From Asanoa ferruginea (GTDB taxonomy: Bacteria > Actinomycetota > Actinomycetes > Mycobacteriales > Micromonosporaceae): DNA of 64,000 nucleotides. The stretch spans positions 496,001-560,000 of the forward strand of contig NZ_QUMQ01000001.1 in the NCBI RefSeq assembly GCF_003387075.1, in the 5' to 3' direction. Each line of letters begins with the position of its first letter. Position 1 is the stretch's first letter. Shown piece after piece: positions 1 through 64,000 of this stretch. Made by a program: the position numbers and the translations under genes. Under the pieces are notes generated by a model, which saw nothing but the letters and a program-made list of their open reading frames with translations, ran no database searches and had not been told where the DNA came from.

Positions 1-2
1 TC

Positions 3-380
3 GACGTGGTGATCTTCAACTATCCGCGGTGGGACGGTGCGTTCTGGCCCGTACTCGCGCTGTTCGTGATCGTCGGTCTTCCGGTCGGTATCCATCTCGG
101 AGCGATCTGGACGCTGTTCCAGATCGAGACCCCGGACCGGCTGCGCGGCCGCGCGTTCTCGGCGATCTGGATGGGCGCGTCGATCGCGTCGGTGATCGGC
201 GCGGCGGTGGCCGGGGCGTTGGGCGACAAGGTCGACGTGATCACCCTGCTGACCGTGCAAGGGGTGGGCTGCATCGTGGCCGGGCTGACGTTCCGGTGGC
301 TGGCCGGCCCGGGTCCGGCGTCGCTGGTCCGGGCCGAAGCGCGGCCGGTTCCGGAGCCGGCTCCTGCGGCCAGTGCGTGA
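3..380 (+). CDS. MFS transporter, C-terminal part (gene begins left of the window)
   Basis: The frame is open from the left edge to a TGA at 378-380 and gives about 125 residues. It has two or three hydrophobic helices (for example WPVLALFVIVGLPVGI) and a short charged loop with DRLRGRAFSAIWMG, which resembles the cytoplasmic loop motif of drug:H+ antiporters of the major facilitator superfamily. The protein ends in a Pro/Ala/Glu-rich cytoplasmic tail. The substrate cannot be told from this fragment. A strong nested hairpin (386-449) starts six bases after the stop and probably ends the transcript. The N-terminal part lies outside the window, so the ATG- or GTG-like codons inside the fragment are not real starts. 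Confidence 0.8.
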   Translation, partial: DVVIFNYPRWDGAFWPVLALFVIVGLPVGIHLGAIWTLFQIETPDRLRGRAFSAIWMGASIASVIGAAVAGALGDKVDVITLLTVQGVGCIVAGLTFRWLAGPGPASLVRAEARPVPEPAPAASA

Positions 381-385
381 GTCCT

Positions 386-449
386 TTGCTCTGCTGCCAA
401 ATAGGCAGCGGGCACCGCCGCTGGTGCTGCCTATGTGGCAGCAGAGCAA
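386..449. repeat. Nested palindromic repeat, family member 1
   Basis: Outer arms TTGCTCTGCTGCCA (386-399) and TGGCAGCAGAGCAA (436-449) pair perfectly over 14 bp. Inner arms ATAGGCAGC (401-409) and GCTGCCTAT (426-434) pair over 9 bp, and a third small stem (gcacc/ggtgc) closes the tip. The element sits between the convergent MFS and TetR genes, where it can act as a two-way terminator. Three related copies lie in tandem at 22511-22724, so this is a dispersed repeat family and not a one-off terminator. Confidence 0.85.
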
Positions 450-460
450 GAGGAGATCAA

Positions 461-1024
461 CTAAGCCGGCGGGAGGTCGCGCCGGGCCAGCTCGCCGTAG
501 AGGGTCATCGCCGCGTCGACCTCGGCCCGCTCCCCCGTCATCAGCAGGTCGAGCCCCAACCCGCGGGTGACGGCGAGCCCCAGCCGCGCGTGCGCCCGCG
601 CCCGGTCGCCGGCGATACCGACCCGGGAGAACAGCTCCACGAGCGGACCCTCCCACGCCCGGATCACCGACTCGCGGAACGTGGTCGTCCACTCTCGACC
701 GTAGAGCGCCTGCACATAGATCTCGAAGAACAACCGCTGCGCGGCGAGCAGGTCCGGGGTAGTTAGGTGCGCCCAGAAGGCGGCCGACACGGCGAAGATG
801 TCGGCCTCCTCGGTGACCAGGTCGGCCAGCAGCGCCCGCTGCGCCGCCTCCATCCGGCCGACCACCTCGGCGAGCAGGCCGTCGCGGGAGCCGAAGTGGT
901 AGATCAGCATCCGGTGGCTGGTGCCCGCCTCGGCGGCGATCTCGCGCAGGCTCAGGTCGCTGAACCCGCGCCGCCGGACGACCTCGAAGCAGCGGTCGAG
1001 CAGGGCTTCGCGGGCGGCGCTCAC
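461..1024 (-). CDS. TetR/AcrR-family transcriptional regulator
   Basis: A 187-residue protein. The N-terminal helix-turn-helix (LSLREIAAEAGTSHRMLIYHF, about residues 24-44) is the TetR type, with the usual YHFGSRDGLL continuation. The helical C-terminal half would bind an unknown ligand. The start is the GTG at 1024-1022. It overlaps the stop codon of the SRPBCC gene by four bases (GTGA), so the two genes are translationally coupled and co-transcribed. The perfect palindrome at 1451-1468, at the head of this operon, is the natural candidate operator and implies autoregulation. A longer in-frame extension upstream only reads through the SRPBCC gene in another frame and was not used. Confidence 0.9.
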   Translation of the reverse strand: MSAAREALLDRCFEVVRRRGFSDLSLREIAAEAGTSHRMLIYHFGSRDGLLAEVVGRMEAAQRALLADLVTEEADIFAVSAAFWAHLTTPDLLAAQRLFFEIYVQALYGREWTTTFRESVIRAWEGPLVELFSRVGIAGDRARAHARLGLAVTRGLGLDLLMTGERAEVDAAMTLYGELARRDLPPA

Positions 1025-1452
1025 CCCTGGTCGGCGGCTTCGCTCGCGGCCTTCAGCCCCGCCACCTCCAGCTCCAGGTAGCGCCGGTTGCGCCGGCCGG
1101 ACATCAGGTTGAGCAAGCCGGCGATCGGGCCGGTCTGGTGCAGCTCGAGGGTGATCCGGGTGGAGCCGTCGGCGTTGCGGTGCAGCAGGTGCCGGCCGAC
1201 CGTGCGTACCCCCGGTGAGCGGTTGGTCCAGGAGAACTCGGCCTCGTCTTCGAACGTGGTGACCTCCCAGACCAGCGCCGGCATGCCGGGCTGCTTGATC
1301 CGGGCCTGGCTGCCCAACCGCAACGGCCCGTCGTCGAGCCGCTCGACCGTCGTCATCGAGGCCGTCCACCGCGGCCAGTCCGTCACGTCGCGCAGCACCG
1401 CCCAGGCGGCACCCAGGTCGGCCCGGGCGACAGCGCTCGTCGTCAGCATCAT
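1021..1452 (-). CDS. SRPBCC-family (START/Bet v1-like) protein
   Basis: About 143 residues with the helix-grip pattern of the polyketide cyclase/AHSA1 group: an early AWAVLRDVTDWPRW segment, then alternating beta strands and a long C-terminal helix. Such proteins bind hydrophobic small molecules, and the ligand here is unknown. Two consecutive ATG codons (1452 and 1449) can serve as start. No convincing Shine-Dalgarno precedes them, and an 18-bp palindrome overlaps the first, so a leaderless transcript shut off by the TetR protein is plausible. It forms a two-gene operon with the downstream TetR gene, and its ligand may be related to the inducer. Confidence 0.85.
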   Translation of the reverse strand: MMLTTSAVARADLGAAWAVLRDVTDWPRWTASMTTVERLDDGPLRLGSQARIKQPGMPALVWEVTTFEDEAEFSWTNRSPGVRTVGRHLLHRNADGSTRITLELHQTGPIAGLLNLMSGRRNRRYLELEVAGLKAASEAADQG

Positions 1453-1468
1453 GTACCAGATGGTACAT
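1451..1468. promoter_or_regulatory. Palindromic operator, likely for the TetR regulator at 461-1024
   Basis: The sequence ATGTACCAGATGGTACAT has perfect 8-bp arms around a 2-bp centre, the usual size for a TetR-family site. It overlaps the start codon of the first gene of the SRPBCC-TetR operon and lies 50 bp upstream of rnhA on the other strand. The assignment to this regulator is inferred from position. Confidence 0.7.
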
Positions 1469-1518
1469 GCGGGCGAGCCGCGCGGCACCCGGCCATCTGC
1501 CGTCGGTAGGGTGCCGGC

Positions 1519-1971
1519 ATGACCGTGGACATCTGGACAGACGGCGCGTGCAGCGGCAACCCGGGGCCGGGCGGCTGGGGCGCGGTGCTGCGCTTCGGGA
1601 CGGTCGAGAAGGAGTTGTGCGGCGGCGAGGCGACCTCGACCACCAACAACCGGATGGAACTGATGGCGCCGATCAGCGCGCTGGAGAGCCTGACCCGGCC
1701 GGTGACGGTTCGGCTGCACACCGACAGCGTGTATGTCCGCGACGGCATCACCAAGTGGCTACAGCGCTGGAAGGCCAACGGTTGGCAGACCGCCGCGAAG
1801 ACCCCGGTGAAGAACGTCGACCTGTGGCAGCGGCTCGAAGCCGCGCTCGCGCCGCACGAGGTGAGCTGGTTCTGGGTCAAGGGCCACTCGGGCCACCCGG
1901 AGAACGAGCGCGCCGACCGGCTGGCCAACCGCGGCCTCAACGAAGCCCGCGAGGGCGCGCCCAGCCGATAG
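1519..1971 (+). CDS. rnhA: Ribonuclease HI
   Basis: A 150-residue protein of standard RNase HI length. It degrades the RNA strand of RNA-DNA hybrids, such as Okazaki primers and R-loops. The catalytic carboxylates are visible: D8 in [12 protein letters not shown]47 in NNRMELMA, D69 in HTDSVYV and D133 in [10 protein letters not shown]. The loop histidine is H123 in [11 protein letters not shown]. The ATG at 1519 is 50 bp from the divergent SRPBCC operon. All key residues are intact, so this should be an active enzyme. Confidence 0.96.
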
Positions 1972-1995
1972 CCGGGCACGCCCCACGCGCTCCGG

Positions 1996-2838
1996 TCAGG
2001 AGTGCTCCACCGCGTTGACGATGACCGACGTCACCTCGTCGGGGTTGGTGATCAGTGACAGGTGGCCGGCGTCGACCTTGGTGATCGCCGAACCCGCGCG
2101 CTCGGCCATCGCGTGCTGGCGGTCGGGCGGGATGACCTGGTCCTGGGTGCCCAGCACATACCACGATCTGATCGTCTTCCAGGCCGGCGGCCCCGACGGC
2201 TGATCGCTGGCGCTGGCCGCGAGCGGGCGCTGGCTGGCCCACAGCACGCGGGCGGCCTCGGCCGGCAACCCGGTGGCGAAACCGTTGACGAACACCGACT
2301 CCTTCACGTAGAGGTCGGCGTCGCCCTGCGCGGAACCCGGGTAGGGAACGAAGTCGAAGACCAGGGCCGGGTCGCCGGACAGCACCGACTCGTCGCCGAC
2401 CAGCGGGGCGACCTTCTCGCCCTCGTCGGGGACGAACGCGTCCACGTACACCAGTGCCCGCACATTCGGGTTTCCGGTTGCCGCGTTGGTGATGACGGCG
2501 CCGCCGTAGGAGTGTCCGACCAGGACGATCGGCCCTGAGATGGTGGAGAGGAAGTCGCCGATCGTCTCGGTGTCGCCGGCCAGGCTGCGCAACGGGTTCG
2601 GCGGCACCCGGACGAGATAGCCCGCCTCGTGCAGCCGCTCGGTGACGCCGTTCCAGGACGAGCCGTCGGCCCAGGCGCCGTGCACCAGCACGATGGTCGG
2701 CTTGACCGGGTAGGCGTCTTCCGTGCTCATGGGACGGGCCGCGGCCACCGCGGACGGCACGGCGAGCGAGGCGAGCGCGAAGATCGCGATCAGCAGCGGT
2801 AACCGCCGCCGCAGGGCGACCAGGATTCTTTTCAACAA
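1996..2838 (-). CDS. Secreted alpha/beta hydrolase
   Basis: 280 residues. An arginine-rich start followed by a hydrophobic segment (residues 14-33, ending AVAAA) is a signal peptide or membrane anchor, so the enzyme acts outside the cytoplasm. The fold is shown by HGAW (oxyanion region, residue 53 onwards), the nucleophile elbow GHSYGG with S110, the acid D233 (GTQDQVIPP) and H259 (DAGHLSL). It resembles the small alpha/beta hydrolases often annotated as salicylate-esterase-like, but the substrate cannot be named. It converges on rnhA with a 24-bp gap. Confidence 0.88.
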   Translation of the reverse strand: MLKRILVALRRRLPLLIAIFALASLAVPSAVAAARPMSTEDAYPVKPTIVLVHGAWADGSSWNGVTERLHEAGYLVRVPPNPLRSLAGDTETIGDFLSTISGPIVLVGHSYGGAVITNAATGNPNVRALVYVDAFVPDEGEKVAPLVGDESVLSGDPALVFDFVPYPGSAQGDADLYVKESVFVNGFATGLPAEAARVLWASQRPLAASASDQPSGPPAWKTIRSWYVLGTQDQVIPPDRQHAMAERAGSAITKVDAGHLSLITNPDEVTSVIVNAVEHS

Positions 2839-2922
2839 AGCCTCCGTGGATCTACTGGGGACGGGGACGAGCCCGCATTAATAACGCGGCTTATGCCCCA
2901 AATGTCACGGAGGCGCCCCTGG

Positions 2923-3087
2923 TCACCGTCCCCCGCCGACCACCCATCCCACCGGCGGCACCGAAGGCAACCGCGTCAGATCGGCCACCGCGGGCAGCCG
3001 CCCCAGCGCACCACCCGCCATCACCCCGAGCGCGGCCAGCAGCACCAACGCCGCCAAGCGGATGCCCACTGTGGATCGCCGTTCCAT
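2923..3087 (-). CDS. Small predicted membrane/secreted peptide (54 aa)
   Basis: A short reading frame, MERRSTVGIRLAALVLLAAL at its start, with a single hydrophobic helix (about residues 10-28) and a Pro/Gly-rich tail ending GWVVGGGR. A good Shine-Dalgarno (GGGGGA) sits five bases before the ATG at 3087, and codon choice is strongly GC3-biased, which supports a real gene. It has no recognisable family. It lies between the secreted hydrolase and the snapalysin promoter region, on the hydrolase strand, 84 bp upstream of the hydrolase start, so the two may share a transcript. Confidence 0.55.
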   Translation of the reverse strand: MERRSTVGIRLAALVLLAALGVMAGGALGRLPAVADLTRLPSVPPVGWVVGGGR

Positions 3088-3147
3088 GTCGCTCCCCCTC
3101 ACCGCATCCCAACGCTATGACTCTCCCGCGTACGCGGCGCCCAGTCA

Positions 3148-3188
3148 TTGCCACTGGCAACCCAACCGGAGGTAGGGCCCGCCCTACC
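3148..3188. promoter_or_regulatory. Two palindromes upstream of the snapalysin gene
   Basis: TTGCCA-C-TGGCAA (3148-3160) and GGTAGGGC-CC-GCCCTACC (3171-3188) are both perfect inverted repeats. They sit 91-131 bp before the protease start and 61-101 bp upstream of the divergent small gene. Snapalysin genes of Streptomyces are commonly controlled by an adjacent LysR-type activator. No such gene is seen here, so the sites may bind a regulator encoded elsewhere. Confidence 0.5.
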
Positions 3189-3278
3189 ATCCCGCCGCGG
3201 TAGGTGCCCGCCGGGATGGCCAGTCGATCGATATCTCTCGATAGCCTGGGAGCCACCCATCCCACAAGGAGGCCCCCG

Positions 3279-3821
3279 ATGGTCCTACGCCGCAGACTCT
3301 TATCCCTCGCGCTGATCGCGGCCGCCCTGGTCGGCGTCCAGCTCGCATCGGCCGGCGTGGCCCAGGCCGCGGTCCGGGTGCTCTACTACGACGCCAGCCA
3401 GGCACAGGAGTTCGTCGCCGTGGTCCGCCAGGGCGCGCAAAACTGGAACAGCCGGGTGACCAACGTCCGCCTGGAGCCGGTGCCCGCGGGCCGCACGCCC
3501 AACATCCGGGTCTACGCCGACAACGGCTGGCCGCGCACCTACACAACGTCGCTCGGCAACGGCTACTGGTACATGGGCCGCGAGGCCGTCAACGACGGCT
3601 ACTACCAGCCGCGGATCTCCACACACGAGTTCGGCCACATCCTCGGCCTGCCGGATCGCCGGACGGGCTTGTGCGCCGACCTGATGTCCGGCAGCAGCGC
3701 GCCAGTCTCCTGCACGAACGCGTTCCCGAACAGCACCGAAGCCGCGACGGTCAACAACCGCTTCCGGTCCGTGTCACGCAGCGTGCCAGCGCAGACTTAC
3801 GTGTGGCAGCCGGCTGCTTAG
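3279..3821 (+). CDS. snpA: Snapalysin-type extracellular metalloprotease (peptidase family M7)
   Basis: 180 residues. The start is the ATG at 3279, preceded by AAGGAGG at 3266-3272. A signal peptide covers about residues 1-30 (RRRLLSLALIAAALVG...AQA). The zinc site reads HEFGHILGLPD, the HExxHxxGxxD form of the M7 family in which Asp is the third ligand. It is followed by the conserved DLMSG turn, and two cysteines bracket that region. The length equals that of small neutral proteases of Streptomyces, with little or no pro-region. It would act outside the cell on milk-protein-like or wall-associated substrates. It stands alone, with palindromes upstream and repeat-rich DNA downstream. Confidence 0.93.
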   Translation: MVLRRRLLSLALIAAALVGVQLASAGVAQAAVRVLYYDASQAQEFVAVVRQGAQNWNSRVTNVRLEPVPAGRTPNIRVYADNGWPRTYTTSLGNGYWYMGREAVNDGYYQPRISTHEFGHILGLPDRRTGLCADLMSGSSAPVSCTNAFPNSTEAATVNNRFRSVSRSVPAQTYVWQPAA

Positions 3822-3978
3822 ATCGAAAGCTGGCTTGCCCGGGTCCGTCGGGGGCGCGACCGTCGCTCCCGCCGGACACCAGGTCCGCGGGGGGTCTTCT
3901 GGGGCTTTGCCCCTTTCCCCCACCGGGGCGCTGCCCCGGACCCCGGCCGCTCTAAAGAGATGCCAGCCGTCTGGGGGA

Positions 3979-4111
3979 GGATCTCCTCGTCGGGCTTCGC
4001 TTAGGGCACCAGGATCTCCGGATGGGGACAAGGTCGTTCGTCCAGTTGGGCGCTCCACCTTGTCCCCATCCGCAGATCCTGGTTTGTGGGCTACGCCCGA
4101 CGAGGAGATCC
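3979..4111. repeat. Long imperfect inverted repeat (arms about 55 bp)
   Basis: The left arm 3979-4034 and right arm 4057-4111 are reverse complements, apart from a 12-base divergent stretch in the middle and one or two single differences. Matching blocks include GGATCTCCTCGTCGGGC and CCAGGATCT-CGGATGGGGACAAGGT. The 22-bp loop is unrelated sequence. It lies in the gene-free stretch after snapalysin. It has no coding content and could be a miniature inverted-repeat element or a very strong terminator. Confidence 0.75.
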
Positions 4112-4202
4112 ACCCCTACCCTGCGGGTGGGGTATGGGTTTCTGGTCAAAGCCGCCGCCGCGTGGCGGTCTGTCTGCGTTGGGCGGCGCCGGACGCCGCT
4201 TC

Positions 4203-4790
4203 AGCGCTCACCACACGGGCTAACGCCACCACCGCGTCGCAGTGATGACGAAGGGGCGCCCGCCGCCACTTCAGCGCCCGACACACGGGCTAACGCCGCT
4301 ACCGCGTCGCGGTGGATGACGAAGGGGCGCCCGTTGCCACTTCAGCGCCCGACACACGGGCTAACGCCGCCGGCGCGGCGGTCGGTGACCAATCGGCGGC
4401 GCCCACCGCCGCTTCAGCGCCCGCCCCGCGGAACACCGCCGCGCGGCGGGAGCTCACCAATGAGTGGTGGCCGCCGCTACCTAAGCACCCACCAACCGCG
4501 TAAACGCCGCCACCGCGTCGCGGCAGATGACGAATGGGCGGCGCCCGGCGCCACCTCAGCGCCCAACACACGGGCTAACGCCGCCGCCGGCGCGGCGGTC
4601 GGTGACCAATCGCCGGCGCCCACCGCCGCTTCAACGCCCGCCCCGCGGAACACCGCCGCGCGGCGGCAGCCCACCAATGAGTGGTTGCCGCCGCCACCTC
4701 AGCACCCACCACCCGCGTCAACGCCGCCACCGCGTCGCGGTAGATGACGAATGGGCGGCGCCCGGCGCCACGCGCTTCGGGCGCTGCCGC
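4203..4790. repeat. Complex tandem repeat region (70-71 bp and 217 bp periods)
   Basis: The block ACACGGGCTAACGCC recurs at about 4213, 4283, 4354 and 4567. The first three are spaced 70-71 bp apart with shared flanks (GATGACGAAGGGGCGCCCG, CACTTCAGCGCCC). A longer unit beginning CGGCGCGGCGGTCGGTGACC at 4371 is repeated at 4588 (period 217 bp). Many frames are open across the region because of its composition, but none has a start, ribosome site or recognisable product. The wider gap 3822-5131 holds no supported gene. Confidence 0.75.
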
Positions 4791-4834
4791 GCTGCTTCGT
4801 CGGCGTGTCGCGCGGCGCCGCGCCGGTGGCGGGG

Positions 4835-4884
4835 AGATCTAGGAAAAGAGTGGTAGCCATAGCTACCAGAATTTTCCTAGATCT
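4835..4884. repeat. Near-perfect 50-bp palindrome
   Basis: Arms 4835-4857 and 4862-4884 pair around a 4-base loop. The outer block AGATCTAGGAAAA pairs exactly with TTTTCCTAGATCT, and TGGTAGC pairs with GCTACCA. Only the three bases between the blocks do not all pair. It is much more AT-rich than its surroundings. No gene ends nearby on either side, so a simple terminator role is not obvious; a cruciform or dispersed palindromic element is the alternative. Confidence 0.75.
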
Positions 4885-4994
4885 ACTCGATCGGGACGTT
4901 GGGCTTGATCGTCTGCATACGAACTGCACCACCCACGACTTCCACCATGATCATGTGCATCGGGTCGGCACGACACGCCGTGCGGGTTGTCGAT

Positions 4995-5052
4995 GAGGTG
5001 CAAACGATCACGCGGAGCTGGGCCGCCCGTGCTGACCAGGTGCAAACGATCA
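4995..5052. repeat. Short direct repeat AGGTGCAAACGATCA
   Basis: The 15-mer AGGTGCAAACGATCA occurs at 4996-5010 and again at 5038-5052, 42 bp apart. A related reverse-oriented sequence (GATCGTCTGCATAC) lies at about 4909. The repeats lie about 80-140 bp beyond the stop of the ABC ATPase gene. Their function is unknown; they may be part of the same repeat-rich non-coding block. Confidence 0.55.
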
Positions 5053-5131
5053 TCCGAAGCCCTGTCGCCTGCCTCGCGCAGGCACTACGGCCGGGCACCG
5101 GTGGCTACACCGCGCCAGGGCACGCGGTGTG

Positions 5132-5899
5132 TCAGGCCGGGGCCGCCTCGCGGCGCATTAGCAGTTCGTGCAGCTCGGCTTGGGCGGCGGCGAGCTCGGC
5201 CACATGGGCGGTGCGGCCCAGCGAGCGTGGGCGCGGGACGTCGATGTCGAGGATCTCGACGATCTGGCCTGGGCGCGGGCTCAGGACCACGACGCGGTCG
5301 GCGAGCAACACGGCCTCGTCGATTGAGTGCGTCACGAACATGATCGTGGGTCGGTGTTCCATGTGGATTCGTTGCAGCTCTGTCGACAGGTCTTCCCGGG
5401 TCAACGCGTCCAGGGCGGAGAATGGCTCGTCCATCAGTAGCACCCGCGGGCCGGTCAGCAACGACCGGCACAGTGCCACCCGCTGTTGCATGCCGCCGGA
5501 CAGCTCATGGGGCAACCGCTTCTCGAAACCCTGAAGGCCGACCATCTCCAGCAGCCCGAGGGCCCGGGCGCGCAGTGAAGACCGGCCCAGTCGGAAGATC
5601 TCCGCGGGCAGCAGCACGTTGTCGAGCACCGTGCGCCAAGGCAGCAGCGCCGGGCGTTGGAAGAGCAGGGCGATGTCGCGGCGGGCCTTGGTGACCCGCT
5701 CCCCCGCCACCTGGATCTCGCCCTGGGTCGGTGGGAGGAGGCCGGCCACCAGGCGCAGCAGCGTCGACTTGCCGCAGCCCGACCGGCCGACCACGGCGAC
5801 GAACTCGCCCTCGGCGATCTGAAGGTCGATGTCGCGCAACGCCTCGACCGTGCCAGCCCGGCCGCTGAAGACCTGGGACACTCCGAAGAGCTGGATCAT
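5132..5899 (-). CDS. ABC transporter ATP-binding protein (nitrate/sulfonate/taurine-type importer)
   Basis: 255 residues, typical of SsuB/TauB ATPases. Walker A is GRSGCGKST (about residues 38-46), the Q-loop lies in LLFQRPALLPW, the signature is LSGGMQQRVALCRSLL, Walker B is VLLMDEPFSALD, and the switch histidine is in FVTHSIDEA. The ATG at 5899 overlaps the TGA of the upstream LLM gene (ATGA), so the two are translationally coupled. The matching binding lipoprotein and permease lie just across the divergent promoter region at 6963-8821. The protein powers import on the inner face of the membrane. The substrate is unknown. Confidence 0.93.
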   Translation of the reverse strand: MIQLFGVSQVFSGRAGTVEALRDIDLQIAEGEFVAVVGRSGCGKSTLLRLVAGLLPPTQGEIQVAGERVTKARRDIALLFQRPALLPWRTVLDNVLLPAEIFRLGRSSLRARALGLLEMVGLQGFEKRLPHELSGGMQQRVALCRSLLTGPRVLLMDEPFSALDALTREDLSTELQRIHMEHRPTIMFVTHSIDEAVLLADRVVVLSPRPGQIVEILDIDVPRPRSLGRTAHVAELAAAQAELHELLMRREAAPA

Positions 5900-6825
5900 C
5901 CGGCCACCTGTGGCATGACCTCGGCCGCGATCAGGTCGAGGTGGTCGAGGTCGGTCAGGTCGGCGATCCGCAGGTAGGCCCGCTCGGCCCCGATCGACGC
6001 GAACTGCCCGAGGTAGTCGACCACCTCGTCGACCGAACCGTAGGCGCCCGACGCGGCCGCCCGCACCGGCGGCCGCAACAGCGCCGCCCGTCGCGAGACC
6101 GTCGCGGCATTGCGTCCACACGCGACGGAGACGCACACCGAACGTCGCACCGACGGCCGCCGCCCGGGAGAGCCTCGGCCTACCCGGGCGGACTCAAGAT
6201 CGACCCGGGCGAACAGTTCCTTGGTGTCGGTCGGGCTGGCGAACTGGACGTTGTATTCGTCGGCGTAGCGGGCCGCCAGGCGCGGCGTGCGGCGCGGGCC
6301 CTTGCCGCCGACGATGACCGGCGGGTGTGGGCGCTGGGTCGCGCGCAGCCCGGGCGCGCCCGCCAGCTGGTAGTGCGAACCGAGATAGTCGAAGCGCTCG
6401 GCCGTCCACAGCCCGGTGATGATCGACAGCTGCTCGGCCAACCGCGCGAACCGCTCGCCGACCGGCGGCAACGGGATGCCGAACGCGGCGTGCTCCGGCT
6501 CGTACCAACCGGTTCCCAGGCCCAACTCGACCCGCCCGCCGCTCATCTGGTCGACCTGGGTGACCGCCACCGCGAGTGGGCCCGGCGACCGGAACGTGGC
6601 CGCGCTCATCAGCGAGCCGAGCCGGATCCTGCTGGTGTCGCGGGCCAGGCCGGCGAGGGTCATCCAGACGTCGGTCGGGGTCGGATCGGGCGGGCCGCCG
6701 AGCGGCAGATAGTGGTCTGGCCGGAAGAAGCCGTCGAAGCCGCAGGCCTCCGCATGCCGTGCCAGGCCGGCGATCTGGTCATAGCTTGTGCCTCCCTTGG
6801 TGGAGGCGAAGATCCGCAGACGCAT
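5896..6825 (-). CDS. LLM-class flavin-dependent (probably F420) oxidoreductase
   Basis: 309 residues with a luciferase-like TIM barrel: a GFDGFFRPDHYLPLGG segment near residue 30, the RIRLGSLM strand, and GGRVELGLGTGWYEPEH near residue 115, which is typical of F420-dependent LLM proteins of actinobacteria. The start ATG at 6825 has only a weak ribosome site. It is the first gene of a two-gene operon with the ABC ATPase and is divergent from the binding protein and permease of the same family. It may therefore oxidise the imported compound, as SsuD does for alkanesulfonates, but that is inference. The middle (Arg-rich, near residue 225) is less conserved than usual. Confidence 0.88.
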   Translation of the reverse strand: MRLRIFASTKGGTSYDQIAGLARHAEACGFDGFFRPDHYLPLGGPPDPTPTDVWMTLAGLARDTSRIRLGSLMSAATFRSPGPLAVAVTQVDQMSGGRVELGLGTGWYEPEHAAFGIPLPPVGERFARLAEQLSIITGLWTAERFDYLGSHYQLAGAPGLRATQRPHPPVIVGGKGPRRTPRLAARYADEYNVQFASPTDTKELFARVDLESARVGRGSPGRRPSVRRSVCVSVACGRNAATVSRRAALLRPPVRAAASGAYGSVDEVVDYLGQFASIGAERAYLRIADLTDLDHLDLIAAEVMPQVAG

Positions 6826-6840
6826 CGACGTCAGGTTATC

Positions 6841-6859
6841 CCTTTCCTGCCCGGAAAGG
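6841..6859. promoter_or_regulatory. Perfect inverted repeat in the divergent ABC/LLM promoter region
   Basis: CCTTTCC-TGCCC-GGAAAGG lies 15-34 bp upstream of the LLM start and about 100 bp upstream of the binding-protein gene. Its position between the two halves of one uptake system makes it a candidate operator for both. No regulator gene is adjacent. Confidence 0.45.
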
Positions 6860-6962
6860 ATAGGTGGGCGGGCTGTGCCAATCGCCGGGTTTCCCCTAGG
6901 GTGGTGCGTCGTCCCCCCCAATGCGTGTCAATACTTCGATGCCTCGAAAGGGACCTCCCGCT

Positions 6963-8000
6963 ATGAGAACCCTCCGCGCAGTAGCCGCCATCGGTGCCGC
7001 AGCCCTGCTGCTGACGATGGCTGCCTGCTCCGGCTCCGACGACGAAGCGCCCAGCGACACCGCCCAGAACGCCGCCGGCGACGCCCTCGAGAAGGTGACC
7101 TACCTCAGCGGCTTCGGCCTCTTCGGCCGTGAGTCCTATGTGTACGCCGCCATCGACAAGGGCTATTTCCGGGACGCCGGCCTCGAGGTCGAGGTCAAGC
7201 CCGGCACCGGAACCAACCCCAACCTCAAGGCGTTGAGCTCCGGCACCGTCCAGTACGCCTCGATCGACCTCACCGGCGCCTTCCTCGAGTATGGCCGCGC
7301 CGGCGGCATCAACGACTTCACCATCGTCGGCGCGGTGCAGCAGCGCTCGCTGACCGCGCTGATGGCGCTCGAGGAGAGCGGCATCAGCACGCCGCGCGAC
7401 CTGGAGAACAAGACCATCGGCGCGCAGCCCGGGTCGGTCAACCAGGTGCTGTTCCCGACCTACGCCCGGCTCGCCGGCATCGACGCGACCAAGGTCAAGT
7501 TCCAGAACGTCGCGCCGCAGCAGCAGCCGCAACTGCTCGCCTCGAAGAAGGTCGACGTGATCACCCAGTTCCCGGTCGGCAAGCCGGGCGTGGAGCGGGC
7601 CGCCGGCGGCAAGAAGGCGGTCGTGCTGCCCTACACCGACGTGATCACCGACCTGTTCGGTGGCGCGATCGGCGTGTCGAAGAAGACCGCGCAGGACAAG
7701 CCCGACCAGGTCAAGCGGTTCATGACCGCGCTGCTGAAGGGCCTGGCCGACACGATCAACAACCCGCAGGAAGCGGGTCAGATCTACGCCAAGTTCGAGA
7801 AGACCCAGCCGGCGCCGGTCGCCGCGGCGGAGATGACGCTGATGCGCCCCTACGTCGACCTGGGCTCCGGCCTCGGCCAGATCGACCAGGCCCGCGCGGC
7901 CCGCAGCATCGCGATCCTCCAGGGTGCCGGCGCGATCCCCGACGGCCTCAAGCCCGAAGACGTCATCTCGTTCAACCTGATCCCCAAGCCGGCCGCCTGA
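6963..8000 (+). CDS. ABC transporter substrate-binding lipoprotein (SsuA/ThiY, NMT1-like)
   Basis: 345 residues. The lipobox LTMAAC places the lipidated cysteine at residue 22, so the mature protein is held on the outer face of the membrane. The fold is that of the NMT1/SsuA family: YLSGFGLFGRESYVYAAIDKGYFRDAGLEVE near the mature N-terminus, then the periplasmic-binding type II pattern. The start is the ATG at 6963 (AAAGGGA upstream); a GTG at 6921 in the same frame lacks a ribosome site. The permease follows after 53 bp that contain a strong hairpin. The likely ligand class is sulfonate, nitrate, pyrimidine or a related small compound, unresolved. Confidence 0.92.
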   Translation: MRTLRAVAAIGAAALLLTMAACSGSDDEAPSDTAQNAAGDALEKVTYLSGFGLFGRESYVYAAIDKGYFRDAGLEVEVKPGTGTNPNLKALSSGTVQYASIDLTGAFLEYGRAGGINDFTIVGAVQQRSLTALMALEESGISTPRDLENKTIGAQPGSVNQVLFPTYARLAGIDATKVKFQNVAPQQQPQLLASKKVDVITQFPVGKPGVERAAGGKKAVVLPYTDVITDLFGGAIGVSKKTAQDKPDQVKRFMTALLKGLADTINNPQEAGQIYAKFEKTQPAPVAAAEMTLMRPYVDLGSGLGQIDQARAARSIAILQGAGAIPDGLKPEDVISFNLIPKPAA

Positions 8001-8005
8001 TCCCC

Positions 8006-8036
8006 GCCGGGGGCGGTCGCGACGGCCGCCCCCGGC
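8006..8036 (+). terminator. Intra-operon hairpin between binding protein and permease genes
   Basis: GCCGGGGGCGG (8006-8016) pairs perfectly with CCGCCCCCGGC (8026-8036) around a 9-base loop. There is no T-tract. Its place just after the binding-protein stop suggests partial termination or 3'-end protection, giving more binding protein than permease, a common arrangement in ABC importers. Confidence 0.65.
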
Positions 8037-8053
8037 ACCCCCGTGGAGGAACG

Positions 8054-8821
8054 ATGGTGCAGCAGCGCCCAGTGCTCGCGGCGACCCTGCCGGTGGTCGG
8101 CACCGCCGCGGCCGTCGCACTCTGGTGGCTCGCGGTTGTCGCCTTCGACATCGAGCCCTACCTCGTCCCGGCACCGCCCGAGGTGGCCCGGGTGTTCGCC
8201 GACATGCCCGGCGACCTGTTCGCCGAGGCGAAGGTGACGCTCGGCGAAACCCTTGCCGGCTATGGCATCTCGGTGCTCGCGGGCGTGCTGATCGGCACCC
8301 TGATCGCCGGCTCGCGCACCGTCGAGCGGGCGGTCTACCCGATGCTGGTGGCGCTCAACGCGGCGCCCAAGGTGGCGATCGTGCCGCTGCTGATCGTCTG
8401 GTTCGGCTTCGACAGCGCGCCGAAGGTGGTGATGGCGGTCCTGTTCTGCTTCTTCCCGATCACCCTGGCCACCGCGGCCGGCCTGACCACCACCCCCGCC
8501 GACCTCGTCGAGCTGAGCCGCTCGCTGGCCGCGTCAAGGCTGCAGACCTTCGCGAAGATCCGCTTCCCGGCCGCCCTGCCGCAGGTGTTCGTCGGCCTCA
8601 AGGTGGCGCTTCCACTGGCGCTGGTCGGCGCGGTCGTCGGCGAGCTGTTCGCCGCCGACGCCGGCCTCGGCTACCTGATCACCTCGTCGGGCGGCAGCGG
8701 CAACACCGCGCTCGCGTTCGCCTGCGTCGCCCTGCTCTCGGCGATCAGCATCGTGCTGTTCTACGCCCTGGTGGCGATCGAACGAATGACCCTGCCCTGG
8801 GTACGAGCAACCACGGCGTGA
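8054..8821 (+). CDS. ABC transporter permease (SsuC/TauC family)
   Basis: 255 residues with about six membrane helices and the binding-protein-dependent inner-membrane component signature in the cytoplasmic EAA loop (LAASRLQTFAKIRFPAALPQ, residues about 160-180). The ATG at 8054 is preceded by GTGGAGGA. Its partners are the binding protein just upstream and the ATPase at 5132-5899 on the other strand. It ends four bases before the stop of the convergent LIV-type binding protein. Confidence 0.92.
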   Translation: MVQQRPVLAATLPVVGTAAAVALWWLAVVAFDIEPYLVPAPPEVARVFADMPGDLFAEAKVTLGETLAGYGISVLAGVLIGTLIAGSRTVERAVYPMLVALNAAPKVAIVPLLIVWFGFDSAPKVVMAVLFCFFPITLATAAGLTTTPADLVELSRSLAASRLQTFAKIRFPAALPQVFVGLKVALPLALVGAVVGELFAADAGLGYLITSSGGSGNTALAFACVALLSAISIVLFYALVAIERMTLPWVRATTA

Positions 8822-8825
8822 GCCG

Positions 8826-10016
8826 TCAGCCGGCCAGGCGCCAGCGGCCACCACGGGCGACCAGCATCGTCAACGACTGGCGCATCAACCCGGAGTGGTT
8901 GTCGGGAGTGAGCCGGATCGGGCCGGAGAGACCGTCCATCTGCGACATCTCGAGCTGGTCCCGGATCGCCGACCGGTCCGGCGTCGCCGCGTCGGCGTCG
9001 ACCCGCACGGCCGCGTCGGTGACCAGTTGCAGCGCGTCGGCGGCGAACGACGCGATCCCGTAGTAACTGCCCCAGCGGGCCGTGTAGTCGCGGAACCACT
9101 GCTTACGCGCCGCCTTCGCGGGCGTCGTCGCGATCACGTCATCCATCACCATGGTCTGGGTGAACACCATCGTGCTGCCATCGGGGGTACGGCCGTCGCC
9201 GCTGCCCAGGAACAGGTCGCCGGCCGCGGTGGCGTCGAAGAACAGCCGGCCCCGGTATTCCACATCGGCGATGGCCGCGCTGGCCCGCGCGGCCTGCTCG
9301 GCACCGGTCCACACGATGATGCCGTCCGGCGTCGCCTCGGTGAGCTCTTCGATCGGCCCGTCGAGGTTGTCGTCGGTCGGCGGCACCGCGACCTTCGCGC
9401 CCAGCGTCAGCCCGACCTTGCCCAGCTCGCGGTCGAGCGCCTCGAGCCCCTCCGTGCCGTACCCGTCGCGGGTGTAGAGCAGGCCCAGCTTCCGCAGGCC
9501 GGGCGTGCGGTGCAACTCGGCGGCCAGCGCGGCGGCGTTGTCGTTGGCGTTGGGGCCGAGCTTGAACATGAAGCGGCGCTCGGCGACCGGGCTGGCCACC
9601 GAGCCGGCGGCGGCCAGCGAGATGGCCGGGATCGCCTTGGCGTTGAGCGTTTTCGCGGCGTTGACCGCGCACTGCCCGCAGGAGCCCATGATGATCGCGC
9701 TGACCGCGCGGTCGCCGGTGAAGTCCTGGATGTTGCGCAGGCTCTCGGCCGCGTCGGAGCGGTTGTCCTTGACCACCAGCCGGACCGGGCGGCCACCGGT
9801 CAGCCCGGAGCCGTTGAGCTGGTCGACGCGTAGCTCGAGGGCGCGCTGGAAGGCGCGGCCGGCGGCGGCGTCGGCACCGGAGAGCTCGAGGTCGGCGGCC
9901 ACCACGATCGGTCCCCGCTCTTCCGCGTCACCCCCGTCGTCCGCCGAGCCGCAAGCGGCAGCGGCCAGGGCCACCGCGGTGGCAGCTACGAAGGCCAGGA
10001 AACGGACGGGCGTCAC
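8826..10016 (-). CDS. Leu/Ile/Val-type ABC substrate-binding lipoprotein (type I periplasmic-binding fold)
   Basis: 396 residues. The GTG start at 10016 has AAGGAGG seven bases upstream. The lipobox AAAAC is near residue 22. The body matches the peripla_BP_6 (LivJ-like) family: VAADLELSGADAAAGRAFQRA, a DNRSDAAESLRNIQDFTGD segment, then GPNANDNAAALA and LLYTRDGYGTEG. No permease or ATPase of the LIV type is next to it. It could serve a distant transporter or act as a sensor subunit, for example for the sensor kinase that starts 400 bp away on the other strand, but this is speculation. Two cysteines (SCGQC) near residue 105 could form a disulfide. Confidence 0.88.
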   Translation of the reverse strand: MTPVRFLAFVAATAVALAAAACGSADDGGDAEERGPIVVAADLELSGADAAAGRAFQRALELRVDQLNGSGLTGGRPVRLVVKDNRSDAAESLRNIQDFTGDRAVSAIIMGSCGQCAVNAAKTLNAKAIPAISLAAAGSVASPVAERRFMFKLGPNANDNAAALAAELHRTPGLRKLGLLYTRDGYGTEGLEALDRELGKVGLTLGAKVAVPPTDDNLDGPIEELTEATPDGIIVWTGAEQAARASAAIADVEYRGRLFFDATAAGDLFLGSGDGRTPDGSTMVFTQTMVMDDVIATTPAKAARKQWFRDYTARWGSYYGIASFAADALQLVTDAAVRVDADAATPDRSAIRDQLEMSQMDGLSGPIRLTPDNHSGLMRQSLTMLVARGGRWRLAG

Positions 10017-10416
10017 GGGATGCCTCCTTGACGGAGCAAGTTCCTCAATGGAGAGACGACGACCGGCTGGGGTCGGCAAGCGTTGTGAAACCTTGCCAAC
10101 CACATCAGCTCTGGTCAAGCACAGGCATTCACATATCTGAGTGTCTCGAAATATGAGATCGGAGTCCGCACAATGGACATTACTTTACGTGCCCGTGCGG
10201 ATACGCAGATCATGACCAGGCAGCTCAGGGCATTGGCCGAATGGCCACCCCGAACCTCCGACTGACCGATGCGTGCCCGCCGACCGTTTGCTACCCGCTT
10301 CACCCTTCCGTCCAGGGTCGAAACCTGATGAAATCGCCGCCGTGCCGCGTGCAGTGCGGGGGCGCCGTGACGACCGGTGGCGGACCCGCCACGTTCAACA
10401 CCACGGAGGCGATGGC
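10017..10416. other. 400-bp divergent promoter region between the LIV-type binding protein and the conservon
   Basis: No gene is supported here. A GGCAAG (10075-10080)/CTTGCC (10092-10097) inverted repeat lies 60-80 bp upstream of the binding-protein start, and an AT-richer patch (about 10125-10210) is the likely promoter zone for both directions. No convincing -35/-10 pair can be singled out by eye. Confidence 0.5.
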
Positions 10417-13176
10417 GTGAGCACCGGACGGATGTTGCTGTCCACGCGCGGCCCGGGGACACCCGGGCTCGAGCGGCGCGGGTTGCCCCGCCTCGCTGAC
10501 GCGCGCATCCGTTCGAAGCTCGGCCTGCTGCTGCTGGTGCCGTTGGTCGCTGTGGTCGCGCTCGCCGCGGCCCGGCTGGTCGACGTCTCCCGGCAGGCCT
10601 CCGACGCGACGCTCATCCGCTCCCTCAGCGAGATCTCCATCGACGTCTCGGCGTTGACGCAGAACCTGCACAAGGAGCGGATGTCAGCGGCCGCGTTCCT
10701 GGCCACGCCGGAGGCCAAAGCCGACGCCTACAACCTGCGCGTACGCAGCACCGACGCGTTGGTGACCACCTACCAAGCCCGCCGGGCCAACCTGTCCGGC
10801 CTGCCCGAGCCGGTCGAGCGCCGGCTCGCCGCCATCGACGGCCACCTCGCCGGCCTGGGCGGCATCCGCGACGAAGCGCTGGCCCGCGGCCAGATGTCGG
10901 TCGCCGAAGTGGTGCTGCGCTACGGCGTCGTGCTCAACGACCTGGTCGCCTACGGCGACACCCTCGGCCAGGTCTCCGGTGAGGGCGACCTCGCCGAGAG
11001 CCTGCGCGCGATGGCCGCGTTCGCCCGCGCGAAAGCGGCCACCGCCGAGGAGGAGGCGGTCGTCTTCGTCGCCCTCTCCTCGGGTGGCCTGAGCGAGGAA
11101 CAGTTCTCCGCCTTCGTCGCGACGCTGACCAGCCAGCAGGAGGCGTTCGTCGCGTTCGCCGGCTCGGCGTCGGCGTGGCAGCAGGGTGAGGTCGCCCGCA
11201 CGGTCACGGGCGACGCCGTGTTGCTCGGCGACTCGATCTCGGCCGCGCTGACCCGCTCGGTCGGCGAGGCGGCGCCGTTCCCACCCAGCGTCGGCAGCCC
11301 GGCCATCGGCGCCGTCACCGACCTGATGCGTTACACCGAGACCAAGCTGGAGCGCGACCTGCTCGGCCAGGCCGAAACCGCCCGCGGTGACGCGGTCCAG
11401 CAGGCCACCATCGAAGGCTCGCTGGTGCTGGTCGTGCTGCTGGCCGCGCTGCTGCTGGCGATCGCCATCGCCCGGTCGCTCAACAGTTCGCTGTTCCGGC
11501 TGCGCGACGGCGCGCTCTCGGTGGCCAACCACGGGCTGCCCGAGGCGGTCGGCCGGCTGCGCGAGCTGGAGAAGCTCGGCGAGGGGGGCGTTGAAGAGAT
11601 CGTCAACGAGGTACGCGACCCGATCCGGCTCACGAATCGCGACGAGGTCGGCGAGGTGGCCGCGGCGTTCAACGTGGTGCACCGGGAGGCCGTGCGGATC
11701 GCGGCCGAGCAGGCCGCCCTGCGCACCAGCGTCTCCGCGATGTTCCTCACCCTGGCCCGGCGCAGCCAGACGCTGGTCGACCGGATCATCGGCGAGCTCG
11801 ACGCGATCGAGCGCGGCGAGGAAGACCCGAAGCGGCTGGCCAAGCTGTTCGTGCTCGACCACCTGGCCACCCGGATGCGGCGCAACGACGAGAACCTGCT
11901 GGTCCTGGCCGGCGCCGACACGGCACCACCGCGGCGCGAAGACGCGCTGCTGATCGACGCTCTGCGGGCCGCACAGTCCGAAGTGGAGTTCTACAACCGG
12001 ATCGAGTTCGGCACCGTCGATCCCGACATCTCGGTGTCGGCCAAGGCCGTCAACGACGTCGTGCGGATCCTCTCGGAACTGCTCGACAACGCCACCCGGT
12101 TCTCACCGCCCAACACGGTGGTGGTCGCCGACGCGCGACGGATCCGCGACTACGTCGTGGTGCAGGTCGAAGACCGCGGCCTGGGCCTGGCCGACGACCA
12201 GCTCGAAGAGCTCAACCAGCGGTTGCAGGCTCCGTCGCCGGTCGACGTCTCGGCGTTCCGGCTGATGGGCCTCGCGGTCGTGGCCCGGCTGGCGTCCCGC
12301 TACCGGATCCAGGTCGAGTTGCGGCGAACCATCGACCAGGGCACGGTCGCACTGGTCACGCTGCCGGCCGAAATCGTGGTGGTGCCGCAGAGCCCGGGCC
12401 GCCCGGCCACCCTGCTGCCGCGCAAGCGGGTGCCGGCAGCGGCCGAGGCCGCGAGCAACGGGCACGCGCCCGGCGCGAGCGCGTGGGCCACCCGCGGCTC
12501 GGCGGCGACGCTGACCGCGCCGCCCCAGTGGGAAGTGCCACCGCCTGTTTCACCTGTCCCGAGCGCGGACCCCGCGCTGCTCGCCGAGCCCAGCCGGGAG
12601 GCGACCACCGAAATGCCAATCTTCCGGGAGATGGAAGCCGTCTGGTTCCAGTCGCACGGCCACACCTCGACGCAGATTCTGCACCTGCCCAGCGACAACT
12701 ACCTCCCGACCGCGAAACCGCCCGCCCAACCGCCATCCCCGGCCGCCCCACCCCCAGCCGCCCCACCCCCGGCAGCCCCACCCCCGGCAGCCCCGCCCGC
12801 CGAGGTCCCGCCGGCCCCGGCCGTGCGGCACGTGATCCCGCCGCAAACCGCGCCGACCGGCGGCGGCCGGCCACCGGCCGACCAGCGCAACCCCGCCGAC
12901 GAGGAACTCTGGCGGACCGCGGCCGACGAAGGCTGGGCCAGGGCTGGCCGGGCCGCGACGCCGACCACCGACGGCACCACCCGATCCGGCCTGCCGAAGC
13001 GGGTGCCACAGGCGCAACTGGTGCCCGGCGGCGTGGAGACCCGCCCGCGGGAAGACCTCAAGCGCGCGCCGGACGAGGTCCGCGGCCTGCTGTCGGCCTA
13101 TCACCGCGGCGTCCAGCGCGGCCGCACGGCCAGTGCCGAGCTCGACAACCCACCGCCCAGCAAGGAGAACCGATGA
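10417..13176 (+). CDS. Conservon sensor histidine kinase with NIT domain (CvnA)
   Basis: 919 residues. A GTG start at 10417 has GGAGG seven bases upstream. Order of parts: a first membrane helix (about residues 29-50), an extracellular helical domain of the nitrate/nitrite-sensing (NIT) type, which carries [14 protein letters not shown] near its start, a second helix (about 330-352), HAMP, a degenerate phospho-acceptor region, then an HATPase_c domain ([14 protein letters not shown] and VEDRGLGL boxes). The tail is long, Pro/Ala-rich and disordered (about residues 765-800, with [13 protein letters not shown] repeats). It is the sensor of a conservon, whose partners follow directly. The stop overlaps the next start (ATGA). 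Confidence 0.93.
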
Positions 13177-13589
13177 ACCGGGCACCGACCATGCAGGACA
13201 TGGCCTGGCTGCTGAGCAACTTCGCCGACAGCGTGGCGGGCATCGCCCACGTCGTCGCGGTGTCGGCCGACGGCCTCCTGCTCGCCTCGTCACGGGACCT
13301 GCCGGCCGACCGGGCCGACCAGCTCGCCGCGATCACCGCCGGCGTGGTGAGCCTGACCACCGGCGCGGCGCGGATGTTCGACGGCGGCAACGTGCTCCAG
13401 ACGGTGATCGAGATGCACAGCGGCTATCTGTTCCTGATGGCCATCAGCGACGGCTCGTCGATGGCCGTGCTGGCCGCCCGCAACAGCGATGTCGGCCAGG
13501 TCGGCTACGAGATGGCGCTGCTGGTCGAACGCGTCGGCAAGGCATTGTCGCCGGACCGCCGCGAAGCCGTCATCGGCCGCCGGTCCTGA
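13173..13589 (+). CDS. Roadblock/LC7-domain protein (CvnB)
   Basis: 138 residues, a single roadblock/LC7 domain ([21 protein letters not shown] at the start, then [15 protein letters not shown]). Proteins of this kind regulate small GTPases such as MglA, and here the partner is the conservon GTPase at 13992. The ATG at 13173 overlaps the kinase stop by four bases, showing translational coupling. Confidence 0.93.
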
Positions 13590-13645
13590 CGAGCAACTGA
13601 GCACAGTGGAGCCGCCCGCGCACGACCGTGAGGAGGTAACCGCGC

Positions 13646-14011
13646 ATGGAACCGCCGTCCGGCGATCCCCGGGGCGCACTGGTGCGCCCATACGCGGTTA
13701 CCCGTGGCCGGACCGAGCCACTGCAACACATCGCGCTGGAGGCGGTGCTGTCGGCGAGCGAGCGGGCCGTCTCCGAGGCGCGCTTCGCCGGGCACGACAA
13801 ATACCGGATCGCGCAGATCTGCCAGTCCACCCCGCAGTCGCTGGCGGAGATCGCCGCCTACACCCGGCTCCCGCTCGGCGTCGCCCGGGTGATCGTGGCC
13901 GACATGGTCGCCGAGGGCCTGCTGGCACTGCACAGCGCGGCACCAGCGGAGAGGTACGAGGAACGGATGCACGTCTTGGAAAGGGTGCTAAGTGGACTAC
14001 GCAGGCTCTGA
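13646..14011 (+). CDS. DUF742 protein of the conservon (CvnC)
   Basis: 121 residues. It matches the DUF742 pattern: LVRPYAVTRGRTEP at the start, and a winged-helix-like middle (YRIAQICQSTPQSLAEIAAY, then LPLGVARVIVADM). It is probably an adaptor between kinase and GTPase. AGGAGG lies about eight bases before the ATG. It overlaps the next gene by 20 bp. Confidence 0.93.
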   Translation: MEPPSGDPRGALVRPYAVTRGRTEPLQHIALEAVLSASERAVSEARFAGHDKYRIAQICQSTPQSLAEIAAYTRLPLGVARVIVADMVAEGLLALHSAAPAERYEERMHVLERVLSGLRRL

Positions 14012-14621
14012 GCGGGCCCGGGGCATCATCTCCGCGAAAATCGTCATCGCCGGCGGGTTCGGCGTGGGCAAGACGACGATGGTGGGCGCGGTCTCCGAGA
14101 TCACCCCGCTGACCACCGAGGCGTTGCTGACCCAGGCCGGCGCGGGGATCGACGACGCCTCGAAGGTGCCGGGCAAGGAGACCACCACGGTGGCGATGGA
14201 CTTCGGCCGCATCACCATGGCCGACGACCTCATCCTCTACCTGTTCGGCACGCCCGGGCAGACGCGGTTCTGGTTCATGTGGGACGAGCTGATGCGCGGC
14301 GCGGTCGGCGCGGTGGTGCTGGTCGACACCCGGCGGATCACCGACGCGTTCGCGCCGCTCGACTATTTCGAGAACCACGACGTGCCCTACCTGGTCGCCC
14401 TCAACTGCTTCGAGGGCGCGCCGACCTACGAGGCCGACGAGGTGCGCGAGGCGCTGGCCATCCCGCCCAAGGTGCCGCTGGTGATGACCGACGCCCGCCG
14501 CCGCGAGGCGGTCAAGGAGACGCTGATCGACGTCGTCGAACTCGCCATGCGCACGCTGCGCGAGGAGTTCGGCCGCGGCACACCGGTCGGTGCGGCCGCG
14601 GCCCCTCCGTACGAAACCTAG
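13992..14621 (+). CDS. Conservon ATP/GTP-binding protein (CvnD, MglA-like small GTPase)
   Basis: 209 residues. The P-loop GGFGVGKTT (residues 21-29), the switch-II-like LYLFGTPGQTRFWFMW and ALNCFEGAP near residue 135, in the place of the NKxD motif, define the conservon GTPase family. The GTG start at 13992 lies inside the end of the DUF742 gene, so the last two conservon genes are coupled. The four genes at 10417-14621 form one operon of the standard order A-B-C-D with no P450 gene attached. The stop shares a CTAG with the convergent gene at 14618. Confidence 0.94.
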   Translation: MDYAGSERARGIISAKIVIAGGFGVGKTTMVGAVSEITPLTTEALLTQAGAGIDDASKVPGKETTTVAMDFGRITMADDLILYLFGTPGQTRFWFMWDELMRGAVGAVVLVDTRRITDAFAPLDYFENHDVPYLVALNCFEGAPTYEADEVREALAIPPKVPLVMTDARRREAVKETLIDVVELAMRTLREEFGRGTPVGAAAAPPYET

Positions 14622-15592
14622 AACCTGAGGTTTGCCAGGTAGTTGAAGCCGACCCGCGCGGTGCTGATCGCGTCGGCGGGCTGCCGAGGTGCGGTGCCGG
14701 CGTCGTCGCGCTCGATGATGAACTCGTCGATGCCCGCCTCGCGGCCGTGCTCGAAGATCCGGGCGAAGTTGATGACGCCCTGGCCGGCGTCTTCGAACGA
14801 ACCCGCGTCGTTCATGTCCTTCACGTGGAACTGCCGGATCCGGCCGCGGTTGGCGCGGATGAGGTCGACCGGGTCGTTGGCGCCGCGGGTGACCCAGAAC
14901 AGGTCCATCTCGAGGTGCACCAGGTCGGGGTCGGTCTCCTCGGTGATGATGTCGTAAGCGGTGCGGGTGCCACCGTCGAGGCGGAAGAACTCGAAGTGGT
15001 GGTTGTGGTAGCCGAAGTCGAGCCCGGCCTTGCGGGCCAATGCACCGGCCTTGTTGAGGTCGCGGGCGAACGCCCGCCAGGTCGCCGAGTCGCGGATGAT
15101 GCCGTTGGCGCCGACCCCGAAGAACGGGTGGACGATGTAGCGCGAGCCGAGCAGCCGGGAGTCGGCGAGTGACTTTTGCCAGGCCGCCGCGTCGAACGGC
15201 TGGGGTATCGCGACGTGGCCCGACGTCGAGCGCAGCCCGACGGCGTCGAGCGCGGCCTTGAACTGGGCGGCGGTCCGCCCGACGAAACCGGCGTGCTCGA
15301 CCCGGGTGTAGCCGATGTCGGCGAGCGCGGCCAGCGTGCCCTCCAGATCGGCGTTGAGCTGGTCGCGCAACGTGTAGAGCTGGACGCTGATGTGGTCACG
15401 GGGAACCCGGCCGTGACCGCCGCCGCGGCTGGCCGCACTCGCCGGCGCGGCCGACAGGCCCACCGCTCCGACGGCGCCGGCCGCTGCCGCGACACCCGCG
15501 GCCCGCAGTGCGCCGCGCCTGGTCAGCGTGCGCAGCTGCTCCTCACCCAGCGGCTGGGCGTTCTGGATTGCCTGTTGGTCGTTGACGCACAT
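14618..15592 (-). CDS. Tat-exported sugar phosphate isomerase/epimerase-like TIM-barrel protein
   Basis: 324 residues. Residues 24-55 carry a twin-arginine signal (TRRGALRAAG, then an Ala-rich hydrophobic stretch ending PASAAS), so the folded protein is exported. The body has the xylose-isomerase-like TIM-barrel features SVQLYTLRDQL, YHNHHFEF, HLEMDLFWV and QFHVKDM, with metal-binding His and Glu. The ATG at 15592 has AGGAGG eight bases upstream. Exported members of this family are often linked to sugar or inositol catabolism, but the substrate is unknown. It stands alone and converges on the conservon. Confidence 0.88.
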   Translation of the reverse strand: MCVNDQQAIQNAQPLGEEQLRTLTRRGALRAAGVAAAAGAVGAVGLSAAPASAASRGGGHGRVPRDHISVQLYTLRDQLNADLEGTLAALADIGYTRVEHAGFVGRTAAQFKAALDAVGLRSTSGHVAIPQPFDAAAWQKSLADSRLLGSRYIVHPFFGVGANGIIRDSATWRAFARDLNKAGALARKAGLDFGYHNHHFEFFRLDGGTRTAYDIITEETDPDLVHLEMDLFWVTRGANDPVDLIRANRGRIRQFHVKDMNDAGSFEDAGQGVINFARIFEHGREAGIDEFIIERDDAGTAPRQPADAISTARVGFNYLANLRF

Positions 15593-15713
15593 GGATGACT
15601 GCCTCCTGGCGTTCGGGACGGGAAACTCGACCAGCATCGATGCTTGGTCAAGCTACCCCGGAGCGCAACTTGGGGGGAAGCGGCTCGGACGATCGCGAGG
15701 CAGTATGGGACGC

Positions 15714-16748
15714 ATGTCGGAAACCGCGACCGGGCAGGGCGTTTACGTCAACCCCACCGGTGAGTTCACCCGTGACCAGCGCTACATCGCCACCCGGATC
15801 ACCCGGGACGGGCGCGACGGCTACCCCGTCGAGCCCGGCCGTTACCGCCTCGTCGTCAGCCGGGCCTGCCCGTGGGCCAGCCGGGCGGTCATCGTCCGCC
15901 GGCTGCTCGGCCTGGAAGACGCCATCTCGATGGCGATCGCCGGACCGACCCACGACAAGCGGAGCTGGACCTTCGACCTCGCTCCGGGCGGGCGTGACCC
16001 GGTGCTCGGCATGGAGCGGCTCCAGGAGGCGTTCTTCAAGCGTTTTCCGGGGTACGAGCGCGGCATCACCGTGCCGGCCATCGTCGACGTGACGACCGGC
16101 GAGGTGGTCACCAACGACTACCCGCAGATCACCATCGACATGTCGCTCGAGTGGACCGACTACCAGCGCCCCGGCGCGCCGCAGCTCTACCCGGAGGCGC
16201 TCCGCGCGGAGATCGACGAGGTCAACGACGGCGTGTTCCGCGACGTCAACAACGGCGTCTACCGGGCCGGCTTCGCGGGGACGCAGGAGGCCTACGAGAA
16301 GGCCTACAACCGGCTCTTCGATCGTCTCGACCTGCTCTCCGAGCGGCTGGCCGGGCAGCGCTACCTGGTCGGCGACACGATCACCGAGGCCGACGTGCGG
16401 CTGTTCACCACGCTGGTCCGCTTCGACGCCGTCTACCACGGGCACTTCAAGTGCAACCGGCAGAAGCTGACCGAGATGCCAGTGCTCTGGGCGTACGCGC
16501 GGGACCTGTTCGCCACCCCCGGCTTCGGCGACACGGTCGACTTCGACCACATCAAGCGCCACTACTACGAGGTGCACCGCGACATCAACCCGACCGGGAT
16601 CGTGCCGCTGGGCCCCGACCTGTCGGGCTGGCTCACCCCGCACGGCCGGGAGGCGCTCGGCGGGCGCCCGTTCGGCGACGGCACCCCGCCCGGCCCCGTC
16701 CACGCCGGCGAGGTCGTGCCGCCGGAGCACACACCCCAGCCGCGATAA
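15714..16748 (+). CDS. Xi-class glutathione S-transferase-like reductase (probably mycothiol-linked)
   Basis: 344 residues, the length of S-glutathionyl-hydroquinone reductases (YqjG/ECM4 family). The redox motif CPWAS has its catalytic cysteine at residue 52, followed by VPAIVD and TNDYPQI in the thioredoxin-like part and a helical C-terminal domain. Actinobacteria lack glutathione, so the thiol partner is most likely mycothiol (established for the phylum, inferred for this protein). An in-frame ATG nine bases earlier (15705) is an alternative start with GAGG upstream. The gene stands alone. Confidence 0.88.
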   Translation: MSETATGQGVYVNPTGEFTRDQRYIATRITRDGRDGYPVEPGRYRLVVSRACPWASRAVIVRRLLGLEDAISMAIAGPTHDKRSWTFDLAPGGRDPVLGMERLQEAFFKRFPGYERGITVPAIVDVTTGEVVTNDYPQITIDMSLEWTDYQRPGAPQLYPEALRAEIDEVNDGVFRDVNNGVYRAGFAGTQEAYEKAYNRLFDRLDLLSERLAGQRYLVGDTITEADVRLFTTLVRFDAVYHGHFKCNRQKLTEMPVLWAYARDLFATPGFGDTVDFDHIKRHYYEVHRDINPTGIVPLGPDLSGWLTPHGREALGGRPFGDGTPPGPVHAGEVVPPEHTPQPR

Positions 16749-16752
16749 CCGG

Positions 16753-16783
16753 TTGACCTCAAGCCCGCTTCAAGTCACATAGT
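16753..16783 (+). promoter_or_regulatory. Predicted promoter of the MFS gene, giving a leaderless mRNA
   Basis: TTGACC (16753-16758) and CATAGT (16778-16783) are spaced 19 bp apart. The expected transcription start falls at about the GTG at 16790, and there is no ribosome site before that GTG, so leaderless translation is likely. Confidence 0.5.
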
Positions 16784-16789
16784 CGTGCG

Positions 16790-18139
16790 GTGACAATCAC
16801 CGCCGTCGAAACGCGACCACGCCTCTTCACCGCCCGCTACGCGCTGGCCACCGCCGGCTCGACCAGCCTGGTGTTCCTGGCCGCTTTCGAGGCACTCGCC
16901 GTCACGACCGTGATGCCCACCATCACCGCCGACCTCGACGGGCGGGCGCTCTACTCGCTGGCGTTCGTGGCCACCACCGCGACCAGCGTGGTCGGCATGG
17001 TGGCATCCGGCGCGTGGGCCGACCGGCGGGGCCCGCGGCGGGCGCTGCTGACCGCCATCGCGGTCTTCGCGCTCGGCCTGGCGGTGGCCGGCACGGCGCC
17101 GACGATGGCGGTGTTCGTCGCCGGCCGGGCCTTGCAGGGGCTGGGCGCCGGCGGCATCACCGTCGCGCTCTACGTGCTGATCGCCGGCGTCTACCCGGCC
17201 GCGCTGCACCCGCGGATCTTCGGGCTGTTCGCCGCCGCGTGGGTGGTGCCGGGGATGGTCGGCCCGTTCGTCGCGGGCCTGGTCGCCGACGCCTGGAGCT
17301 GGCACTGGGTCTTCCTCGGCGTGCTGGTCCTGGTCGTCGCGGCCACGCTGGTGATCGTGCCGGTGCTGCGCCGCCCGCTACCGCCGGGCGAGGCGGGCAC
17401 CGGCCGCAGCGGGCGGCGGATCGCCACGGCCGCCGTCGTCGCCGGGGCCGCGATCGCCGCCGGGCTCGCACCCGAACTGCCCGACGCGCGCGGCTGGCTG
17501 CTGGCGGCGCTCGCCGCCGGGGCCGTGGTCGCGACCGTCCGCACGCTGCTGCCACCCGGCACCCTGCGCGCCCGCCCCGGCCTGCCCGGCGCCGTGCTGC
17601 TCAGCGCCGCCGCCGGCGGCACGTTCTTCGGCACCGAGGTCTACCTGCCGCTGCTGCTGCACGACCGCTACGGCCTGCCGAGTTGGCTGTCCGGCTTCAC
17701 GCTGACGGTCGGCTCGATCTCCTGGGCGCTCGCGTCACACGTGCAGGGCCGACTCGGCACCCGGTGGACCGACGCGCGGGTGATCCGGCTGGGCACGCTG
17801 CTGCTCGTCGCCGGCGCCGCCGCCGAACTGGCGACCACGCTGACCGGCGCGCACTGGGTGTTCGTCGGGGCGGGCTGGCTGCTGGCCGGCGGCGGGATGG
17901 GCCTGATCTACCCGCGGGTCAGCACGCTGGTGCTGGCCGCGTCGGCACCGGGCACCCAGGGCTTCAACACCGCCGCCAAGAACATCGGCGACGTGGTCGG
18001 CGGCAGCCTCGCGCTGGCCTTCTCCGGGCTGCTCTTCCAGTCGCTGGCCGGCCTCGGCGCATGGTGGTCGTTCGCCGGCTCGCTGACCCTGTCGACCCTG
18101 CTGGCCGTCGCCGCCGTGGGAGTGGCGCGGCGGATCTAG
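16790..18139 (+). CDS. MFS transporter, drug-efflux type
   Basis: 449 residues, about 13-14 hydrophobic helices. The N-terminal half has the MFS signature ASGAWADRRGPRRALL (loop 2-3) and the antiporter-type motif C region GAGGITVALYVLI, followed by VVPGMVGPFVAGLVAD. It likely exports a small hydrophobic compound by proton antiport. The GTG start at 16790 is not preceded by a ribosome site. It ends in a CTAG shared with the convergent SRPBCC gene. A TetR regulator is not adjacent. Confidence 0.9.
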   Translation: MTITAVETRPRLFTARYALATAGSTSLVFLAAFEALAVTTVMPTITADLDGRALYSLAFVATTATSVVGMVASGAWADRRGPRRALLTAIAVFALGLAVAGTAPTMAVFVAGRALQGLGAGGITVALYVLIAGVYPAALHPRIFGLFAAAWVVPGMVGPFVAGLVADAWSWHWVFLGVLVLVVAATLVIVPVLRRPLPPGEAGTGRSGRRIATAAVVAGAAIAAGLAPELPDARGWLLAALAAGAVVATVRTLLPPGTLRARPGLPGAVLLSAAAGGTFFGTEVYLPLLLHDRYGLPSWLSGFTLTVGSISWALASHVQGRLGTRWTDARVIRLGTLLLVAGAAAELATTLTGAHWVFVGAGWLLAGGGMGLIYPRVSTLVLAASAPGTQGFNTAAKNIGDVVGGSLALAFSGLLFQSLAGLGAWWSFAGSLTLSTLLAVAAVGVARRI

Positions 18140-18597
18140 CCGGCGGCCTTTGCCCGGTAGGCCTCGAGGACCGCCGTCCAGCCGCCGTCGTCAGCGAAGC
18201 GGGCGTGGTCGGCGGTCTGGTCGGCGTGCCAGCCGCTGTGTTCGAGGCGCACGTCGGTGGCCGAGCCGTCGGGGCCGAAGCTCACATCGACGAGCGTGGC
18301 ACCAGGGGTACGCAGCGCGTGCGTCCAGCTCAGCGCCACCCGCTCGGCGAATTCCCAGATGCCCACCTCGCCCCAGCCGTGCTCGCTGCCGTCGCGCTCG
18401 CGCTCGTAGAGCCGGCCGCCCACCCGGGGCTCCAGCACCACGGCGACAAGATCGTCACCGCCGGCGGTGAACCCGCGCGGCCACCAGTCGGCGATCTTCG
18501 CGGTGAAGAGGTCGAAGGCTTCGGTCGGGCCGATCGGCACCACCAGTTCCCGGACGATCGGCGGCAGCGCCGAGTCCTCGTACCCCCGACTGGTCAT
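18136..18597 (-). CDS. SRPBCC/AHSA1-like domain protein
   Basis: 153 residues. The pattern IVRELVVPIGPTEAFDLFT, ADWWPRGFTA and VGGRLYERERDGSEHGWG is typical of the activator-of-Hsp90-ATPase-like SRPBCC group. The protein probably binds a small hydrophobic ligand; no catalytic role can be assigned. The gene is the convergent neighbour of the MFS gene (shared CTAG stop) and is divergent from the hydrolase at 18690. Confidence 0.85.
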   Translation of the reverse strand: MTSRGYEDSALPPIVRELVVPIGPTEAFDLFTAKIADWWPRGFTAGGDDLVAVVLEPRVGGRLYERERDGSEHGWGEVGIWEFAERVALSWTHALRTPGATLVDVSFGPDGSATDVRLEHSGWHADQTADHARFADDGGWTAVLEAYRAKAAG

Positions 18598-18689
18598 GAT
18601 CGAATTCTCCTCTGCTTTTCGGCTTTCCCCAGCCTGCCAGGTCGGGGCCGTGCGACGCTGGCCAGAGGCGAGCCCAGGTGGAGGTCGCG

Positions 18690-19919
18690 ATGACCAGGAT
18701 CGGCGCCAAGGACGAGCTGTTCGGTGCTCAGACGCTCCGGACCATGGGCGCCGCCCCTTACGGCGGCGCGGACATCGGTGAATGCCTGGCGACGCTGGCC
18801 CGGGTGCAGGGCACCGACCTCGAGAGCTGGTACCGCGAGTGGACGCTGACGGCGACCCGGGTGCAGGGGCTGGCCGAGGCGGAAGAGGCGGCCGGGCACG
18901 TCGAGAGCGCCCGCCTGGCCTACTGGCGGGCGTCGAGCTATTTCCGCAACGCGGGCACGATGCTGCTCGGCGCGCCGTTGGACCGGCGCGCCGTGGAGGC
19001 CAACCTGCGGCAGACCGACGCGTTCCGGCGCGGCGCCGCGCTGATGCCGTTCCCGCCCCGGCAGGTGGAGATCCCCTACAGCGACACCACGCTGCCCGGC
19101 TATCTCCTCCGCGCCGAGGGTGACCTGCGCGACCGGCCGATGGTGATCCTCTGCGGCGGCTACGACAGCACCGCCGAGGAGCTCTACTTCCAGAACGGCG
19201 CCGCGGCGCTGGCCCGCGGCTACGACGTGCTGATGTTCGACGGTCCCGGCCAGGGCTCCGCGCTGCTCCAGCGCGGCATGGTGATGCGGCCGGACTGGGA
19301 GGCCGTGGTCACCCCGGTGGTCGACTTCGTGCTGGAGCAGCCGGGCGTCGACCCGAGCCGGATCGCGCTGATCGGCCTGAGCCTGGGCGGCTACCTGGCG
19401 CCGCGGGCGGCCAGCGCCGAGCACCGGTTGGCCGCCTGCATCGCCGACGGCGGCGAGTACGACCTGTTCGACGCGGTGCTGCAACGGATGCCGGCCCCGG
19501 TGGCGCGCGGCTTCGCCGAAGGCCGCTCGTCGTCGACGGCGATCGTGCGCGCGACGCTCGGCCGGCTGGAGAAGCGGCCGACGGTGGGCTGGTCGCTGCG
19601 CCGCGGCCAACTCGTGCACGGCGCGGCCGACTCGGTGACCTACATCGACATGCTGCGCGACTACACGATGAAGGGCCGGGCCCAGCGGATCACCTGCCCG
19701 ATGCTGATCTGCCACGCCGAGGGCGACCCGCTCGGCGCCCAGTCACCGCAGCTCTACGACGCGCTGACCACCCGCAAGGAGCTGATCACCTTCAGCATCG
19801 CCGAGGGTGCCGGCGACCACTGCGAGGCCGGCGCCCGCACGCTGTTCCACGCGCGGGCGTTGGGCTGGCTCGACTCGATCCTGCGGCCGTCGGCCGTGCT
19901 GAGCGGCAGCGGTTACTGA
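18690..19919 (+). CDS. Alpha/beta hydrolase (FrsA/DUF1100-like, with N-terminal helical cap)
   Basis: 409 residues. The first 120 residues are helical. The hydrolase core follows with CGGYDSTAEELY (oxyanion region, about residue 155), GPGQGS and the nucleophile elbow GLSLGG (S231). The late CHAEGDPLG and GDHCEAGA segments supply the acid and histidine. This layout is that of the FrsA-like esterases and 2,6-dihydroxypseudooxynicotine hydrolase relatives, which cleave esters or C-C bonds. The ATG at 18690 has GGAGG five bases upstream. There is no signal peptide, so it is cytoplasmic. Confidence 0.87.
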   Translation: MTRIGAKDELFGAQTLRTMGAAPYGGADIGECLATLARVQGTDLESWYREWTLTATRVQGLAEAEEAAGHVESARLAYWRASSYFRNAGTMLLGAPLDRRAVEANLRQTDAFRRGAALMPFPPRQVEIPYSDTTLPGYLLRAEGDLRDRPMVILCGGYDSTAEELYFQNGAAALARGYDVLMFDGPGQGSALLQRGMVMRPDWEAVVTPVVDFVLEQPGVDPSRIALIGLSLGGYLAPRAASAEHRLAACIADGGEYDLFDAVLQRMPAPVARGFAEGRSSSTAIVRATLGRLEKRPTVGWSLRRGQLVHGAADSVTYIDMLRDYTMKGRAQRITCPMLICHAEGDPLGAQSPQLYDALTTRKELITFSIAEGAGDHCEAGARTLFHARALGWLDSILRPSAVLSGSGY

Positions 19920-20332
19920 GGGCCGGCTTCGTGGCCGCGGCGGCCCTTGGTGCGCCGGCGGTCCTTCATCTCGGCCTCGAAGATGTGCCGGCGCCCGCCG
20001 GCGAGTTGGCCGCGGGCCCGGGCCTCGAGGTCGCGGAAGGCCGCGTAATAGCCCTCGTCATAGTCTTCGACGATCTGGTAGGTCCACCGGCCCTCGATGA
20101 CGTTGCGGCCGATCAACTCGTCGCGCACCGCGTCGGCCAACTCGACCTGGCCCGCCTGCCGGAGCAGGTCGACCGCTTCATCGAGCATCAGGTCGGCATG
20201 CCCGGTGAGCTGGTGTACGGAATACAAGTGGCCCCGGACCCGCTCCACCGTCTCCAGCGCCTCGCTGAGCTTGCCGAGCGCGGCGACGGTGACGTCGTCG
20301 AGTCCCGGCGGCCGGCGGTGCTCGTCGTTCAT
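19913..20332 (-). CDS. Conserved hypothetical protein, soluble and helical
   Basis: 139 residues with no recognised domain. The pattern LHHxxH-like (HLYSVHQLTGHADLMLDEAV) and an EDYDEGYYAAFRDLE segment suggest a small all-helical soluble protein. The C-terminus is strongly basic (KDRRRTKGRRGHE), possibly for nucleic acid contact. It overlaps the end of the convergent hydrolase by seven bases. Codon bias is normal for the window, so it is a resident gene of unknown role. Confidence 0.75.
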   Translation of the reverse strand: MNDEHRRPPGLDDVTVAALGKLSEALETVERVRGHLYSVHQLTGHADLMLDEAVDLLRQAGQVELADAVRDELIGRNVIEGRWTYQIVEDYDEGYYAAFRDLEARARGQLAGGRRHIFEAEMKDRRRTKGRRGHEAGPQ

Positions 20333-20370
20333 GGGGTCACCTCTACCCGTGGATCCTGGCGCCGGAAACG

Positions 20371-20402
20371 CCTGAGGCGGAGCCGAGCGGCTCCGCCTCA
20401 GG
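20371..20402 (-). terminator. Terminator hairpin of the PQGN-repeat protein gene
   Basis: CCTGAGGCGGAGCC and GGCTCCGCCTCAGG form a perfect 14-bp stem with the 4-base loop GAGC. It starts ten bases after the stop of the leftward gene at 20413. Confidence 0.85.
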
Positions 20403-20412
20403 ATTGTGCTTG

Positions 20413-21027
20413 TCAGGCCGCGTGCCGAGCGCGCCGGCGTGCGCGGGTCATCGCGACGACGACCGCACCGCCGGCGAGCAGCACCAGGCCGCCCGCGACG
20501 ACCGGAACCGGGTCGGGGCCCGGGGTGACCGGCAGGTTGCCACCGGGCACCAGCAGGTTGTCGACGGACGCCACCTCGTTGTCAGCGCCCGGCAGGCTCT
20601 GTCGCGCGATCACCCGGTAGCGCCCGGAGCGCAGGGCCGGCGAGATCGTGCAGGACCAGAAGCCGTTCTGCGCGACGGTCGTGTTGCAGGTGCCGGCCGC
20701 CTCGTTGCCCTGGTTGTTGCCCTGCGGGTAGTTGCCCTGCGGACCATTCCCCTGCGGAGCGTTGCCCTGCGGGCCGTTGCCCTGGGGACCGTTCCCCTGC
20801 GGGCCGTAGCTGTCGCGGTGCTGCTGGTTTTGGTTGATCGCCTCGACCGCGACCCGGGCACCTGGCCGGCCCATACCCTGGATGGTCGGAGTGCTTGAGA
20901 TGGTCGAGCCGCTCTGCGGACTGTTGATCCTGAAGCTGCCGCCGTCCGCGAAGGCCGGCGCTCCAAGCGCCAGACCGAGCCCGATCACCGCCGCGCCCAA
21001 GCCCACCCTCGTGCGCAGTTTCCCCAT
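20413..21027 (-). CDS. Exported, membrane-anchored protein with PQGN repeats
   Basis: 204 residues. A signal peptide (residues 1-27, ending APAFA), an Ig-like beta domain from about residue 32 to 160 with a cysteine pair (C114, C126), and a C-terminal membrane helix (about 173-193) followed by RARRRARHAA. This layout is that of a surface protein held at the membrane. Inside the Ig-like domain, residues 76-108 carry six PQGN units and one NQGN in 5-residue steps (DNA 20704-20805), a flexible, collagen-like or substrate-like loop. The family is unknown. The terminator lies just downstream. Confidence 0.8.
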   Translation of the reverse strand: MGKLRTRVGLGAAVIGLGLALGAPAFADGGSFRINSPQSGSTISSTPTIQGMGRPGARVAVEAINQNQQHRDSYGPQGNGPQGNGPQGNAPQGNGPQGNYPQGNNQGNEAAGTCNTTVAQNGFWSCTISPALRSGRYRVIARQSLPGADNEVASVDNLLVPGGNLPVTPGPDPVPVVAGGLVLLAGGAVVVAMTRARRRARHAA

Positions 21028-21167
21028 GAGTTTCTCCCTTCACAACTCTCCCTTCGGCGACTATATGCAGAGAAACTTCGCATAAAAGGTGAATAACGGA
21101 ACCTAGGCGAATTTGGGCACCTTGATCGGCGCGTCGCGCTTAGCTTTCTAAGGAAGGAGTGATCTCG

Positions 21168-21932
21168 ATGGCCAAGGACATCCGCCCGTACGCGCTGAGC
21201 CGGCGCCGCGCGGCCGACGTCGCCGCGGCGGAGCTGCGCGCGTTCAGCGACCTGCTGGCGTCCCTTGGCGACACCGACTGGGCGCTGGCCACCGACTGCG
21301 ACGAGTGGACCGTACGAGACGTGGCCGCACACGTCTGCGGCCAATACGAGGAGCTCGCCCGGCCGACGACGCTGCTGCGCCGGCTGCGCACGGGCCGCCG
21401 GCGCTACCCGGACCGGATCGCGCTCGACGCGCACAACCAGGTGCAGATCGACGACCTCGGGCGGCTACCGCCCGCCGCGCTGGTCGCTCACCTGGCCCGC
21501 TACGGGCCGGTCGCGATCAGAAGGATCCGGCTGATGCCCGGCGTGCTGCGGAAGATCTCGACCGAGCGCTTCTACCCCGAGCCGCCGCTGGCCGAGCCCA
21601 ACCTCGGCTACTTCGTCGACGTGATCGTCGCGCGCGACACCTGGATGCACCGGATCGAGCTGTCCCGAGCCACCGGACGTCCGTTCGAGGTCGACGACCA
21701 CGACCACGAGATCGTCGGCCAGGTCGTCCGCGACCTCGACAAGGCCTGGCGCCGGCCGCCGCTGCGGCTGGAACTGACCGGCCCGGCCGGCAGCACCTGG
21801 CAGATCGGCGGCAGCGCGCCGGTCGAGTCGGTCACCGCCGACACGCTGGCGATGATGCTGCACCTCTCGGGCCGCGACGGCGTCGACCTGCCTCCCGACA
21901 GCCCACTGGAGGCGGCCCGGGTGGTCTTCTAG
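21168..21932 (+). CDS. Maleylpyruvate isomerase-family (DinB-like) mycothiol-dependent protein
   Basis: 254 residues. The N-terminal part has the DinB/MDMPI helical bundle signature CDEWTVRDVAAHVCGQYEE, in which the histidine is a metal ligand, and a later VARDTWMHRIELSRATG segment supplies further ligands. Family members use mycothiol or bacillithiol as cofactor or transfer partner. The reaction here is unknown. The ATG at 21168 follows AAGGAG; a GTG nine bases earlier is in frame. The stop shares a CTAG with the DUF305 gene. Confidence 0.85.
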   Translation: MAKDIRPYALSRRRAADVAAAELRAFSDLLASLGDTDWALATDCDEWTVRDVAAHVCGQYEELARPTTLLRRLRTGRRRYPDRIALDAHNQVQIDDLGRLPPAALVAHLARYGPVAIRRIRLMPGVLRKISTERFYPEPPLAEPNLGYFVDVIVARDTWMHRIELSRATGRPFEVDDHDHEIVGQVVRDLDKAWRRPPLRLELTGPAGSTWQIGGSAPVESVTADTLAMMLHLSGRDGVDLPPDSPLEAARVVF

Positions 21933-22483
21933 GCGACCATCTTCAGGAGTTGTTGGAGCTGGGCGCGGACGGTCTCGTCGGTGCGCGCGGCCAGTTCCCG
22001 GGTCGCCGGGTCAACGCCGGTGGCGGTCTCCATGTGGGCCAACTCCACGGCGCCGTGCTGGTGGCCGATCAGCATGGTGAGAAACGTGCTGTCGAACTCG
22101 TCGCCGGTCAGGCTGGCGAGCCGGAGCAACTCGGCGTCGTCGAGCAGCGGCAGCCCACCGTGCGCCTCGTGCGCGCTGTGGTTCGCGGTCGAGACGAGCG
22201 GCTGACCCCAGCCCGTGAGGCGGTCTCGGATCGTGCGCGTGTCGGCCGCCTGCTCGATGTCGAGCTCGACCGCGACCTGCCGCACCGCTGGGTCGCGCGA
22301 CTGCTTCTTGCCCAGCTCGAGCAGCTTCGCCTCGGGCTCGTGGTGGGCGAGCATCATCTGGAGGAACATCACGTCGGTGTCGTTGTAGGACGGTGCGGGC
22401 GCGGCCGCCTGGTCCGCTTTGCCGCACCCGGCGAGCAGCACCGCCGCCAGCGCCGCCAGCACTGCCCATCGCCGTCTGGTCAC
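21929..22483 (-). CDS. DUF305 lipoprotein
   Basis: 184 residues. Lipobox LLAGC with the lipidated cysteine at residue 20. The DUF305 pattern is clear: VMFLQMMLAHHEPEAKLLEL and, near the end, FLTMLIGHQHGAVELAHME, giving paired His/Met-rich helices that look suited to metal (often copper) binding. Family members are found near copper-handling genes, but no such genes are adjacent here. The start is GTG at 22483. The three tandem hairpin repeats begin 28 bp upstream. Confidence 0.9.
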   Translation of the reverse strand: MTRRRWAVLAALAAVLLAGCGKADQAAAPAPSYNDTDVMFLQMMLAHHEPEAKLLELGKKQSRDPAVRQVAVELDIEQAADTRTIRDRLTGWGQPLVSTANHSAHEAHGGLPLLDDAELLRLASLTGDEFDSTFLTMLIGHQHGAVELAHMETATGVDPATRELAARTDETVRAQLQQLLKMVA

Positions 22484-22510
22484 CAGGCCTCCCGCGCTCG
22501 TTCTCAGGCT

Positions 22511-22575
22511 TTGCTCTGCTGCCAGATACGCCGCAGCTAACCGTTAGCGGTGCTGCCCATGTGGCAGCAGAGCAA
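22511..22575. repeat. Nested palindromic repeat, family member 2
   Basis: Outer arms TTGCTCTGCTGCCA (22511-22524) and TGGCAGCAGAGCAA (22562-22575) are identical to those of the copy at 386-449. The interior differs but also contains a palindrome (GCTAAC-C-GTTAGC). Confidence 0.85.
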
Positions 22576-22582
22576 GGAGGCC

Positions 22583-22647
22583 TTGCTCTGCTGCCATGTA
22601 CGCCGCACCCAACCATTAGCGGTGCTGCCTATCTGGCAGCAGAACAA
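22583..22647. repeat. Nested palindromic repeat, family member 3
   Basis: Outer arms TTGCTCTGCTGCCA (22583-22596) and TGGCAGCAGAACAA (22634-22647), with one non-pairing base. The interior (ACCATTAGCGGTGCTGCC) aligns with that of member 2. It lies seven bases after member 2. Confidence 0.85.
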
Positions 22648-22659
22648 AGCGAGGACGCT

Positions 22660-22724
22660 TTGCTCTGCACCCCCACAGGCAACAGCTAACCGTTAGAGGT
22701 GCTGCCCACAGGGGTGCAGAGCAA
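22660..22724. repeat. Nested palindromic repeat, family member 4, with compensated stem
   Basis: Outer arms TTGCTCTGCACCCC (22660-22673) and GGGGTGCAGAGCAA (22711-22724) pair perfectly. Compared with members 1 and 2, the inner five bases of both arms have changed together (TGCCA/TGGCA to ACCCC/GGGGT), so pairing is kept while sequence is not. The interior CAGCTAACCGTTAG is shared with member 2. Confidence 0.85.
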
Positions 22725-22729
22725 GGACA

Positions 22730-22757
22730 GGGGTGCCCACCCGACGGCAGGCACCCC
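22730..22757 (-). terminator. Terminator hairpin of the LPMO gene
   Basis: GGGGTGCC (22730-22737) and GGCACCCC (22750-22757) form an 8-bp stem with a 12-base loop, seven bases beyond the stop of the leftward LPMO gene. Confidence 0.65.
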
Positions 22758-22764
22758 AATCGGT

Positions 22765-23478
22765 TCAGGAACAGGCGCCCTGGTCGCGCCAGACGCCCCA
22801 CTCGCCGGTGGTGCCGGGCGTCTCGCCCTGCGTCCACCACTGGGCCTGCCAGCGCCGGCCGTTGTAGGAGACGATCGCGCCGCCGTTGTAGACCGCGCTC
22901 GCGCTCCACGCCGTACCGCAACTCGTCGGCGGAGGCGGCGGTGGCGGGTTGGTGCCGCCGCCACCGCCACTGCCGACCTGGAGGTCGACACAGGCGTAGA
23001 AGGCGTTCACAGTGTCGGCGATATTCCACCGGGCCAGCACGGTGATCCGGCCGGTGCGGCCGCCGAGGCTGACGTTGTGCGACTTGGTGGCGCCGGGCTG
23101 CGCGCCGTGGTCGTCGAAGACCGCGATCCGGCTGCCGCCGACGAAGTATTCCCACGTGCTGGTCGAGTGCCGGGCGGTGAGCACCCAGTTGAACGTCACG
23201 CTCTGCCCGACCGAGGTTGCCGGCCAGTTGCGGCTGTTGTCGTTGAGCACGCTGAACCGGCTGCCGCCGCCGTTGCACTGCATCGAGCCCTTGGGCGCTT
23301 CGACACTCTGCGGCTCGTACACGATGTCACCGCAGTTTGGCACCACACCCTGCGCGCACAGCGCCTGTCGGCTGGGTGGTGAGGAGATGTAACCGTGCGC
23401 CTGAGCCGGCGCGGCCACGAACATCGAGACCAGCAGGGCGGCGACGGTCAGCACCGGAAGCATGATGCGTCTACGCAT
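22765..23478 (-). CDS. Chitin-type lytic polysaccharide monooxygenase (AA10) with CBM5/12
   Basis: 237 residues. The signal peptide ends ...PAQA, so the mature enzyme begins with H28 (HGYISSPPSR), the copper-brace histidine. The second copper ligand is H104 (TARHSTSTWEYF), and the late NAFYACVDL segment holds the axial aromatic residue. A Gly/Pro linker (GGGGGTNPPPPPPP) leads to a C-terminal chitin-binding CBM5/12 module (GTAWSASAVYNGG, RRWQAQWWTQGETPG). It cleaves crystalline chitin or cellulose oxidatively outside the cell. GAGGAGG precedes the ATG at 23478. An AT-rich promoter with 16-bp direct repeats lies 55-86 bp upstream. Confidence 0.95.
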   Translation of the reverse strand: MRRRIMLPVLTVAALLVSMFVAAPAQAHGYISSPPSRQALCAQGVVPNCGDIVYEPQSVEAPKGSMQCNGGGSRFSVLNDNSRNWPATSVGQSVTFNWVLTARHSTSTWEYFVGGSRIAVFDDHGAQPGATKSHNVSLGGRTGRITVLARWNIADTVNAFYACVDLQVGSGGGGGTNPPPPPPPTSCGTAWSASAVYNGGAIVSYNGRRWQAQWWTQGETPGTTGEWGVWRDQGACS

Positions 23479-23532
23479 GAAGTCCTCCTCACTTCATAGA
23501 GCGATACCGATCCCTTCTAGCGCCCAAGATAA

Positions 23533-23564
23533 GGTAAACAAACCTAACAGTAAATAGACCTAAC
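23533..23564 (-). promoter_or_regulatory. Tandem 16-bp direct repeat in the LPMO promoter
   Basis: GGTAAACAAACCTAAC (23533-23548) is followed at once by AGTAAATAGACCTAAC (23549-23564), a 13/16 match. It is strikingly AT-rich for this genome and lies upstream of the LPMO and downstream of ctaD. It may be an activator or repressor site for polysaccharide-responsive control, or an extended promoter. Confidence 0.55.
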
Positions 23565-23594
23565 GAAATTTCTCGATGTCTCGCGAGCGCCGCG

Positions 23595-25343
23595 TCAGCG
23601 CCGGGACGTGTCCTCCGGGTACGAGGCTCCGCCATCGGACTCCCGGCTGAACGGCTTGGCCCCACCCTCCGGCGGGCCGGCGATCGACTGGGAGCCGGCC
23701 GCGAGTTCCGGGAACTTCAGGTCGAACGCCGGCCGCTCGGAGCGGATCCGCGGCATCCGGTCGAAGTTGCGCAGCGGCGGCGGCGAGGAGGTCGCCCACT
23801 CCAGCGAGTTGCCGTGTCCCCACGGGTCGTCGGCCAGCACCACCGGACCGGCCTTGTAGGCCTTCCAGCAGTTGTAGATGAACGGGATCGTCGACGCACC
23901 GAGGATGAACGCGCCGATCGTCGAGATCTCGTTGAGCGTCGTGAAGCCGTCGGTCGGCCGATAGTCGGCGTAGCGCCGCGGCATCCCCTCGTTGCCCAGC
24001 CAGTGCTGCACCAGGAACGTTGTATGGAAGCCGATGAAGGTCAGCCAGAAGTGCACCTTGCCGAGCCGGTCGTCGAGCATCCGGCCGAACATCTTCGGGA
24101 ACCAGAAATAGACGCCGGAATAGACCGCGAACACGATCGTGCCGAAGAGTACGTAGTGGAAGTGCGCCACCACGAAGTAGGAGTCCGAGACGTGCCAGTC
24201 GACCGGCGGGCTGGCCAGCAACACGCCGGTGAGGCCGCCGAGCAGGAAGGTGACCAGGAAGCCGATGGAGAACAGCATCGGCGTCTCGAACGTGATCTGG
24301 CCGCGCCACATCGAGCCGATCCAGTTGAAGAACTTCACTCCGGTGGGCACCGCGATCAGATAGCTGAGGAAGCTGAAGAACGGCAGCAGCACCTGGCCGG
24401 TGGCGAACATGTGGTGCGCCCACACGGTCATCGACAGCGCGGCGATCGCGATGGTGGCGCCGACCAGTCCCTTGTAGCCGAACAGCGGCTTGCGCGAGAA
24501 GACCGGGATGACCTCGGTGACGATGCCGAAGAACGGCAACGCGACGATATAGACCTCGGGATGGCCGAAGAACCAGAAGAGGTGTTGCCAGAGCAGTGGA
24601 CCGCCGGCTGACGGTTCATAGACCTTGGCATCGAGTATTCGGTCGGCGCCCAGCGCCAGCAGGGTGGCCGCGAGCAGCGGGAACACCAGGATGACGAGCA
24701 GGCTGGTGACCAGGATGTTCCAGGTGAAGATCGGCATCCGGAACATGGTCATGCCGGGCGCCCGCAGCGTGATGATCGTGGTGATCATGTTGACGCCGCC
24801 GAGGATCGTGCCCAGACCGGAGATCACCAGGCCGAACACCCACATGTTGGGGCCGATGCCCGGCGAGTTCTCCACATCGCTCAGCGGCGTGTAGGCGAAC
24901 CAGCCGAAGTCGGCGGCACCGCTGGGTGTCAGGAACCCGAGCAGGACCAGCGAACCACCGAACAGATACAGCCAGTACGCGAACGCGTTGAGCCGCGGGA
25001 ACGCGACGTCCGGCGCACCGATCTGGAGCGGCACGATGAAGTTGGCGAACGCGAACAGGATCGGCGTCGCGAACAGCAACAGCATGATCGTGCCGTGCAT
25101 CGTGAAGAGCTGGTTGTATTGCTCGGTCGACAGGAACTGGAGTCCCGGCCGGGCGAGTTCGGCGCGCATCAGCAGCGCCATGATGCCGCCGGCCACGAAG
25201 AAGCCGAACGCCGTGGTCAGGTAGAGGATGCCGATCTGCTTGGCGTCGGTGGTCCGGATCAGGCGGCCGAGCGCGGAACCACGCACCTGCTCCCGCACCG
25301 GCCACGGACGCGTCACGATCGGCTTTGGAACTACGGACGTCAA
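23595..25343 (-). CDS. ctaD: Cytochrome c oxidase subunit I
   Basis: 582 residues with 12 membrane helices, the catalytic subunit of an aa3-type terminal oxidase. Visible ligands: [11 protein letters not shown] (heme a His), [10 protein letters not shown] (CuB His and the cross-linked Tyr), HHMFATG (the two CuB His) and [10 protein letters not shown] (heme a3 and heme a His). The C-terminal tail is extended and polar, as in other actinobacteria. The start chosen is TTG at 25343, giving [15 protein letters not shown], which fits actinobacterial CtaD N-termini; a TTG at 25370 in frame would add nine residues. Other oxidase subunits are not adjacent, so this is an isolated copy. Confidence 0.94.
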
Positions 25344-25431
25344 AACGTGCCCCCGGGGGTCGTCTGCCAACCAGCCTTGGGCCTAACGACCCGGACCGGC
25401 CGGCAGACGTGCCCCGATCGGGTGAAGCCGG

Positions 25432-26616
25432 TCAGGAATAGTCCGGCAGATCGGCCGAGCTGGCCAGCGACGTCGAGCTGCTCACCAGCAGCCGGCGGAC
25501 CGCGGCCCGGCGGAACATCGTGTTGCGCAGCCACAGGCCGGGCCGGCTCGACGGGGCCAGGAAGTGCCCCGGGCTCGCGCCTTTCTGCCAACGACCGGCG
25601 AAAGAGCGCATCCATTTCTCGTACGCCGGGAAAGCGGTCCCCGGGTCGCCATTGGTCCGGGCCAACTCGCCGGCCAGCACGTAGGCACCGACCACGCCGG
25701 TGCCGACACCCATGCCGCCGAGCGTGACGCCCCACGCGGCGTCGCCCAGCAGCGCCACCCGGCCGGCGTGCCAGCGCGGCACCGACACCCGGCTGATCGA
25801 GTCGAAGTAGAGGTCGGGCACCTCGGTCAGGCCGGCCAGCAGTTTTGGCACGTGCCACCCAAGGCCGGCGAAGGCCGTGTGGATGGCGCGCTTCTGGGCC
25901 GGCACGTCGAGCCACCCGACGCCGAGCGCCCCCGACGACCAGACGACCATCGCACCGGCGCGGTCCGGGTCCCGGTCGTCGGCGGCGACGCTCGCCATCC
26001 GGCCCGGCACGTTGTAGGCCTGCGACACCGCGAGCAGCGCGCCCACGTCGTTGGGCACGTCCCAACCGGCGATGTGGTAGCCGAGGTGCTTGACGAACGT
26101 GTCCTCCGGCCCGATGGCCAGCCGCCGGACCGTCGAGTGGATCCCGTCGGCACCGATCACCGCGTCGTAGGTCACCTGCCGACCGCTGCGGAACTCGACC
26201 TCGACGCCGTCGGGCCCGTCGCGCAGGGTGGCGATCGAGTCGCCGAACACGTAGCTGGTGCGGTCGGCACTGCGCCGGTGCAGCACGGCGGTCAGGTCGC
26301 GCCGGCGCACCTCGACGTCGCCACCGGCGAACTCGGCCGGCAGTTCGAAGATCGTCCGCCCGGCCGCGTCGACGGTGCGCATCGCGCCGGCGTGCGTCTG
26401 GACGGCCTTGAGCTCGTCGAGCACGCCGAGCCGCTCCAGCACCCGCATATGCGTGGGCCCGCGGAAGTCGACGGCGAACCCGCTGTTGCGCAACCCCGGC
26501 GCGATCTCCACCACGGTCGTCTCGGCACCGGCGTCATTGAGGAAGCAGGCAAGCGCCGGCCCGGCGATCCCCGCCCCGGAGATCAGCACCCGGAACCCAC
26601 TGAGCGCGCTGGACAT
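25432..26616 (-). CDS. FAD-dependent monooxygenase (class A, PHBH fold)
   Basis: 394 residues. N-terminal FAD-binding GAGIAGPALACFL, a central VIGADGIHSTVR (DG motif) and RVALLGDAAWG (GD motif) define the aromatic-hydroxylase-type flavin monooxygenases. Relatives include tetracycline-inactivating TetX-like enzymes, but the substrate is unknown. It is divergent from a TetR-family gene, with a 10-bp inverted repeat between them. This is the standard arrangement for substrate-inducible control. The ATG at 26616 is preferred; another in-frame ATG at 26631 lacks a ribosome site. Confidence 0.9.
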   Translation of the reverse strand: MSSALSGFRVLISGAGIAGPALACFLNDAGAETTVVEIAPGLRNSGFAVDFRGPTHMRVLERLGVLDELKAVQTHAGAMRTVDAAGRTIFELPAEFAGGDVEVRRRDLTAVLHRRSADRTSYVFGDSIATLRDGPDGVEVEFRSGRQVTYDAVIGADGIHSTVRRLAIGPEDTFVKHLGYHIAGWDVPNDVGALLAVSQAYNVPGRMASVAADDRDPDRAGAMVVWSSGALGVGWLDVPAQKRAIHTAFAGLGWHVPKLLAGLTEVPDLYFDSISRVSVPRWHAGRVALLGDAAWGVTLGGMGVGTGVVGAYVLAGELARTNGDPGTAFPAYEKWMRSFAGRWQKGASPGHFLAPSSRPGLWLRNTMFRRAAVRRLLVSSSTSLASSADLPDYS

Positions 26617-26632
26617 CTCTCGTACCCCCATT

Positions 26633-26671
26633 AACTGTGTCTGTTGGATGCAGTTTACGATAGACACAGTT
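26633..26671. promoter_or_regulatory. Candidate operator between the monooxygenase and TetR genes
   Basis: AACTGTGTCT (26633-26642) and AGACACAGTT (26662-26671) form perfect 10-bp arms with a 19-bp spacer. The AT-richer spacer is the probable overlapping promoter zone. Position suggests that the TetR protein at 26704 binds here. Confidence 0.65.
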
Positions 26672-26703
26672 TCCTCGCGGCTGCAACCCCTAAGGTGGCG
26701 ACG

Positions 26704-27411
26704 ATGGACAAGCTGTTGTGGGAGCCCTCCCCTGGGCCTCGGCGCGGGCCGCGGCCGGCGTTCACGGTCGACGACATCGCGCGCGCCGGGATCGCCATCG
26801 CCGACGCCGACGGGCTGGCCGCCGTCACCATGCAGCGGGTCGCCGACCAGCTCGGGGTGACCAAGATGGCGCTCTACCGGTATGTGCCGGGCAAGGCCGA
26901 ACTGGTCGCGCTGATGCTCGACATCGGCCTCGGCGGACCGCCGCCGCGTGGCGACCTCGGCTGGCGGGCAGCGCTCGATGCGTGGTCCCGGGCGCTGTTC
27001 GTCGAGTTCGCCGCCCATCCGTGGTCGTTGGAGGCCTCGGTCGGCGCCCGGGTGATGGGCCCCAACGAGCTCGGTTGGCTCGAGGAGGCGGTGGCCGCGC
27101 TGACCGGCACTGGGCTCGACGGCAGCGAGATGCTCGACGTGGCGGTGACGCTGGTCGGCCACGTCCGCAGCCTGGCGCAGCAGACGGCCGGGTCGCCGCC
27201 GGGCACCGAGGCCGCTCTCGACGACGCGATCGCCGGCCTGGTGCACGGCCGCGAAGACCGCTTCCCCGCGTTGGCGGCGGCGATCGACGACGCGCGCACC
27301 AGCGGCAAGCAGGACCAGGCGCTCGACTTCGGCCTCGCCCGCATCCTCGACGGCGTCGCCGTCCTGATCGACCAGCGCGCTGGCGTCACATCAGCCCATC
27401 CCGCCCCGTAA
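26704..27411 (+). CDS. TetR-family regulator (TetR_C-type) of the adjacent monooxygenase
   Basis: 235 residues. The HTH MQRVADQLGVTKMALYRYV (about residues 43-61) is preceded by FTVDDIARAGIAIADADG and followed by a C-terminal domain like that of tetracycline-repressor-type proteins. It is divergent from the FAD monooxygenase and shares a promoter region with a clear inverted repeat, so it most likely represses that enzyme and itself until a ligand binds. The start is the ATG at 26704. Its own ribosome site is weak. Confidence 0.9.
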   Translation: MDKLLWEPSPGPRRGPRPAFTVDDIARAGIAIADADGLAAVTMQRVADQLGVTKMALYRYVPGKAELVALMLDIGLGGPPPRGDLGWRAALDAWSRALFVEFAAHPWSLEASVGARVMGPNELGWLEEAVAALTGTGLDGSEMLDVAVTLVGHVRSLAQQTAGSPPGTEAALDDAIAGLVHGREDRFPALAAAIDDARTSGKQDQALDFGLARILDGVAVLIDQRAGVTSAHPAP

Positions 27412-27459
27412 CGGGGTCCGGCCGGGGAATCCCGCGAAATAGCGGGTAATTGCCGGGTC

Positions 27460-29424
27460 ATGGGCGACCGCAACATCGACGCACTGCTGTCCGAGCAGCG
27501 GCGCTACCCGCCGCCACCCGAGTTCGCCGACGCCAACGCCGGGCCCGGCTTCTACGAACAGGACCCGGACGCGTTCTGGGAGCGGGAGGGCCGCGAGCGG
27601 GTCGACTGGTTCACTCCATTCTCGACACTGCGCGAGTGGACCCCGCCCTACGCCAAGTGGTATCTCGGCGGAAAGCTCAACGCCTGCTACAACTGCGTCG
27701 ACCGGCACGTCGAGGCCGGCGCCGGCGACAAGGTCGCGTTCCACTGGGAGGGCGAGCCGGTCGGTGACCGGTTGGCCGTCACCTACGCCGACCTACAGCG
27801 CCGGGTGGTGCGCTTCGCCAACACGCTGAAGAAGATCGGTGTGGGCCGCGGCACCAACGTCGCCATCTACCTGGGCATGGTGCCCGACCTGCCGGTCGCG
27901 ATGCTGGCCTGCGCCCGGCTCGGCGCACCGCACACCGTGGTGTTCGGCGGCTTCTCCGCCGACTCGCTGGCCAGCCGGATCAACGACATGGGCTGCCAGG
28001 TGCTGATCACCCAGGACGCGTCGTGGCGGCGCGGGCGGCCGCTGCCGCTCAAGCCGGTCGCCGACGAAGCGATGACCAACGCGCCGGGGGTACGCCGTTG
28101 CCTGGTCGTGCGCCGCACCGAGGTCGACACACCGATGACCGCCGGCCGCGACCTCTGGTATCACGAGGCCAGCGCCCACGTCGACGACGACGCGGCCAAC
28201 TGCCCGTGCGAGCCGATGGACGCCGAGGACCCGCTGTTCCTCATGTATACGAGCGGCACCACCGCCAAGCCGAAAGGCATCGTGCACACCACCGGCGGCT
28301 ATCTGGTCGGCGTCGCGACCACGCACCACTATGTATTCGACATCAAACAATCAACAGTTTATTGGTGCGCGGCCGACATCGGCTGGATCACCGGCCACAG
28401 CTACATCGTCTACGGTCCACTGTGTAATGGCGTGACGAGCGTCCTCTACGAGGGCACGCCGGACTTCCCGGACAAGGACCGGTGGTGGGACATCGTCGAG
28501 CGCTACGGCGTCACGGTGCTCTACACGGCGCCCACCGCGATCCGCACCCACATGAAGTGGGGTCCGGAATTCGCCCGCCGGCACGACCTGTCGTCGATCC
28601 GGCTGCTCGGCAGCGTCGGCGAACCGATCAACCCGGAGGCCTGGGTCTGGTACCGCACCCACATCGGCGGCGGCCGCGCACCGGTCGTCGACACGTGGTG
28701 GCAGACCGAGACCGGCATGATCCTGATCAGCCCGCTGCCCGGCGTGAGCACGCTCAAGCCCGGCTCGGCCGGCCGGCCGTTCATCGGCGTCACGCCCTCG
28801 GTCGTCGACGACCACGGCTATCCGGTCACGCCCGGTGAGGGCGGCTTCCTCGTGCTGCGCGAGCCGTGGCCGGCGATGCTGCGCGGCATCCACGGCGACC
28901 CGTCGCGCTACCTCGCCACCTACTGGTCGCGCTTCCCGGGCGACTACCTGGTCGGCGACGGGGCGCGCGTCGACGACGACGGCGACTACTGGCTGCTCGG
29001 CCGGATCGACGACGTGATGAACGTGTCCGGCCACCGCATCTCGACGGTCGAGGTCGAGAGCGCATTGGTCGACGACCCGACCGTGGCCGAGGCCGCCGTG
29101 TGCGCCCGGCCGGATGAGCTGACCGGCCAGGCGATCGTGGCGTATGTGACGCTCAAGGGCGGTCGCGACGGCTCCCGCCAGGCGGTGGCGACGCTGCGGC
29201 AGCATGTGGCGGAGAAGATCGGCAGGCTGGCCATGCCGGCCAACATCGTCTTCACACCCGAGCTACCGAAGACCCGGAGCGGCAAGATCATGCGTCGCCT
29301 GCTCCGCGACATCGCCGAGGAGGGCACCCTCGGCGACACCACGACGCTGGCCGACCCATCGGTGGTGGAGGAAATCCGCACCCGCGCGGCCGCCGCTGCT
29401 TCCGCCGCCGCCTCCGCCGAATAG
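27460..29424 (+). CDS. acs: Acetyl-CoA synthetase-type acyl-CoA ligase
   Basis: 654 residues, the length of acetyl-CoA synthetase. ANL-superfamily motifs: MYTSGTTAKPKGIVHTTGG (AMP-binding loop), WWQTETGMI (the Trp that limits the acyl pocket to acetate), YLVGDGARVDDDGDYWLLGR and the hinge, and PKTRSGKIMRRLLRD with the acetylatable lysine near the C-terminus. It forms acetyl-CoA from acetate, ATP and CoA. The N-terminus ACYNCVDRHVE replaces the usual SYNCLDRHV. A short patch near 28330-28430 is AT-rich with rare codons. No ribosome site is strong before the ATG at 27460. Confidence 0.93.
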   Translation: MGDRNIDALLSEQRRYPPPPEFADANAGPGFYEQDPDAFWEREGRERVDWFTPFSTLREWTPPYAKWYLGGKLNACYNCVDRHVEAGAGDKVAFHWEGEPVGDRLAVTYADLQRRVVRFANTLKKIGVGRGTNVAIYLGMVPDLPVAMLACARLGAPHTVVFGGFSADSLASRINDMGCQVLITQDASWRRGRPLPLKPVADEAMTNAPGVRRCLVVRRTEVDTPMTAGRDLWYHEASAHVDDDAANCPCEPMDAEDPLFLMYTSGTTAKPKGIVHTTGGYLVGVATTHHYVFDIKQSTVYWCAADIGWITGHSYIVYGPLCNGVTSVLYEGTPDFPDKDRWWDIVERYGVTVLYTAPTAIRTHMKWGPEFARRHDLSSIRLLGSVGEPINPEAWVWYRTHIGGGRAPVVDTWWQTETGMILISPLPGVSTLKPGSAGRPFIGVTPSVVDDHGYPVTPGEGGFLVLREPWPAMLRGIHGDPSRYLATYWSRFPGDYLVGDGARVDDDGDYWLLGRIDDVMNVSGHRISTVEVESALVDDPTVAEAAVCARPDELTGQAIVAYVTLKGGRDGSRQAVATLRQHVAEKIGRLAMPANIVFTPELPKTRSGKIMRRLLRDIAEEGTLGDTTTLADPSVVEEIRTRAAAAASAAASAE

Positions 29425-29437
29425 TCGCGGGCGCCGG

Positions 29438-30478
29438 CTAGGCGCCGGGCTTACGCGCCCGGATGATCGCGGAGTGCATGCCGGCGGCGACTTCGTGCGT
29501 CGGCGTGATCTCGACGTCGACAAAACCGGCCGCGACAAGACCCCGCTCGTATTCGACGATCGAGAGTGCGCCCGCGATGCAGCCGACCCACTCGCCGCGC
29601 TCGGCCCGCTCGGCCGCGCTCAGGTGGTTCTCGGCCACGATGTCGGAGACGCCGATCCGGCCGCCGGGCTTCAGGACCCGGTGGGTCGAGGCGAACACCG
29701 CGGGCTTGTCCGTCGACAGGTTGATCACACAGTTCGAGATCACCACATCGACACTGTCCGCCGGCAGCGGGATGTCCTCGATGTGGCCGCGCAGGAACTC
29801 GACGTTCGTCGCTCCCGCCTCGGCGGCGTTGCGGCGGGCCAGATCCAACATCTCGTCCGTCATGTCGAGCCCGTAGGCCTTGCCGGCAGCACCGACCCGC
29901 CGAGCCGACAGCAGGACGTCGATGCCGCCGCCCGATCCCAGGTCGAGCACCGTCTCGCCCGCGTTGAGCTCGGCGACCATCAGCGGGTTGCCGCAGCCGA
30001 GGCTGGCCTCCAACGCCGCCCCGGGCAGTTCCGACCGCTCGGCCGCCGAGTAGAGCCGGGCGCCGAACCCGTCTGACTGCGCCTCCACAGACTGCCCGCA
30101 GCAGCCGCCCTCGGCCGCCGCTGCCGACCCGCCGCCCTGTGCTGAAAGCCCGCAGCAACCGCCCTCGGCCGCCGACCCGCCCCCGGCCGCCGACCCGCCG
30201 GCCTCGACCGACGGCCCGCAGCAACCGCCCTCGGCCGCCGACCCGCCCCCGGCCGCCGACCCGCCCCCGGCCGCCGACCCGCCGGCCTCGACCGACGGCC
30301 CGCAGCAGCCACCCTCGGCCGCCGACCCGCCTTCGGCCGCCGACCCGCCCTCGGCCGCCGACCCGCCGCCGACCTCGGCTGACGGGCCACAGCCGCAGCC
30401 CGGCGCCGTGCCGGCGTTGCCGAGCACCCGGACCGCGGCCGCCGCGTAGCGCTCCCGCACCTGATCACGCGTTGTCAT
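29438..30478 (-). CDS. arsM: Arsenite methyltransferase with expanded Cys-rich repeat N-terminus
   Basis: 346 residues. The methyltransferase core is normal: GCGNPLMVAEL, VLDLGSGGGIDV (SAM site), VISNCVINL and WVGCIAGAL. The conserved cysteines C162, C250 and C300 match the As(III)-binding residues of ArsM. It turns arsenite into methylated, partly volatile forms. The unusual part is residues 28-135: a Gly/Ser/Ala/Glu repeat with GCGC at 27-30 and four CCG units (C58-59, 86-87, 108-109, 126-127), each in an EGGCCGxS frame. GGAGG precedes the ATG at 30478. It is divergent from the ArsR gene. Confidence 0.93.
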   Translation of the reverse strand: MTTRDQVRERYAAAAVRVLGNAGTAPGCGCGPSAEVGGGSAAEGGSAAEGGSAAEGGCCGPSVEAGGSAAGGGSAAGGGSAAEGGCCGPSVEAGGSAAGGGSAAEGGCCGLSAQGGGSAAAAEGGCCGQSVEAQSDGFGARLYSAAERSELPGAALEASLGCGNPLMVAELNAGETVLDLGSGGGIDVLLSARRVGAAGKAYGLDMTDEMLDLARRNAAEAGATNVEFLRGHIEDIPLPADSVDVVISNCVINLSTDKPAVFASTHRVLKPGGRIGVSDIVAENHLSAAERAERGEWVGCIAGALSIVEYERGLVAAGFVDVEITPTHEVAAGMHSAIIRARKPGA

Positions 30479-30497
30479 CACACACACCTCCGCCTGT

Positions 30498-30552
30498 TTC
30501 GATAACCATCAAGACAGACGGTTGCACGCTGATTCGATAGTTGTCAAGATAG
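30498..30552. promoter_or_regulatory. Probable ArsR operator, 20-bp direct repeat
   Basis: TTCGATAACCATCAAGACAG (30498-30517) and TTCGATAGTTGTCAAGATAG (30533-30552) match at 15 of 20 positions and lie between the divergent arsM and arsR genes. The second overlaps the arsR start region. The pattern (a GATA-N4-TCAAGA core) looks like an ArsR/SmtB box, with one copy probably serving each gene. Confidence 0.65.
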
Positions 30553-30556
30553 TGTC

Positions 30557-30931
30557 GTGGGAACGCAACTGAGGATCACCGACGTCAGCACTGCCGCGTG
30601 CTGCACTCCGATGGTCGACGAGGCACTGACCGCTGCCGCCGCCGCCGACCTCGCGCGCGGCTTCAAGGCGCTCGGCGACCCGGTCCGGCTCCGCCTGCTC
30701 TCCCTCATCGCCGCCCGGGCCGGCGACGAGGTGTGCGTCTGCGACCTCACCGACGCCTTCGACGTCAAGGGCCCGACGATCTCCCACCACCTCAAGGTGC
30801 TCCGCGATGCCGGCCTCATCGACTGCGAGCGCCGCGGCACCTGGGTCTACTACTGGATCATCCCGACCGCCCTGGCGCCGCTGTCGCAACTCCTCGACAC
30901 CTCGGCGTTGTCGACCGCGACCGCGCGTTAG
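30557..30931 (+). CDS. arsR: ArsR/SmtB-family arsenical-responsive repressor
   Basis: 124 residues. Winged helix with LADPVRL-like [12 protein letters not shown], the metalloid motif [12 protein letters not shown] (C60, C62) and the recognition helix [16 protein letters not shown]. The extra CC at residues 15-16 near the N-terminus may complete the As(III) site, as in some actinobacterial ArsR variants. The start GTG at 30557 has no ribosome site, and a leaderless mRNA is likely. It represses itself and probably the divergent arsM. Confidence 0.93.
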
Positions 30932-31019
30932 GCCACGTCGGCGCGCAGACCAGTGGCGGCACCGGCGCGGACCGCCGAGAATGCCAGGTGACCGCTACCC
31001 GACGACGAAGCGAGCGCCG

Positions 31020-31760
31020 ATGGCTGACGTGGCGAGCCCGATCCGCGTGACGGTGTGGGGCGAGGGCCGGCACGAGAAACGCGACGCCACCGTGGCCGCG
31101 CACTATCCCGACGGGATGCACGCCACCATCGCCGCCGGCATCCGGGAGCACGCCGGCGCGGCCGTCACCGTGCGATGCACCACATTGGACGATCCCGAAC
31201 AGGGCCTGCCGGATGCCGTGCTCGCCGAGACCGACGTGTTGACCTGGTGGGGTCACATCGCGCACGACGAGGTCGCCGACGAGCTGGTCGACCGGGTGCA
31301 GCAACGCGTGCTCGCGGGCATGGGCCTGGTCGTGTTGCACTCGGGGCACTGGTCGAAAATCTTCAAACGCCTCATGGGTACGAGCTGCGCGCTCCGCTGG
31401 CGCAACGGCGACGACCGCGAGCTGGTCTGGACCGTCGACCCGACGCACCCGGTCGCGGCCGGCGTGCCGAGCCCGATCGTCATCCCGGCGCAGGAGATGT
31501 ATGGCGAGTTCTTCGACATCCCGGCGCCCGACGAGCTGGTCTTCGTCAGCTCCTTCACCGGCGGCGAGGTGTTCCGCAGCGGCTGCGCGTTCCGCCGGGG
31601 CCGCGGCCGGATCTTCTACTTCAGCCCCGGCGACCAGGACTATCCGGTTTACCACCACCCCGACGTGCGGCGGGTGATCGCCAACGCGGCGGTCTGGGTG
31701 GCGGGGCCGGCGCGCGAGGTGACGCCGATCGCCTACGCGCCGACGGGTTGGTTCGAATGA
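31020..31760 (+). CDS. ThuA-like (trehalose utilisation) domain protein
   Basis: 246 residues of the ThuA/class-I glutamine amidotransferase-like fold: [11 protein letters not shown] at the start, [50 protein letters not shown] near the end. Family members act with Gfo/Idh dehydrogenases in sugar conversion. The next gene is such a dehydrogenase and overlaps by four bases (ATGA), so the two form an operon. The sugar is unknown. Confidence 0.92.
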
Positions 31761-32821
31761 GAGCCGTCGTGGTCGGCGCCGGCGCGATGGGCACCGAATG
31801 GTTGCGGGCCGTCGCCGCGCACCCCGACGTCACGCTGGCCGGCGTGGTCGACCTCGACCTGGCCGCGGCGACCCGGGCGGCCGCGGGTGCGCCGGCCGCG
31901 CGCACGTTGGCGGAGCTGCCCGGCGCCGACTTCGTCATCGACGCGACCGTGCCAGCCGCGCATTTCGCGGTCACGACGGCGGCCCTGCGGCTGGGCCTGC
32001 CGGTGCTCGGCGAGAAGCCGCTGACCGAGACGCTGCCGCAAGCGCTGACCCTGGCCGCGCTGGCGGAGCTGACCGGCACCCTCTTCGTGGTGAGCCAGTC
32101 GCGCCGCTTCGACCCGCACCTGTCCGCATTCCGGGCGCAGATCGCGGAGCTGGGCCCGGTCGGGTCGTTGTCGACCGAGTTCTATCGCGGCTCGCGGTTC
32201 GGCGGCTTCCGCGAGAAGATGCCACACCCGCTGCTGCTCGACATGGCGATCCACGCCTTCGACACCGCGCGCTACCTGCTGGCCGACGAGCCGGTCCAGG
32301 TCTACTGCGACGCCTACAACCCGCCGTGGAGCTGGTTCGACGGCGCGGCGGCGGCGAACGCGACGTTCCGGTTCGCGGGCGGGCCGCGCTACCAGTATTC
32401 GGCTTCCTGGGTCGGCACCGGCTTCGACACGTCGTGGAACGCCACGTGGCGGGCGACCGCGGCCAACGGCACCGCGCTGTGGGACGGCGACCACGCGCCA
32501 TCGTGCGACTCCGGCGGCGAGGTCGTCACCGGTCCGCCCGGGCCGGCCAGCCTGTTCTCGGAAAGCATCAGCGCCTCCCTGGCCGTCTTCGTCGACGCGT
32601 TGCGCACCGGCGTCCGGCCGGCGACCGACGTACACCGGAATGTGTTGAGCCTGGCCATGGTTCTGGCCGCGGTCGAGTCGGCCGACGCCGGCGCGCCGGT
32701 GGTCATCGACGACACCCTGGCGGCGGCCCACGCGACGGCCGTCGACGAGGCCGATCACGACGTGGCTGACGTGCTCCGCTCCTGGCCCTCCGTCCGCGGA
32801 GCCCTGGTCGACAGGCCCTAG
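31757..32821 (+). CDS. Gfo/Idh/MocA-family oxidoreductase
   Basis: 354 residues. NAD(P)-binding [11 protein letters not shown] (Rossmann), the family motif GEKPLTETL (Lys-Pro), and [21 protein letters not shown] with the catalytic-region histidine. It would oxidise or reduce a sugar or cyclitol together with the ThuA-like protein whose stop overlaps its start. No transporter or regulator is linked. The stop codon shares a CTAG with the convergent XRE-ImmA gene. Confidence 0.92.
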
Positions 32822-33990
32822 ACCAACCGGAGCGCGGGGCGGTCGTCGGACATGCCCAGCAGCTCGCGCAGCCGGGGCAGGGTCCACGCGAGCTGGTCGG
32901 CCAGCGCGGGCAAGGTCAGACCGTGTTGGGCCGCCACCTCGAACGCCTGCGCCAGCAACGCGGGTTGCTCGCCCGGGAACCCGGAAATCGACTGCGCCGG
33001 AAACGCGCCTTCCTGGCGTAGCTGCTGCAACCGCTGGTAGGCGCGGGCGGCGGTGGAATCGGAGAAGAGCCCGGTCTCCCGGCAGCGGTAGAGCAGGCTG
33101 TTGATCGACACACCCCACCGGTGCTGGAGCTCCGCCAACACGGAGAAGTTCAACCGGCCGGGCAGATCCGGCAGGATGCTCAGCCGCGGCGTGAGGAACT
33201 CCGCGGCGAAAGCGTCGGCCTCGCGTTCCTGCGCCGTGTCGCCGGGGATGGTGTCACCGTGCAGCACCACGTGACCGAGCTCGTGGGCGACGGTGAACCG
33301 GTGCCAGTAGACGTCGTCGGCCCGGTCGCGGGTGACCACCATCGTCGGCCGCGGCAGCCGCGACGTCGAGAACGCGTCGACCGTCGCGACATCCCCGTCG
33401 GCCAGCGGCGCCAGCGCGATGATGATCCCGCGCAGCTCCAGCGTGCGGACGAGGTGCGGGATCGGGCCGGTGCCGAGCTCCCAGTGCTCGCGGAGGGCCC
33501 GGGCCGCGTCGGCCGGCGAGGCCGGCAGCTCCACGCCCGGTTCGACCTCGCCGCCGGCGAAGCCGGGAACGTCGACCTGCGGCAGGCGTACGCGTTGCTC
33601 GAGCGCGTGGGTCAGCTCCCAGAGCTGCTCGACCAGCGAGACCGCCTTGGCGCGCTGGTAGGCCCGGGTCGACCGGAGGTGCCGGAAGTGTGCGGCCGAA
33701 GCGTCGAGCTTGGCGTGCGGCCGGCCGGCGGTGAGGAACTGGATCGGCACGCCCAGGAAGGCGGCGAGCGGTGGGATCAGCTCGGCGCGCGGTCTGGTGC
33801 CGGTCTCGTATTGCCCGACGGCAGCCGGTGTGACCCCGATGGCCGCGGCGACCTCGCGTTTGGTCCTGCCCGCCAGGTGCCGGGCCTGGGTGAGCCGGGC
33901 CGGGTCGAAGAGCTGCGCGACGGTCGCCGCCGTCCACGACCCGCGATCGTCGGTGACGACGGCGAGTCGCGGTCGCTCAGCCTCGGCCAT
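32818..33990 (-). CDS. XRE-family regulator fused to an ImmA/IrrE metallopeptidase domain
   Basis: 390 residues. The HTH_3 domain (residues 32-85: LTQARHLAGRTKREVAAAIG, TPAAVGQYETGTRP) is followed by a linker and an ImmA/IrrE domain with the zinc motif HELGHVVLHG (236-245) and the downstream E256 in EREADAFAAEFL. Such fusions act as DNA-binding proteins that are controlled by, or carry out, proteolysis. The upstream gene overlaps it by 14 bp, so the pair is an operon, possibly a toxin-antitoxin-like or stress-response unit. The start is ATG 33990. Confidence 0.9.
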   Translation of the reverse strand: MAEAERPRLAVVTDDRGSWTAATVAQLFDPARLTQARHLAGRTKREVAAAIGVTPAAVGQYETGTRPRAELIPPLAAFLGVPIQFLTAGRPHAKLDASAAHFRHLRSTRAYQRAKAVSLVEQLWELTHALEQRVRLPQVDVPGFAGGEVEPGVELPASPADAARALREHWELGTGPIPHLVRTLELRGIIIALAPLADGDVATVDAFSTSRLPRPTMVVTRDRADDVYWHRFTVAHELGHVVLHGDTIPGDTAQEREADAFAAEFLTPRLSILPDLPGRLNFSVLAELQHRWGVSINSLLYRCRETGLFSDSTAARAYQRLQQLRQEGAFPAQSISGFPGEQPALLAQAFEVAAQHGLTLPALADQLAWTLPRLRELLGMSDDRPALRLV

Positions 33991-34756
33991 CGTTGACGCG
34001 TCGCGCCGGTTGGTCGCCCGCCGGACGCGGGTCGAGCGTCGGCTCGGGCAGCGGCGCGTCGTCGAATCGGGCCGCGCCGGTGCCGGGTGAGCGCCGCGGG
34101 TCGGGGACGCCGACCGGTCGCCCGACGCCGACCGTGCCCGGCACCGTCGGCAAGGGCAGCCACTCGATGTGTCGCCATTGCAGGTCGCCGTTGTCGGGCA
34201 GCGCCGCCTCGGCGAACCCGACGCGGAGCAGGCCGGCGTCTTCGTTGGCCGCGAACACGACGAGCACGATCGCGTCCGGCTCCGACTCGCCGAGCAGCCT
34301 GGGCGCCGCTTCGGTTTCGGGTTCGGTCGAGGGCGGGAACAGTCCTTCGAACAGCGACGGTTGCTCGATCGTGGCTTCAGGGCCGAACTCGCCCAACAGC
34401 TGCCGGCAACTCTTGTTGAGCTTGCGGGTGACCTGCGGGTCGGTGAGGCCGGTGGTGAGCTGCTCGGCGAACCTGAAGGGCACGAGCAGGCAGCCGTTGA
34501 GCAACACGAGATGCACCGCCCAGCCGCGCGGTCGGACAATCTCGACGCCGGGGTGCTGCGCCAACGCGCTCACGAGTTCCTCGTATTGCGCCGGCCACGC
34601 TCCGCCGTAGGCGTGTCGGGTGCGCAGACCCGACGCCCGGTGCGCCTCGATCTGCCGAGCCACGGCTACGGCGATCGCCTGCGGGACGACCCGCGCCACG
34701 GTGTCGGCGTGCTGCCCGAACCGCTCGGTGATCCAAGGATCAGCAACCGATGCCAT
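33977..34756 (-). CDS. Hypothetical protein partnered with the XRE-ImmA regulator
   Basis: 259 residues, no recognised family. It is soluble, mostly helical in the first half (DTVARVVPQAIAVAVARQIE), has hydrophobic strands in the middle (WAVHLVLLNGCLLVPFRFAE) and a Pro/Arg-rich, disordered C-terminus (PRRSPGTGAARFDDAPLPEP). The start chosen is ATG 34756 with GGAGGG six bases upstream; a TTG at 34801 in frame is weaker. It is the first gene of the pair with the XRE-ImmA gene, which makes it a candidate effector or protease substrate. Confidence 0.8.
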   Translation of the reverse strand: MASVADPWITERFGQHADTVARVVPQAIAVAVARQIEAHRASGLRTRHAYGGAWPAQYEELVSALAQHPGVEIVRPRGWAVHLVLLNGCLLVPFRFAEQLTTGLTDPQVTRKLNKSCRQLLGEFGPEATIEQPSLFEGLFPPSTEPETEAAPRLLGESEPDAIVLVVFAANEDAGLLRVGFAEAALPDNGDLQWRHIEWLPLPTVPGTVGVGRPVGVPDPRRSPGTGAARFDDAPLPEPTLDPRPAGDQPARRVNDGRG

Positions 34757-34887
34757 CCGACCCTCCGCACACGCAACCGGATCTTTATCTCGAAACAGCA
34801 AGGTAGCATCGCCGCTTTAGTTTTACGCGCTTTGCGCGCATCAGCGTGTTGGCCTGGGCTTGACCGCGACCAGGCGCGGACGTGGCA

Positions 34888-34913
34888 GGGTCGGGCCCCC
34901 TAGGGCCCGACCC
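34888..34913 (-). terminator. Terminator hairpin downstream of the first L,D-transpeptidase gene
   Basis: GGGTCGGGCCC and GGGCCCGACCC form a perfect 11-bp stem around a 4-base loop, 48 bases past the stop of the leftward gene at 34961. No T-tract follows. Confidence 0.7.
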
Positions 34914-34960
34914 GGTCTCCGGCGGGAGCGACGGTCCGCACCACCGCGGACCCGGGACCG

Positions 34961-36196
34961 CTATTGATCCGCGAGCGGGACCGCGCTCATCTTGGCGTAG
35001 TCGGCGAAGCTCATGTTCCAGTCGGTCCAGCCGTTGCCGTTTTCGAGCTTGCGCTCCGTGCCCTTGACCGTGATCGGGTCGCCGATGCGGGTCTGGCCGA
35101 AGAGCCACTCGCCGTCTTTCATCGAGACGTTGACGCAGCCGTGTGAGACGTTGACCGAGCCCTGCTGGCCCTCGGACCACGGCGCGGCGTGGATGAACTC
35201 GCCGCCCCAGGTCAGGCGCTGCGCGAAGTCGATGTCGGTGCGGTAGCCGTCTTCCGGGCCGAGTTCCTCGAACGTGTCGAAGACGGTCTTGCGCTTCTTC
35301 TCGATCACGATCATCGTGCCGCTGGACGACGGGGTGGTCTTCTTGCCGAGGCTGACCTTGATGGTCTTGATGACCTTGCCGTCTTTGGTGACCGTCATCC
35401 GCTTGGTCTTGTTGTCGACAGTCATCACCAGCGACGGGCCGATCTTCAGGTCGACCGTCAGGTCGTTGCGGCCGAACCAGCCGTTGCCCATCGGGAGGCC
35501 GCCGGTCTGCAGCTTGTAGTGGACCTTGGTGTTGGCCTGCCAGAACACCTTCGGGCGGAAGTGGATCTCAGTGGGGCTGATCCATGCCCAGGTGCCTTCC
35601 TGCGCCGGCTCGGTGGTGACCTTCATCCGCTTCTGCACGTCGTCGCGGTAGTCCTCGGGGATCGCCCGGCCGAACTTGACGATCATCGGCATGCCGACGC
35701 CGACCACCGCGTTGTCGCCCAGGAAGCTGCTCACCGCGACCGTGTTGGCCGGCTTGGCCATCGTGGTGAAGGTGCTCTCGGCGGTCGCGGTCTTGCCGTC
35801 GTCGCCGGTCGCGCTCACCGTCGCCGTGTAGGTCGAGGCCCACTTGAGGGCACCGGTCGGCAGCCAGCTCTTCTTGTCGGCGGCCAGCGTGCCCTCGACG
35901 GTGTCGCCGGCCGACGACTTCAGCTCGACCGCGGTCTCGACGGCGTCGGTGGTCTCGAACGTGATCGAGGCCGAGGCCGGCACGTCTTTCGCGTCGGCCG
36001 CGGGGCCGGTGATCGTGGCCTTGGCCTTGGTGTCGGGCTGCGCCGACTGGGAGCTGCCGGGCTGCGCGCCGTCTTGCCACGCGGGGCCGCCGCCCTTGGA
36101 GCACGCGGCCGTCACCGACAGCAACCCCGCCATTACGGCAGCCGCCAGCACAACGCCACGCCGGCGGGTGGAACGGTGCCCTGGGCTGCTCAGCAT
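34961..36196 (-). CDS. L,D-transpeptidase lipoprotein (Ig-like domains plus YkuD)
   Basis: 411 residues. Lipobox VTAAC (C32) anchors it on the outer membrane face. Two bacterial Ig-like domains (about residues 58-260) precede the YkuD catalytic domain, with H336 (IHAAPW), H352 and catalytic C354 (NVSHGCVNVS). This is the layout of mycobacterial LdtMt2-type enzymes. They make 3-3 cross-links in peptidoglycan and are inhibited by carbapenems. A paralogue with the same layout lies 142 bp upstream on the same strand. Confidence 0.95.
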   Translation of the reverse strand: MLSSPGHRSTRRRGVVLAAAVMAGLLSVTAACSKGGGPAWQDGAQPGSSQSAQPDTKAKATITGPAADAKDVPASASITFETTDAVETAVELKSSAGDTVEGTLAADKKSWLPTGALKWASTYTATVSATGDDGKTATAESTFTTMAKPANTVAVSSFLGDNAVVGVGMPMIVKFGRAIPEDYRDDVQKRMKVTTEPAQEGTWAWISPTEIHFRPKVFWQANTKVHYKLQTGGLPMGNGWFGRNDLTVDLKIGPSLVMTVDNKTKRMTVTKDGKVIKTIKVSLGKKTTPSSSGTMIVIEKKRKTVFDTFEELGPEDGYRTDIDFAQRLTWGGEFIHAAPWSEGQQGSVNVSHGCVNVSMKDGEWLFGQTRIGDPITVKGTERKLENGNGWTDWNMSFADYAKMSAVPLADQ

Positions 36197-36338
36197 GAGA
36201 TCCCCTCACAAGTCCGTGGTTCGCAGCTATGGTGCCCCAAAGACGCTTGGGGACACGTCACGGTTTCGTGCCGTGTGCGGAAACACGCCAGACGAGTGTA
36301 CGAACGATCGAGCTGAGCAACCGTACCCGAAGGTGTCT

Positions 36339-37643
36339 TTAATCGGTGGTGGTCGGTGTCGGCGTGGCGCTCGCGGCCGGCGTGCCCTTGAGACTCGCCG
36401 GGACCGGCAGTGCGCTGCCCTTGATGAATTCGGCCCACGTCTGGTTCCACGCGGTCCACCCGTTGCCCGGTTCGAGCTTGCGCTCGGTTCCCTTGATGGT
36501 GATCGGGTCACCCACCTTGGTCTGGGCGAACAGCCAGCTCGCGTTCTGCGGCGCGAGGTTGACGCAGCCGTGCGAGACGTTGCGCACCCCTTGGTCACCA
36601 ACCGACCACGGTGCGGAGTGGATGTATTCGCCGCCCCAGGTCAAGCGCTGCGCGAAGTCGATGTCGGTGCGGTAGCCCTCTTCCGGGCCGAGCTCGGCGA
36701 ACGTGTCGAAGACCGTGTGCTCCTGCTTGTCCATCACGATCAGCGTGCCGCTCGACGAGGGCGTGCTCGGCTTGCCGAGGCTGACCGGGAAGGTCTTGAT
36801 CAGCTTGTCGCTCTTGTAGACCAGCATCTTCTTGGTCTTGTTGTCGACCTTCATGACGAACTTGTCGCCGATCTTGGCGCTCGCCTTCCGGTCTTCGTCG
36901 CCGACCCGGCCGTTGGACAGCGGGATGCCCTCCAGCGCCGCCCGGACGCTGATCTTCGTGCCGGCCTGCCAGTAGTCGGCCGCGCGGTAGTAGGCCTGCG
37001 TGCCGCTGTCGACCCAGGACCAGACGCCGGGCTGCGGCGGGTCGGTCGTGACGAAGAGCCGGCGCTGGACCGCCGCGCGGTCCTTCTTCGGGATGCCCGG
37101 GTTGAACTCGAGAACGACGGGCATGGCGACGCCGTAGGTCTTGCCGTTGAACAGGTAGAGCCCCGAACCGATGTCGTTGCCCGATTTGCCCCGCGTGGAG
37201 AACGACACCTTCTTCGTCTCCACCTGGCCGGCCGCGCTGGTGGCGACCACGGTCGCGGTGTAGCTGGTGTCGTATTTCAGCGGCGCGCTCGGCACCCAGG
37301 ATGACTTGTCGTCGCGCAGCGTGCCCTTGACCGCCTTGCCGGCCTTGTCGGTCAGCGTGACGCTGGTGATGTCGCCGCCCTTGACGCTGGTGCCGATCTC
37401 GGTGCTGACCGGCAGGTCCTTCTTCTTGTCAGCGGGCGTGACGGCGAACTCGAACGGCACCGGCGGGGCGGTCGGGCTCGGTGTCGCGCCGGGCGCCGCC
37501 GCCTGCTGGTTGCCGTTGACGAAGGTCGGCGCGTCGGCCTTCCCGTCGCCACCGCACGCGGCGAGGCTGAGCCCGAGAGTGCCGGCCGCCACGGCGGCCA
37601 GGATCCTTCGGGTGGCTGCTTGACGTGTCACGAATCGGCCCAT
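36339..37643 (-). CDS. L,D-transpeptidase lipoprotein, paralogue of the neighbour
   Basis: 434 residues. Lipobox SLAAC (C30), a Pro/Thr-rich linker (ATPSPTAPPVP), two Ig-like domains, and a YkuD domain with H342 (IHSAPW), H358 and catalytic C360 (NVSHGCVNLA). It is clearly homologous over its length to the gene at 34961 (shared FDTF-ELGPE-GYRTDIDFAQ and RLTWGGE), so the pair is a tandem duplication that has diverged in the Ig-like part. Both sites are intact. It may have its own promoter in the 233-bp divergent gap upstream. Confidence 0.95.
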   Translation of the reverse strand: MGRFVTRQAATRRILAAVAAGTLGLSLAACGGDGKADAPTFVNGNQQAAAPGATPSPTAPPVPFEFAVTPADKKKDLPVSTEIGTSVKGGDITSVTLTDKAGKAVKGTLRDDKSSWVPSAPLKYDTSYTATVVATSAAGQVETKKVSFSTRGKSGNDIGSGLYLFNGKTYGVAMPVVLEFNPGIPKKDRAAVQRRLFVTTDPPQPGVWSWVDSGTQAYYRAADYWQAGTKISVRAALEGIPLSNGRVGDEDRKASAKIGDKFVMKVDNKTKKMLVYKSDKLIKTFPVSLGKPSTPSSSGTLIVMDKQEHTVFDTFAELGPEEGYRTDIDFAQRLTWGGEYIHSAPWSVGDQGVRNVSHGCVNLAPQNASWLFAQTKVGDPITIKGTERKLEPGNGWTAWNQTWAEFIKGSALPVPASLKGTPAASATPTPTTTD

Positions 37644-37876
37644 GAGCGTCCCCGTTTCTCCGCAACCTTGGGGTCATCGTGCCCCAGCCACACCCGCTGT
37701 GTACCTCGATCCGGCAGGGTGCCAGATGCTGTCCATTCCGCGCCTCCGCCACATGGTCAACCCTGAGGGGCGAACCGGTCGGAACCTCGCACGAGCGACG
37801 ATTTCCCCGAAGTAACGCCTGGTCAACGGCTATTTGGGCATGCTGAAGGTTAGTTTGACCGATTTCCGGGGGAATC

Positions 37877-38758
37877 ATGCCGCTCTATCTGCTCGCGATG
37901 GACCACCGTGCGTCTCTGGCCGCCACCGTCTACAAGATCAAAGGCGATCCGAACCCCGCGGAGGACAAGCAGATCGCCGCCGGCAAGGAACTGATCTATC
38001 AGGGCTTGCTGTTCGCTCTGTCGGATGGTGGTGCCGCGCGTTCGAGTGCCGCCGTTCTGGTCGACGAGCGGTATGGCGAGCACGTCGCCCGCCAGGCCAA
38101 GGCCGCGGGCGTCACGCTGGCGATGCCGATCGAAAAATCAGGACAGGAATGGTTCACCCTGGAGTACGGCACCCTGGGCGAAGGCATCTGGATGGAACAC
38201 GTCGAGGCGTTCGATCCCCGCTACGTCAAGATCCTGGTGCGCGACAACCCGACGTTCGACGTACGCGACCGCCGGCGGCAGATGGACGACCTGGCCACGG
38301 TCTCCCAGGTGCTCACCGACGCCGGCCGCGACCTGCTCCTGGAGTTGCTCGTGCCGGCGACGCCCGCGCAGGAGTCGGCCACTTATGACGACGACCTAAG
38401 ACCCGAGCTGACGGTACGAGTGATCGGCGAGATGCAGGCCGCCGGCGTCGAGCCGGCCATCTGGAAGATCGAGGGAATGAACACGACAGCGGACGCCGAG
38501 CGCGTGCAGGCGACGGCCCGCCAGGGCGGCCGCAACAACGTGCAGTGCGTGGTGCTGGGACGCGACGCACCGCCGGAGGACCTGGACCACTGGCTGCGGG
38601 CCGCGGCGCCGGCCGGTTTCCTGGGTTTCGCGATCGGCCGGAGCATCTGGCAGGAGCCGCTCCAGGCCTACCTGGCGCAGGAGATCGGCGAGCAGGAGGT
38701 GGTGGCCGAGGTGGCCAACAACTACCTCCACTACGTGGGGGTATATGAGAGTGTTTGA
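37877..38758 (+). CDS. DUF2090-domain protein (aldolase-like, related to the C-terminus of IolC fusions)
   Basis: 293 residues, matching the DUF2090 TIM-barrel family: YLLAMDHRASL at the start, VDERYGEHVARQAKAAGVTLAMP in the middle, AIWKIEGMNT and a late VLGRDAPPEDLDHWL-FAIGRSIW segment. In other bacteria the domain is fused to 5-dehydro-2-deoxygluconokinase, where it probably acts as an aldolase on inositol-derived sugars. Here it is a stand-alone gene without inositol genes nearby. The ATG at 37877 has GGGGGA upstream. A nested hairpin starts at the stop codon. Confidence 0.85.
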   Translation: MPLYLLAMDHRASLAATVYKIKGDPNPAEDKQIAAGKELIYQGLLFALSDGGAARSSAAVLVDERYGEHVARQAKAAGVTLAMPIEKSGQEWFTLEYGTLGEGIWMEHVEAFDPRYVKILVRDNPTFDVRDRRRQMDDLATVSQVLTDAGRDLLLELLVPATPAQESATYDDDLRPELTVRVIGEMQAAGVEPAIWKIEGMNTTADAERVQATARQGGRNNVQCVVLGRDAPPEDLDHWLRAAAPAGFLGFAIGRSIWQEPLQAYLAQEIGEQEVVAEVANNYLHYVGVYESV

Positions 38759-38799
38759 GGCATTCGGCTGGTCGTTCGCCACCAGTTGGAAGATGCCTC
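38757..38799 (+). terminator. Nested hairpin terminator after the DUF2090 gene
   Basis: Outer arms GAGGCAT (38757-38763) and ATGCCTC (38793-38799) enclose an inner CTGGT (38768-38772)/ACCAG (38781-38785) stem. It begins within the stop codon context and ends 37 bases before the tRNA gene. Confidence 0.6.
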
Positions 38800-38835
38800 C
38801 AGGAGCGTGCTAACGTACGTGTCGTTGCCGATCGA

Positions 38836-38911
38836 GCGCCGCTAGCTCAACTGGCAGAGCAGCGGACTCTTAATCCGCGGGTTCGGGGTTCGAGTCCCTG
38901 GCGGCGCACCA
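38836..38911 (+). tRNA. tRNA-Lys (anticodon CTT), with encoded CCA
   Basis: The acceptor arms GCGCCGC and GCGGCGC pair over seven bases. A D-arm with GCTC/GAGC, an anticodon stem GCGGA/TCCGC enclosing loop CTCTTAA (anticodon CTT), a T-arm with GGTTCGAGTCC, discriminator A and the CCA end are all present, giving 76 nt. It reads AAG codons, the preferred lysine codon in this genome. Confidence 0.97.
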
Positions 38912-38921
38912 GCAATAACTT

Positions 38922-38951
38922 TCAGGGACGGCCCACATGGGACGTCCCTGA
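38922..38951 (+). terminator. Terminator hairpin of the tRNA-Lys transcript
   Basis: TCAGGGACG (38922-38930) and CGTCCCTGA (38943-38951) form a perfect 9-bp stem with a 12-base loop, ten bases after the CCA end. Confidence 0.75.
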
Positions 38952-39036
38952 CCCATTTCTGATCCCCAATGTTCAGGCCCCGACGAGATGGCGCAGTGAA
39001 CGGCGACCCCGGAGTTCGACGATCGAGGTGCTGTCG

Positions 39037-39429
39037 CTATTGGGGAACTAGGCGAACGCTCTGTGGGTCGACTAGCTCGATCGTCACCAGGCGGACACCG
39101 GGCGAGATCGCGATGGGACTTGTCAGTGTGCCGCTGAGCAGAGGCGACGTCGCGGTTATGGTTCCAGGGTTGGCCGTGCGCACTGCGAAAGTCGCCGTCC
39201 CATCAGAGCCCGTTTTCGCCGAGAGTCTGTTGCCGTCCTCCCATTCGGCGACGACTTGACTAGCGGGCAACGGAACAGTCGCGCATTCAGAACCGCGACA
39301 TACGTTAATTCCGACCTTCACCTCGATTTTGACGTCCGCTCGGGCGGCTCTCGTTGCGAAGTAGGTGATGACGAGCGCGCCAGCAAGCATGACAGCGGCA
39401 ATCGTGATCAGCGCCGGTCTTCTTTTCAT
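39037..39429 (-). CDS. Small membrane-anchored protein of unknown function
   Basis: 130 residues. One N-terminal membrane helix (about residues 7-26, ITIAAVMLAGALVITYFA) is followed by a beta-rich outside domain with a cysteine pair in NVCRGSECATV and a carboxypeptidase-regulatory-like pattern (KTGSDGTATFAV). Codon use is less GC3-biased than upstream genes. It lies directly after the gene at 39493 on the same strand, with a terminator hairpin between them. No family is recognised. Confidence 0.7.
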   Translation of the reverse strand: MKRRPALITIAAVMLAGALVITYFATRAARADVKIEVKVGINVCRGSECATVPLPASQVVAEWEDGNRLSAKTGSDGTATFAVRTANPGTITATSPLLSGTLTSPIAISPGVRLVTIELVDPQSVRLVPQ

Positions 39430-39455
39430 CGCAACGTCCTTCGAATTTGGTGGCC

Positions 39456-39484
39456 GGTACCGGCCGCGGGAAGCGGCCGGTACC
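39456..39484 (-). terminator. Terminator hairpin between the two small secreted-protein genes
   Basis: GGTACCGGCCGC and GCGGCCGGTACC form a perfect 12-bp stem around GGGAA, eight bases after the stop of the gene at 39493. Confidence 0.8.
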
Positions 39485-39492
39485 GCGCCGGT

Positions 39493-40338
39493 TTAGCAAC
39501 CCAGCTTGCCCGAGTTCGGGCTGGAGATCTCCCACTTGTTGCTGGTGGAGGAGAAGTTCATCGTGATGCCACTGTTGGAGAGGGAAACACCACTGATGGT
39601 GGTGCTGCTCCAGGTGTGCCCGTATTTGGAGAACACCTGCAGACACCCGGTCCCGGTCTTCTTGAACGTAAATACCAGCGTTCCCTGTGCGCCCACGTAA
39701 ATTCCGCAACTCGGGTAGTCGGTACCCGAGCAGCGGGCACCCTGCGTCCGGTCTTGGTATGCGAACGACGCGCCGTCGCTGTTGTTGTCCTCCGGCGAGA
39801 CGACAATACAGCCCGGCTTTGTGGTCGGGTATGGGGTAGCCCCAGTCCAGTTGCCCGGGCAGAACGATGCCGCGACGCCGTGGTTCTGAACGTCCTGGCT
39901 AAAGCGGATTGCAAAGGCGTCTCGCCCTCCGACGTTCCCGCCCCCGTAGGCCCCGTCTCCCATGGTCGAGAGGTTTGTCCACCGGAAGTTGGTCGAGGCG
40001 TAGTGCAGTTGGCGAGCGGTTTCGTAATAGATGGACGGCGTACCCACGGTAGCCGACGTGTTCGAGGAAAGCGGTGCGACATCAGGGGCGGAGTCGCCGG
40101 GGACTCGAATCAGGCCTAGCGACTTCTTGATTTGTGCGTCGGTCGCGCCTGCTTGGGTCAGCATTAGCAACTGTGCCCGAACCTGGTCCGGCGTCAGAGC
40201 TGACGCGGCGGGCGAGGCTGGCGTCGACGGTGCGGCTGTGGCTGGCGTCGATGTCGCGGCAGCGACCACCAAAGCAACAGCGGACGTGACGAATGCTGCG
40301 GTCATCCGAAGCCAGGGTATTCTGCGTACGGCCTTCAC
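39493..40338 (-). CDS. Secreted hypothetical protein
   Basis: 281 residues. A signal peptide (residues 1-36, ending PATAA) is followed by a Ser/Pro/Ala-rich stretch, a helical segment (LTPDQVRAQLLMLTQAGATDAQIKKSL) and a large beta-rich Gly/Ser/Asn domain with five cysteines. It has no recognised enzymatic motif. Codon bias is weaker than in the flanking chromosome, which fits an accessory gene. The upstream region carries a leftward-facing copy of the repeated promoter/operator element (40604-40646), which may drive this gene. Confidence 0.75.
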   Translation of the reverse strand: MKAVRRIPWLRMTAAFVTSAVALVVAAATSTPATAAPSTPASPAASALTPDQVRAQLLMLTQAGATDAQIKKSLGLIRVPGDSAPDVAPLSSNTSATVGTPSIYYETARQLHYASTNFRWTNLSTMGDGAYGGGNVGGRDAFAIRFSQDVQNHGVAASFCPGNWTGATPYPTTKPGCIVVSPEDNNSDGASFAYQDRTQGARCSGTDYPSCGIYVGAQGTLVFTFKKTGTGCLQVFSKYGHTWSSTTISGVSLSNSGITMNFSSTSNKWEISSPNSGKLGC

Positions 40339-40469
40339 GGAACCTCCTGAGACGAGCGACTGAGGGCCAGGCGGTCCCTCGGGTGGTTACGACACCCGGG
40401 GGCCCGCGCACAGGATGAGGGTGAGCGCGCCTACTGCTTCCAGACGGCCTTTCGACTCATCCCACGTCG

Positions 40470-40595
40470 TTACCGATCCCGGCGCAAACGATCCCCACTG
40501 AACCCCCGTTCTGTCCTGACCACTGATGCTTGTAGGTCACAAGCGGCGCCGGTGCGGCTGTCAGCTATGACACCGGATGGCGAGGTGCCATCCAC
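40470..40595 (-). CDS. Possible short reading frame after the leftward operator element
   Basis: GTG at 40595 opens a 41-residue frame (VDGTSPSGVIADSRTGAACD at the start). Its first 13 codons align in frame and without gaps with those of the frame at 50156. Both start codons lie at the same distance after the CTGTCAACTCAT box. No ribosome site is seen. The remaining stretch 40339-40469 holds nothing recognisable. It may be a leader peptide or only the 5' end of a small RNA. Confidence 0.3.
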   Translation of the reverse strand: MDGTSPSGVIADSRTGAACDLQASVVRTERGFSGDRLRRDR

Positions 40596-40603
40596 GTGTA
40601 TGA

Positions 40604-40694
40604 GTTGACAGGCGAAGCATGGTGCCCGATCCCACTGCCTGTCAACCACATGGTGGGCAACTCTGCGGTGGGTGGCCGGTCGAGAAGTTGACAG
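40604..40694. promoter_or_regulatory. Operator array, GTTGACAG motif copies 1-3
   Basis: GTTGACAGG (40604-40612) and CCTGTCAAC (40638-40646) form a perfect inverted repeat; a third box GTTGACAG lies at 40687-40694. The gaps between 8-mers are 27 and 40 bp. Read leftward, the first pair aligns closely with the element at 50104-50195. Read rightward, 40639-40812 aligns with the XRE control region and gene start at 46754. The array thus sits between a leftward short frame and a rightward degraded XRE copy. Confidence 0.7.
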
Positions 40695-40715
40695 CATGAG
40701 CTGGGATGACCTTCG

Positions 40716-40812
40716 ATGGCTGATCGCGGCGAGTTTCCTCCCCGCTCACGATGCAGCAGCGACTGAGTGCTCCTTGTCGAGACCGTGCGGCCACCCGGCA
40801 AGACGCTGGTAG
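40716..40812 (+). pseudogene. Degraded N-terminal copy of the XRE regulator gene
   Basis: From the ATG at 40716 the DNA follows the start of the XRE gene at 46829. MADR is conserved, then, after frameshifts, LTMQQRL (intact gene: LTLQERL) and VETVRPPGK (intact gene: FETVRPPGK). Homology fades after about 40812, before the helix-turn-helix. Frameshifting indels and an in-frame stop make it non-functional. The upstream operator boxes are kept. Confidence 0.75.
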
Positions 40813-40897
40813 GAGCCGACGTCCTGACTCGTCGTATGACACGGACCGACGTCTTCCCCCGTGGGTGTCGGCCGACCACCCCCGCTACGGTCGTCGC

Positions 40898-41644
40898 ATG
40901 ATGGGCCAAAGTCGAGTGGCGCGGAACGCGGACGTCGATTGGGACGCGTGGCCGGTCGAGGAATACCTCCAGGAGAACTACGCCGAGCTCCATGCGGCCG
41001 ACCGCGCGGTGATCGCCCATCACTCCGCGGCTCTGGCAGGTCTCGCTCCTGGAAGCATCGACCGTGGCGTGGAGATCGGTGCCGGCCCCAACCTGTATCC
41101 GCTGATGCTGACCGGTGCGGCGTGCCGAGCGGTGGACGCCTTCGAGCCGAGCGCCGCGAATCTCGCGTACCTCCGGCGTCAGCTCCAGGATGGGCCTGAT
41201 GCCCACTGGGCCGAGTTCTTCGCGCATTGCCGCGAGGCGAACCCGCAGCTTCCGTCCTCAATGGAGACGGTGCTGGCGCGGATCCGGGTGGTCCGTGGTG
41301 GCGTGCTCGACGTCGGCGCGGGGAAATACGGGTTGGCATCGATGAATTTCGTCGCGGAAAGTGTCACCGAGAGCGCCGCGGAGTTCCGCCAGTTCTGCGA
41401 GGCGTTCATTTCGGCCGTCAGGCCCGGCGGTGTCCTGGTGGCCTCGTTCATGGAGAACATGGCCCGCTACCGGATCGCCGGTGGCCAGGAGTGGCCCGGA
41501 CATCCTGTCGACTCCGCGACCGTGGCCGACGTGTTCAGCCCGCACGTCATCGAGCTCGAGGTGTCGCGGATACCGGCGGATCCCGGTCTGCCGGACTGGG
41601 GTTACACCGGGATGGTGTTGCTTTCGGCGCGTCGAGCCGGCTAG
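40898..41644 (+). CDS. SAM-dependent methyltransferase (NNMT/PNMT/TEMT-like)
   Basis: 248 residues. The SAM motif I is RGVEIGAGPNLYPLML, followed by VDAFEPSAANLAYLRRQL (motif II with the acidic residue) and a late VRPGGVLVASFMENMARY strand. The N-terminal VDWDAWPVEEYLQENY resembles the NNMT/PNMT/TEMT group, which methylate small amines or thiols. Two adjacent ATGs (40898, 40901) can start it. The C-terminal stop shares CTAG with the convergent acetyltransferase. The substrate is unknown; being downstream of the operator array, it may belong to the same regulon. Confidence 0.82.
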   Translation: MMGQSRVARNADVDWDAWPVEEYLQENYAELHAADRAVIAHHSAALAGLAPGSIDRGVEIGAGPNLYPLMLTGAACRAVDAFEPSAANLAYLRRQLQDGPDAHWAEFFAHCREANPQLPSSMETVLARIRVVRGGVLDVGAGKYGLASMNFVAESVTESAAEFRQFCEAFISAVRPGGVLVASFMENMARYRIAGGQEWPGHPVDSATVADVFSPHVIELEVSRIPADPGLPDWGYTGMVLLSARRAG

Positions 41645-42399
41645 CTCCGGCCGAGGGTGTGGCGGACCCAGATGTTGGGTTCCACGTAGACGGCCCTGTC
41701 GTGGGTCAGGTCAGCCTGGACCGCGACGAGCGTGTCGGGGACCGCGACCGGGCCTGGGCGGTCGAACGGCAAGCCAGTCCACGAGCGCCACTCGGCGATG
41801 GTGCCAGTGACGGTCATAGACGAAGGCGCCACGGCGACGAGGCGGCCGCCCGCTCGGGCGTGGACGCGTAACCACGGGTCGACCGGCAGGCCGTCGTCGC
41901 GGGTACGCCACGCGTAGTCGCTCATCGCGACGTCACCGTGGGAGCTGGCTTCGGTCGGGCGGACCGGGGCGAGCAGCACAGGCAGTCCGCGGGCGGCGAC
42001 TCTCTGTCGTAGCGCTTCGAGCATGAGGGCGGACAGGCCCCGCCGGCGGGCGTGCGTCTGAACGGTGATCTCGATCGCGGCCGCGATGGTGGCGGGCCGA
42101 CGGTCGAAAAGGTCAGCCGCGGCTTGCAGGATCACCGCGTCGTGGCCGTCAGCGGGCGGCGTCCAATCGGGACCGGCGGGCCACGACAACGGAACGGCGT
42201 AGGCCTTGGCCAGCAGCCTGTCCGAGTTGGCCTGGTCGACCGCGACGAGACAGAACGCGGGGTGGGCCGGAGCTATGTGGTCGTAGAACAGGTGGGAAAG
42301 CCGCTGATGGGCCATGTATTCCGGCCAGCAGTCCGGGAAGTTGTCCAAGCTGGAGGCTAGGTCGGGTCGCTCGGCGATCGATACGATCTCCAGGCTCAT
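41641..42399 (-). CDS. GNAT-like N-acetyltransferase
   Basis: 252 residues. A GNAT-type core is suggested by IEITVQTHARRRGLSALMLEALRQRV (acetyl-CoA loop Q-x-x-R/G-x-G-like: RRRGLS) flanked by strands. The N- and C-terminal extensions are not typical. AGGAGG lies before the ATG at 42399. It may modify an amine of a small molecule. It is divergent from the GGDEF-EAL gene with a 141-bp gap between, and it lies next to the methyltransferase. Confidence 0.75.
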   Translation of the reverse strand: MSLEIVSIAERPDLASSLDNFPDCWPEYMAHQRLSHLFYDHIAPAHPAFCLVAVDQANSDRLLAKAYAVPLSWPAGPDWTPPADGHDAVILQAAADLFDRRPATIAAAIEITVQTHARRRGLSALMLEALRQRVAARGLPVLLAPVRPTEASSHGDVAMSDYAWRTRDDGLPVDPWLRVHARAGGRLVAVAPSSMTVTGTIAEWRSWTGLPFDRPGPVAVPDTLVAVQADLTHDRAVYVEPNIWVRHTLGRS

Positions 42400-42444
42400 G
42401 GGTCCTCCTCGATTCATGCGCCTCAGGCAAATCTGAAAAAACTT

Positions 42445-42456
42445 TCATGATCATGA
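42445..42456. promoter_or_regulatory. 12-bp palindrome in the divergent acetyltransferase/GGDEF-EAL promoter region
   Basis: TCATGATCATGA is a perfect palindrome inside a rare AT-rich patch (about 42425-42460) in the 141-bp gap between the two divergent starts. It contains no copy of the GTTGACAG motif. Confidence 0.4.
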
Positions 42457-42540
42457 TTGGTTGGCGGATAGCCATCGTGCAAGCTTGATGTTGATCTGCC
42501 GTGGACGCTGGCGGTAACGCGAGGCCGGCGAGGAGGTCTG

Positions 42541-45522
42541 GTGGGCGTGCGACGACGAGGAATCGCCCTCGCCTGCCTCATGGCGGTCTTCACGGCGTTG
42601 TTCTACGGCTTCCCGGACGCGCATCTCGTGACCTGGGCCGCCATCGGCCTGACCAGCGCTGCCGGCATCGCCGCTGGTGTCGTTGCCAACCGGCCACGCG
42701 CCAGAGCGCCCTGGCTGCTCTTGGCCGGCGCTGTCGTCGCGTTCACGCTCGGTGACACTGCCTACAACGTGCTCACCCGCGTCCTTGGCTACGTGGAGCC
42801 GTTCCCGTCGGTGGCGGATGCCATCTATCTCGGCGTTTTCGTTCCGCTGTTGATCGCGGCGCTCGTGACGTTGACGCGGACCGGTGCGCCCAGCCGTGAC
42901 CGCGCCAGCGTTCTGGATGCGTTGGTCTTCACCGCGAGTGCAGGCCTTCTCTTCTGGATTCTGTTGATTCAGCCGCAGGTGGGCGCTGATGCTCCGCTGC
43001 TGGACCGGGGGATCTCCGCGGCGTATCCGATCTGTGACGTTCTGCTGTTGGCCGTGACGGCCCGGTTGGTCGCGGCCGTCCGCTGGTCGCCGGCAGTCGT
43101 GCTACTCGGGGTTGGCGGATTCGGTCTCCTCATCGCTGACGTGCTGTATGGACTGGCTCAGACCCGCGGATCGTGGCAGATCGGTGGACCCGTCGATCTT
43201 GGATGGGTGGCCTTCTACGCGTGTGTGGCTCTGGCGGCGCTGCATCCGTCCATGCGGCAGCTGACCGCGCCCAGGCCGATCCCACCGGCTGCGCTTCGCC
43301 CGGGACGCCTTCTCGTTCTGGGCCTGTCGACGTTGATCGCGCCGGTGGCGATCGTTGTGCAGGTCCGCCGCGGTGCGACCGACGATGTCATCGTCGCGGC
43401 CGTCGTCGCGGCGGCGATGTTTCTGCTCGTCATCGCCCGTCTCTACGGCGCGATGAACGTGCACCGAGCCGCAGTCACCCGCGAACGCACTCTGCGGCGG
43501 GCCGCGACCGATCTCGTCACCGCGACCACCGCCGCGGACATCGAATCCACGATGCGCGCCGCCTTCGCCGGGTTGCTGCCACCCGGAACCGCCCACGTGG
43601 TCCTCCGCCAGAAGGCTCGCAGCGGCCTGGCCGTCGCGGGCTCAGACGTCAGGCTGATCGCTCGGGCCGACCTACCCGAGACCGGCCTTCCCGGGCTCGA
43701 CGACTTCAACACGATCGCGTGTGCCCCGCTGGTGGTCGCCGGCTCGACGAGCTCCCGCGATCACGGGAGTCTTCTGGTCGCGGCGGAAAGCCAACACCTC
43801 ATCGCACTCCACGACGCCTTGCCACTCCTCGCGGCCAACGCGGCCTCAGCGCTCGACCGCATCACGCTCAACGAAGAGGTCAACCGCAAGAGCACCGAGG
43901 CCTACTTCCGGACGCTGGTGCAGAACGCTTCAGACGTCATCCTGATTGTCGACGTCGACCTGAACGTCCGTTATGCGAGTCCATCCGCGTCAACCGTGTT
44001 CGGGCCCGCGGATCTGAGCGGGCGCAACCTCGACGAGCTCATCTCCGCGCGCCCCCAGCCGGGTTCCGTCGGAGTTCTTCCTGGGCAGTGGACGGTCGAG
44101 CGACCCGACGGCGAGTGCGTACACCTCGAGGCCTCTGTTCGAGATCTGCGCCACGAGCCGACGGTCGACGGCCTGGTCGTCACGTTGCGAGACGTGACCA
44201 GCCATCTGCGCATGCAGGCTGAGCTGACCCGGCTGGCCTACCACGACGAGCTCACGGGCCTGGCCAACCGGGTCCTGTTCCAGGCCCGCGTCGACGAGGC
44301 GCTCCAGCAGGACCGCACGGCGGAGGCCGTCGTGGCAATCCTGTTCGTCGACGTCGACGACTTCAAAGTCGTCAACGACACTCTGGGCCACTCCACGGGC
44401 GACGAGCTGTTGCGTGCCGTCAGCCAACGCCTCCGCGAGGCGGTCGGCACCGCCGCACTGCCCGCACGTCTCGGCGGCGACGAGTTCGCCGTCCTCGTCC
44501 AGACGACGCCCGTCACCGCTGTCGAGGAGCTGGCTGACCGCATCGTCGCGCTGCTGAACGAACCGTTCCTTCTCGAGCACGGCCTGGTGCACAGCAACGT
44601 CAGCATCGGTATCGCCACGACCGCCGACGCCACTGACGGCGCCGACCTTCTGCGGCAGTCCGACATGGCCCTTTACCTTGCGAAAGCCAACGGCAAGAAC
44701 CAGTGGAAACGGTACGAAGAGGCCACGCACGCCGCGCTGCTGCGTCGTATGCAGATCCGGGTCGACCTGGACGAGGCCTTGCGAACCGGTGCCTTTCTGC
44801 TCGAATACCAGCCGGTCATCGATCTGAAAACCGGCGTCACCGCAGGGTTCGAAGCACTGGTCCGGTGGCATCATCCGAGCCGCGGCACAATCGCGCCGGC
44901 CGAATTCATCGACGTCGCCGAGGAATCCGGCCTGATCGTGCCGCTCGGCGAGTGGATCCTCAACCGTGCCATCGCCGAGGCGGCCTCCTGGGCGAAGGCG
45001 TCGGCGACACCGCCATACGTCGGCGTCAACGTCTCCGCCCGCCAGCTCCGCCAACCAGGATTTGTCGACACCGTGCTGACCTCGCTGCGCCGGCACGGTC
45101 TCGCGCCCGACCGGCTCGTCATCGAGATCACCGAGAGCCTGCTCCTGACCGACCAGGGCAACGGGTGGTCCGACCTCAGAACATTGCGGGAGGCGGGCGT
45201 ACGCGTTGCCATCGACGACTTCGGAACCGGCTACTCCTCGTTGAGCTACCTACGCCAAGTGCCCGCCGACATCCTGAAGATCGAGCGGTCGTTCATCGGC
45301 AACACACCACACAGTGACAAGCAACGCGCTCTCGTCGACGGCATCGTCCGGCTGGCCACCACCCTGGACCTGGCCGTTGTGGCCGAGGGAATCGAACAAC
45401 CCGCGGAGCGCGACGTTCTCGCGAAGGTGGGTTGCCGCTACGGCCAGGGCTACCTCTTCTCCCCTCCCCTTGACTCCGACAGCGCCACACGTTGGCTACA
45501 GCGAGACTGGATCCCCGCATGA
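42541..45522 (+). CDS. Membrane-bound GGDEF-EAL protein (c-di-GMP metabolism)
   Basis: 993 residues. About nine membrane helices (residues 5-305), a GAF-like region (about 325-440), a PAS domain (about 450-560, YFRTLVQNASDVILIVDVD), GGDEF (about 563-720, with intact LGGDEFAVL at 644 onwards) and EAL (about 740-985, with FEALVRWHH and DDFGTGYSSL). Both catalytic signatures look complete, so it could make and break cyclic di-GMP. The membrane part is the sensor of an unknown signal. The last bases overlap the start of the oxoamine synthase gene (ATGA). A GTG start at 42541 is used. Confidence 0.93.
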   Translation: MGVRRRGIALACLMAVFTALFYGFPDAHLVTWAAIGLTSAAGIAAGVVANRPRARAPWLLLAGAVVAFTLGDTAYNVLTRVLGYVEPFPSVADAIYLGVFVPLLIAALVTLTRTGAPSRDRASVLDALVFTASAGLLFWILLIQPQVGADAPLLDRGISAAYPICDVLLLAVTARLVAAVRWSPAVVLLGVGGFGLLIADVLYGLAQTRGSWQIGGPVDLGWVAFYACVALAALHPSMRQLTAPRPIPPAALRPGRLLVLGLSTLIAPVAIVVQVRRGATDDVIVAAVVAAAMFLLVIARLYGAMNVHRAAVTRERTLRRAATDLVTATTAADIESTMRAAFAGLLPPGTAHVVLRQKARSGLAVAGSDVRLIARADLPETGLPGLDDFNTIACAPLVVAGSTSSRDHGSLLVAAESQHLIALHDALPLLAANAASALDRITLNEEVNRKSTEAYFRTLVQNASDVILIVDVDLNVRYASPSASTVFGPADLSGRNLDELISARPQPGSVGVLPGQWTVERPDGECVHLEASVRDLRHEPTVDGLVVTLRDVTSHLRMQAELTRLAYHDELTGLANRVLFQARVDEALQQDRTAEAVVAILFVDVDDFKVVNDTLGHSTGDELLRAVSQRLREAVGTAALPARLGGDEFAVLVQTTPVTAVEELADRIVALLNEPFLLEHGLVHSNVSIGIATTADATDGADLLRQSDMALYLAKANGKNQWKRYEEATHAALLRRMQIRVDLDEALRTGAFLLEYQPVIDLKTGVTAGFEALVRWHHPSRGTIAPAEFIDVAEESGLIVPLGEWILNRAIAEAASWAKASATPPYVGVNVSARQLRQPGFVDTVLTSLRRHGLAPDRLVIEITESLLLTDQGNGWSDLRTLREAGVRVAIDDFGTGYSSLSYLRQVPADILKIERSFIGNTPHSDKQRALVDGIVRLATTLDLAVVAEGIEQPAERDVLAKVGCRYGQGYLFSPPLDSDSATRWLQRDWIPA

Positions 45523-46775
45523 CCAGAAACCTCGAGCCCACCAGGGACAACCAGCTCGCCACGCTCCTGGAGACCTCGCCGATGGTCGACGCCGTCATCG
45601 ACGAGGTCGACGGCCGACGGATCAGGATCGGCGATCACTGGTTGACCGACTTCGCGTCCTGCAACTACCTCGGCTTCGACCTCGAACCCGAGATCATGGC
45701 GGCGATCGACGACCAGGTGCGCAGGTGGGGCACGCATCCAGGATGGTCCCGGTTGCTCGGCAGCCCGCGACTCTACGTCGACATCGAGGACCAGCTCACC
45801 GAGCTCCTGGGCGCACCGGACACGCTCGTCCTGCCCACCATCACCCACATCCACCTGTCGGTGATCCCCGCACTCGTCCAGGAAGGCACCGTCTACGTCG
45901 AGGGCCGGGCCCACAAAACGATCTACGATGGTGCCCGCTTCGCCCGCGGCCTCGGCGCCGACCTCGTCCGCTTCCGCGACGACGACCTGGACACGCTCGC
46001 CGACCACCTCGCCGCGAACACCCGTTCCGGTCCGAAGCTGATCTGCATCGACGGCGTCAACAGCATGACCGGCAACCTGCCCAACCTCGCGACCTACGTC
46101 GCGATCGCCCGCCGACACGAAGCGAACCTCTACGTCGACGACGCACACGGCTTCGGTGTCATCGGTCAACGCGGGCCGGGTGAGACCTCCCCATACGGCG
46201 AGCGAGGCAACGCGATCCTGGCTCATCAGGGCATCTCGTACGACGACGTCATCCTCGTCGGAGGTTTCTCCAAGTCCTACTCGTCCTTGCTGGCGTTCAT
46301 CGCACTGCCAACGGAGCTCAAGCAGCGCCTCAAGATCGATGCGGCGCCCTACCTCTATTCCGGGCCATCGCCAACGGCCTCGCTTGCGACCGTCCTAGCA
46401 GGATTCGACCTCAACAAGAGGCGGGGCGACGAGATCCGCCGCACCCTTCATCGGCTGACCGCGAAGGTGTTGGACCACCTGCGATCCCTCGGCGTCACGA
46501 CACCGAACCGCAGCGGCACCCCGATCATCGAAATACCCCTGGGTCACGACCAAGAGATCGGTGCGGTCTCGCGAAAGCTCTGGGACGCAGGCATCTACGC
46601 AACGGTCGCGGCCTACCCGCTCGTGCCACGCGCCGAGTCGGGAATACGCATTCAGACCACAGCGGCGCACACCGAGGCCGACATTCACCATCTCATTCAA
46701 ACGCTGACGTCGCTCGCGCGCGAAGGACAAGCCATGCGGACTTCGCCCGAGGTCTGTCAACCAGATGTGGGCTAG
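45519..46775 (+). CDS. Alpha-oxoamine synthase-like PLP enzyme (KBL/BioF/CqsA group)
   Basis: 418 residues of fold-type I. It has the family pattern FASCNYLGFDLEP, GWSRLLGSPRLYVDIEDQL, YVDDAHGFGVIG and the PLP lysine K252 in GGFSKSYSSL. Members condense an amino acid with an acyl-CoA to give an alpha-aminoketone; in Vibrio (CqsA) and Legionella (LqsA) the product is a cell-density signal, while BioF and KBL serve biotin and threonine metabolism. No biotin gene is near. Its start overlaps the GGDEF-EAL stop. Its last codons contain one of the operator boxes of the next gene. Confidence 0.85.
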   Translation: MTRNLEPTRDNQLATLLETSPMVDAVIDEVDGRRIRIGDHWLTDFASCNYLGFDLEPEIMAAIDDQVRRWGTHPGWSRLLGSPRLYVDIEDQLTELLGAPDTLVLPTITHIHLSVIPALVQEGTVYVEGRAHKTIYDGARFARGLGADLVRFRDDDLDTLADHLAANTRSGPKLICIDGVNSMTGNLPNLATYVAIARRHEANLYVDDAHGFGVIGQRGPGETSPYGERGNAILAHQGISYDDVILVGGFSKSYSSLLAFIALPTELKQRLKIDAAPYLYSGPSPTASLATVLAGFDLNKRRGDEIRRTLHRLTAKVLDHLRSLGVTTPNRSGTPIIEIPLGHDQEIGAVSRKLWDAGIYATVAAYPLVPRAESGIRIQTTAAHTEADIHHLIQTLTSLAREGQAMRTSPEVCQPDVG

Positions 46776-46808
46776 GCTCTTCGGGGAGCGGGTAGGAAAG
46801 TTGACAGA
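46753..46808 (+). promoter_or_regulatory. Promoter/operator of the XRE gene (GTTGACAG motif pair)
   Basis: TCTGTCAAC (46753-46761) and GTTGACAGA (46800-46808) form a perfect 9-bp inverted repeat with a 38-bp gap between them. The gap holds a possible -10 (TAGGCT, 46773-46778). The first box lies in the final codons of the upstream gene, and the second lies 21 bp before the XRE start codon, so binding of the XRE protein here would be autoregulatory. Confidence 0.65.
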
Positions 46809-46828
46809 CGGAAGCTGGAGGGGTGTCG

Positions 46829-47329
46829 ATGGCTGACCGGGAGGGGCTTCCCGCCCTGCTCACCTTGCAGGAGCGACTCAAGTTCCTGTTCGAGACGGTG
46901 CGCCCGCCGGGCAAGGCCCGCTACTCGTTCAGGCAGGTCGCCGAAGCGATCAAGACCGAGCACGGCGTCGAGATCTCAGGGCAATACATCCAGCAGATCG
47001 AGAGCGGCGAACGCCGCAACCCCGGGGTCGTCCAGGTCAGGGCACTCGCCAGCTTTTTCGGCGTCCCGCCTGAATACCTGCTGGGTGGAGGCGAGACCGA
47101 CAAGGTCACCGGCGAGCTGAACAGGCTTCGCGAAGCCATCGAGGTCCGCGAGCGTCTCGACGAGATGATGGACGACGCCATGCGCGACCCCGACCTCCAA
47201 GGCATCGTGCTCAAGGCCCGCGGCGTGCCTCCGCGATACCTCCAGTTGGTGGCGGGCATGCTTGACGAGGTGCGACGGATCGAGGGACTCGACGAGGTCA
47301 CGGACACCGACCGCGGCCGACCGCACTAA
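46829..47329 (+). CDS. XRE-family transcriptional regulator
   Basis: 166 residues. An HTH_3 domain covers residues 33-87 (YSFRQVAEAIKTEHGVEIS, GQYIQQIESGERRNP, SFFGVPPEYLL), and a helical C-terminal part (about 92-150) probably dimerises or binds the ImmA partner. GGAGGGG lies five bases before the ATG at 46829. The next gene is an ImmA-type protease, the usual pair in which the protease cleaves or unlocks the XRE protein. A broken copy of this gene's start lies at 40716. Confidence 0.9.
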   Translation: MADREGLPALLTLQERLKFLFETVRPPGKARYSFRQVAEAIKTEHGVEISGQYIQQIESGERRNPGVVQVRALASFFGVPPEYLLGGGETDKVTGELNRLREAIEVRERLDEMMDDAMRDPDLQGIVLKARGVPPRYLQLVAGMLDEVRRIEGLDEVTDTDRGRPH

Positions 47330-47420
47330 GATCGATCGATTTCCCAGTGTGATCGCGCTGCCACGCACACGACCTTGCGGTTCGCTGCCGGTCACGTCAT
47401 AGTGACGATCGGTTGGGAGA

Positions 47421-47966
47421 GTGGGTCTTGGGGTGGATGGTCATCACAGACGACGGCACGAACGGCTTCTGCGTGACCTCGAGGTCACCATCCCTACGCC
47501 GTTCGACCCGTGGGAGTTCTGCCGGCACGTAGCCGAACGTCGGGCTCGACCCATTCATATCCTGCGCATGGACACCACAGAGGCCGCGTCATGTGGCTTG
47601 TGGTTGGCGACCCAGAAGGCCGATTACGTCGTCGTGGACGAAGGAGCACCCGCCGTCCTTGCGGGGCACATCATCCTGCACGAACTCGCCCACATGCTTC
47701 TCGGGCACACCGGGCAAATCAAGCTGGACGCCGCGGCTCTCGGCTTCGAGGTCCTCGACCCGACGATGGTCCAGCGCGTCCTCGGGCGCACGAGTCGCTA
47801 CCTGACCGAGGAGGAGCGAGACGCGGAGGGCTTCGCCAGCGTCATCAAGTCGTTCGCGGCGCGGTGGTCGCCCGTGCCCCGGCCGCGCGACGGGGATGCC
47901 GAGCATGCCGCGGTGATCGATCGCTTCAGCTCGGCGCTCGCCGGCGATCGGCGATGGAGGCGATGA
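47421..47966 (+). CDS. ImmA/IrrE-type metallopeptidase
   Basis: 181 residues from a GTG at 47421; a GTG at 47433 is an alternative. The domain has LWLATQKADYVVVDEGAP, the zinc motif HELAHMLLGH (H87, E88, H91), and a following helix with EEERDAEGFASVI, whose Glu can be the third ligand. Proteins of this kind next to XRE regulators often inactivate them on a signal. Its stop overlaps the start of the membrane GPP34 protein (ATGA), so the two are translationally coupled. Confidence 0.88.
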   Translation: MGLGVDGHHRRRHERLLRDLEVTIPTPFDPWEFCRHVAERRARPIHILRMDTTEAASCGLWLATQKADYVVVDEGAPAVLAGHIILHELAHMLLGHTGQIKLDAAALGFEVLDPTMVQRVLGRTSRYLTEEERDAEGFASVIKSFAARWSPVPRPRDGDAEHAAVIDRFSSALAGDRRWRR

Positions 47967-49822
47967 GCGGTATCGAGGGCCTCCTGGTCGCCGCCTTCAT
48001 CTTCGTCGTTCTGGCACACAAGAGCAGCCACCTCTACCGCGACCCCGGAAACCCCGCACTACGGGCCATGTGTCTCACGCTTGTTTGCCTGATGACCGCG
48101 ATCGTGATCGGCTTCCGGCCCATCTATCAGGCGATCGATCAGGCCGCAGGGGTCCCGAACCTCACCCGATACCTGGCCCATGCCCTCGCCCTCGTTGCTG
48201 CCGCAGCCATCCAGACGATGTTCCTGTTCCTGGCCGACCCGGCCACCGCTCCCGCGCGGACTCGCAGGCGGTGGTTCCTGCTCGCCGCGACGCTCGGCAT
48301 CATGGGCAGCGCGTTCCTGTGGGGCCATTTCAATATCGAGGATCCCGAAGCGTTCACGGCGCGATACGCACACCGACCCGAATTCCTGGTCTACCTGGCC
48401 GCGTTCCTGGCGTTCTGCGCCGTTGGCACGGCCGATGTGCTGCGGATGTCGATGCGCTACGCGCATCTCGTGCCCGCACGCCACCTCCGGCTCGGCATCC
48501 GGCTGTTGGCCGTCGGAGTCGTCGGTGGAGTTCTCTTCGGCCTCCACAAGCTCGTGGTCGTGGTTGTCAGCGTCGCCGGCCTCGACGTTCCTTGGTCAGA
48601 ACCTTCTGCCTCCCGCGCCCTTGCCCTGTTCAGCATCGCCGTCACGACAGCCGGCCTCGCTGCTCCGTCTCTCGGGCCCTACGTGGCCGACGCCATCGGG
48701 TGGACCCGCCACTACCGCCTGTATCGAGATCTCGAGCCATTGTGGAAGGCGATATACCGGGTAAGTCAGTCCGCGGTCCTCAGCCCACCCCGGCGCCGAC
48801 CGTCCGTCGGCGACATGCGGTTGCAGCTCGACCGGCGGGTTATCGAGATCCACGACGGCTTGCGCGAGCTCAGCCCCTACGTGGAGCGGGATGTCGCCGA
48901 GGAAGCGACAAAGCTGGCGCTGCTCCGCGGGGCCCAGGTCGACCACGCGCGAGCTATCGGACAGGCAGCCAGCCTGGCTGCGGCGATCGGTCGCATGACC
49001 GCCGTCTCCGCTGACGCGTCCACGATCGTGAGCCGAAACGGCGGCGATGGCGGCGTCCTGGTGGTTGGCTCGGATGCCGGCGCTCAGTCGCTTGCCCTGG
49101 TGTCCCGGGTCTATGCCGGCGAGGGCATGTCGGCCGGGCCAAGACTTGCCCGCTACCGCGCAGGTCGTCGGCGCGAGGTGTCGAGGGCGCCGATGGACGA
49201 CGTCCCTCTCGCGGGAGTCTTCTACCTATTGGCCCACGACGCGGAAACCGGACGAGCCCGGCTGCGGCCCCGAGCGACAGCCGTGACGCTGGCGGCAGGA
49301 CTCCTGATGGAGGTTCTCTTCCTCAACCTTGCCCGCATCGAGGGTAAGGAGCTGATCGCGGCTGATGGTCCCGCCCCGCGGGATCCGCTGATCAGGGAGG
49401 TTGCGCAGGCCATCGCGCAAGAAACACACACAGTGCGCACCTGGCTCGAGTATCTGTCCGAGACGGCGCTGGAAGACGTGATCCAACGCTTGCACGGCGA
49501 CGGAATCATCGCGCCGATGGTCGCCCGCAGTGTCTTCCGCACGATGACCGTCTGGCGCCCTACCGAACCCGGCATTGTCGCGTCGTCTTGGGGGCGGCTG
49601 TCGCTGCTTTTGCGAACAGGGGCCCAATTAGCTCCACTTGAAGCCGCCCTCGCCGGGCTCATCCACGTTGCTGAGCTTGACAGCGTCCTGCTCGCGGGAG
49701 CCGAGCGGCCCGTTCGCGAGCACTTGGCTGGTGTCCTCCAGCGGACAGCGTCACCGCTGCAACTGCTGCTGGCGGAGACGCAGACCATTCTCGGCGCCGA
49801 CGTCTTGGCCCGGCGCATCTAG
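47963..49822 (+). CDS. MAB_1171c-like membrane protein fused to a GPP34 (GOLPH3-like) domain
   Basis: 619 residues from ATG 47963. Residues 5-245 hold seven hydrophobic helices in the style of MAB_1171c-type putative transporters (LVAAFIFVVLAHKSSHLYRDPG at the start), followed by a cytoplasmic helical part (GWTRHYRLYRDLEPLWKAI, 246-345). From about 412 the sequence changes to the GPP34 pattern: DVPLAGVFYLLAHDAETGRARLRPR, AAGLLMEVLFLNLARIEGKELIA, a WLEYLSETALEDVIQRLHGDGI helix pair and FRTMTVWRPTEP. GPP34 proteins bind phosphoinositides in eukaryotes; their bacterial role is unknown. The frame is unbroken, so the fusion is real in this sequence. Confidence 0.8.
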   Translation: MSGIEGLLVAAFIFVVLAHKSSHLYRDPGNPALRAMCLTLVCLMTAIVIGFRPIYQAIDQAAGVPNLTRYLAHALALVAAAAIQTMFLFLADPATAPARTRRRWFLLAATLGIMGSAFLWGHFNIEDPEAFTARYAHRPEFLVYLAAFLAFCAVGTADVLRMSMRYAHLVPARHLRLGIRLLAVGVVGGVLFGLHKLVVVVVSVAGLDVPWSEPSASRALALFSIAVTTAGLAAPSLGPYVADAIGWTRHYRLYRDLEPLWKAIYRVSQSAVLSPPRRRPSVGDMRLQLDRRVIEIHDGLRELSPYVERDVAEEATKLALLRGAQVDHARAIGQAASLAAAIGRMTAVSADASTIVSRNGGDGGVLVVGSDAGAQSLALVSRVYAGEGMSAGPRLARYRAGRRREVSRAPMDDVPLAGVFYLLAHDAETGRARLRPRATAVTLAAGLLMEVLFLNLARIEGKELIAADGPAPRDPLIREVAQAIAQETHTVRTWLEYLSETALEDVIQRLHGDGIIAPMVARSVFRTMTVWRPTEPGIVASSWGRLSLLLRTGAQLAPLEAALAGLIHVAELDSVLLAGAERPVREHLAGVLQRTASPLQLLLAETQTILGADVLARRI

Positions 49823-49834
49823 CGGCTCGGGCAG

Positions 49835-49972
49835 CTGTCAACCGCCGCCAGGATCCCTGAACAGTCTACCTGGGACATCCGGTTGACATCCATGGCGAGT
49901 CAGACCGTATTCTTGCGGTGTCAACGCGCCGACCCTTGGCGTGGACGCACACTGGTTCACCCTAGTTGACAG
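49835..49972. promoter_or_regulatory. Operator array with four GTTGACAG-type boxes
   Basis: CTGTCAAC (49835), GTTGACAT (49882), GTGTCAAC (49918) and GTTGACAG (49965) alternate in orientation. The gaps between successive 8-mers are 39, 28 and 39 bp, the same two classes of gap as at the other sites. The array starts 13 bp after the stop of the GPP34 gene, in a 570-bp stretch without a supported gene (49823-50396). Confidence 0.65.
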
Positions 49973-50102
49973 CGTCTCCGCAGGTCGGTGGCACGGTGCA
50001 GGCGCGGCAGCAAACGGGGACGGGCGGCTGGTGGGCGCACAACGCCTTGCAGTGCCGTCAGTGCTGTCGCGGCCGCACCGTGCGGGAAAGCGCGGAATTG
50101 AT

Positions 50103-50148
50103 AGTTGACAGCCGATGGGCGCGGGACTCTATGCTCCTGCTGTCAACT
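50103..50148 (+). promoter_or_regulatory. Promoter overlapped by a GTTGACAG/CTGTCAAC operator pair
   Basis: AGTTGACAGC (50103-50112) and GCTGTCAACT (50139-50148) are a perfect 10-bp inverted repeat. TTGACA (50105-50110) and TATGCT (50130-50135) with a 19-bp spacer look like a -35/-10 pair lying inside it. The element aligns over more than 90 bp with the reverse strand at 40646-40557 and, more weakly, with 54922-54868. Confidence 0.65.
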
Positions 50149-50155
50149 CATAGAC

Positions 50156-50362
50156 ATGGATGCCATCGGCGTCCGGCCTGACGTAGCTGACAGCTCCGTC
50201 CCGCGAACGTCGCTGATGGGCGCCATGCCCGGTCAGCGGGGACCCCTCTCCCCCCGAGGGGTCCCCGCCCCGGGTACGTGGGCAGCACAGCGCGGGCAGC
50301 ACAGCGCGGACAGCACGGCGCGGGCGCTCATCGGTGCCGAGGTCTGCGGGCGCCGCATGTAG
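50156..50362 (+). CDS. Possible short reading frame or small-RNA region
   Basis: ATG at 50156 opens a 68-residue frame (MDAIGVRPDVADSSVPRTSL at the start). The first 13 codons align with the frame at 40595, with (V/I)ADS kept. There is no ribosome site, and a strong hairpin (50237-50267) sits inside the frame. The product could be a short peptide of about 30 residues with the terminator in its tail, or an RNA of about 125 nt. Confidence 0.3.
   Translation: MDAIGVRPDVADSSVPRTSLMGAMPGQRGPLSPRGVPAPGTWAAQRGQHSADSTARALIGAEVCGRRM
50237..50267 (+). terminator. Strong hairpin about 100 bases downstream of the 50.1-kb promoter
   Basis: CGGGGACCCCTC (50237-50248) and GAGGGGTCCCCG (50256-50267) pair perfectly over 12 bp with a 7-base loop. 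It lies 130 bp before the permease start, so it could end a short transcript or act as an attenuator for the permease gene. Confidence 0.7.
50282..50323. repeat. Three tandem 14-bp repeats
   Basis: GCAGCACAGCGCGG occurs at 50282 and 50296, and ACAGCACGGCGCGG at 50310. They lie between the hairpin and the permease gene. No function is known. Confidence 0.65.
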
Positions 50363-50396
50363 GTTGTGGCCTGCTCCTCACACATCGGAGAGACAC

Positions 50397-51896
50397 TTGC
50401 CGCCTGCGCACCCCCCGTCGAGCTTTGTCGCCGACCGTCTGGCACGTCGGCGGCTAGGTGTCGCCTCGGTTGTGTTTTTCGTCGTCGCGGCGGCGGCGCC
50501 GTTGACGGTCATCGCGGGAGCGGCTGTCACCGCGGTCGCGGTCACGGAGATCACGGCTGTGCCGGTCGGGTATCTCGTGGTGGCGATAGGGCTCGCGGTG
50601 TTCGCCGTGGGCTACGTGGCCATGAGCCGGCACGTCGTCAACGCGGGTGCCTTCTACTCCTACGTCTCTCATGGCCTCGGCCGGACGTTCGGGGTCAGCG
50701 CCGCGGCGGTGGCCCTCGTCGCGTACAACGCCATGCAGGTGGGCCTGTACGGGGCGTTCGGATATGTCGGCTCTCTGGTGCTCGGCGCCTTCGGGGTGAC
50801 GGTGGCGTGGTGGCCCTGCGCGTTGGTGGGTTGGGCGATCGTCGCGATTCTCGGGCTGCTGGATGTCAGCCTCAACGGCCGGGTGCTCGCGACCATGCTG
50901 GCGGCCGAGGTGCTTATCGTGCTGATCTACGACGCGGCCATGATCACCCATCCGGCCGGCGGAGCGTTGCGGTTCGACACGCTACAACCAGACCAGCTGC
51001 TAACTCCCGACATCGCCGCCGTAATGGTCGTTTCCGTCGCAGGATTCGTCGGGTTCGAGGCGACGGTCGTTTTCTCCGAGGAGGCGCGGGATCCACGGCG
51101 GACCGTCGCGCGGGCGACCTACATCGCGATCGCCGTCATCGGCCTGCTCTACGGGCTCTCAGCGTGGGCGCTCTCGGTGGCCACCGGTCCCGAGCACCTC
51201 GTCGCTCGCGCCAAGAGCGAAGGGCCCGACCTGATGTTCAACCTGGTGCTTCCGTACGTCGGACAGTCCCTGGTCGACCTCGGCAAACTCCTGTTCCTGA
51301 CCAGCCTCTTCGCCGCCTTGCTGGTCTTCCACCACACCGTGGCCCGCTACAGCTACGCGTTGGGTAGAGAGCGAGTGCTGCCTGCGGCGTTCGGCCGCGT
51401 CGTCCGACGCACGGGCGCGCCGAAAGTCGGGTCGCTCGCGCAGAGCATCCTGGCTCTCGGCGTCATCGGGACCTACGCCGTGGCCGGCTGGCACCCGATG
51501 GAGAACATGTTCGCGCTCCTCACGACGACGGGCGGTCTTGGCGTGCTCATCCTGATGGCTGCCACATCCGTTTCCGTCATCGGATTCTTCAGCCGCGACC
51601 CGCGCGGCGAGTCGATCTGGCACCGCCTGATCGCACCCGTCGCCGCCAGCCTCTTCCTGGGCGGCCTGACGATCGACACGATCATCCACTTCGGGTCGCT
51701 GTTAGCGCCGGCGAGTTCACAGTGGGTGTGGGGATTCCCCATCGCGTACGGCATCGCCATGCTCGGTGGACTGGTCTGGGCGTTCATCGTGCGACGCTGG
51801 CATGCAGACATCTATGCCCGAATAGGGCTTGGCGTTGAAGAGCCACCGGGCTCCCCCAAGCCGCCGGAGCCGTCGCGTCACCACGCTGTCATCTAG
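50397..51896 (+). CDS. APC-superfamily amino acid permease
   Basis: 499 residues with about 12 membrane helices. The start is TTG at 50397, with GGAGAG upstream, giving PPAHPPSSFVADRL. APC motifs include VVFFVVAAAAPLTVIAGA in helix 1, GAFYSYVSHGLGRTFG in helix 3 and VAGFVGFEATVVFSEEARDPRRTV (helix 6 with the conserved FEA and acidic EE). It would import an amino acid or amine by symport. The next gene starts 15 bp later, so they are likely co-transcribed. Confidence 0.88.
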   Translation: MPPAHPPSSFVADRLARRRLGVASVVFFVVAAAAPLTVIAGAAVTAVAVTEITAVPVGYLVVAIGLAVFAVGYVAMSRHVVNAGAFYSYVSHGLGRTFGVSAAAVALVAYNAMQVGLYGAFGYVGSLVLGAFGVTVAWWPCALVGWAIVAILGLLDVSLNGRVLATMLAAEVLIVLIYDAAMITHPAGGALRFDTLQPDQLLTPDIAAVMVVSVAGFVGFEATVVFSEEARDPRRTVARATYIAIAVIGLLYGLSAWALSVATGPEHLVARAKSEGPDLMFNLVLPYVGQSLVDLGKLLFLTSLFAALLVFHHTVARYSYALGRERVLPAAFGRVVRRTGAPKVGSLAQSILALGVIGTYAVAGWHPMENMFALLTTTGGLGVLILMAATSVSVIGFFSRDPRGESIWHRLIAPVAASLFLGGLTIDTIIHFGSLLAPASSQWVWGFPIAYGIAMLGGLVWAFIVRRWHADIYARIGLGVEEPPGSPKPPEPSRHHAVI

Positions 51897-51911
51897 CAGG
51901 AAGGACCTTCG

Positions 51912-52541
51912 TTGTCCGAGGCTGCGACAGACTCGGCCGCGATCCGGCTCGCCTCTCGAGCGGACGCGTCAGCGGTCAGCGCGACCCTTGTCGAATCGTT
52001 CCTGGTGAGCGCGGTCGGGGACTGGTTGATCCCAGATATCGCGGCCCGTCGCGCGGTCTATGAGCGGTGCTTCGCCACGATCGTCGATCACGCACTCCGA
52101 CACGGCGTCATACACACCACCGCAGACCGCGCCGCCGTCGCTGTGTGGTACCCGATGATGGGTCCGGCCGTCGACGATCCGGACCACGACGCCCGCCTCG
52201 CTGAAGCCGCCGGCGACTATTTTGATCGGTTTCTGCTGAAGCTGAAGGTCACCGCCGAGCGCCACCCAACCGAACCACACCACCACCTGGCCTTCCTCGG
52301 CGTCCAACCGAGCCGCCAAGGAACCGGGTTGGGCACCGCGCTGCTGGACGCCTACCACCGGGTGCTCGACGCGTCCGGGACGCCGGCCTTTCTCGAGGCA
52401 ACCAATGAACGGAACAGCCGGCTGTACGTGCGGCACGGCTACCGCGCCGCGGAACCGGTCTACCTGCCACACGGAGGGCCCCCGATGTGGCCGATGTGGC
52501 GAGACCACGCGGGTGCATGTAACGAAGGTGCGGCTGGCTGA
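51912..52541 (+). CDS. GNAT-family N-acetyltransferase
   Basis: 209 residues. TTG start at 51912 with AGGAAGGA upstream. The acetyl-CoA motif reads VQPSRQGTGLGTALLDAYHRVLD (about residues 135-157), followed by LEATNERNSRLYVRHGY, which is typical of GNAT proteins with broad small-molecule substrates. It follows the permease closely and may modify the imported compound. Confidence 0.88.
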   Translation: MSEAATDSAAIRLASRADASAVSATLVESFLVSAVGDWLIPDIAARRAVYERCFATIVDHALRHGVIHTTADRAAVAVWYPMMGPAVDDPDHDARLAEAAGDYFDRFLLKLKVTAERHPTEPHHHLAFLGVQPSRQGTGLGTALLDAYHRVLDASGTPAFLEATNERNSRLYVRHGYRAAEPVYLPHGGPPMWPMWRDHAGACNEGAAG

Positions 52542-52563
52542 CAAGTATCGGCAGAGCATCCTA

Positions 52564-53141
52564 TGGAGGGGCCTGTGCCGGACCATCGAGGAACTGACGC
52601 TGATCGTCAGCGGTTAACTGATCTGTTCCGTCAGCATGGCGATGACATCTACGCGTACGCCGCCTTGCGACTCGAAACGGAGGACGCCGAGGACGCCGTG
52701 TCCGAGGTCTTCACCGTCGCCTGGCAGAAGCTGTCGACGGTTCGCCGTGGCGAGGAACGGCCGTGGCTGTTCGGGGTGGCACGACGCGTGGTGTTGGCGC
52801 GCCGTCGCCGTAACGCCGGCGCGGGTATCTTCCGACAACGTCTGCTGGCCGCCGGTGTTGCCGACGCTGATGATCACGGCGAATCGACCGTTGAGCGGCG
52901 TCGTGTCATGGCGGCGTTGGAACGACTGTCAGAAAAGGAACGCGAGGCGCTTCTGCTGCGCTATTGGCTCGACCTCAGCGTTTCTGAAGCGGCTACGGCA
53001 GCTGGGTGCTCGACAACAGCTTTCGGCGTCCGCCTGCATCGCGCCAGACGGCGGTTGAGGGACGCACTCGACCGGCACGATGTAGGTCGCGCGCCACGCT
53101 TGCTTCGGGCCATGCCCCACCTGCTGAAGGAGCCGAAATGA
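52564..53141 (+). CDS. ECF-type RNA polymerase sigma factor
   Basis: 192 residues. Region 2 (LTDLFRQHGDDIYAYAALRL, EDAEDAVSEVFTVAWQKL) and region 4 (RLSEKEREALLLRYWLDLSV, AAGCSTTAFGVRLHRARRRL) are both present. The ATG at 52564 is used; a GTG at 52576 with GGAGGGG before it is an alternative start. The next gene overlaps by four bases (ATGA) and encodes a membrane protein of the anti-sigma layout, so the pair is an autoregulated signalling unit. Confidence 0.92.
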
Positions 53142-53701
53142 ACGACCGCGAGCTCAAGGAGATGATCACACGGGCAATGCCGAGCAGGGAGACGCGCTTT
53201 GCGGCCAGCCCGCAAGGCGAAACGATCCTTCAGCGCATTGTCGCCAACGACGAGAGCGCCCCCGACCATTCAAAACGCCGTCGAACGACGCGCAGGAGGC
53301 GGATCGTCGGGTTGACACTCCTGGCAACCTTCGGGGCAGTGGGCGCAGGGGCCGTGGCCATAGCCGACTACGGGGCGCCAACCGCTCCACCGTCGACGCT
53401 ACCGAAGTCTGCCGAGGCGTTCATGTGCGCCTCCGCAGGGCTGGAGCATATGGCCGAAGTGCCACGAGGCCAGGGCGAGAGCCACGTGGCCGCGTGCCGG
53501 CGGATGTGGCCCTCGATTTTTGACGAGGACGCCCCGGACCACCTTTTCGCCTGTGTCAAGGGAGTGCCGACAACGGCCAGCGCCGACCCGCAGTCAGGCG
53601 TCGCGGCATTGGTTTACGTTGTCGAGGGTGGCGCGTTCGTGACCGCCAGTCAAACGTGCGGGTCGGTCGGGATGCTCGTAGTTCCCGATTCGGCTGGCTG
53701 A
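53138..53701 (+). CDS. Membrane protein coupled to the ECF sigma factor (putative anti-sigma)
   Basis: 187 residues. The cytoplasmic N-terminus (residues 1-55, DRELKEMITRAMPSRE...) is followed by an RRRTTRRRR stretch, one membrane helix (about 57-76) and an outer domain of about 110 residues with four cysteines (C96, C118, C142 and C176). It lacks a recognisable zinc anti-sigma motif, but gene order and coupling to the sigma factor support an anti-sigma role. The terminator follows ten bases after the stop. Confidence 0.75.
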   Translation: MNDRELKEMITRAMPSRETRFAASPQGETILQRIVANDESAPDHSKRRRTTRRRRIVGLTLLATFGAVGAGAVAIADYGAPTAPPSTLPKSAEAFMCASAGLEHMAEVPRGQGESHVAACRRMWPSIFDEDAPDHLFACVKGVPTTASADPQSGVAALVYVVEGGAFVTASQTCGSVGMLVVPDSAG

Positions 53702-53710
53702 CACAGCCGG

Positions 53711-53741
53711 GTGGAAGGCCGGGCGCTGCCCGGCCTTCCAC
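53711..53741. terminator. Bidirectional terminator between convergent genes
   Basis: GTGGAAGGCCGGGC and GCCCGGCCTTCCAC form a perfect 14-bp stem with a 3-base loop, midway between the stops of the convergent genes at 53701 and 53760. Confidence 0.85.
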
Positions 53742-53759
53742 AGCGGCTAGCGTGGAGCG

Positions 53760-54404
53760 CTACGGCCAGTTCGGGAGCCATGGATTCGATGCGGGCCCGC
53801 AGACGTGGACCCCATCGATCTTGTCATTCGCGTTGGCGCTGCCGTCCTGGCCTGGGTCCAACGCGAGATTTGACAGGTCATTCGGTGCGGAAAGCGAGAT
53901 GATGCGGTTCCACTTGGTGCCGCTCCAGTTGTAGAAGTAGGACCATGTGCCGCTGGTCTGCTCGTTGCTGATCGAGGAGATCTTGTCGGCCCAGTTGCCG
54001 CCGCCTGGATACGCGACGTTATACAACTTCCAGTCTTTGTTGCAGTCGTAGAAGTCGAGGCGGTTGCCGCCGTACTGACGGTTCGACCAAACACACAGAT
54101 ACAAGAAGTTGCACCCCGCCGCGAGCGTTGTCACTTCCCCTTGAGCTGCGGGAAGTTTCATCCTCAATCCGGGTGCGATCTGAATCGTCGAAGCATCGAG
54201 TTGCTTCGAGCCGGGCATCCGCTTCAAAACGTCGTCGATACCGGCTTGACGCTGCGCCTTCGTGGGCGGAACCGTAGCGTTCTCCCAGTCGTAAACGACT
54301 GCCGGCTTCGGCTTCGGGGCAGCCTGGGCAACAGCCGACGGCGCCAGGACGAGCGCTGTCGCGGCTAGCGCCGACGCAAGAAAACGCCGCCGCCTTGTCA
54401 TCAT
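53760..54404 (-). CDS. Secreted peptidase inhibitor family I36-like protein
   Basis: 214 residues from ATG 54404. The signal peptide ends ...VAQAA. The C-terminal domain (about residues 103-214) has the beta/gamma-crystallin-like I36 pattern: CNFLYLCVWSNRQYGG, RLDFYDCNKDWKLYNV, NWADKISSISNEQTSGTWSYFYNW. Streptomyces SMPI is the classic member and blocks metalloproteases. The first part is an unknown linker domain. Codon use is rather AT-rich. A snapalysin-like protease is encoded at 3279 but far away. The AAAGGA ribosome site lies six bases upstream of the start. Confidence 0.87.
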   Translation of the reverse strand: MMTRRRRFLASALAATALVLAPSAVAQAAPKPKPAVVYDWENATVPPTKAQRQAGIDDVLKRMPGSKQLDASTIQIAPGLRMKLPAAQGEVTTLAAGCNFLYLCVWSNRQYGGNRLDFYDCNKDWKLYNVAYPGGGNWADKISSISNEQTSGTWSYFYNWSGTKWNRIISLSAPNDLSNLALDPGQDGSANANDKIDGVHVCGPASNPWLPNWP

Positions 54405-54587
54405 CGTCATTCCTTTTCCCATCATTCAAGTGGAAACGGAACGGAAGTTGGGCCGGCCCCACACCCGTTGTACGAGAAGCATCGGGTCGGCCTGCTGTGT
54501 CCGGCAACGCATCTGCGGGGACCGTGCGGTAATCCGCAAATGACGATGATGGGCGCACGGCAGTGCGGTGCTGGACAACCATTTGAG

Positions 54588-54806
54588 CTAAGCCGCGGAA
54601 TCGTGCCATCCCAGACGTTGAGCGATCGCCCCGAGGGCGTAGAGAGTTGGTGCGCCAGTTTCCCGGCGTAGCCGCGCTAGCATCGCTTCGGCCGTCCGCG
54701 TGCTCACAAATATTGTGGCCGCGGCGGTGGCTACGGTGTGGCCGTCGAGCAGCAGGCGCAGCAGCGTTCTTTCCAGATCGTTGATGAGCCGCCCCGTGGC
54801 GCGCAC
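54588..54806 (-). CDS. Solo LuxR/GerE-type helix-turn-helix protein (72 aa)
   Basis: Only a GerE-like DNA-binding domain is present (LERTLLRLLLDGHTVATAAA, FVSTRTAEAMLARLRRETGA, LYALGAIAQRLGW), as in small stand-alone regulators. AGGAGG lies five bases before the GTG at 54806, so this start is supported. A 14-codon frame ends at the TAA directly before the GTG and covers the ribosome site. It lies between the I36 gene and a leftward copy of the operator element at 54879-54922. Confidence 0.7.
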   Translation of the reverse strand: MRATGRLINDLERTLLRLLLDGHTVATAAATIFVSTRTAEAMLARLRRETGAPTLYALGAIAQRLGWHDSAA

Positions 54807-54851
54807 TTACCCTCCTGTTGCCGAACGCTCACGCTCGTCAATCACGCGCAT
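54807..54851 (-). other. 14-codon leader frame abutting the LuxR-type gene
   Basis: ATG at 54851 to TAA at 54809-54807 reads MRVIDERERSATGG. The stop touches the next start (TAAGTG), and the downstream ribosome site lies inside the leader frame, which would suit translational coupling or a leader switch. Another mini-frame of ten codons (54870-54838) overlaps it and begins at the fixed offset after the operator. Confidence 0.35.
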
Positions 54852-54878
54852 TAGACCTCGTTACATTCACGGACGTGA

Positions 54879-54922
54879 GTTGACAAGGGCCAGGATGACC
54901 GCTGACGACCCCTCTTGTCAAC
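54879..54922 (-). promoter_or_regulatory. GTTGACAA/TTGTCAAC operator pair upstream of the LuxR-type gene
   Basis: GTTGACAAG (54879-54887) and CTTGTCAAC (54914-54922) are a perfect 9-bp inverted repeat with the same spacing as the pair at 50103-50148. On the reverse strand the second box reads on as TCAACTCAC, matching the TCAACTCAT of the other elements. A fourth box GTTGACGG lies at 54962. Confidence 0.6.
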
Positions 54923-54980
54923 CACATCCCCCTGTCCACCTTCGTCCTCGGCCTCGACTGAGTTGACGGGCGGTGGTGCG

Positions 54981-55003
54981 TTATTGCCAACTCTTTGCAA
55001 TAA
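54981..55003 (+). promoter_or_regulatory. Candidate nickel-responsive operator upstream of the NiCoT gene
   Basis: TTATTGC (54981-54987) and GCAATAA (54997-55003) are perfect 7-bp arms with a 9-bp spacer. Read as TTGCCA-ACTCT-TTGCAA, it resembles the TTGCAA-N5-TTGCAA site that I recall for the nickel regulator Nur of Streptomyces (a Fur-family protein). It lies 56-78 bp before the permease start. Confidence 0.5.
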
Positions 55004-55058
55004 GGCCGGCCCGGCGTAGCGTGCGATCCGGTTCGTCCAGGTCGCAGAAGGGTCCGCG

Positions 55059-56192
55059 ATGGCACGCGAAGAGGTTTCCGGGCTCACCCGTTTTCGGCGA
55101 AGCCTGAACCGCCGCGACTGGTGGTCGCTGGGCGGGATGGCCGGCCTGATCGTGCTGCTGCACCTCGTCGGGTTCGGTGTGCTGCTCGGCTTGGTCGCGC
55201 CGAAGCACTTCCACCTCGGCGGCGACAACCCGGTCTTCACCGTCGGCGTGGGCGTGCTCGCCTACACCTTCGGCCTGCGGCACGCGTTCGACGCCGACCA
55301 CATCGCCGCTGTCGACAACACCACCCGCAAGCTGATGGCCGACAACGCCGCGTCCGGCAATGACCGCAAGCCGCTGTCGGTCGGCTTCTGGTTCGGGCTC
55401 GGCCACTCGACGATCGTCTTCTCGCTGGCGCTGCTGCTGTCGCTCGGCGTGCGGGCCCTCGCCGGGCAGGTCGAAGACGACGGCTCGAGCCTGCACTCCG
55501 TCACCGGCGTGATCGGCGCGTCGGTCTCCGGCGCGTTCCTGTGGATCCTCGGCATCCTCAACCTCGTCGTGCTGCTCGCCATCGTGAAGGTGTTCCGCGA
55601 GATGCGCCGCGGCACCTACAACGAGCAGGAACTCGAAGACCAGCTCAACAAGCGCGGCTTCATGAACCGCTTCCTCGGCGGCCTGACCAAGTCGGTGCGC
55701 AAGCCGTGGCACATCTACCCGATCGGCGTGCTCTTCGGCCTCGGCTTCGACACCGCCACCGAGGTCGGCCTGCTCGTGCTGGCCGGCGGCGCCGCCGCGT
55801 TCAACCTGCCGTTCTACGCCATTCTCGTGCTGCCGATCCTGTTCGCGGCCGGCATGTGCCTGATGGACGCCGCCGACGGCGTCTTCATGAACGCCGCGTA
55901 CGGATGGGCCTTCGCCAAGCCCGTCCGCAAGGTCTTCTACAACATCACCATCACCTCGATCTCGGTCGCCGTAGCCCTGATCATCGGCACGATCGAACTC
56001 GTCGGCGTGCTCGCCGACCAGGCACACATCACCCACGGCCCGATCGCCGCGATCGCCTCGATCCCCCTCGACTACGCCGGCTACGGCATCGTCGGCCTGT
56101 TCGTCGTGTCCTGGCTCGCCGCGATCGCGATCTGGCGGTTCGGGCGCATCGAAGACCGCTGGTCGAAGAACGTCGCTTCCGTGCCCGACTGA
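55059..56192 (+). CDS. NiCoT-family nickel/cobalt permease (HoxN/NixA type)
   Basis: 377 residues, eight membrane helices. The family signature HAFDADHIAAVDN (HX4DH, helix II), then GFWFGLGHSTIVF, LGFDTATEVGLL and LMDAADGVFMNAAYGWA are all present. It imports Ni(II) or Co(II) for enzymes such as hydrogenase, urease or Ni-superoxide dismutase. The ATG at 55059 is used. A palindrome upstream may bind a metal-responsive repressor. It lies upstream of another Ni/Co permease of the RcnA type. Confidence 0.95.
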   Translation: MAREEVSGLTRFRRSLNRRDWWSLGGMAGLIVLLHLVGFGVLLGLVAPKHFHLGGDNPVFTVGVGVLAYTFGLRHAFDADHIAAVDNTTRKLMADNAASGNDRKPLSVGFWFGLGHSTIVFSLALLLSLGVRALAGQVEDDGSSLHSVTGVIGASVSGAFLWILGILNLVVLLAIVKVFREMRRGTYNEQELEDQLNKRGFMNRFLGGLTKSVRKPWHIYPIGVLFGLGFDTATEVGLLVLAGGAAAFNLPFYAILVLPILFAAGMCLMDAADGVFMNAAYGWAFAKPVRKVFYNITITSISVAVALIIGTIELVGVLADQAHITHGPIAAIASIPLDYAGYGIVGLFVVSWLAAIAIWRFGRIEDRWSKNVASVPD

Positions 56193-56271
56193 AACCCCGC
56201 CGCAGAGTTCACCCGGCCGACGCTCGAAGATCACCTCGGAGTCGGGGACGCCCCGGAATGTGTTTCCGTGA

Positions 56272-56457
56272 CTTCCCGCCGTACCCGGGTCGGGCCCGAC
56301 GGCACGGTGGACTACCGATACACCGACGCCGCCGTCCTCGGGAAGTCCGACACGTGCCGCCGCTACCTGTTGGAGCGTGCTCGGACTGATCCTGTTCATC
56401 GCCGCCGGCGGCTTGTTCGCGGTGCGCCGGCCGCGCCGCACCCCCGCCAGAAAGTGA
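56272..56457 (+). pseudogene. Remnant of a membrane-anchored protein, C-terminal end only
   Basis: In this frame a Pro/Thr-rich stretch leads to WSVLGLILFIAAGGLFAVRR and a basic tail ending in TPARK, the classic end of a surface protein with one membrane helix. The TGA at 56455-56457 lies four bases before the RcnA-like start, as for a coupled upstream gene. The frame is closed upstream at 56269 with no usable start, and a second frame (VDYRYTDAAVLGK) looks coding up to about 56385, which suggests a frameshift plus a deletion. Confidence 0.5.
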
Positions 56458-56461
56458 CCGC

Positions 56462-57229
56462 ATGACCCCGCTCGCATTGTCGGCCACCTCCGTCTCGGAC
56501 CGGCTACAGGACCTGATCCAGACCCCCGGCGTGCCGGCGGTGGCGTTCGTGGTCGCCTTCCTCGCGGGGGCCTGGCACGCCGTCACCCCTGGCCATGGCA
56601 AGACCCTGGCGGCCGCCTACCTCGCCGGTTCCAGGGGACGCATCGTCGACGCCGCCTGGCTCGGCGGCTCGGTCGCGGTCATGCACACCATCTCCGTGCT
56701 GGTCATCGGCGTCGCCTGGACGTTCCTGTCGCTGTCGACCATCGTCCGGATGGAACAGCTCACCACCTGGCTCCAGGTCGCGGCTGGGGTGCTCGTGGTC
56801 TGCACCGGCATCTGGATGCTGCGCCGACACCTGCGCGGCCACAGCCACTCACACGATCATGACCACGACCACGACCACGACCATCAGCACGAGCCGTCCA
56901 AGCGGCCAGGCCTGTTGCTGCTCGGCGTCTCGGGTGGCCTGACGCCGTCACCAGCCGCGTTCCTGGTCCTGGCCACCGGCCTGTTCCTCGGCCGGGGCGC
57001 GTTCGCCCTGCTGCTGGTCATCGTCTTCGGCCTCGGCATGGCGGTCGTGCTGTTCGGAGTCGGCGTCCTGGCCGTCGCCGGCAGCACCGTGATCAGCCGC
57101 AGCGCGCGTTCCCTCAAAGCTCTCAAGCTCGCCAGCCGGGTAACCCCGATCCTGGCCGCCAGCGCGGTCACCCTCTTCGGCGCCGGCCTGGTGACGGTGG
57201 CCGCTGTCCACCTCACGACCGTCACCTGA
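56462..57229 (+). CDS. RcnA/NicO-like nickel/cobalt permease
   Basis: 255 residues, about six membrane helices. The NicO family pattern GAWHAVTPGHGKTLAAAYLAG (residues about 37-57) and SGGLTPSPAAFLVL (about 155-168) are present. Between helices 3 and 4 lies a His/Asp-rich metal-binding loop (residues about 121-138, repeated HD). The family includes Ni/Co exporters (RcnA). The upstream gene appears degraded, so it may now depend on another promoter. The ATG at 56462 is used. Confidence 0.9.
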   Translation: MTPLALSATSVSDRLQDLIQTPGVPAVAFVVAFLAGAWHAVTPGHGKTLAAAYLAGSRGRIVDAAWLGGSVAVMHTISVLVIGVAWTFLSLSTIVRMEQLTTWLQVAAGVLVVCTGIWMLRRHLRGHSHSHDHDHDHDHDHQHEPSKRPGLLLLGVSGGLTPSPAAFLVLATGLFLGRGAFALLLVIVFGLGMAVVLFGVGVLAVAGSTVISRSARSLKALKLASRVTPILAASAVTLFGAGLVTVAAVHLTTVT

Positions 57230-57268
57230 CCGGCGATCCGGGCCGTTCTGTTCGTAAACTTCGATGTC

Positions 57269-58024
57269 ATGAACAGCATCGGATGGTACGGCGCGTTGGT
57301 CGCGCTGGAGTTCGTCCTCGCCGCCGTGACCGCCGTTGCCCTGTTGTGGATAAAGGCGCCCTACGGCCGATATCAGCGCGGCGGCTGGGGGCCGACGATC
57401 CCCGGCCGGATCGGGTGGATCGTGATGGAGTCGCCCTCGGTCGTGGTCTTCAGCGCCGTGTTCGTCTCCGGCGCGCACCGCGATGACCTGGTCGCGCTGG
57501 TGCTGCTGGCCATGTGGCTGTGCCACTACGTCTACCGGGCCTTCGTCTACCCGGCGTTGATGCGGCCGGGCAGCCGGATGCCGCTGCTGATCGTGGCACT
57601 CGCGCTGGCATTCAACGTGCTCAACGCGACCATCAACGCCTGGTGGGTGGCCGACCTCGGCGGCTACGCCGACAGTTGGCTCACCGACCCGCGTTTCCTC
57701 GCCGGTGCGGTGCTCTTCTTCGCCGGGCTGGTCGTGCACGTGCGCTCGGACCACACCTTGCGCCGGCTGCGCTCGCCCGGCGAGACCGGCTACCGCATTC
57801 CCTACGGGGGCGGCTTCCGCTGGGTCAGCAGCCCCAACTACACCGGCGAGATCGTGCAGTGGTTCGGGTGGGCGTTGGCGACCTGGTCTCCGGCGGGGCT
57901 GGCGTTCGCCGTCTACACCACGGCCAACCTGGCCCCGAGGGCGATCGACCACCACGCCTGGTACCGCGACCGCTTCCCCGACTACCCGGCCGACCGGCGG
58001 GCGCTCGTACCCCATCTGCTGTAG
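57269..58024 (+). CDS. Steroid 5-alpha-reductase-like membrane protein
   Basis: 251 residues with six or seven helices. The C-terminal half has the 3-oxo-5-alpha-steroid 4-dehydrogenase pattern: GYRIPYGGGFRWVSSPNYTGEIVQWFGWALATWS and NLAPRAIDHHAWYRDRFPDYP. It would reduce a double bond next to a ketone with NADPH, on a steroid or other isoprenoid-like molecule. The ATG at 57269 has no strong ribosome site. It lies 39 bp after the RcnA-like gene, but no functional link is evident. Confidence 0.88.
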   Translation: MNSIGWYGALVALEFVLAAVTAVALLWIKAPYGRYQRGGWGPTIPGRIGWIVMESPSVVVFSAVFVSGAHRDDLVALVLLAMWLCHYVYRAFVYPALMRPGSRMPLLIVALALAFNVLNATINAWWVADLGGYADSWLTDPRFLAGAVLFFAGLVVHVRSDHTLRRLRSPGETGYRIPYGGGFRWVSSPNYTGEIVQWFGWALATWSPAGLAFAVYTTANLAPRAIDHHAWYRDRFPDYPADRRALVPHLL

Positions 58025-58059
58025 CTCGTGTTGTCAGTGGCTTCGGGTAGCGTCCTCGC

Positions 58060-58530
58060 GTGACTGAGCGCGAGACGACCAGGCTCGTCGCCTGGAGCCA
58101 AGAGCTTCGCCAGATGCACGCCCGCCTGCGAGAGGCACTCGACCACACCCGCATCGCGGTTGCCGAAGGCCAAGCAGGCGCGGCAGCCACCGGTGACCTG
58201 CTGCTCTATTGCCACGGGTTCTGCGCTGCCCTGGACGGGCACCATCGCGGCGAGGAACACACGCTCTTCCCCGCGATCGAAGCGGCCCACCCGGAGCTCG
58301 CGCCCGTGCTCCGCCGGCTCACCCAGGACCACTCGATGATCGCGCACCTGCTCGCCGGCTTGCAGGCCGCGCTCGATCGCGCCGCACCGGCCGCAGAGTT
58401 GCACCGTCACCTCGAGGGCGTCGCAGCCATTATGGAAAGCCATTTCCGCTACGAGGAGCGCCAGTTGCTGACGGTGCTCGAAACGCTCTCGCTCGATGCG
58501 TCACCGGAGGAGGTCCTCGGCCCGCTGTGA
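58060..58530 (+). CDS. Hemerythrin HHE-domain protein
   Basis: 156 residues, a four-helix bundle with the iron ligands in the usual places: H35-like near the start (ELRQMHARLREALDH), HHRGEEHTLFP (about residues 66-76), DHSMIAHLL and HFRYEERQLL near the end. It binds a di-iron site and senses or carries O2 or NO. The GTG at 58060 is used. It follows the reductase by 35 bp. Confidence 0.9.
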   Translation: MTERETTRLVAWSQELRQMHARLREALDHTRIAVAEGQAGAAATGDLLLYCHGFCAALDGHHRGEEHTLFPAIEAAHPELAPVLRRLTQDHSMIAHLLAGLQAALDRAAPAAELHRHLEGVAAIMESHFRYEERQLLTVLETLSLDASPEEVLGPL

Positions 58531-58617
58531 GCAACGGTCGGGTCGGTGCGAGTTTCGGCGCCTCGCCACCGGGGGTACAAGGGGCGGCCACTCGGTCCAC
58601 CCACAAGGGAGAGCGCC

Positions 58618-58767
58618 ATGTCGTCGGTTCAGGCAGTCCTTTACGTTCTCGCCGTCATCCTGATCGCGATAGCCGCCCTGCCCTTGCGCCCGCGCGGATT
58701 CTCGCCGGCTTTGCTGGGCGCGGCCCTCGCGCTGCTTGCATACGCCTGGCCGGTGATCACCGGCTGA
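58618..58767 (+). CDS. Small membrane protein (49 aa)
   Basis: Start ATG 58618, with AAGGGAGA upstream. MSSVQAVLYVLAVILIAIAA begins a first helix, and a second (PALLGAALALLAYAWPVI) follows after a short PLRPRGFS turn, so it is a two-helix hairpin membrane protein. No family is assigned, but similar short proteins are common in actinobacteria. It stands between the hemerythrin and the methyltransferase. Confidence 0.7.
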   Translation: MSSVQAVLYVLAVILIAIAALPLRPRGFSPALLGAALALLAYAWPVITG

Positions 58768-58799
58768 CGGCGCGGGCTTCATCTCCTAGGGTGTTGGCC

Positions 58800-59552
58800 G
58801 TGACCATCGACGCCCGTCGCCTGTCGTTCGGCGCCGCCGCCGCGGAATACGACCGCGCCCGGCCGACCTACCCGGCGGCGGCGCTGACCTGGACGCTCGC
58901 CCCGCTGGGGGCCGGGCGGCTGCGGGTCGTGGACCTGGGCGCGGGCACCGGGCTGCTGAGCCGGGTAATCGCCGCCGCGGGGCATGAGGTGGTTCCGGTC
59001 GAGCCCGACCCGGGCATGCGGGCGCAGCTCGACGCCGCCACGCCGGGCGTCCGCGCGCTCGCCGGGTCGGCCGAAGCCATCCCGGTGCCCGATGCCAGCG
59101 TGGATGCGGTGCTCGCCGGAACGGCCTACCACTGGTTCGATCCGGAGTTGGCGCACCCGGAAATGGCCAGGGTCCTGCGGCCGGGCGGCGTGCTGGCCGC
59201 GATCTGGAACGATCGCGACAAGACGACGGCGTGGGTCGCGGAGCTGTCCCGGCTCATCGCGACCCACCAGCGCGTGTCCGGCCGACGCGCCGAGCTCGAC
59301 GAGTCGCGCAGCTTCGGACCGCTCTTCGACGACCTGACCAGACAACAGTTCCCGCACGCCGTGCGGCAAAGCCCACAGGGAATCGCCGACCTGGTCGCCT
59401 CCCGGTCCAACTACCTGACCGCGACGCCGGCCAAGCAGCGCCTGATCCTTGGCCAGATCGCCGAACTCTGTGCCACCCACCCGCAACTCGCCGGCCGGGA
59501 CACCTTCGACCTGCCCTACCTGACGACCGTCTACCGGGCCATCAGGGTCTAG
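58800..59552 (+). CDS. Class I SAM-dependent methyltransferase (UbiE/COQ5-like)
   Basis: 250 residues. SAM motif I VVDLGAGTGLLSRVI (about 44-58), then VVPVEPDPGMRAQL (motif II), VLAGTAYHWFDPE and RVLRPGGVLAAIWNDRD. The N-terminal FGAAAAEYDRARPTYP is typical of the group of small-molecule methyltransferases. The GTG at 58800 lies ten bases after a CTAGGG; a leaderless or weak start. The substrate is unknown. It converges with the SDR gene. Confidence 0.9.
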   Translation: MTIDARRLSFGAAAAEYDRARPTYPAAALTWTLAPLGAGRLRVVDLGAGTGLLSRVIAAAGHEVVPVEPDPGMRAQLDAATPGVRALAGSAEAIPVPDASVDAVLAGTAYHWFDPELAHPEMARVLRPGGVLAAIWNDRDKTTAWVAELSRLIATHQRVSGRRAELDESRSFGPLFDDLTRQQFPHAVRQSPQGIADLVASRSNYLTATPAKQRLILGQIAELCATHPQLAGRDTFDLPYLTTVYRAIRV

Positions 59553-59564
59553 TTCTTGAGCGCC

Positions 59565-60428
59565 TTATAGGGGAAACGTCGTGCCCGTGAGCTGCTCGGA
59601 AAGCGACCACAGCCGCGCGGCGAGTTGCGGGTCCTGGGCAGCGGTGGAGCGGCCGATGAGTTCGGGCGCTCCGCGCATATGCCCGAGATGGCTGGGTCCC
59701 GCGAAGCTGTTGCCCGGTAGGTCGGCGACAGCCGCGTAAAGGACCGGTAGCGCGCCGGCGTCGGGTTTCTGCGCCAGCAGGCGCACCAGGATCTGGGTCC
59801 TGCGGCCGCTGTCGCTGTAGATCCCGGTCGCCAGGAAGCCCGGATGCGCCGCCTCGGCCAGCACGGTCGACCCGGCGGCGGCGAGGCGGCGCTGGAGCTC
59901 CGCGGTGAACAGCAGGTTGGCGAGCTTGGAACGGTTGTAGGCGGTCGACCGCTCGTAGGGATGCCGTTCGTCGTTCGGGTCGTCGAAGTCGATCCGGCCC
60001 AGCCGCTCGGCTTGCGAGGCGACGGTCACCACCCGGTCAGTGACGTTGCACAGCAACAGGTTGGTGAGCGCGAACGGTCCAAGATGGTTGGTGCCGAACT
60101 GGAGCTCGAAACCGTCGGCGGTGCGGCGTAACTCCGGCACCGCTACGGCGGCGTTGTTGATCAGCAGGTCGATCGGGCCCTGCCAGCCGGCGGCGAACGC
60201 CCGCACGGAATCGAGCGACGCGAGGTCGATCGTCCGCACCTCCGTCTCGCCGGGGATCGAGTCGGCCGCGGCGCGGCCCTTCTCCGCGTTGCGGACCGCG
60301 AAGACGACCCGTGCCCCGGCCCCGGCCAACGCACGGGCGGTCTCCAGACCGAGGCCCCCGTTGGCGCCGGTCACGATCGCTGTGCGGCCGGAAAGGTCTG
60401 GGACGTCGGCGGTGGTGAACTTGGTCAT
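59565..60428 (-). CDS. SDR-family oxidoreductase (retinol-dehydrogenase-like)
   Basis: 287 residues. TGANGGLGLETA (TGxxxGxG, residues about 19-30), NNAAV (about 89-93) and the catalytic Y-x-x-x-K in YNRSKLANLL (about 163-167) define a classical or atypical short-chain dehydrogenase of the WWOX/retinol dehydrogenase-like group. NAD(P)H-dependent. The ATG at 60428 is used. The gap of 235 bp to the divergent secreted hydrolase holds a promoter region and nothing else seen. Confidence 0.9.
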   Translation of the reverse strand: MTKFTTADVPDLSGRTAIVTGANGGLGLETARALAGAGARVVFAVRNAEKGRAAADSIPGETEVRTIDLASLDSVRAFAAGWQGPIDLLINNAAVAVPELRRTADGFELQFGTNHLGPFALTNLLLCNVTDRVVTVASQAERLGRIDFDDPNDERHPYERSTAYNRSKLANLLFTAELQRRLAAAGSTVLAEAAHPGFLATGIYSDSGRRTQILVRLLAQKPDAGALPVLYAAVADLPGNSFAGPSHLGHMRGAPELIGRSTAAQDPQLAARLWSLSEQLTGTTFPL

Positions 60429-60663
60429 CGGATCCTCGGCTCAGCAACGGAAACACGCGGCAGCCATCGAGGCATCAAGAAACAGGATTACGCCGCGCGG
60501 CCTGCGCCGACGCCGCACTCGACAGATCCGCAACCTCGCACCGCGAACATACGGGCCATGAGCGGAAGGTCACGGCGAGATAACTCTGGGATACATAACC
60601 GCCAATGATCATTAGCATCAATGGCCAACCAGGCGGTCGCGTCTGGAGTTAGGTGGAGGTTGC

Positions 60664-62469
60664 ATGACCGTTCGGAGGAGGATGGCCTTGCCCGTCGCGG
60701 CGGCGGGTGCACTGGCCATCATCACGAGCCTCACCGCGGGCCTACCCTCGGTGGCACAGGCCGCCCCGGCGTCTGCCGCGGCTGGCGCCCCGATCACCCA
60801 CGAGGAAAACCCGCGGGTTCCCGAAGGGGCGGCGTGGACGGAGGCATACTTCCCGTCCTCGGACCGCAGCGGGGTCGAGCTGCACGCCGACGTGCTGCGC
60901 CCCGCTCACCTGCCGGCGCACGCGAAGACGCCGGTGATCCTGTCGGTGGGGCCCTACTTCTCGCACGCCGGCGAGACCTCCCCTGGCGGGTTTGACCAGG
61001 TCGGGCCGTCGCCGCGGTTCCAGGACCTGATCGACGGCGCGCAGCTCATGGAGCGTGGCTACACCTTCGTGATGGTCGACCTGCGTGGCTTCGGCGGCAG
61101 CACGGGATGCCTGGACTTCCTCGGCCCGGGCGAGCAGGCCGACATCAAGGCGGCCGTCGAGTGGACCGCTCGCCAGCCGTGGTCGACCGGCAAGGTCGGC
61201 ATGTACGGCAAGTCCTACGACGCCAACACCGGGCTGGCGGCCAACGTACTCAAACTCAAGCCCTTGAAAGCGATCGTCGCCCAGGAACCGACCTGGAACA
61301 GATACAACTACCTGTTCAGCAACGGAGTGCCGCGGTCCAACGCGACCAGCAGTCCGCGAAGCTACTACTCGATCGCGACGATGCCACAGCTGGTCGATGA
61401 CAGCGACCGCTACAAGGCGAACGCGGACTACGAGAAGAGCCACCCCGAGTGCCAGACCGACAATGCCACCAACACCCAGGACCCCGACCCGAAGTCGGCG
61501 TTCTGGCGCGCCCGTGACTTCGCCTCGCGCGCGGTCGGCACGCGTACCCCCTTGTTCGTCACGTCGGGCTTCATCGAGGACAACACCAAGCCCGAGGACA
61601 TGCAGAAATACCTGGCCAATCACCACGGCCCGGAGCGCGGCTGGCTCGGCCAGTGGGAGCACGTCCGCGGCAACGAGACCGACGACAACGGTCAGCTCAA
61701 GATGGGACGGGCCGGCTGGTTCGACGAAGTGATGCGCTTCTTCGACCAGCACCTGCGTGGCAGCAAGCCGTCGGTGCAGGACCCAGCGTTCTCGGTCGAG
61801 GACAGCCTCGGCAACTGGCGCGCCCAGCCGACCTGGCCGATGACCAACGACTCCTACACGGCGCGGCTGTCGCCCGGTCAATATGTCGACGACGGCGGTC
61901 AGGCCCAGGCGCAGCGCGCTGCCGAGCCGACGACAGGCTGGGACATCGAGTACGCGCCGCAGGCGGCCGCGCCAATGGCCGCACTGCTCGCGGACGCGCC
62001 GGGCAACAGCTACTGGACCTTCTCGACGCCAGCGTCGAAGCAGGTGCGGCTCACCGGCTCGCCGGAGCTCGCGCTGAAGACCAAGGGACAGGGCAATGTC
62101 TGGGTACGGCTGTGGGACGTCGCTCCGGACGGCAGGTCGACGATGTTCAACGAGATGGTCGCGGCGCTGAACGACAAGTCGACCTCGTTCGACCTGAAGG
62201 CGACGGATTGGACCTTCGAGCCGGGACACCGGCTGGGTGTCCAGATCGGAACCATCACCTCGCGAGGCTGGCGCCCGGTTCCCTCGGGTCAGACGATCAC
62301 CGTCACCGACGCCCGGCTCGGCATGGAAGTGCAGGATCCGCGGTTCGACTCCCCCACCCAGGGTGACCGATCGCCTTACCTGGACCGCTATATAGCGGCG
62401 AACACCGTGACGCTCGACGAAATCGGCGCCCCGACCTTCCCGCTGGACGTTTCGAAGCACCACCACTGA
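60664..62469 (+). CDS. Secreted CocE/NonD-family hydrolase (X-Pro dipeptidyl-peptidase-like)
   Basis: 601 residues. Signal peptide to about residue 34 (SVAQAA). The hydrolase domain has VMVDLRGFGGSTG and the nucleophile elbow GKSYDA with S184. The usual family sequence is GKSYDG, so the last glycine is changed. A long cap and a C-terminal jelly-roll (SPELALKTKGQGNVWVRLWD, from about 455) complete the CocE/X-Pro layout. It would hydrolyse esters or Pro-containing peptides outside the cell. GGAGG lies upstream of the ATG at 60664. Confidence 0.9.
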   Translation: MTVRRRMALPVAAAGALAIITSLTAGLPSVAQAAPASAAAGAPITHEENPRVPEGAAWTEAYFPSSDRSGVELHADVLRPAHLPAHAKTPVILSVGPYFSHAGETSPGGFDQVGPSPRFQDLIDGAQLMERGYTFVMVDLRGFGGSTGCLDFLGPGEQADIKAAVEWTARQPWSTGKVGMYGKSYDANTGLAANVLKLKPLKAIVAQEPTWNRYNYLFSNGVPRSNATSSPRSYYSIATMPQLVDDSDRYKANADYEKSHPECQTDNATNTQDPDPKSAFWRARDFASRAVGTRTPLFVTSGFIEDNTKPEDMQKYLANHHGPERGWLGQWEHVRGNETDDNGQLKMGRAGWFDEVMRFFDQHLRGSKPSVQDPAFSVEDSLGNWRAQPTWPMTNDSYTARLSPGQYVDDGGQAQAQRAAEPTTGWDIEYAPQAAAPMAALLADAPGNSYWTFSTPASKQVRLTGSPELALKTKGQGNVWVRLWDVAPDGRSTMFNEMVAALNDKSTSFDLKATDWTFEPGHRLGVQIGTITSRGWRPVPSGQTITVTDARLGMEVQDPRFDSPTQGDRSPYLDRYIAANTVTLDEIGAPTFPLDVSKHHH

Positions 62470-62480
62470 CCCGCTGAAGG

Positions 62481-62512
62481 CGGCCGCACCGGGCACCCTG
62501 CCGATGCGGCCG
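62481..62512. terminator. Hairpin between convergent genes
   Basis: CGGCCGCA (62481-62488) and TGCGGCCG (62505-62512) form an 8-bp stem with a 16-base loop between the stops at 62469 and 62513. Confidence 0.55.
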
Positions 62513-63364
62513 TCAGCGTGGTGGCGGTCCAAGCTCGCTGATCTGGTAACCGTTGGGGTATGAAGCGGTGGCAATGCCGTCCTCGAACATGCCCACCGGG
62601 CGAGGGCGGGCGAGATGACGGAGGATCAATGCGCGAGCACGCAGGCCGGCGTGCAGGCCCGCGCGCACCGGCCAGGCGGGCGTCGGGACGCCGGTTGCCG
62701 CGCGCAGCCGTTCGTCGTAGAGGGCGCTGACCAACGCGTCGCCGAGCGGGGCGAGCGCGCCCGGCAGCCGAGCCAGCAGCAGCATGCGGGTGGCCCGCTC
62801 GATGGCCGCCGCGTTCTCGTTGGGAAGCAACCGCGCCCGGTCGTAGGCGTCGAACCAGCGCTCCATCTCGGACAGTGAACCGGGAATGCCGGCCACGTTC
62901 ATCCGGTCGCCGAGCTCGCGATAGAACTCGTAGGTCGCGGCCCGCTCGTGGCAGCACGGCCGTCGCCACCCGTAGCGGTCGAGCCAGCGCAACGGCACGA
63001 CGGTCAGGCACGCCAGCACGTAGACGAACTCGTCGGAGGCGACGTTCCGGAACGGCCGGTGCAGCTGGTTCATCCGGCGGACGGCCGCGCGACCGCGGGG
63101 ATGGTCGAAGCCGTGCAGCACGATCTCGAACATCAGCAGGCCCGTGTCGTCGACCCGGCGCTGGGTGCGCTCCGTCAGCTCACCCGTGCCGGCCAGGATG
63201 GCCGCGACCGTCGGCGTGGAGAACGTGCGGTTGAAGGCCAGGTTGAGGGCCAGCTTCAGGTCCCACGGGAACTCGAACCGCAGCATCGCCCGATAGATCT
63301 CGACGTGGTCGCGCCGCGGATCGAGTGAGCGGACCCGCTCCAGGTTGCGGTATCGGTTCTTCAC
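62513..63364 (-). CDS. MpaB-family oxygenase (DUF2236 latex-clearing-protein-like)
   Basis: 283 residues from GTG 63364. It matches the oxygenase-MpaB/DUF2236 group: RFEFPWDLKLALNLAF, DTGLLMFEIVLHGFDHPRG, MNQLHRPFRNVASDEFVYVLACLTV (with the heme-coordinating-region His) and YRELGDRMNVAGIP. Relatives use a b-type heme to cleave or oxidise hydrophobic compounds. No signal peptide is visible. Twelve bases separate it from the next gene on the strand, so the two are probably co-transcribed. Confidence 0.87.
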   Translation of the reverse strand: MKNRYRNLERVRSLDPRRDHVEIYRAMLRFEFPWDLKLALNLAFNRTFSTPTVAAILAGTGELTERTQRRVDDTGLLMFEIVLHGFDHPRGRAAVRRMNQLHRPFRNVASDEFVYVLACLTVVPLRWLDRYGWRRPCCHERAATYEFYRELGDRMNVAGIPGSLSEMERWFDAYDRARLLPNENAAAIERATRMLLLARLPGALAPLGDALVSALYDERLRAATGVPTPAWPVRAGLHAGLRARALILRHLARPRPVGMFEDGIATASYPNGYQISELGPPPR

Positions 63365-63375
63365 CGGCTCCGAGG

Positions 63376-64000
63376 CTACGCGCCGCTGGTTGGGCGCTGT
63401 CCCTCGAGCCACTCGTCGAAAGTGGTCGGTGCGATGCGGGCGCCCTCGCTGGGCAACAGCACCGGGCCGGCCATGGCCGGGTCGAAGATGGCCGACCAGG
63501 TCGGCACGAGCTTGACCTGGTGGCCGCGCGCCTCGTTGGTGCGGCGGGCCATGTCGACGAGGTCCTGCGGCTCCGGGCCGGCGACATCCGTGTAGCGGCC
63601 CTGCGGCTCGCCCACCGCGATCTCGGCGAGCACGTCGGCGACGTCCGCGGGCGCGATCGGCTGCACCAGCAGCGGTGCGATCGGCGCGACGCCGTCGCGC
63701 TCGGTCCAGCTCGCGACCATCGCGGCGAAGTCGTGGAACTGGGTGGCCGGGACGATCGTCCACGGCACCGGGCCCGCTTCCACCAGGCGCTCCTGCTCGC
63801 GCTTGCCGGCGTAGTGCGCGTTTCCCTCGACGCGATCGACCCCGACGATCGAGAGCAGCACGTGGTGCCGGACGCCGGCGCGGTGCTCGGCCGCGAGCAG
63901 GTTGCGGGTGGCCGTGCCGAACCACGCGACCGTCTCCGCGTGATCGGTCGCCGGGCCGTTGGTGACGTCGACGACCGCGTCGACGCCGGTCAGGGCCTGG
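63376..64000 (-). CDS. NAD(P)H-binding NmrA/SDR-like protein, N-terminus cut by the window edge
   Basis: The frame is open to the right edge (about 208 residues visible). The visible part has VDAVVDVTNGPATDHAE, LLSIVGVDR, YAGKREQERLVEAG (the Y-x-x-K of atypical SDRs) and WTIVPATQFHDF, the pattern of NmrA-like and NAD(P)-binding redox-sensor proteins. The N-terminal glycine-rich nucleotide loop is outside the window. It lies just upstream of the MpaB-family gene in the same direction. Confidence 0.85.
   Translation of the reverse strand, partial: QALTGVDAVVDVTNGPATDHAETVAWFGTATRNLLAAEHRAGVRHHVLLSIVGVDRVEGNAHYAGKREQERLVEAGPVPWTIVPATQFHDFAAMVASWTERDGVAPIAPLLVQPIAPADVADVLAEIAVGEPQGRYTDVAGPEPQDLVDMARRTNEARGHQVKLVPTWSAIFDPAMAGPVLLPSEGARIAPTTFDEWLEGQRPTSGA

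Follow-up and report, generated by a model that had tools for sequence, protein, structure and literature searches.

The closest described systems are the alpha-hydroxyketone systems CqsA/CqsS of Vibrio and LqsA/LqsS of Legionella, in each of which a PLP-dependent oxoamine synthase is found beside a membrane sensor (PMC3376566). According to this 2012 review, the genes for an autoinducer synthase and its cognate sensor are usually adjacent, CqsA/CqsS and LqsA/LqsS being named as pairs, and oxoamine-based signalling was described for proteobacteria. A CqsS-adenylate cyclase chimera is reported to show that an enzyme of nucleotide-messenger metabolism can be driven by the membrane domain of a quorum-sensing receptor, although the chimera is engineered and concerns cAMP rather than c-di-GMP (PMC4821796). 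In Streptomyces, c-di-GMP governs sporulation and specialised metabolism (PMC6205966, PMC7026642), and the signals for the sensory parts of the S. venezuelae GGDEF/EAL proteins are described as unknown (PMC6205966). Among the open-licence literature matches listed, as judged by title and the start of the abstract, no publication linking an oxoamine synthase with a GGDEF-EAL protein was found.

Gene organization of the locus

We analysed a stretch of 64,000 nucleotides from Asanoa ferruginea, referred to as the window. A preliminary description, made from the sequence of the window, had proposed that five genes in one direction form a single signalling module. All five open reading frames (42541-45522, 45519-46775, 46823-47329, 47421-47966, and 47963-49822) are indeed present on the same strand, as are the two ATGA overlaps at 45519-45522 (GGDEF-EAL/synthase) and 47963-47966 (ImmA/MAB_1171c-GPP34). 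The gaps are 47 bp between the synthase and XRE genes and 91 bp between the XRE and ImmA genes. The symmetric operator before the XRE gene is also present, and its first box (TGTCAAC, 46755-46761) lies inside the 3' end of the synthase gene, followed by GTTGACA at 46800-46806. However, the five genes constitute two modules, a synthase with its putative receptor (genes 1 and 2) beside an unrelated XRE-ImmA-MAB_1171c unit (genes 3 to 5).

Classification of the synthase

The 418-residue product of 45519-46775 (+) matched the Pfam family Aminotran_1_2 with 97 bits. BioF was the closest model by HMM scores, yet the score against TIGR00858 was 207.5 bits with a cut-off of 426.45. The scores on the KBL and SPT models were 123-176 bits (cut-offs of 460-493 for KBL and 500-670 for SPT), and that on the ALAS model was 118 bits (cut-off 339). 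The CqsA/LqsA type invoked in the preliminary description was not supported either: on the CqsA/LqsA model NF005526, whose cut-off is 428, the synthase reached 96.5 bits, and eight of nine other oxoamine synthases scored higher on it (154-207 bits), the ninth being unlisted at E<=1e-20. In PDB profile scores, CqsA obtained 65 bits as opposed to 173 for the best BioF/KBL chain. CqsA was judged through the NCBIfam model and these profile scores rather than on the tree described below.

A tree was built with the window's synthase, 27 family members, and 18 references. All 28 family rows fell on one side of a branch with support of 98/95, with the BioF, KBL, SPT, and ALAS references outside, and the split was kept when distant members were added (95/73). 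The tree tool flagged long reference branches, and the relations outside the synthase clade are unsure. From scores and trees, we place the synthase in a new, long-stemmed clade within the alpha-oxoamine synthases. The preliminary description had regarded the neighbourhood as due to chance if the synthase fell within BioF or KBL and the five genes did not recur together. The outcome was split: the synthase does not group with the BioF or KBL references, but the five genes were never found together again in the examined loci.

A search of genome contigs gave 340 relatives, of which 80 synthase loci were listed; all counts out of 80 below refer to these. The PLP lysine, the stacking His, the Asp-x-x-His, and the carboxylate Arg are active-site features of alpha-oxoamine synthases, and K252, H132, D207, H210, and R377 of the synthase align with them in E. 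coli BioF and KBL, as expected of a member of this superfamily. H132, D207, H210, and R377 were kept in all 80 relatives and K252 in 79, with Gln replacing the PLP lysine in L122; one alignment of the relatives took in 47 of the 80 loci. The synthase resembles BioF, KBL, SPT, and ALAS in fold type (by sequence), PLP lysine, active-site His and Asp, and carboxylate Arg. It differs from them in that the Asn of S-N-x-Y-L-G is replaced by Cys (78/80) or Ser (2/80), in a W-G-T-H-P-x-W-S motif, and in a loop that is 11 residues longer at about 218-229 of the window's protein. The row nearest to the clade on the tree was PRK07505 (NCBIfam), represented by a hypothetical protein from an E. coli plasmid (L152), which shares the Cys replacement and has an MFS gene upstream; its branch is very long (3.6-4.3), and its placement may be an artefact.

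The family was found in 26 of 396 genomes of a phylum draw (E<=1e-60) and in none of five other examined members of the same genus. A same-family search gave 47 non-self matches; loci were obtained for 29 of these, and two further loci (L164 and L166) were added. In two distant members, L196 and L199, an AMP-ligase, a carrier, and the synthase are fused, and in L125 an AMP-binding ligase gene directly follows the synthase gene. These fusions and this neighbour suggest an acyl substrate for the synthase.

Pairing of the synthase with a GGDEF-EAL protein

In 75 of the 80 listed loci, a GGDEF-EAL homologue adjoined the synthase or lay no more than about 5 kb away: upstream on the same strand in 67, downstream on the same strand in 5, and on the opposite strand within about 5 kb in 3. 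The remaining five comprised four loci without such a companion and one cut by a contig end. Synthase loci without a companion in the flanking stretch read were L125, L126, L132, L141, and L165 (the second copy of G009). In the same-family loci, whose genomes are partly shared with the 80, the GGDEF-EAL gene lay by the synthase in 28 of 29; one comparison of these took in 13 of the 29 non-self loci. The 9.07 Mb A. ferruginea genome gave 23 EAL match rows, which correspond to 22 genes because one gene accounts for two rows; at this density, the chance of an EAL gene within 4 kb is about 2%. The link between the two genes claimed in the preliminary description is conserved.

In all 22 Streptomyces loci among the 80, the GGDEF-EAL protein and the synthase formed one open frame, which makes a single chain possible. 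Of 199 genomes drawn evenly from a single genus that is presumably Streptomyces, 30 contained the synthase. In 21 of these it lay in an open frame of more than 1400 aa, with room for both halves (only the frame of G331 was read), and the other 9 had short or partial frames. S. venezuelae CdgF (10TM-PAS-PAC-GGDEF-EAL), in which both GGDEF and EAL are described with all key residues, has the same domain order as the GGDEF-EAL half here (PMC6205966). The main text of that paper never mentions aminotransferase, PLP, or pyridoxal, and the likeness drawn here concerns the described domain order.

The membrane domain and its outputs

The GGDEF-EAL membrane protein (42541-45522, +; 993 aa, with an uncertain start codon at GTG 42541 or later) showed GGDEF (146 bits, residues 566-721), EAL (244 bits, residues 742-976), and weak PAS matches in Pfam. 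The window's protein contains the GGDEF, EAL, and DDFG motifs. In the relatives (76 loci with a match), 72 of the 74 aligned sequences retain the GGDEF motif, 73 of 75 retain EAL, and all 76 have the Lys of the EAL domain. By these motifs, the protein is predicted to act as a c-di-GMP enzyme. Its N-terminal multi-TM domain (about residues 1-330) had no match in Pfam or PDB, and this analysis describes it as a putative sensor domain lacking a Pfam match (for the window's copy) or a PDB match. The preliminary description had considered another membrane protein as sensor or exporter; the likely sensor is the N-terminal part of the GGDEF-EAL protein.

In the phylum draw, a companion with the same N-terminal membrane domain lay near the synthase in 23 of 24 loci. 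In 7 of the 24, this domain heads a membrane histidine kinase (5 by Pfam and 2 judged from sequence), whereas the window and most relatives have a GGDEF-EAL output. No homologue of the window's GGDEF-EAL protein was found in the 9-17 kb stretches of L186, L195, L196, and L197. L200 had no companion within 10.5 kb, and the sole sensor-domain match of its genome is on another contig. In 10 of the 11 synthase-bearing phylum-draw genomes with a single sensor-domain match, that match was no farther than about 5 kb from the synthase. The sensor domain is thus constant and the output variable (GGDEF-EAL or histidine kinase); as the histidine-kinase companions and the loci without a GGDEF-EAL homologue indicate, the constant element is the membrane domain rather than c-di-GMP. 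The synthase tracks this sensor, as CqsA tracks CqsS.

The sensor-domain tree was built from the window's copy, copies from 21 of the 80 listed loci, 25 copies found at phylum-draw loci, and 22 copies not linked to a synthase; matches under 180-200 residues were left out. Its starred branches force at least three output changes, a count that the outputs carried by the unlinked copies may alter. The unlinked copies nest among the linked ones. The domain is not confined to synthase loci: nine genomes searched each contained between 2 and 22 copies, and in four of these genomes no synthase was found at E<=1e-60.

Methyltransferase and other neighbours

A SAM methyltransferase gene (40865-41644, +) is located at 40.9-41.6 kb, outside the limits set in the preliminary description (42541-49822). 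Its open reading frame opens at 40751, and the conserved part starts at about 40900. The protein matched Pfam NNMT_PNMT_TEMT weakly (29.4 bits, cut-off 25). It was 52-65% identical to the methyltransferase in 20 of the 80 listed synthase loci by clustering, and tblastn found a homologue in 23 of them. We assign this gene, on its recurrence in relatives, to the synthase module. In relatives, the candidate exporter is an MFS protein. Methyltransferase and MFS genes recur near the synthase but are patchy, with neither present in 27 of the 80 loci. Between the methyltransferase and GGDEF-EAL genes lies an uncharacterised gene (41641-42417, -), whose product had no Pfam match and was 51-53% identical to that of the same-place gene in L086 and L106.

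The XRE-ImmA-MAB_1171c unit and its operator

XRE regulators and ImmA/IrrE proteases form regulator-protease pairs, and genes 3 to 5 are of the same kind as these pairs and the MAB_1171c family. An HTH regulator (46823-47329, +; HTH_3 27.8 bits, cut-off 23) adjoins an HExxH protease (47421-47966, +; HELAH). The Peptidase_M78 score of the latter (14.3 bits) was below the cut-off of 22, and the ImmA assignment is weaker than the others, backed by HELAH and the recurring XRE-ImmA-MAB_1171c set. Gene 5 (47963-49822, +) encodes a MAB_1171c-family membrane protein (227 bits) with DUF6545 (85 bits) and a C-terminal GPP34 domain (82 bits). Genes 3 to 5 differ from the known pairs and family in this GPP34 domain, in the local TGTCAAC operator set, and in standing apart from the synthase module. 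PADLOC gave just two weak XRE matches.

Gene 5 had matches in 54 genomes, and 29 non-self loci were read. XRE and ImmA homologues occurred in 22 of 26 MAB_1171c-type loci read, and the synthase in none of the 29 MAB_1171c/GPP34 loci. Conversely, XRE, ImmA, or MAB_1171c genes were found near the synthase in none of the 80 listed loci (flanks read) and none of the 24 phylum-draw loci. The same-genus genomes G072, G018, and G101 carry the complete XRE unit without the synthase. These data speak against the earlier suggestion that genes 3 to 5 supply the reader, protease, and exporter of the synthase signal. In three same-genus genomes, of which two are near-identical here, synteny with the XRE unit includes an amino acid permease gene (50334-51896, + in the window).

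The XRE operator has the form TGTCAAC-N38-GTTGACA (46755-46806). The pattern TGTCAAC-N(28-44)-GTTGACA occurred at four sites in the 9.07 Mb genome, all within the window, compared with 0 for a reversed-pattern control; GTTGACA/TGTCAAC pairs (spacer 26-34) likewise numbered four genome-wide, all within the window. One pair of each orientation lies at 40604-40693 (half-sites at 40604 -, 40640 +, and 40687 -), about 200 bp ahead of the conserved start of the methyltransferase, and a further paired array precedes the permease (49836-49888, 49919-49971, and 50104-50147). Exact paired boxes preceded XRE in 6 of the 29 non-self gene-5 loci (L035-L038, L041, and L042), and one of the two boxes was exact in G072 (L159).

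By blastn, 40639-40802 (+) aligned with 46754-46915 (72% over 168 columns, E 6e-16) and represents a decayed copy of this operator together with the 5' part of the XRE gene, now upstream of the methyltransferase gene. At the 3' end of the synthase open reading frame, about 30 bp align with the DNA upstream of XRE in G072, and thus the overlap of operator and synthase looks like a junction effect. When G072, G018, and G101 were examined for a site lacking the synthase module, the XRE remnant gave the only DNA-level match to the left of XRE. We infer an insertion from that remnant only.

Proposed signalling system and alternative explanations

The reading that we cautiously favour is that an acyl-aminoketone synthase is paired with its receptor and that the product, sensed by the multi-TM N-terminus of the GGDEF-EAL protein, sets c-di-GMP. 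The substrates of the synthase would most likely be an acyl thioester and an amino acid, condensed to an acyl aminoketone, which the adjacent methyltransferase may methylate in this genome and an MFS protein may export in many relatives. Binding of this product would most likely occur at the N-terminal membrane domain, and the bound sensor would set the local c-di-GMP level through GGDEF-EAL; in some actinobacteria, the same domain would drive a histidine kinase instead. We infer the acyl aminoketone chemistry, the binding by the sensor, and the exit of the product from the cell. Several observations weigh against this reading, namely the sensor-domain copies away from synthase loci, the synthase loci without a companion, the low score on the CqsA/LqsA model, the patchy methyltransferase and MFS genes, the short or partial frames in 9 of the 30 presumed Streptomyces genomes, and the missing PLP lysine in L122. 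The small-molecule signal tied to c-di-GMP that was first suggested survives in part: such a signal, relayed by c-di-GMP, is the most economical interpretation, whereas its reading by XRE and ImmA is not supported.

The likely acyl thioester substrate and, in some members of the family, the histidine-kinase output resemble those of CqsA/CqsS and LqsA/LqsS. Unlike these, the synthase is far below the CqsA/LqsA model cut-off, GGDEF-EAL is the commonest output, synthase and sensor can be one chain in the Streptomyces loci, and the system is found here in actinobacteria. The comparison with CqsS concerns gene arrangement and output and implies no kinship of the sensor domains. More tentatively, these loci might represent an unrecognised actinobacterial family of cell-cell signalling systems, in which an oxoamine-type synthase and its own receptor are co-encoded, possibly as one polypeptide in Streptomyces; such systems would usually act through c-di-GMP and in other cases through a histidine kinase. 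If so, oxoamine-based signalling would extend to actinobacteria with a different output, and a diffusible signal would be coupled to c-di-GMP, through which Streptomyces development is controlled. The synthase, wired to one class of GGDEF/EAL proteins, would then point to a candidate ligand for them.

The arrow could also be reversed, with the sensor or c-di-GMP turnover gating the synthase as a locally c-di-GMP-controlled enzyme that makes a specialised metabolite or lipid and whose product is not sensed. Direct fusion in Streptomyces would suit such allosteric gating, the nearby methyltransferase and MFS genes look biosynthetic, and companion-less paralogues of the Actinoplanes group have a ligase as neighbour in L125 and a BTAD-type regulator in L132. 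However, the histidine-kinase ending of the same membrane domain in 7 of 24 deep loci, and the absence of a GGDEF-EAL homologue from the stretches read of L186, L195, L196, and L197, make this somewhat unlikely. A housekeeping role of the synthase, as an enzyme of biotin, threonine, or sphingolipid metabolism that has diverged and has incidental neighbours, is very unlikely: the synthase is the sole BioF-model match in the genome (E<=1e-10) and closest to BioF (207 bits), but it lies far under the BioF, SPT, KBL, and ALAS cut-offs and outside these references on the trees, and it is infrequent in the phylum draw and missing from the five other genus members examined, and its neighbours are conserved.

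We consider it extremely improbable that the five genes form one unit in which an ImmA-controlled XRE repressor reads the synthase product and the MAB_1171c-GPP34 protein is the sensor or exporter. The shared strand, the short gaps, the operator box within the synthase gene, and the half-sites upstream of the methyltransferase of the synthase module would fit such a unit, but the full set occurred in none of the 80, 24, or 29 loci, the XRE unit is whole without the synthase in three same-genus genomes, and the operator overlap looks like a junction effect. A species-only cross-talk, in which the XRE-ImmA switch captured the methyltransferase through an old XRE promoter copy at 40.6-40.8 kb, would be compatible with the synthase-receptor reading that we favour and is rather doubtful. 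All four plus four half-site pairs of the genome are within the window, with one of each kind before the methyltransferase; however, the 40604-40693 array lies beside the decayed XRE copy and may be a relic. Ungapped direct repeats of at least 25 nt within 37.5-54 kb formed one weak family, and the XRE remnant, which has gaps, was found by blastn.

The five genes comprise two modules

All five plus-strand ORFs listed in the preliminary description were found in the window, encoding a GGDEF-EAL protein (42541-45522), a PLP-dependent α-oxoamine synthase (45519-46775), XRE (46823-47329), ImmA (47421-47966) and a MAB_1171c-GPP34 fusion (47963-49822); both ATGA overlaps and a symmetric operator were likewise confirmed. 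The fifth protein, a membrane protein of the MAB_1171c family, carries DUF6545 and a C-terminal GPP34 domain. The genome is a single 9.07 Mb contig. We searched 150 same-family genomes separately with the synthase and with the fusion gene. The GGDEF-EAL gene lay directly upstream of the synthase in 28 of the 29 non-self synthase loci read, and the XRE, ImmA and fusion genes (the XRE unit) were within ~1.5 kb of the synthase in none. No synthase occurred at the 29 non-self fusion-gene loci read; three of these matched GPP34 only, and the remaining 26 held homologues of both XRE and ImmA (22), ImmA only (2) or XRE only (2). We also scanned 84,980 species genomes for the synthase and examined the best 80 of the 340 loci, including flanks of up to 10 kb. 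This set, which shares some genomes with the same-family set, had the GGDEF-EAL gene at 75 loci and the XRE unit at 0 of 80. The single five-gene module originally proposed is thus two modules.

The same separation was seen within the genus. Genome G072 carries XRE, ImmA, the fusion, the amino acid permease (50334-51896, plus strand, in the window) and the next gene in window order without the synthase, and G018 and G101, near-identical to each other in this region, show the same order at lower identity. The synthase was not found in five other genus members examined. Two same-genus genomes have an additional, free-standing GPP34 gene after the fusion (L160 12728-13330 and L161 12596-13198).

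The synthase forms a distinct clade

The synthase scored 207 bits with the BioF model, 118-184 with the BioF/KBL-related, SPT, KBL, ALAS and PRK07505 models, and 96.5 with CqsA/LqsA, all far under the cut-offs. In a tree with 18 references, all 28 family rows formed one side of a branch (98/95), apart from BioF, KBL, SPT and ALAS; the CqsA/LqsA type invoked in the preliminary description is not supported by the model score. Adding three distant members (95/73) or omitting the longest reference (SH-aLRT 100) left this branch in place. Because reference branches are long, the nearest neighbour of the clade is unsure. Catalytic residues were retained in 79-80 of the best 80 of 340 synthases; L122 has Gln in place of the catalytic lysine.

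In two loci of one genus from a phylum-wide draw, ~40% identical synthases are fused to an AMP-binding ligase and a phosphopantetheine carrier (L196 5712-9209; L199 7944-11207), and an AMP-binding ligase directly follows the synthase in L125, a paralogue without the companion. These arrangements make an acyl thioester the likely substrate. Synthase paralogues without GGDEF-EAL were seen in four Actinoplanes-group loci (L125, L126, L132 and L141). A BTAD-type regulator (Pfam) follows the one in L132, and L126 and L141 contain genes of the same clusters as the L125/L132 neighbours, ~1.5 kb further on in L141.

By clustering, a methyltransferase was found at 20 of the best 80 of 340 synthase loci, and by tblastn at 23; within the stretch examined, 33 had an MFS gene, 20 a SnoaL-like gene, and 27 neither methyltransferase nor MFS. 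The window counterpart (40865-41644) is 52-65% identical to the one in synthase loci of relatives, and the adjacent opposite-strand gene (41641-42417) is 51-53% identical to a same-position gene in Phytohabitans maris (L086) and Micromonospora sp. NBRC 107566 (L106). Judged by these similarities, the real left end of the synthase module would take in both genes.

A conserved candidate membrane sensor with variable outputs

Hydropathy indicates a multi-TM region in the first ~330 residues of the GGDEF-EAL protein. This region is conserved, with a mean column identity of 54% over 41 members. Pfam gave no match for the window's domain; among the 41 domains, HlyIII was hit three times (best E ~0.001) and two further families once apiece. 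The domain profile had no match in the PDB up to E = 1. Of 396 genomes drawn across the phylum from 237 genera, 26 (own genome included), belonging to 23 genera, carried the synthase. We examined 24 of these loci, leaving out our own and one split across two contigs, and a protein with the sensor domain was present within the stretch examined in 23. Such a protein ends as a histidine kinase in seven (L186, L188, L189, L194, L195, L196 and L197), with Pfam support for five and likeness to L188 for L189 and L194. The gene order is kinase, LuxR-type response regulator, MFS and synthase in L186, and synthase, kinase, MFS and GGDEF-EAL in L188 and L189, with L194 showing the latter order in reverse complement. 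On the sensor-domain tree the kinases require at least three changes, as counted from the outputs of the linked copies.

The sensor domain is also used elsewhere: nine genomes searched had between 2 and 22 copies each. The 24 synthase-bearing genomes had 1-7 match rows each, some being pieces of one gene. Among the 11 single-match genomes, the domain lay within ~5 kb of the synthase in 10; in G279 the single match is on another contig than the synthase.

Streptomyces accounts for 22 of the best 80 of 340 loci, and in every one of them GGDEF-EAL and synthase share a stop-free open frame, with 23-71 residues between the two matched parts. Since this set is biased to good matches, we made an even draw of 199 genomes of one genus, presumably Streptomyces because G331 groups with named Streptomyces on trees. 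The synthase was present in 30 genomes, 21 times in an open frame of >1400 aa and nine times in short, broken or partial frames. The G331 frame, the sole one read of the 21, contains both halves.

The synthase and membrane sensor are the constant part and the output is variable, an anatomy common to CqsA/CqsS and LqsA/LqsS. PMC3376566 describes these as cognate synthase/sensor-kinase pairs whose genes usually adjoin. By this analogy we read the window's pair as a signal synthase and its receptor: the synthase would make a signal, the membrane sensor of the GGDEF-EAL protein would receive it, and c-di-GMP would be the output. The likeness to Cqs systems concerns the proposed mode of working, whereas by model score the synthase falls outside the CqsA/LqsA family. 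The main rival reverses the arrow, with c-di-GMP gating a biosynthetic enzyme. Among the matches listed in the open-licence literature, none described a link between an oxoamine synthase and GGDEF-EAL. A survey of S. venezuelae describes CdgF as 10TM-PAS-PAC-GGDEF-EAL (PMC6205966), and its main text makes no mention of a PLP domain.

The operator and surroundings of the XRE unit

The DNA upstream of XRE in G072 is alignable to the operator and to the final ~30 bases of the synthase ORF. At 40639-40802 there is a second, decayed version of this operator together with the beginning of the XRE gene. The operator box within the synthase gene is thus best read as a junction effect. Genome-wide, we found four TGTCAAC-N(38-40)-GTTGACA sites (spacers 28-44 searched) and four GTTGACA-N(29-30)-TGTCAAC sites (spacers 26-34 searched). 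All eight lie within 14 kb (40604-54922), at 40.6, 46.8, 49.8-50.1 and 54.9 kb, and appear to form a small regulon devoted to the XRE unit. The site at 54879-54922 is upstream of an ORF at 55059, nickel/cobalt transporter-like by eye.

An exact convergent pair precedes XRE in six of the 29 non-self fusion-gene loci (L035-L038, L041 and L042, four of which also have the longer stretches L160-L163) and precedes the permease in G072. The exact pair was missing in 22 of the 29 within the short stretch searched, so its exact form is not a general feature. One half-site array lies upstream of the methyltransferase, making cross-talk between the XRE unit and this gene of the synthase module possible, in this species only.

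A tRNA-Lys gene is located to the left of the region (38836-38911). G072 has a 73-bp match (89%) to it on the opposite strand, immediately beyond the right end of the XRE-permease block (L159:14840-14912), suggesting that the region is plastic and tRNA-adjacent. Further left, 34961-37643 encodes a tandem pair of L,D-transpeptidases (YkuD) with Big_10 domains, probably duplicates.
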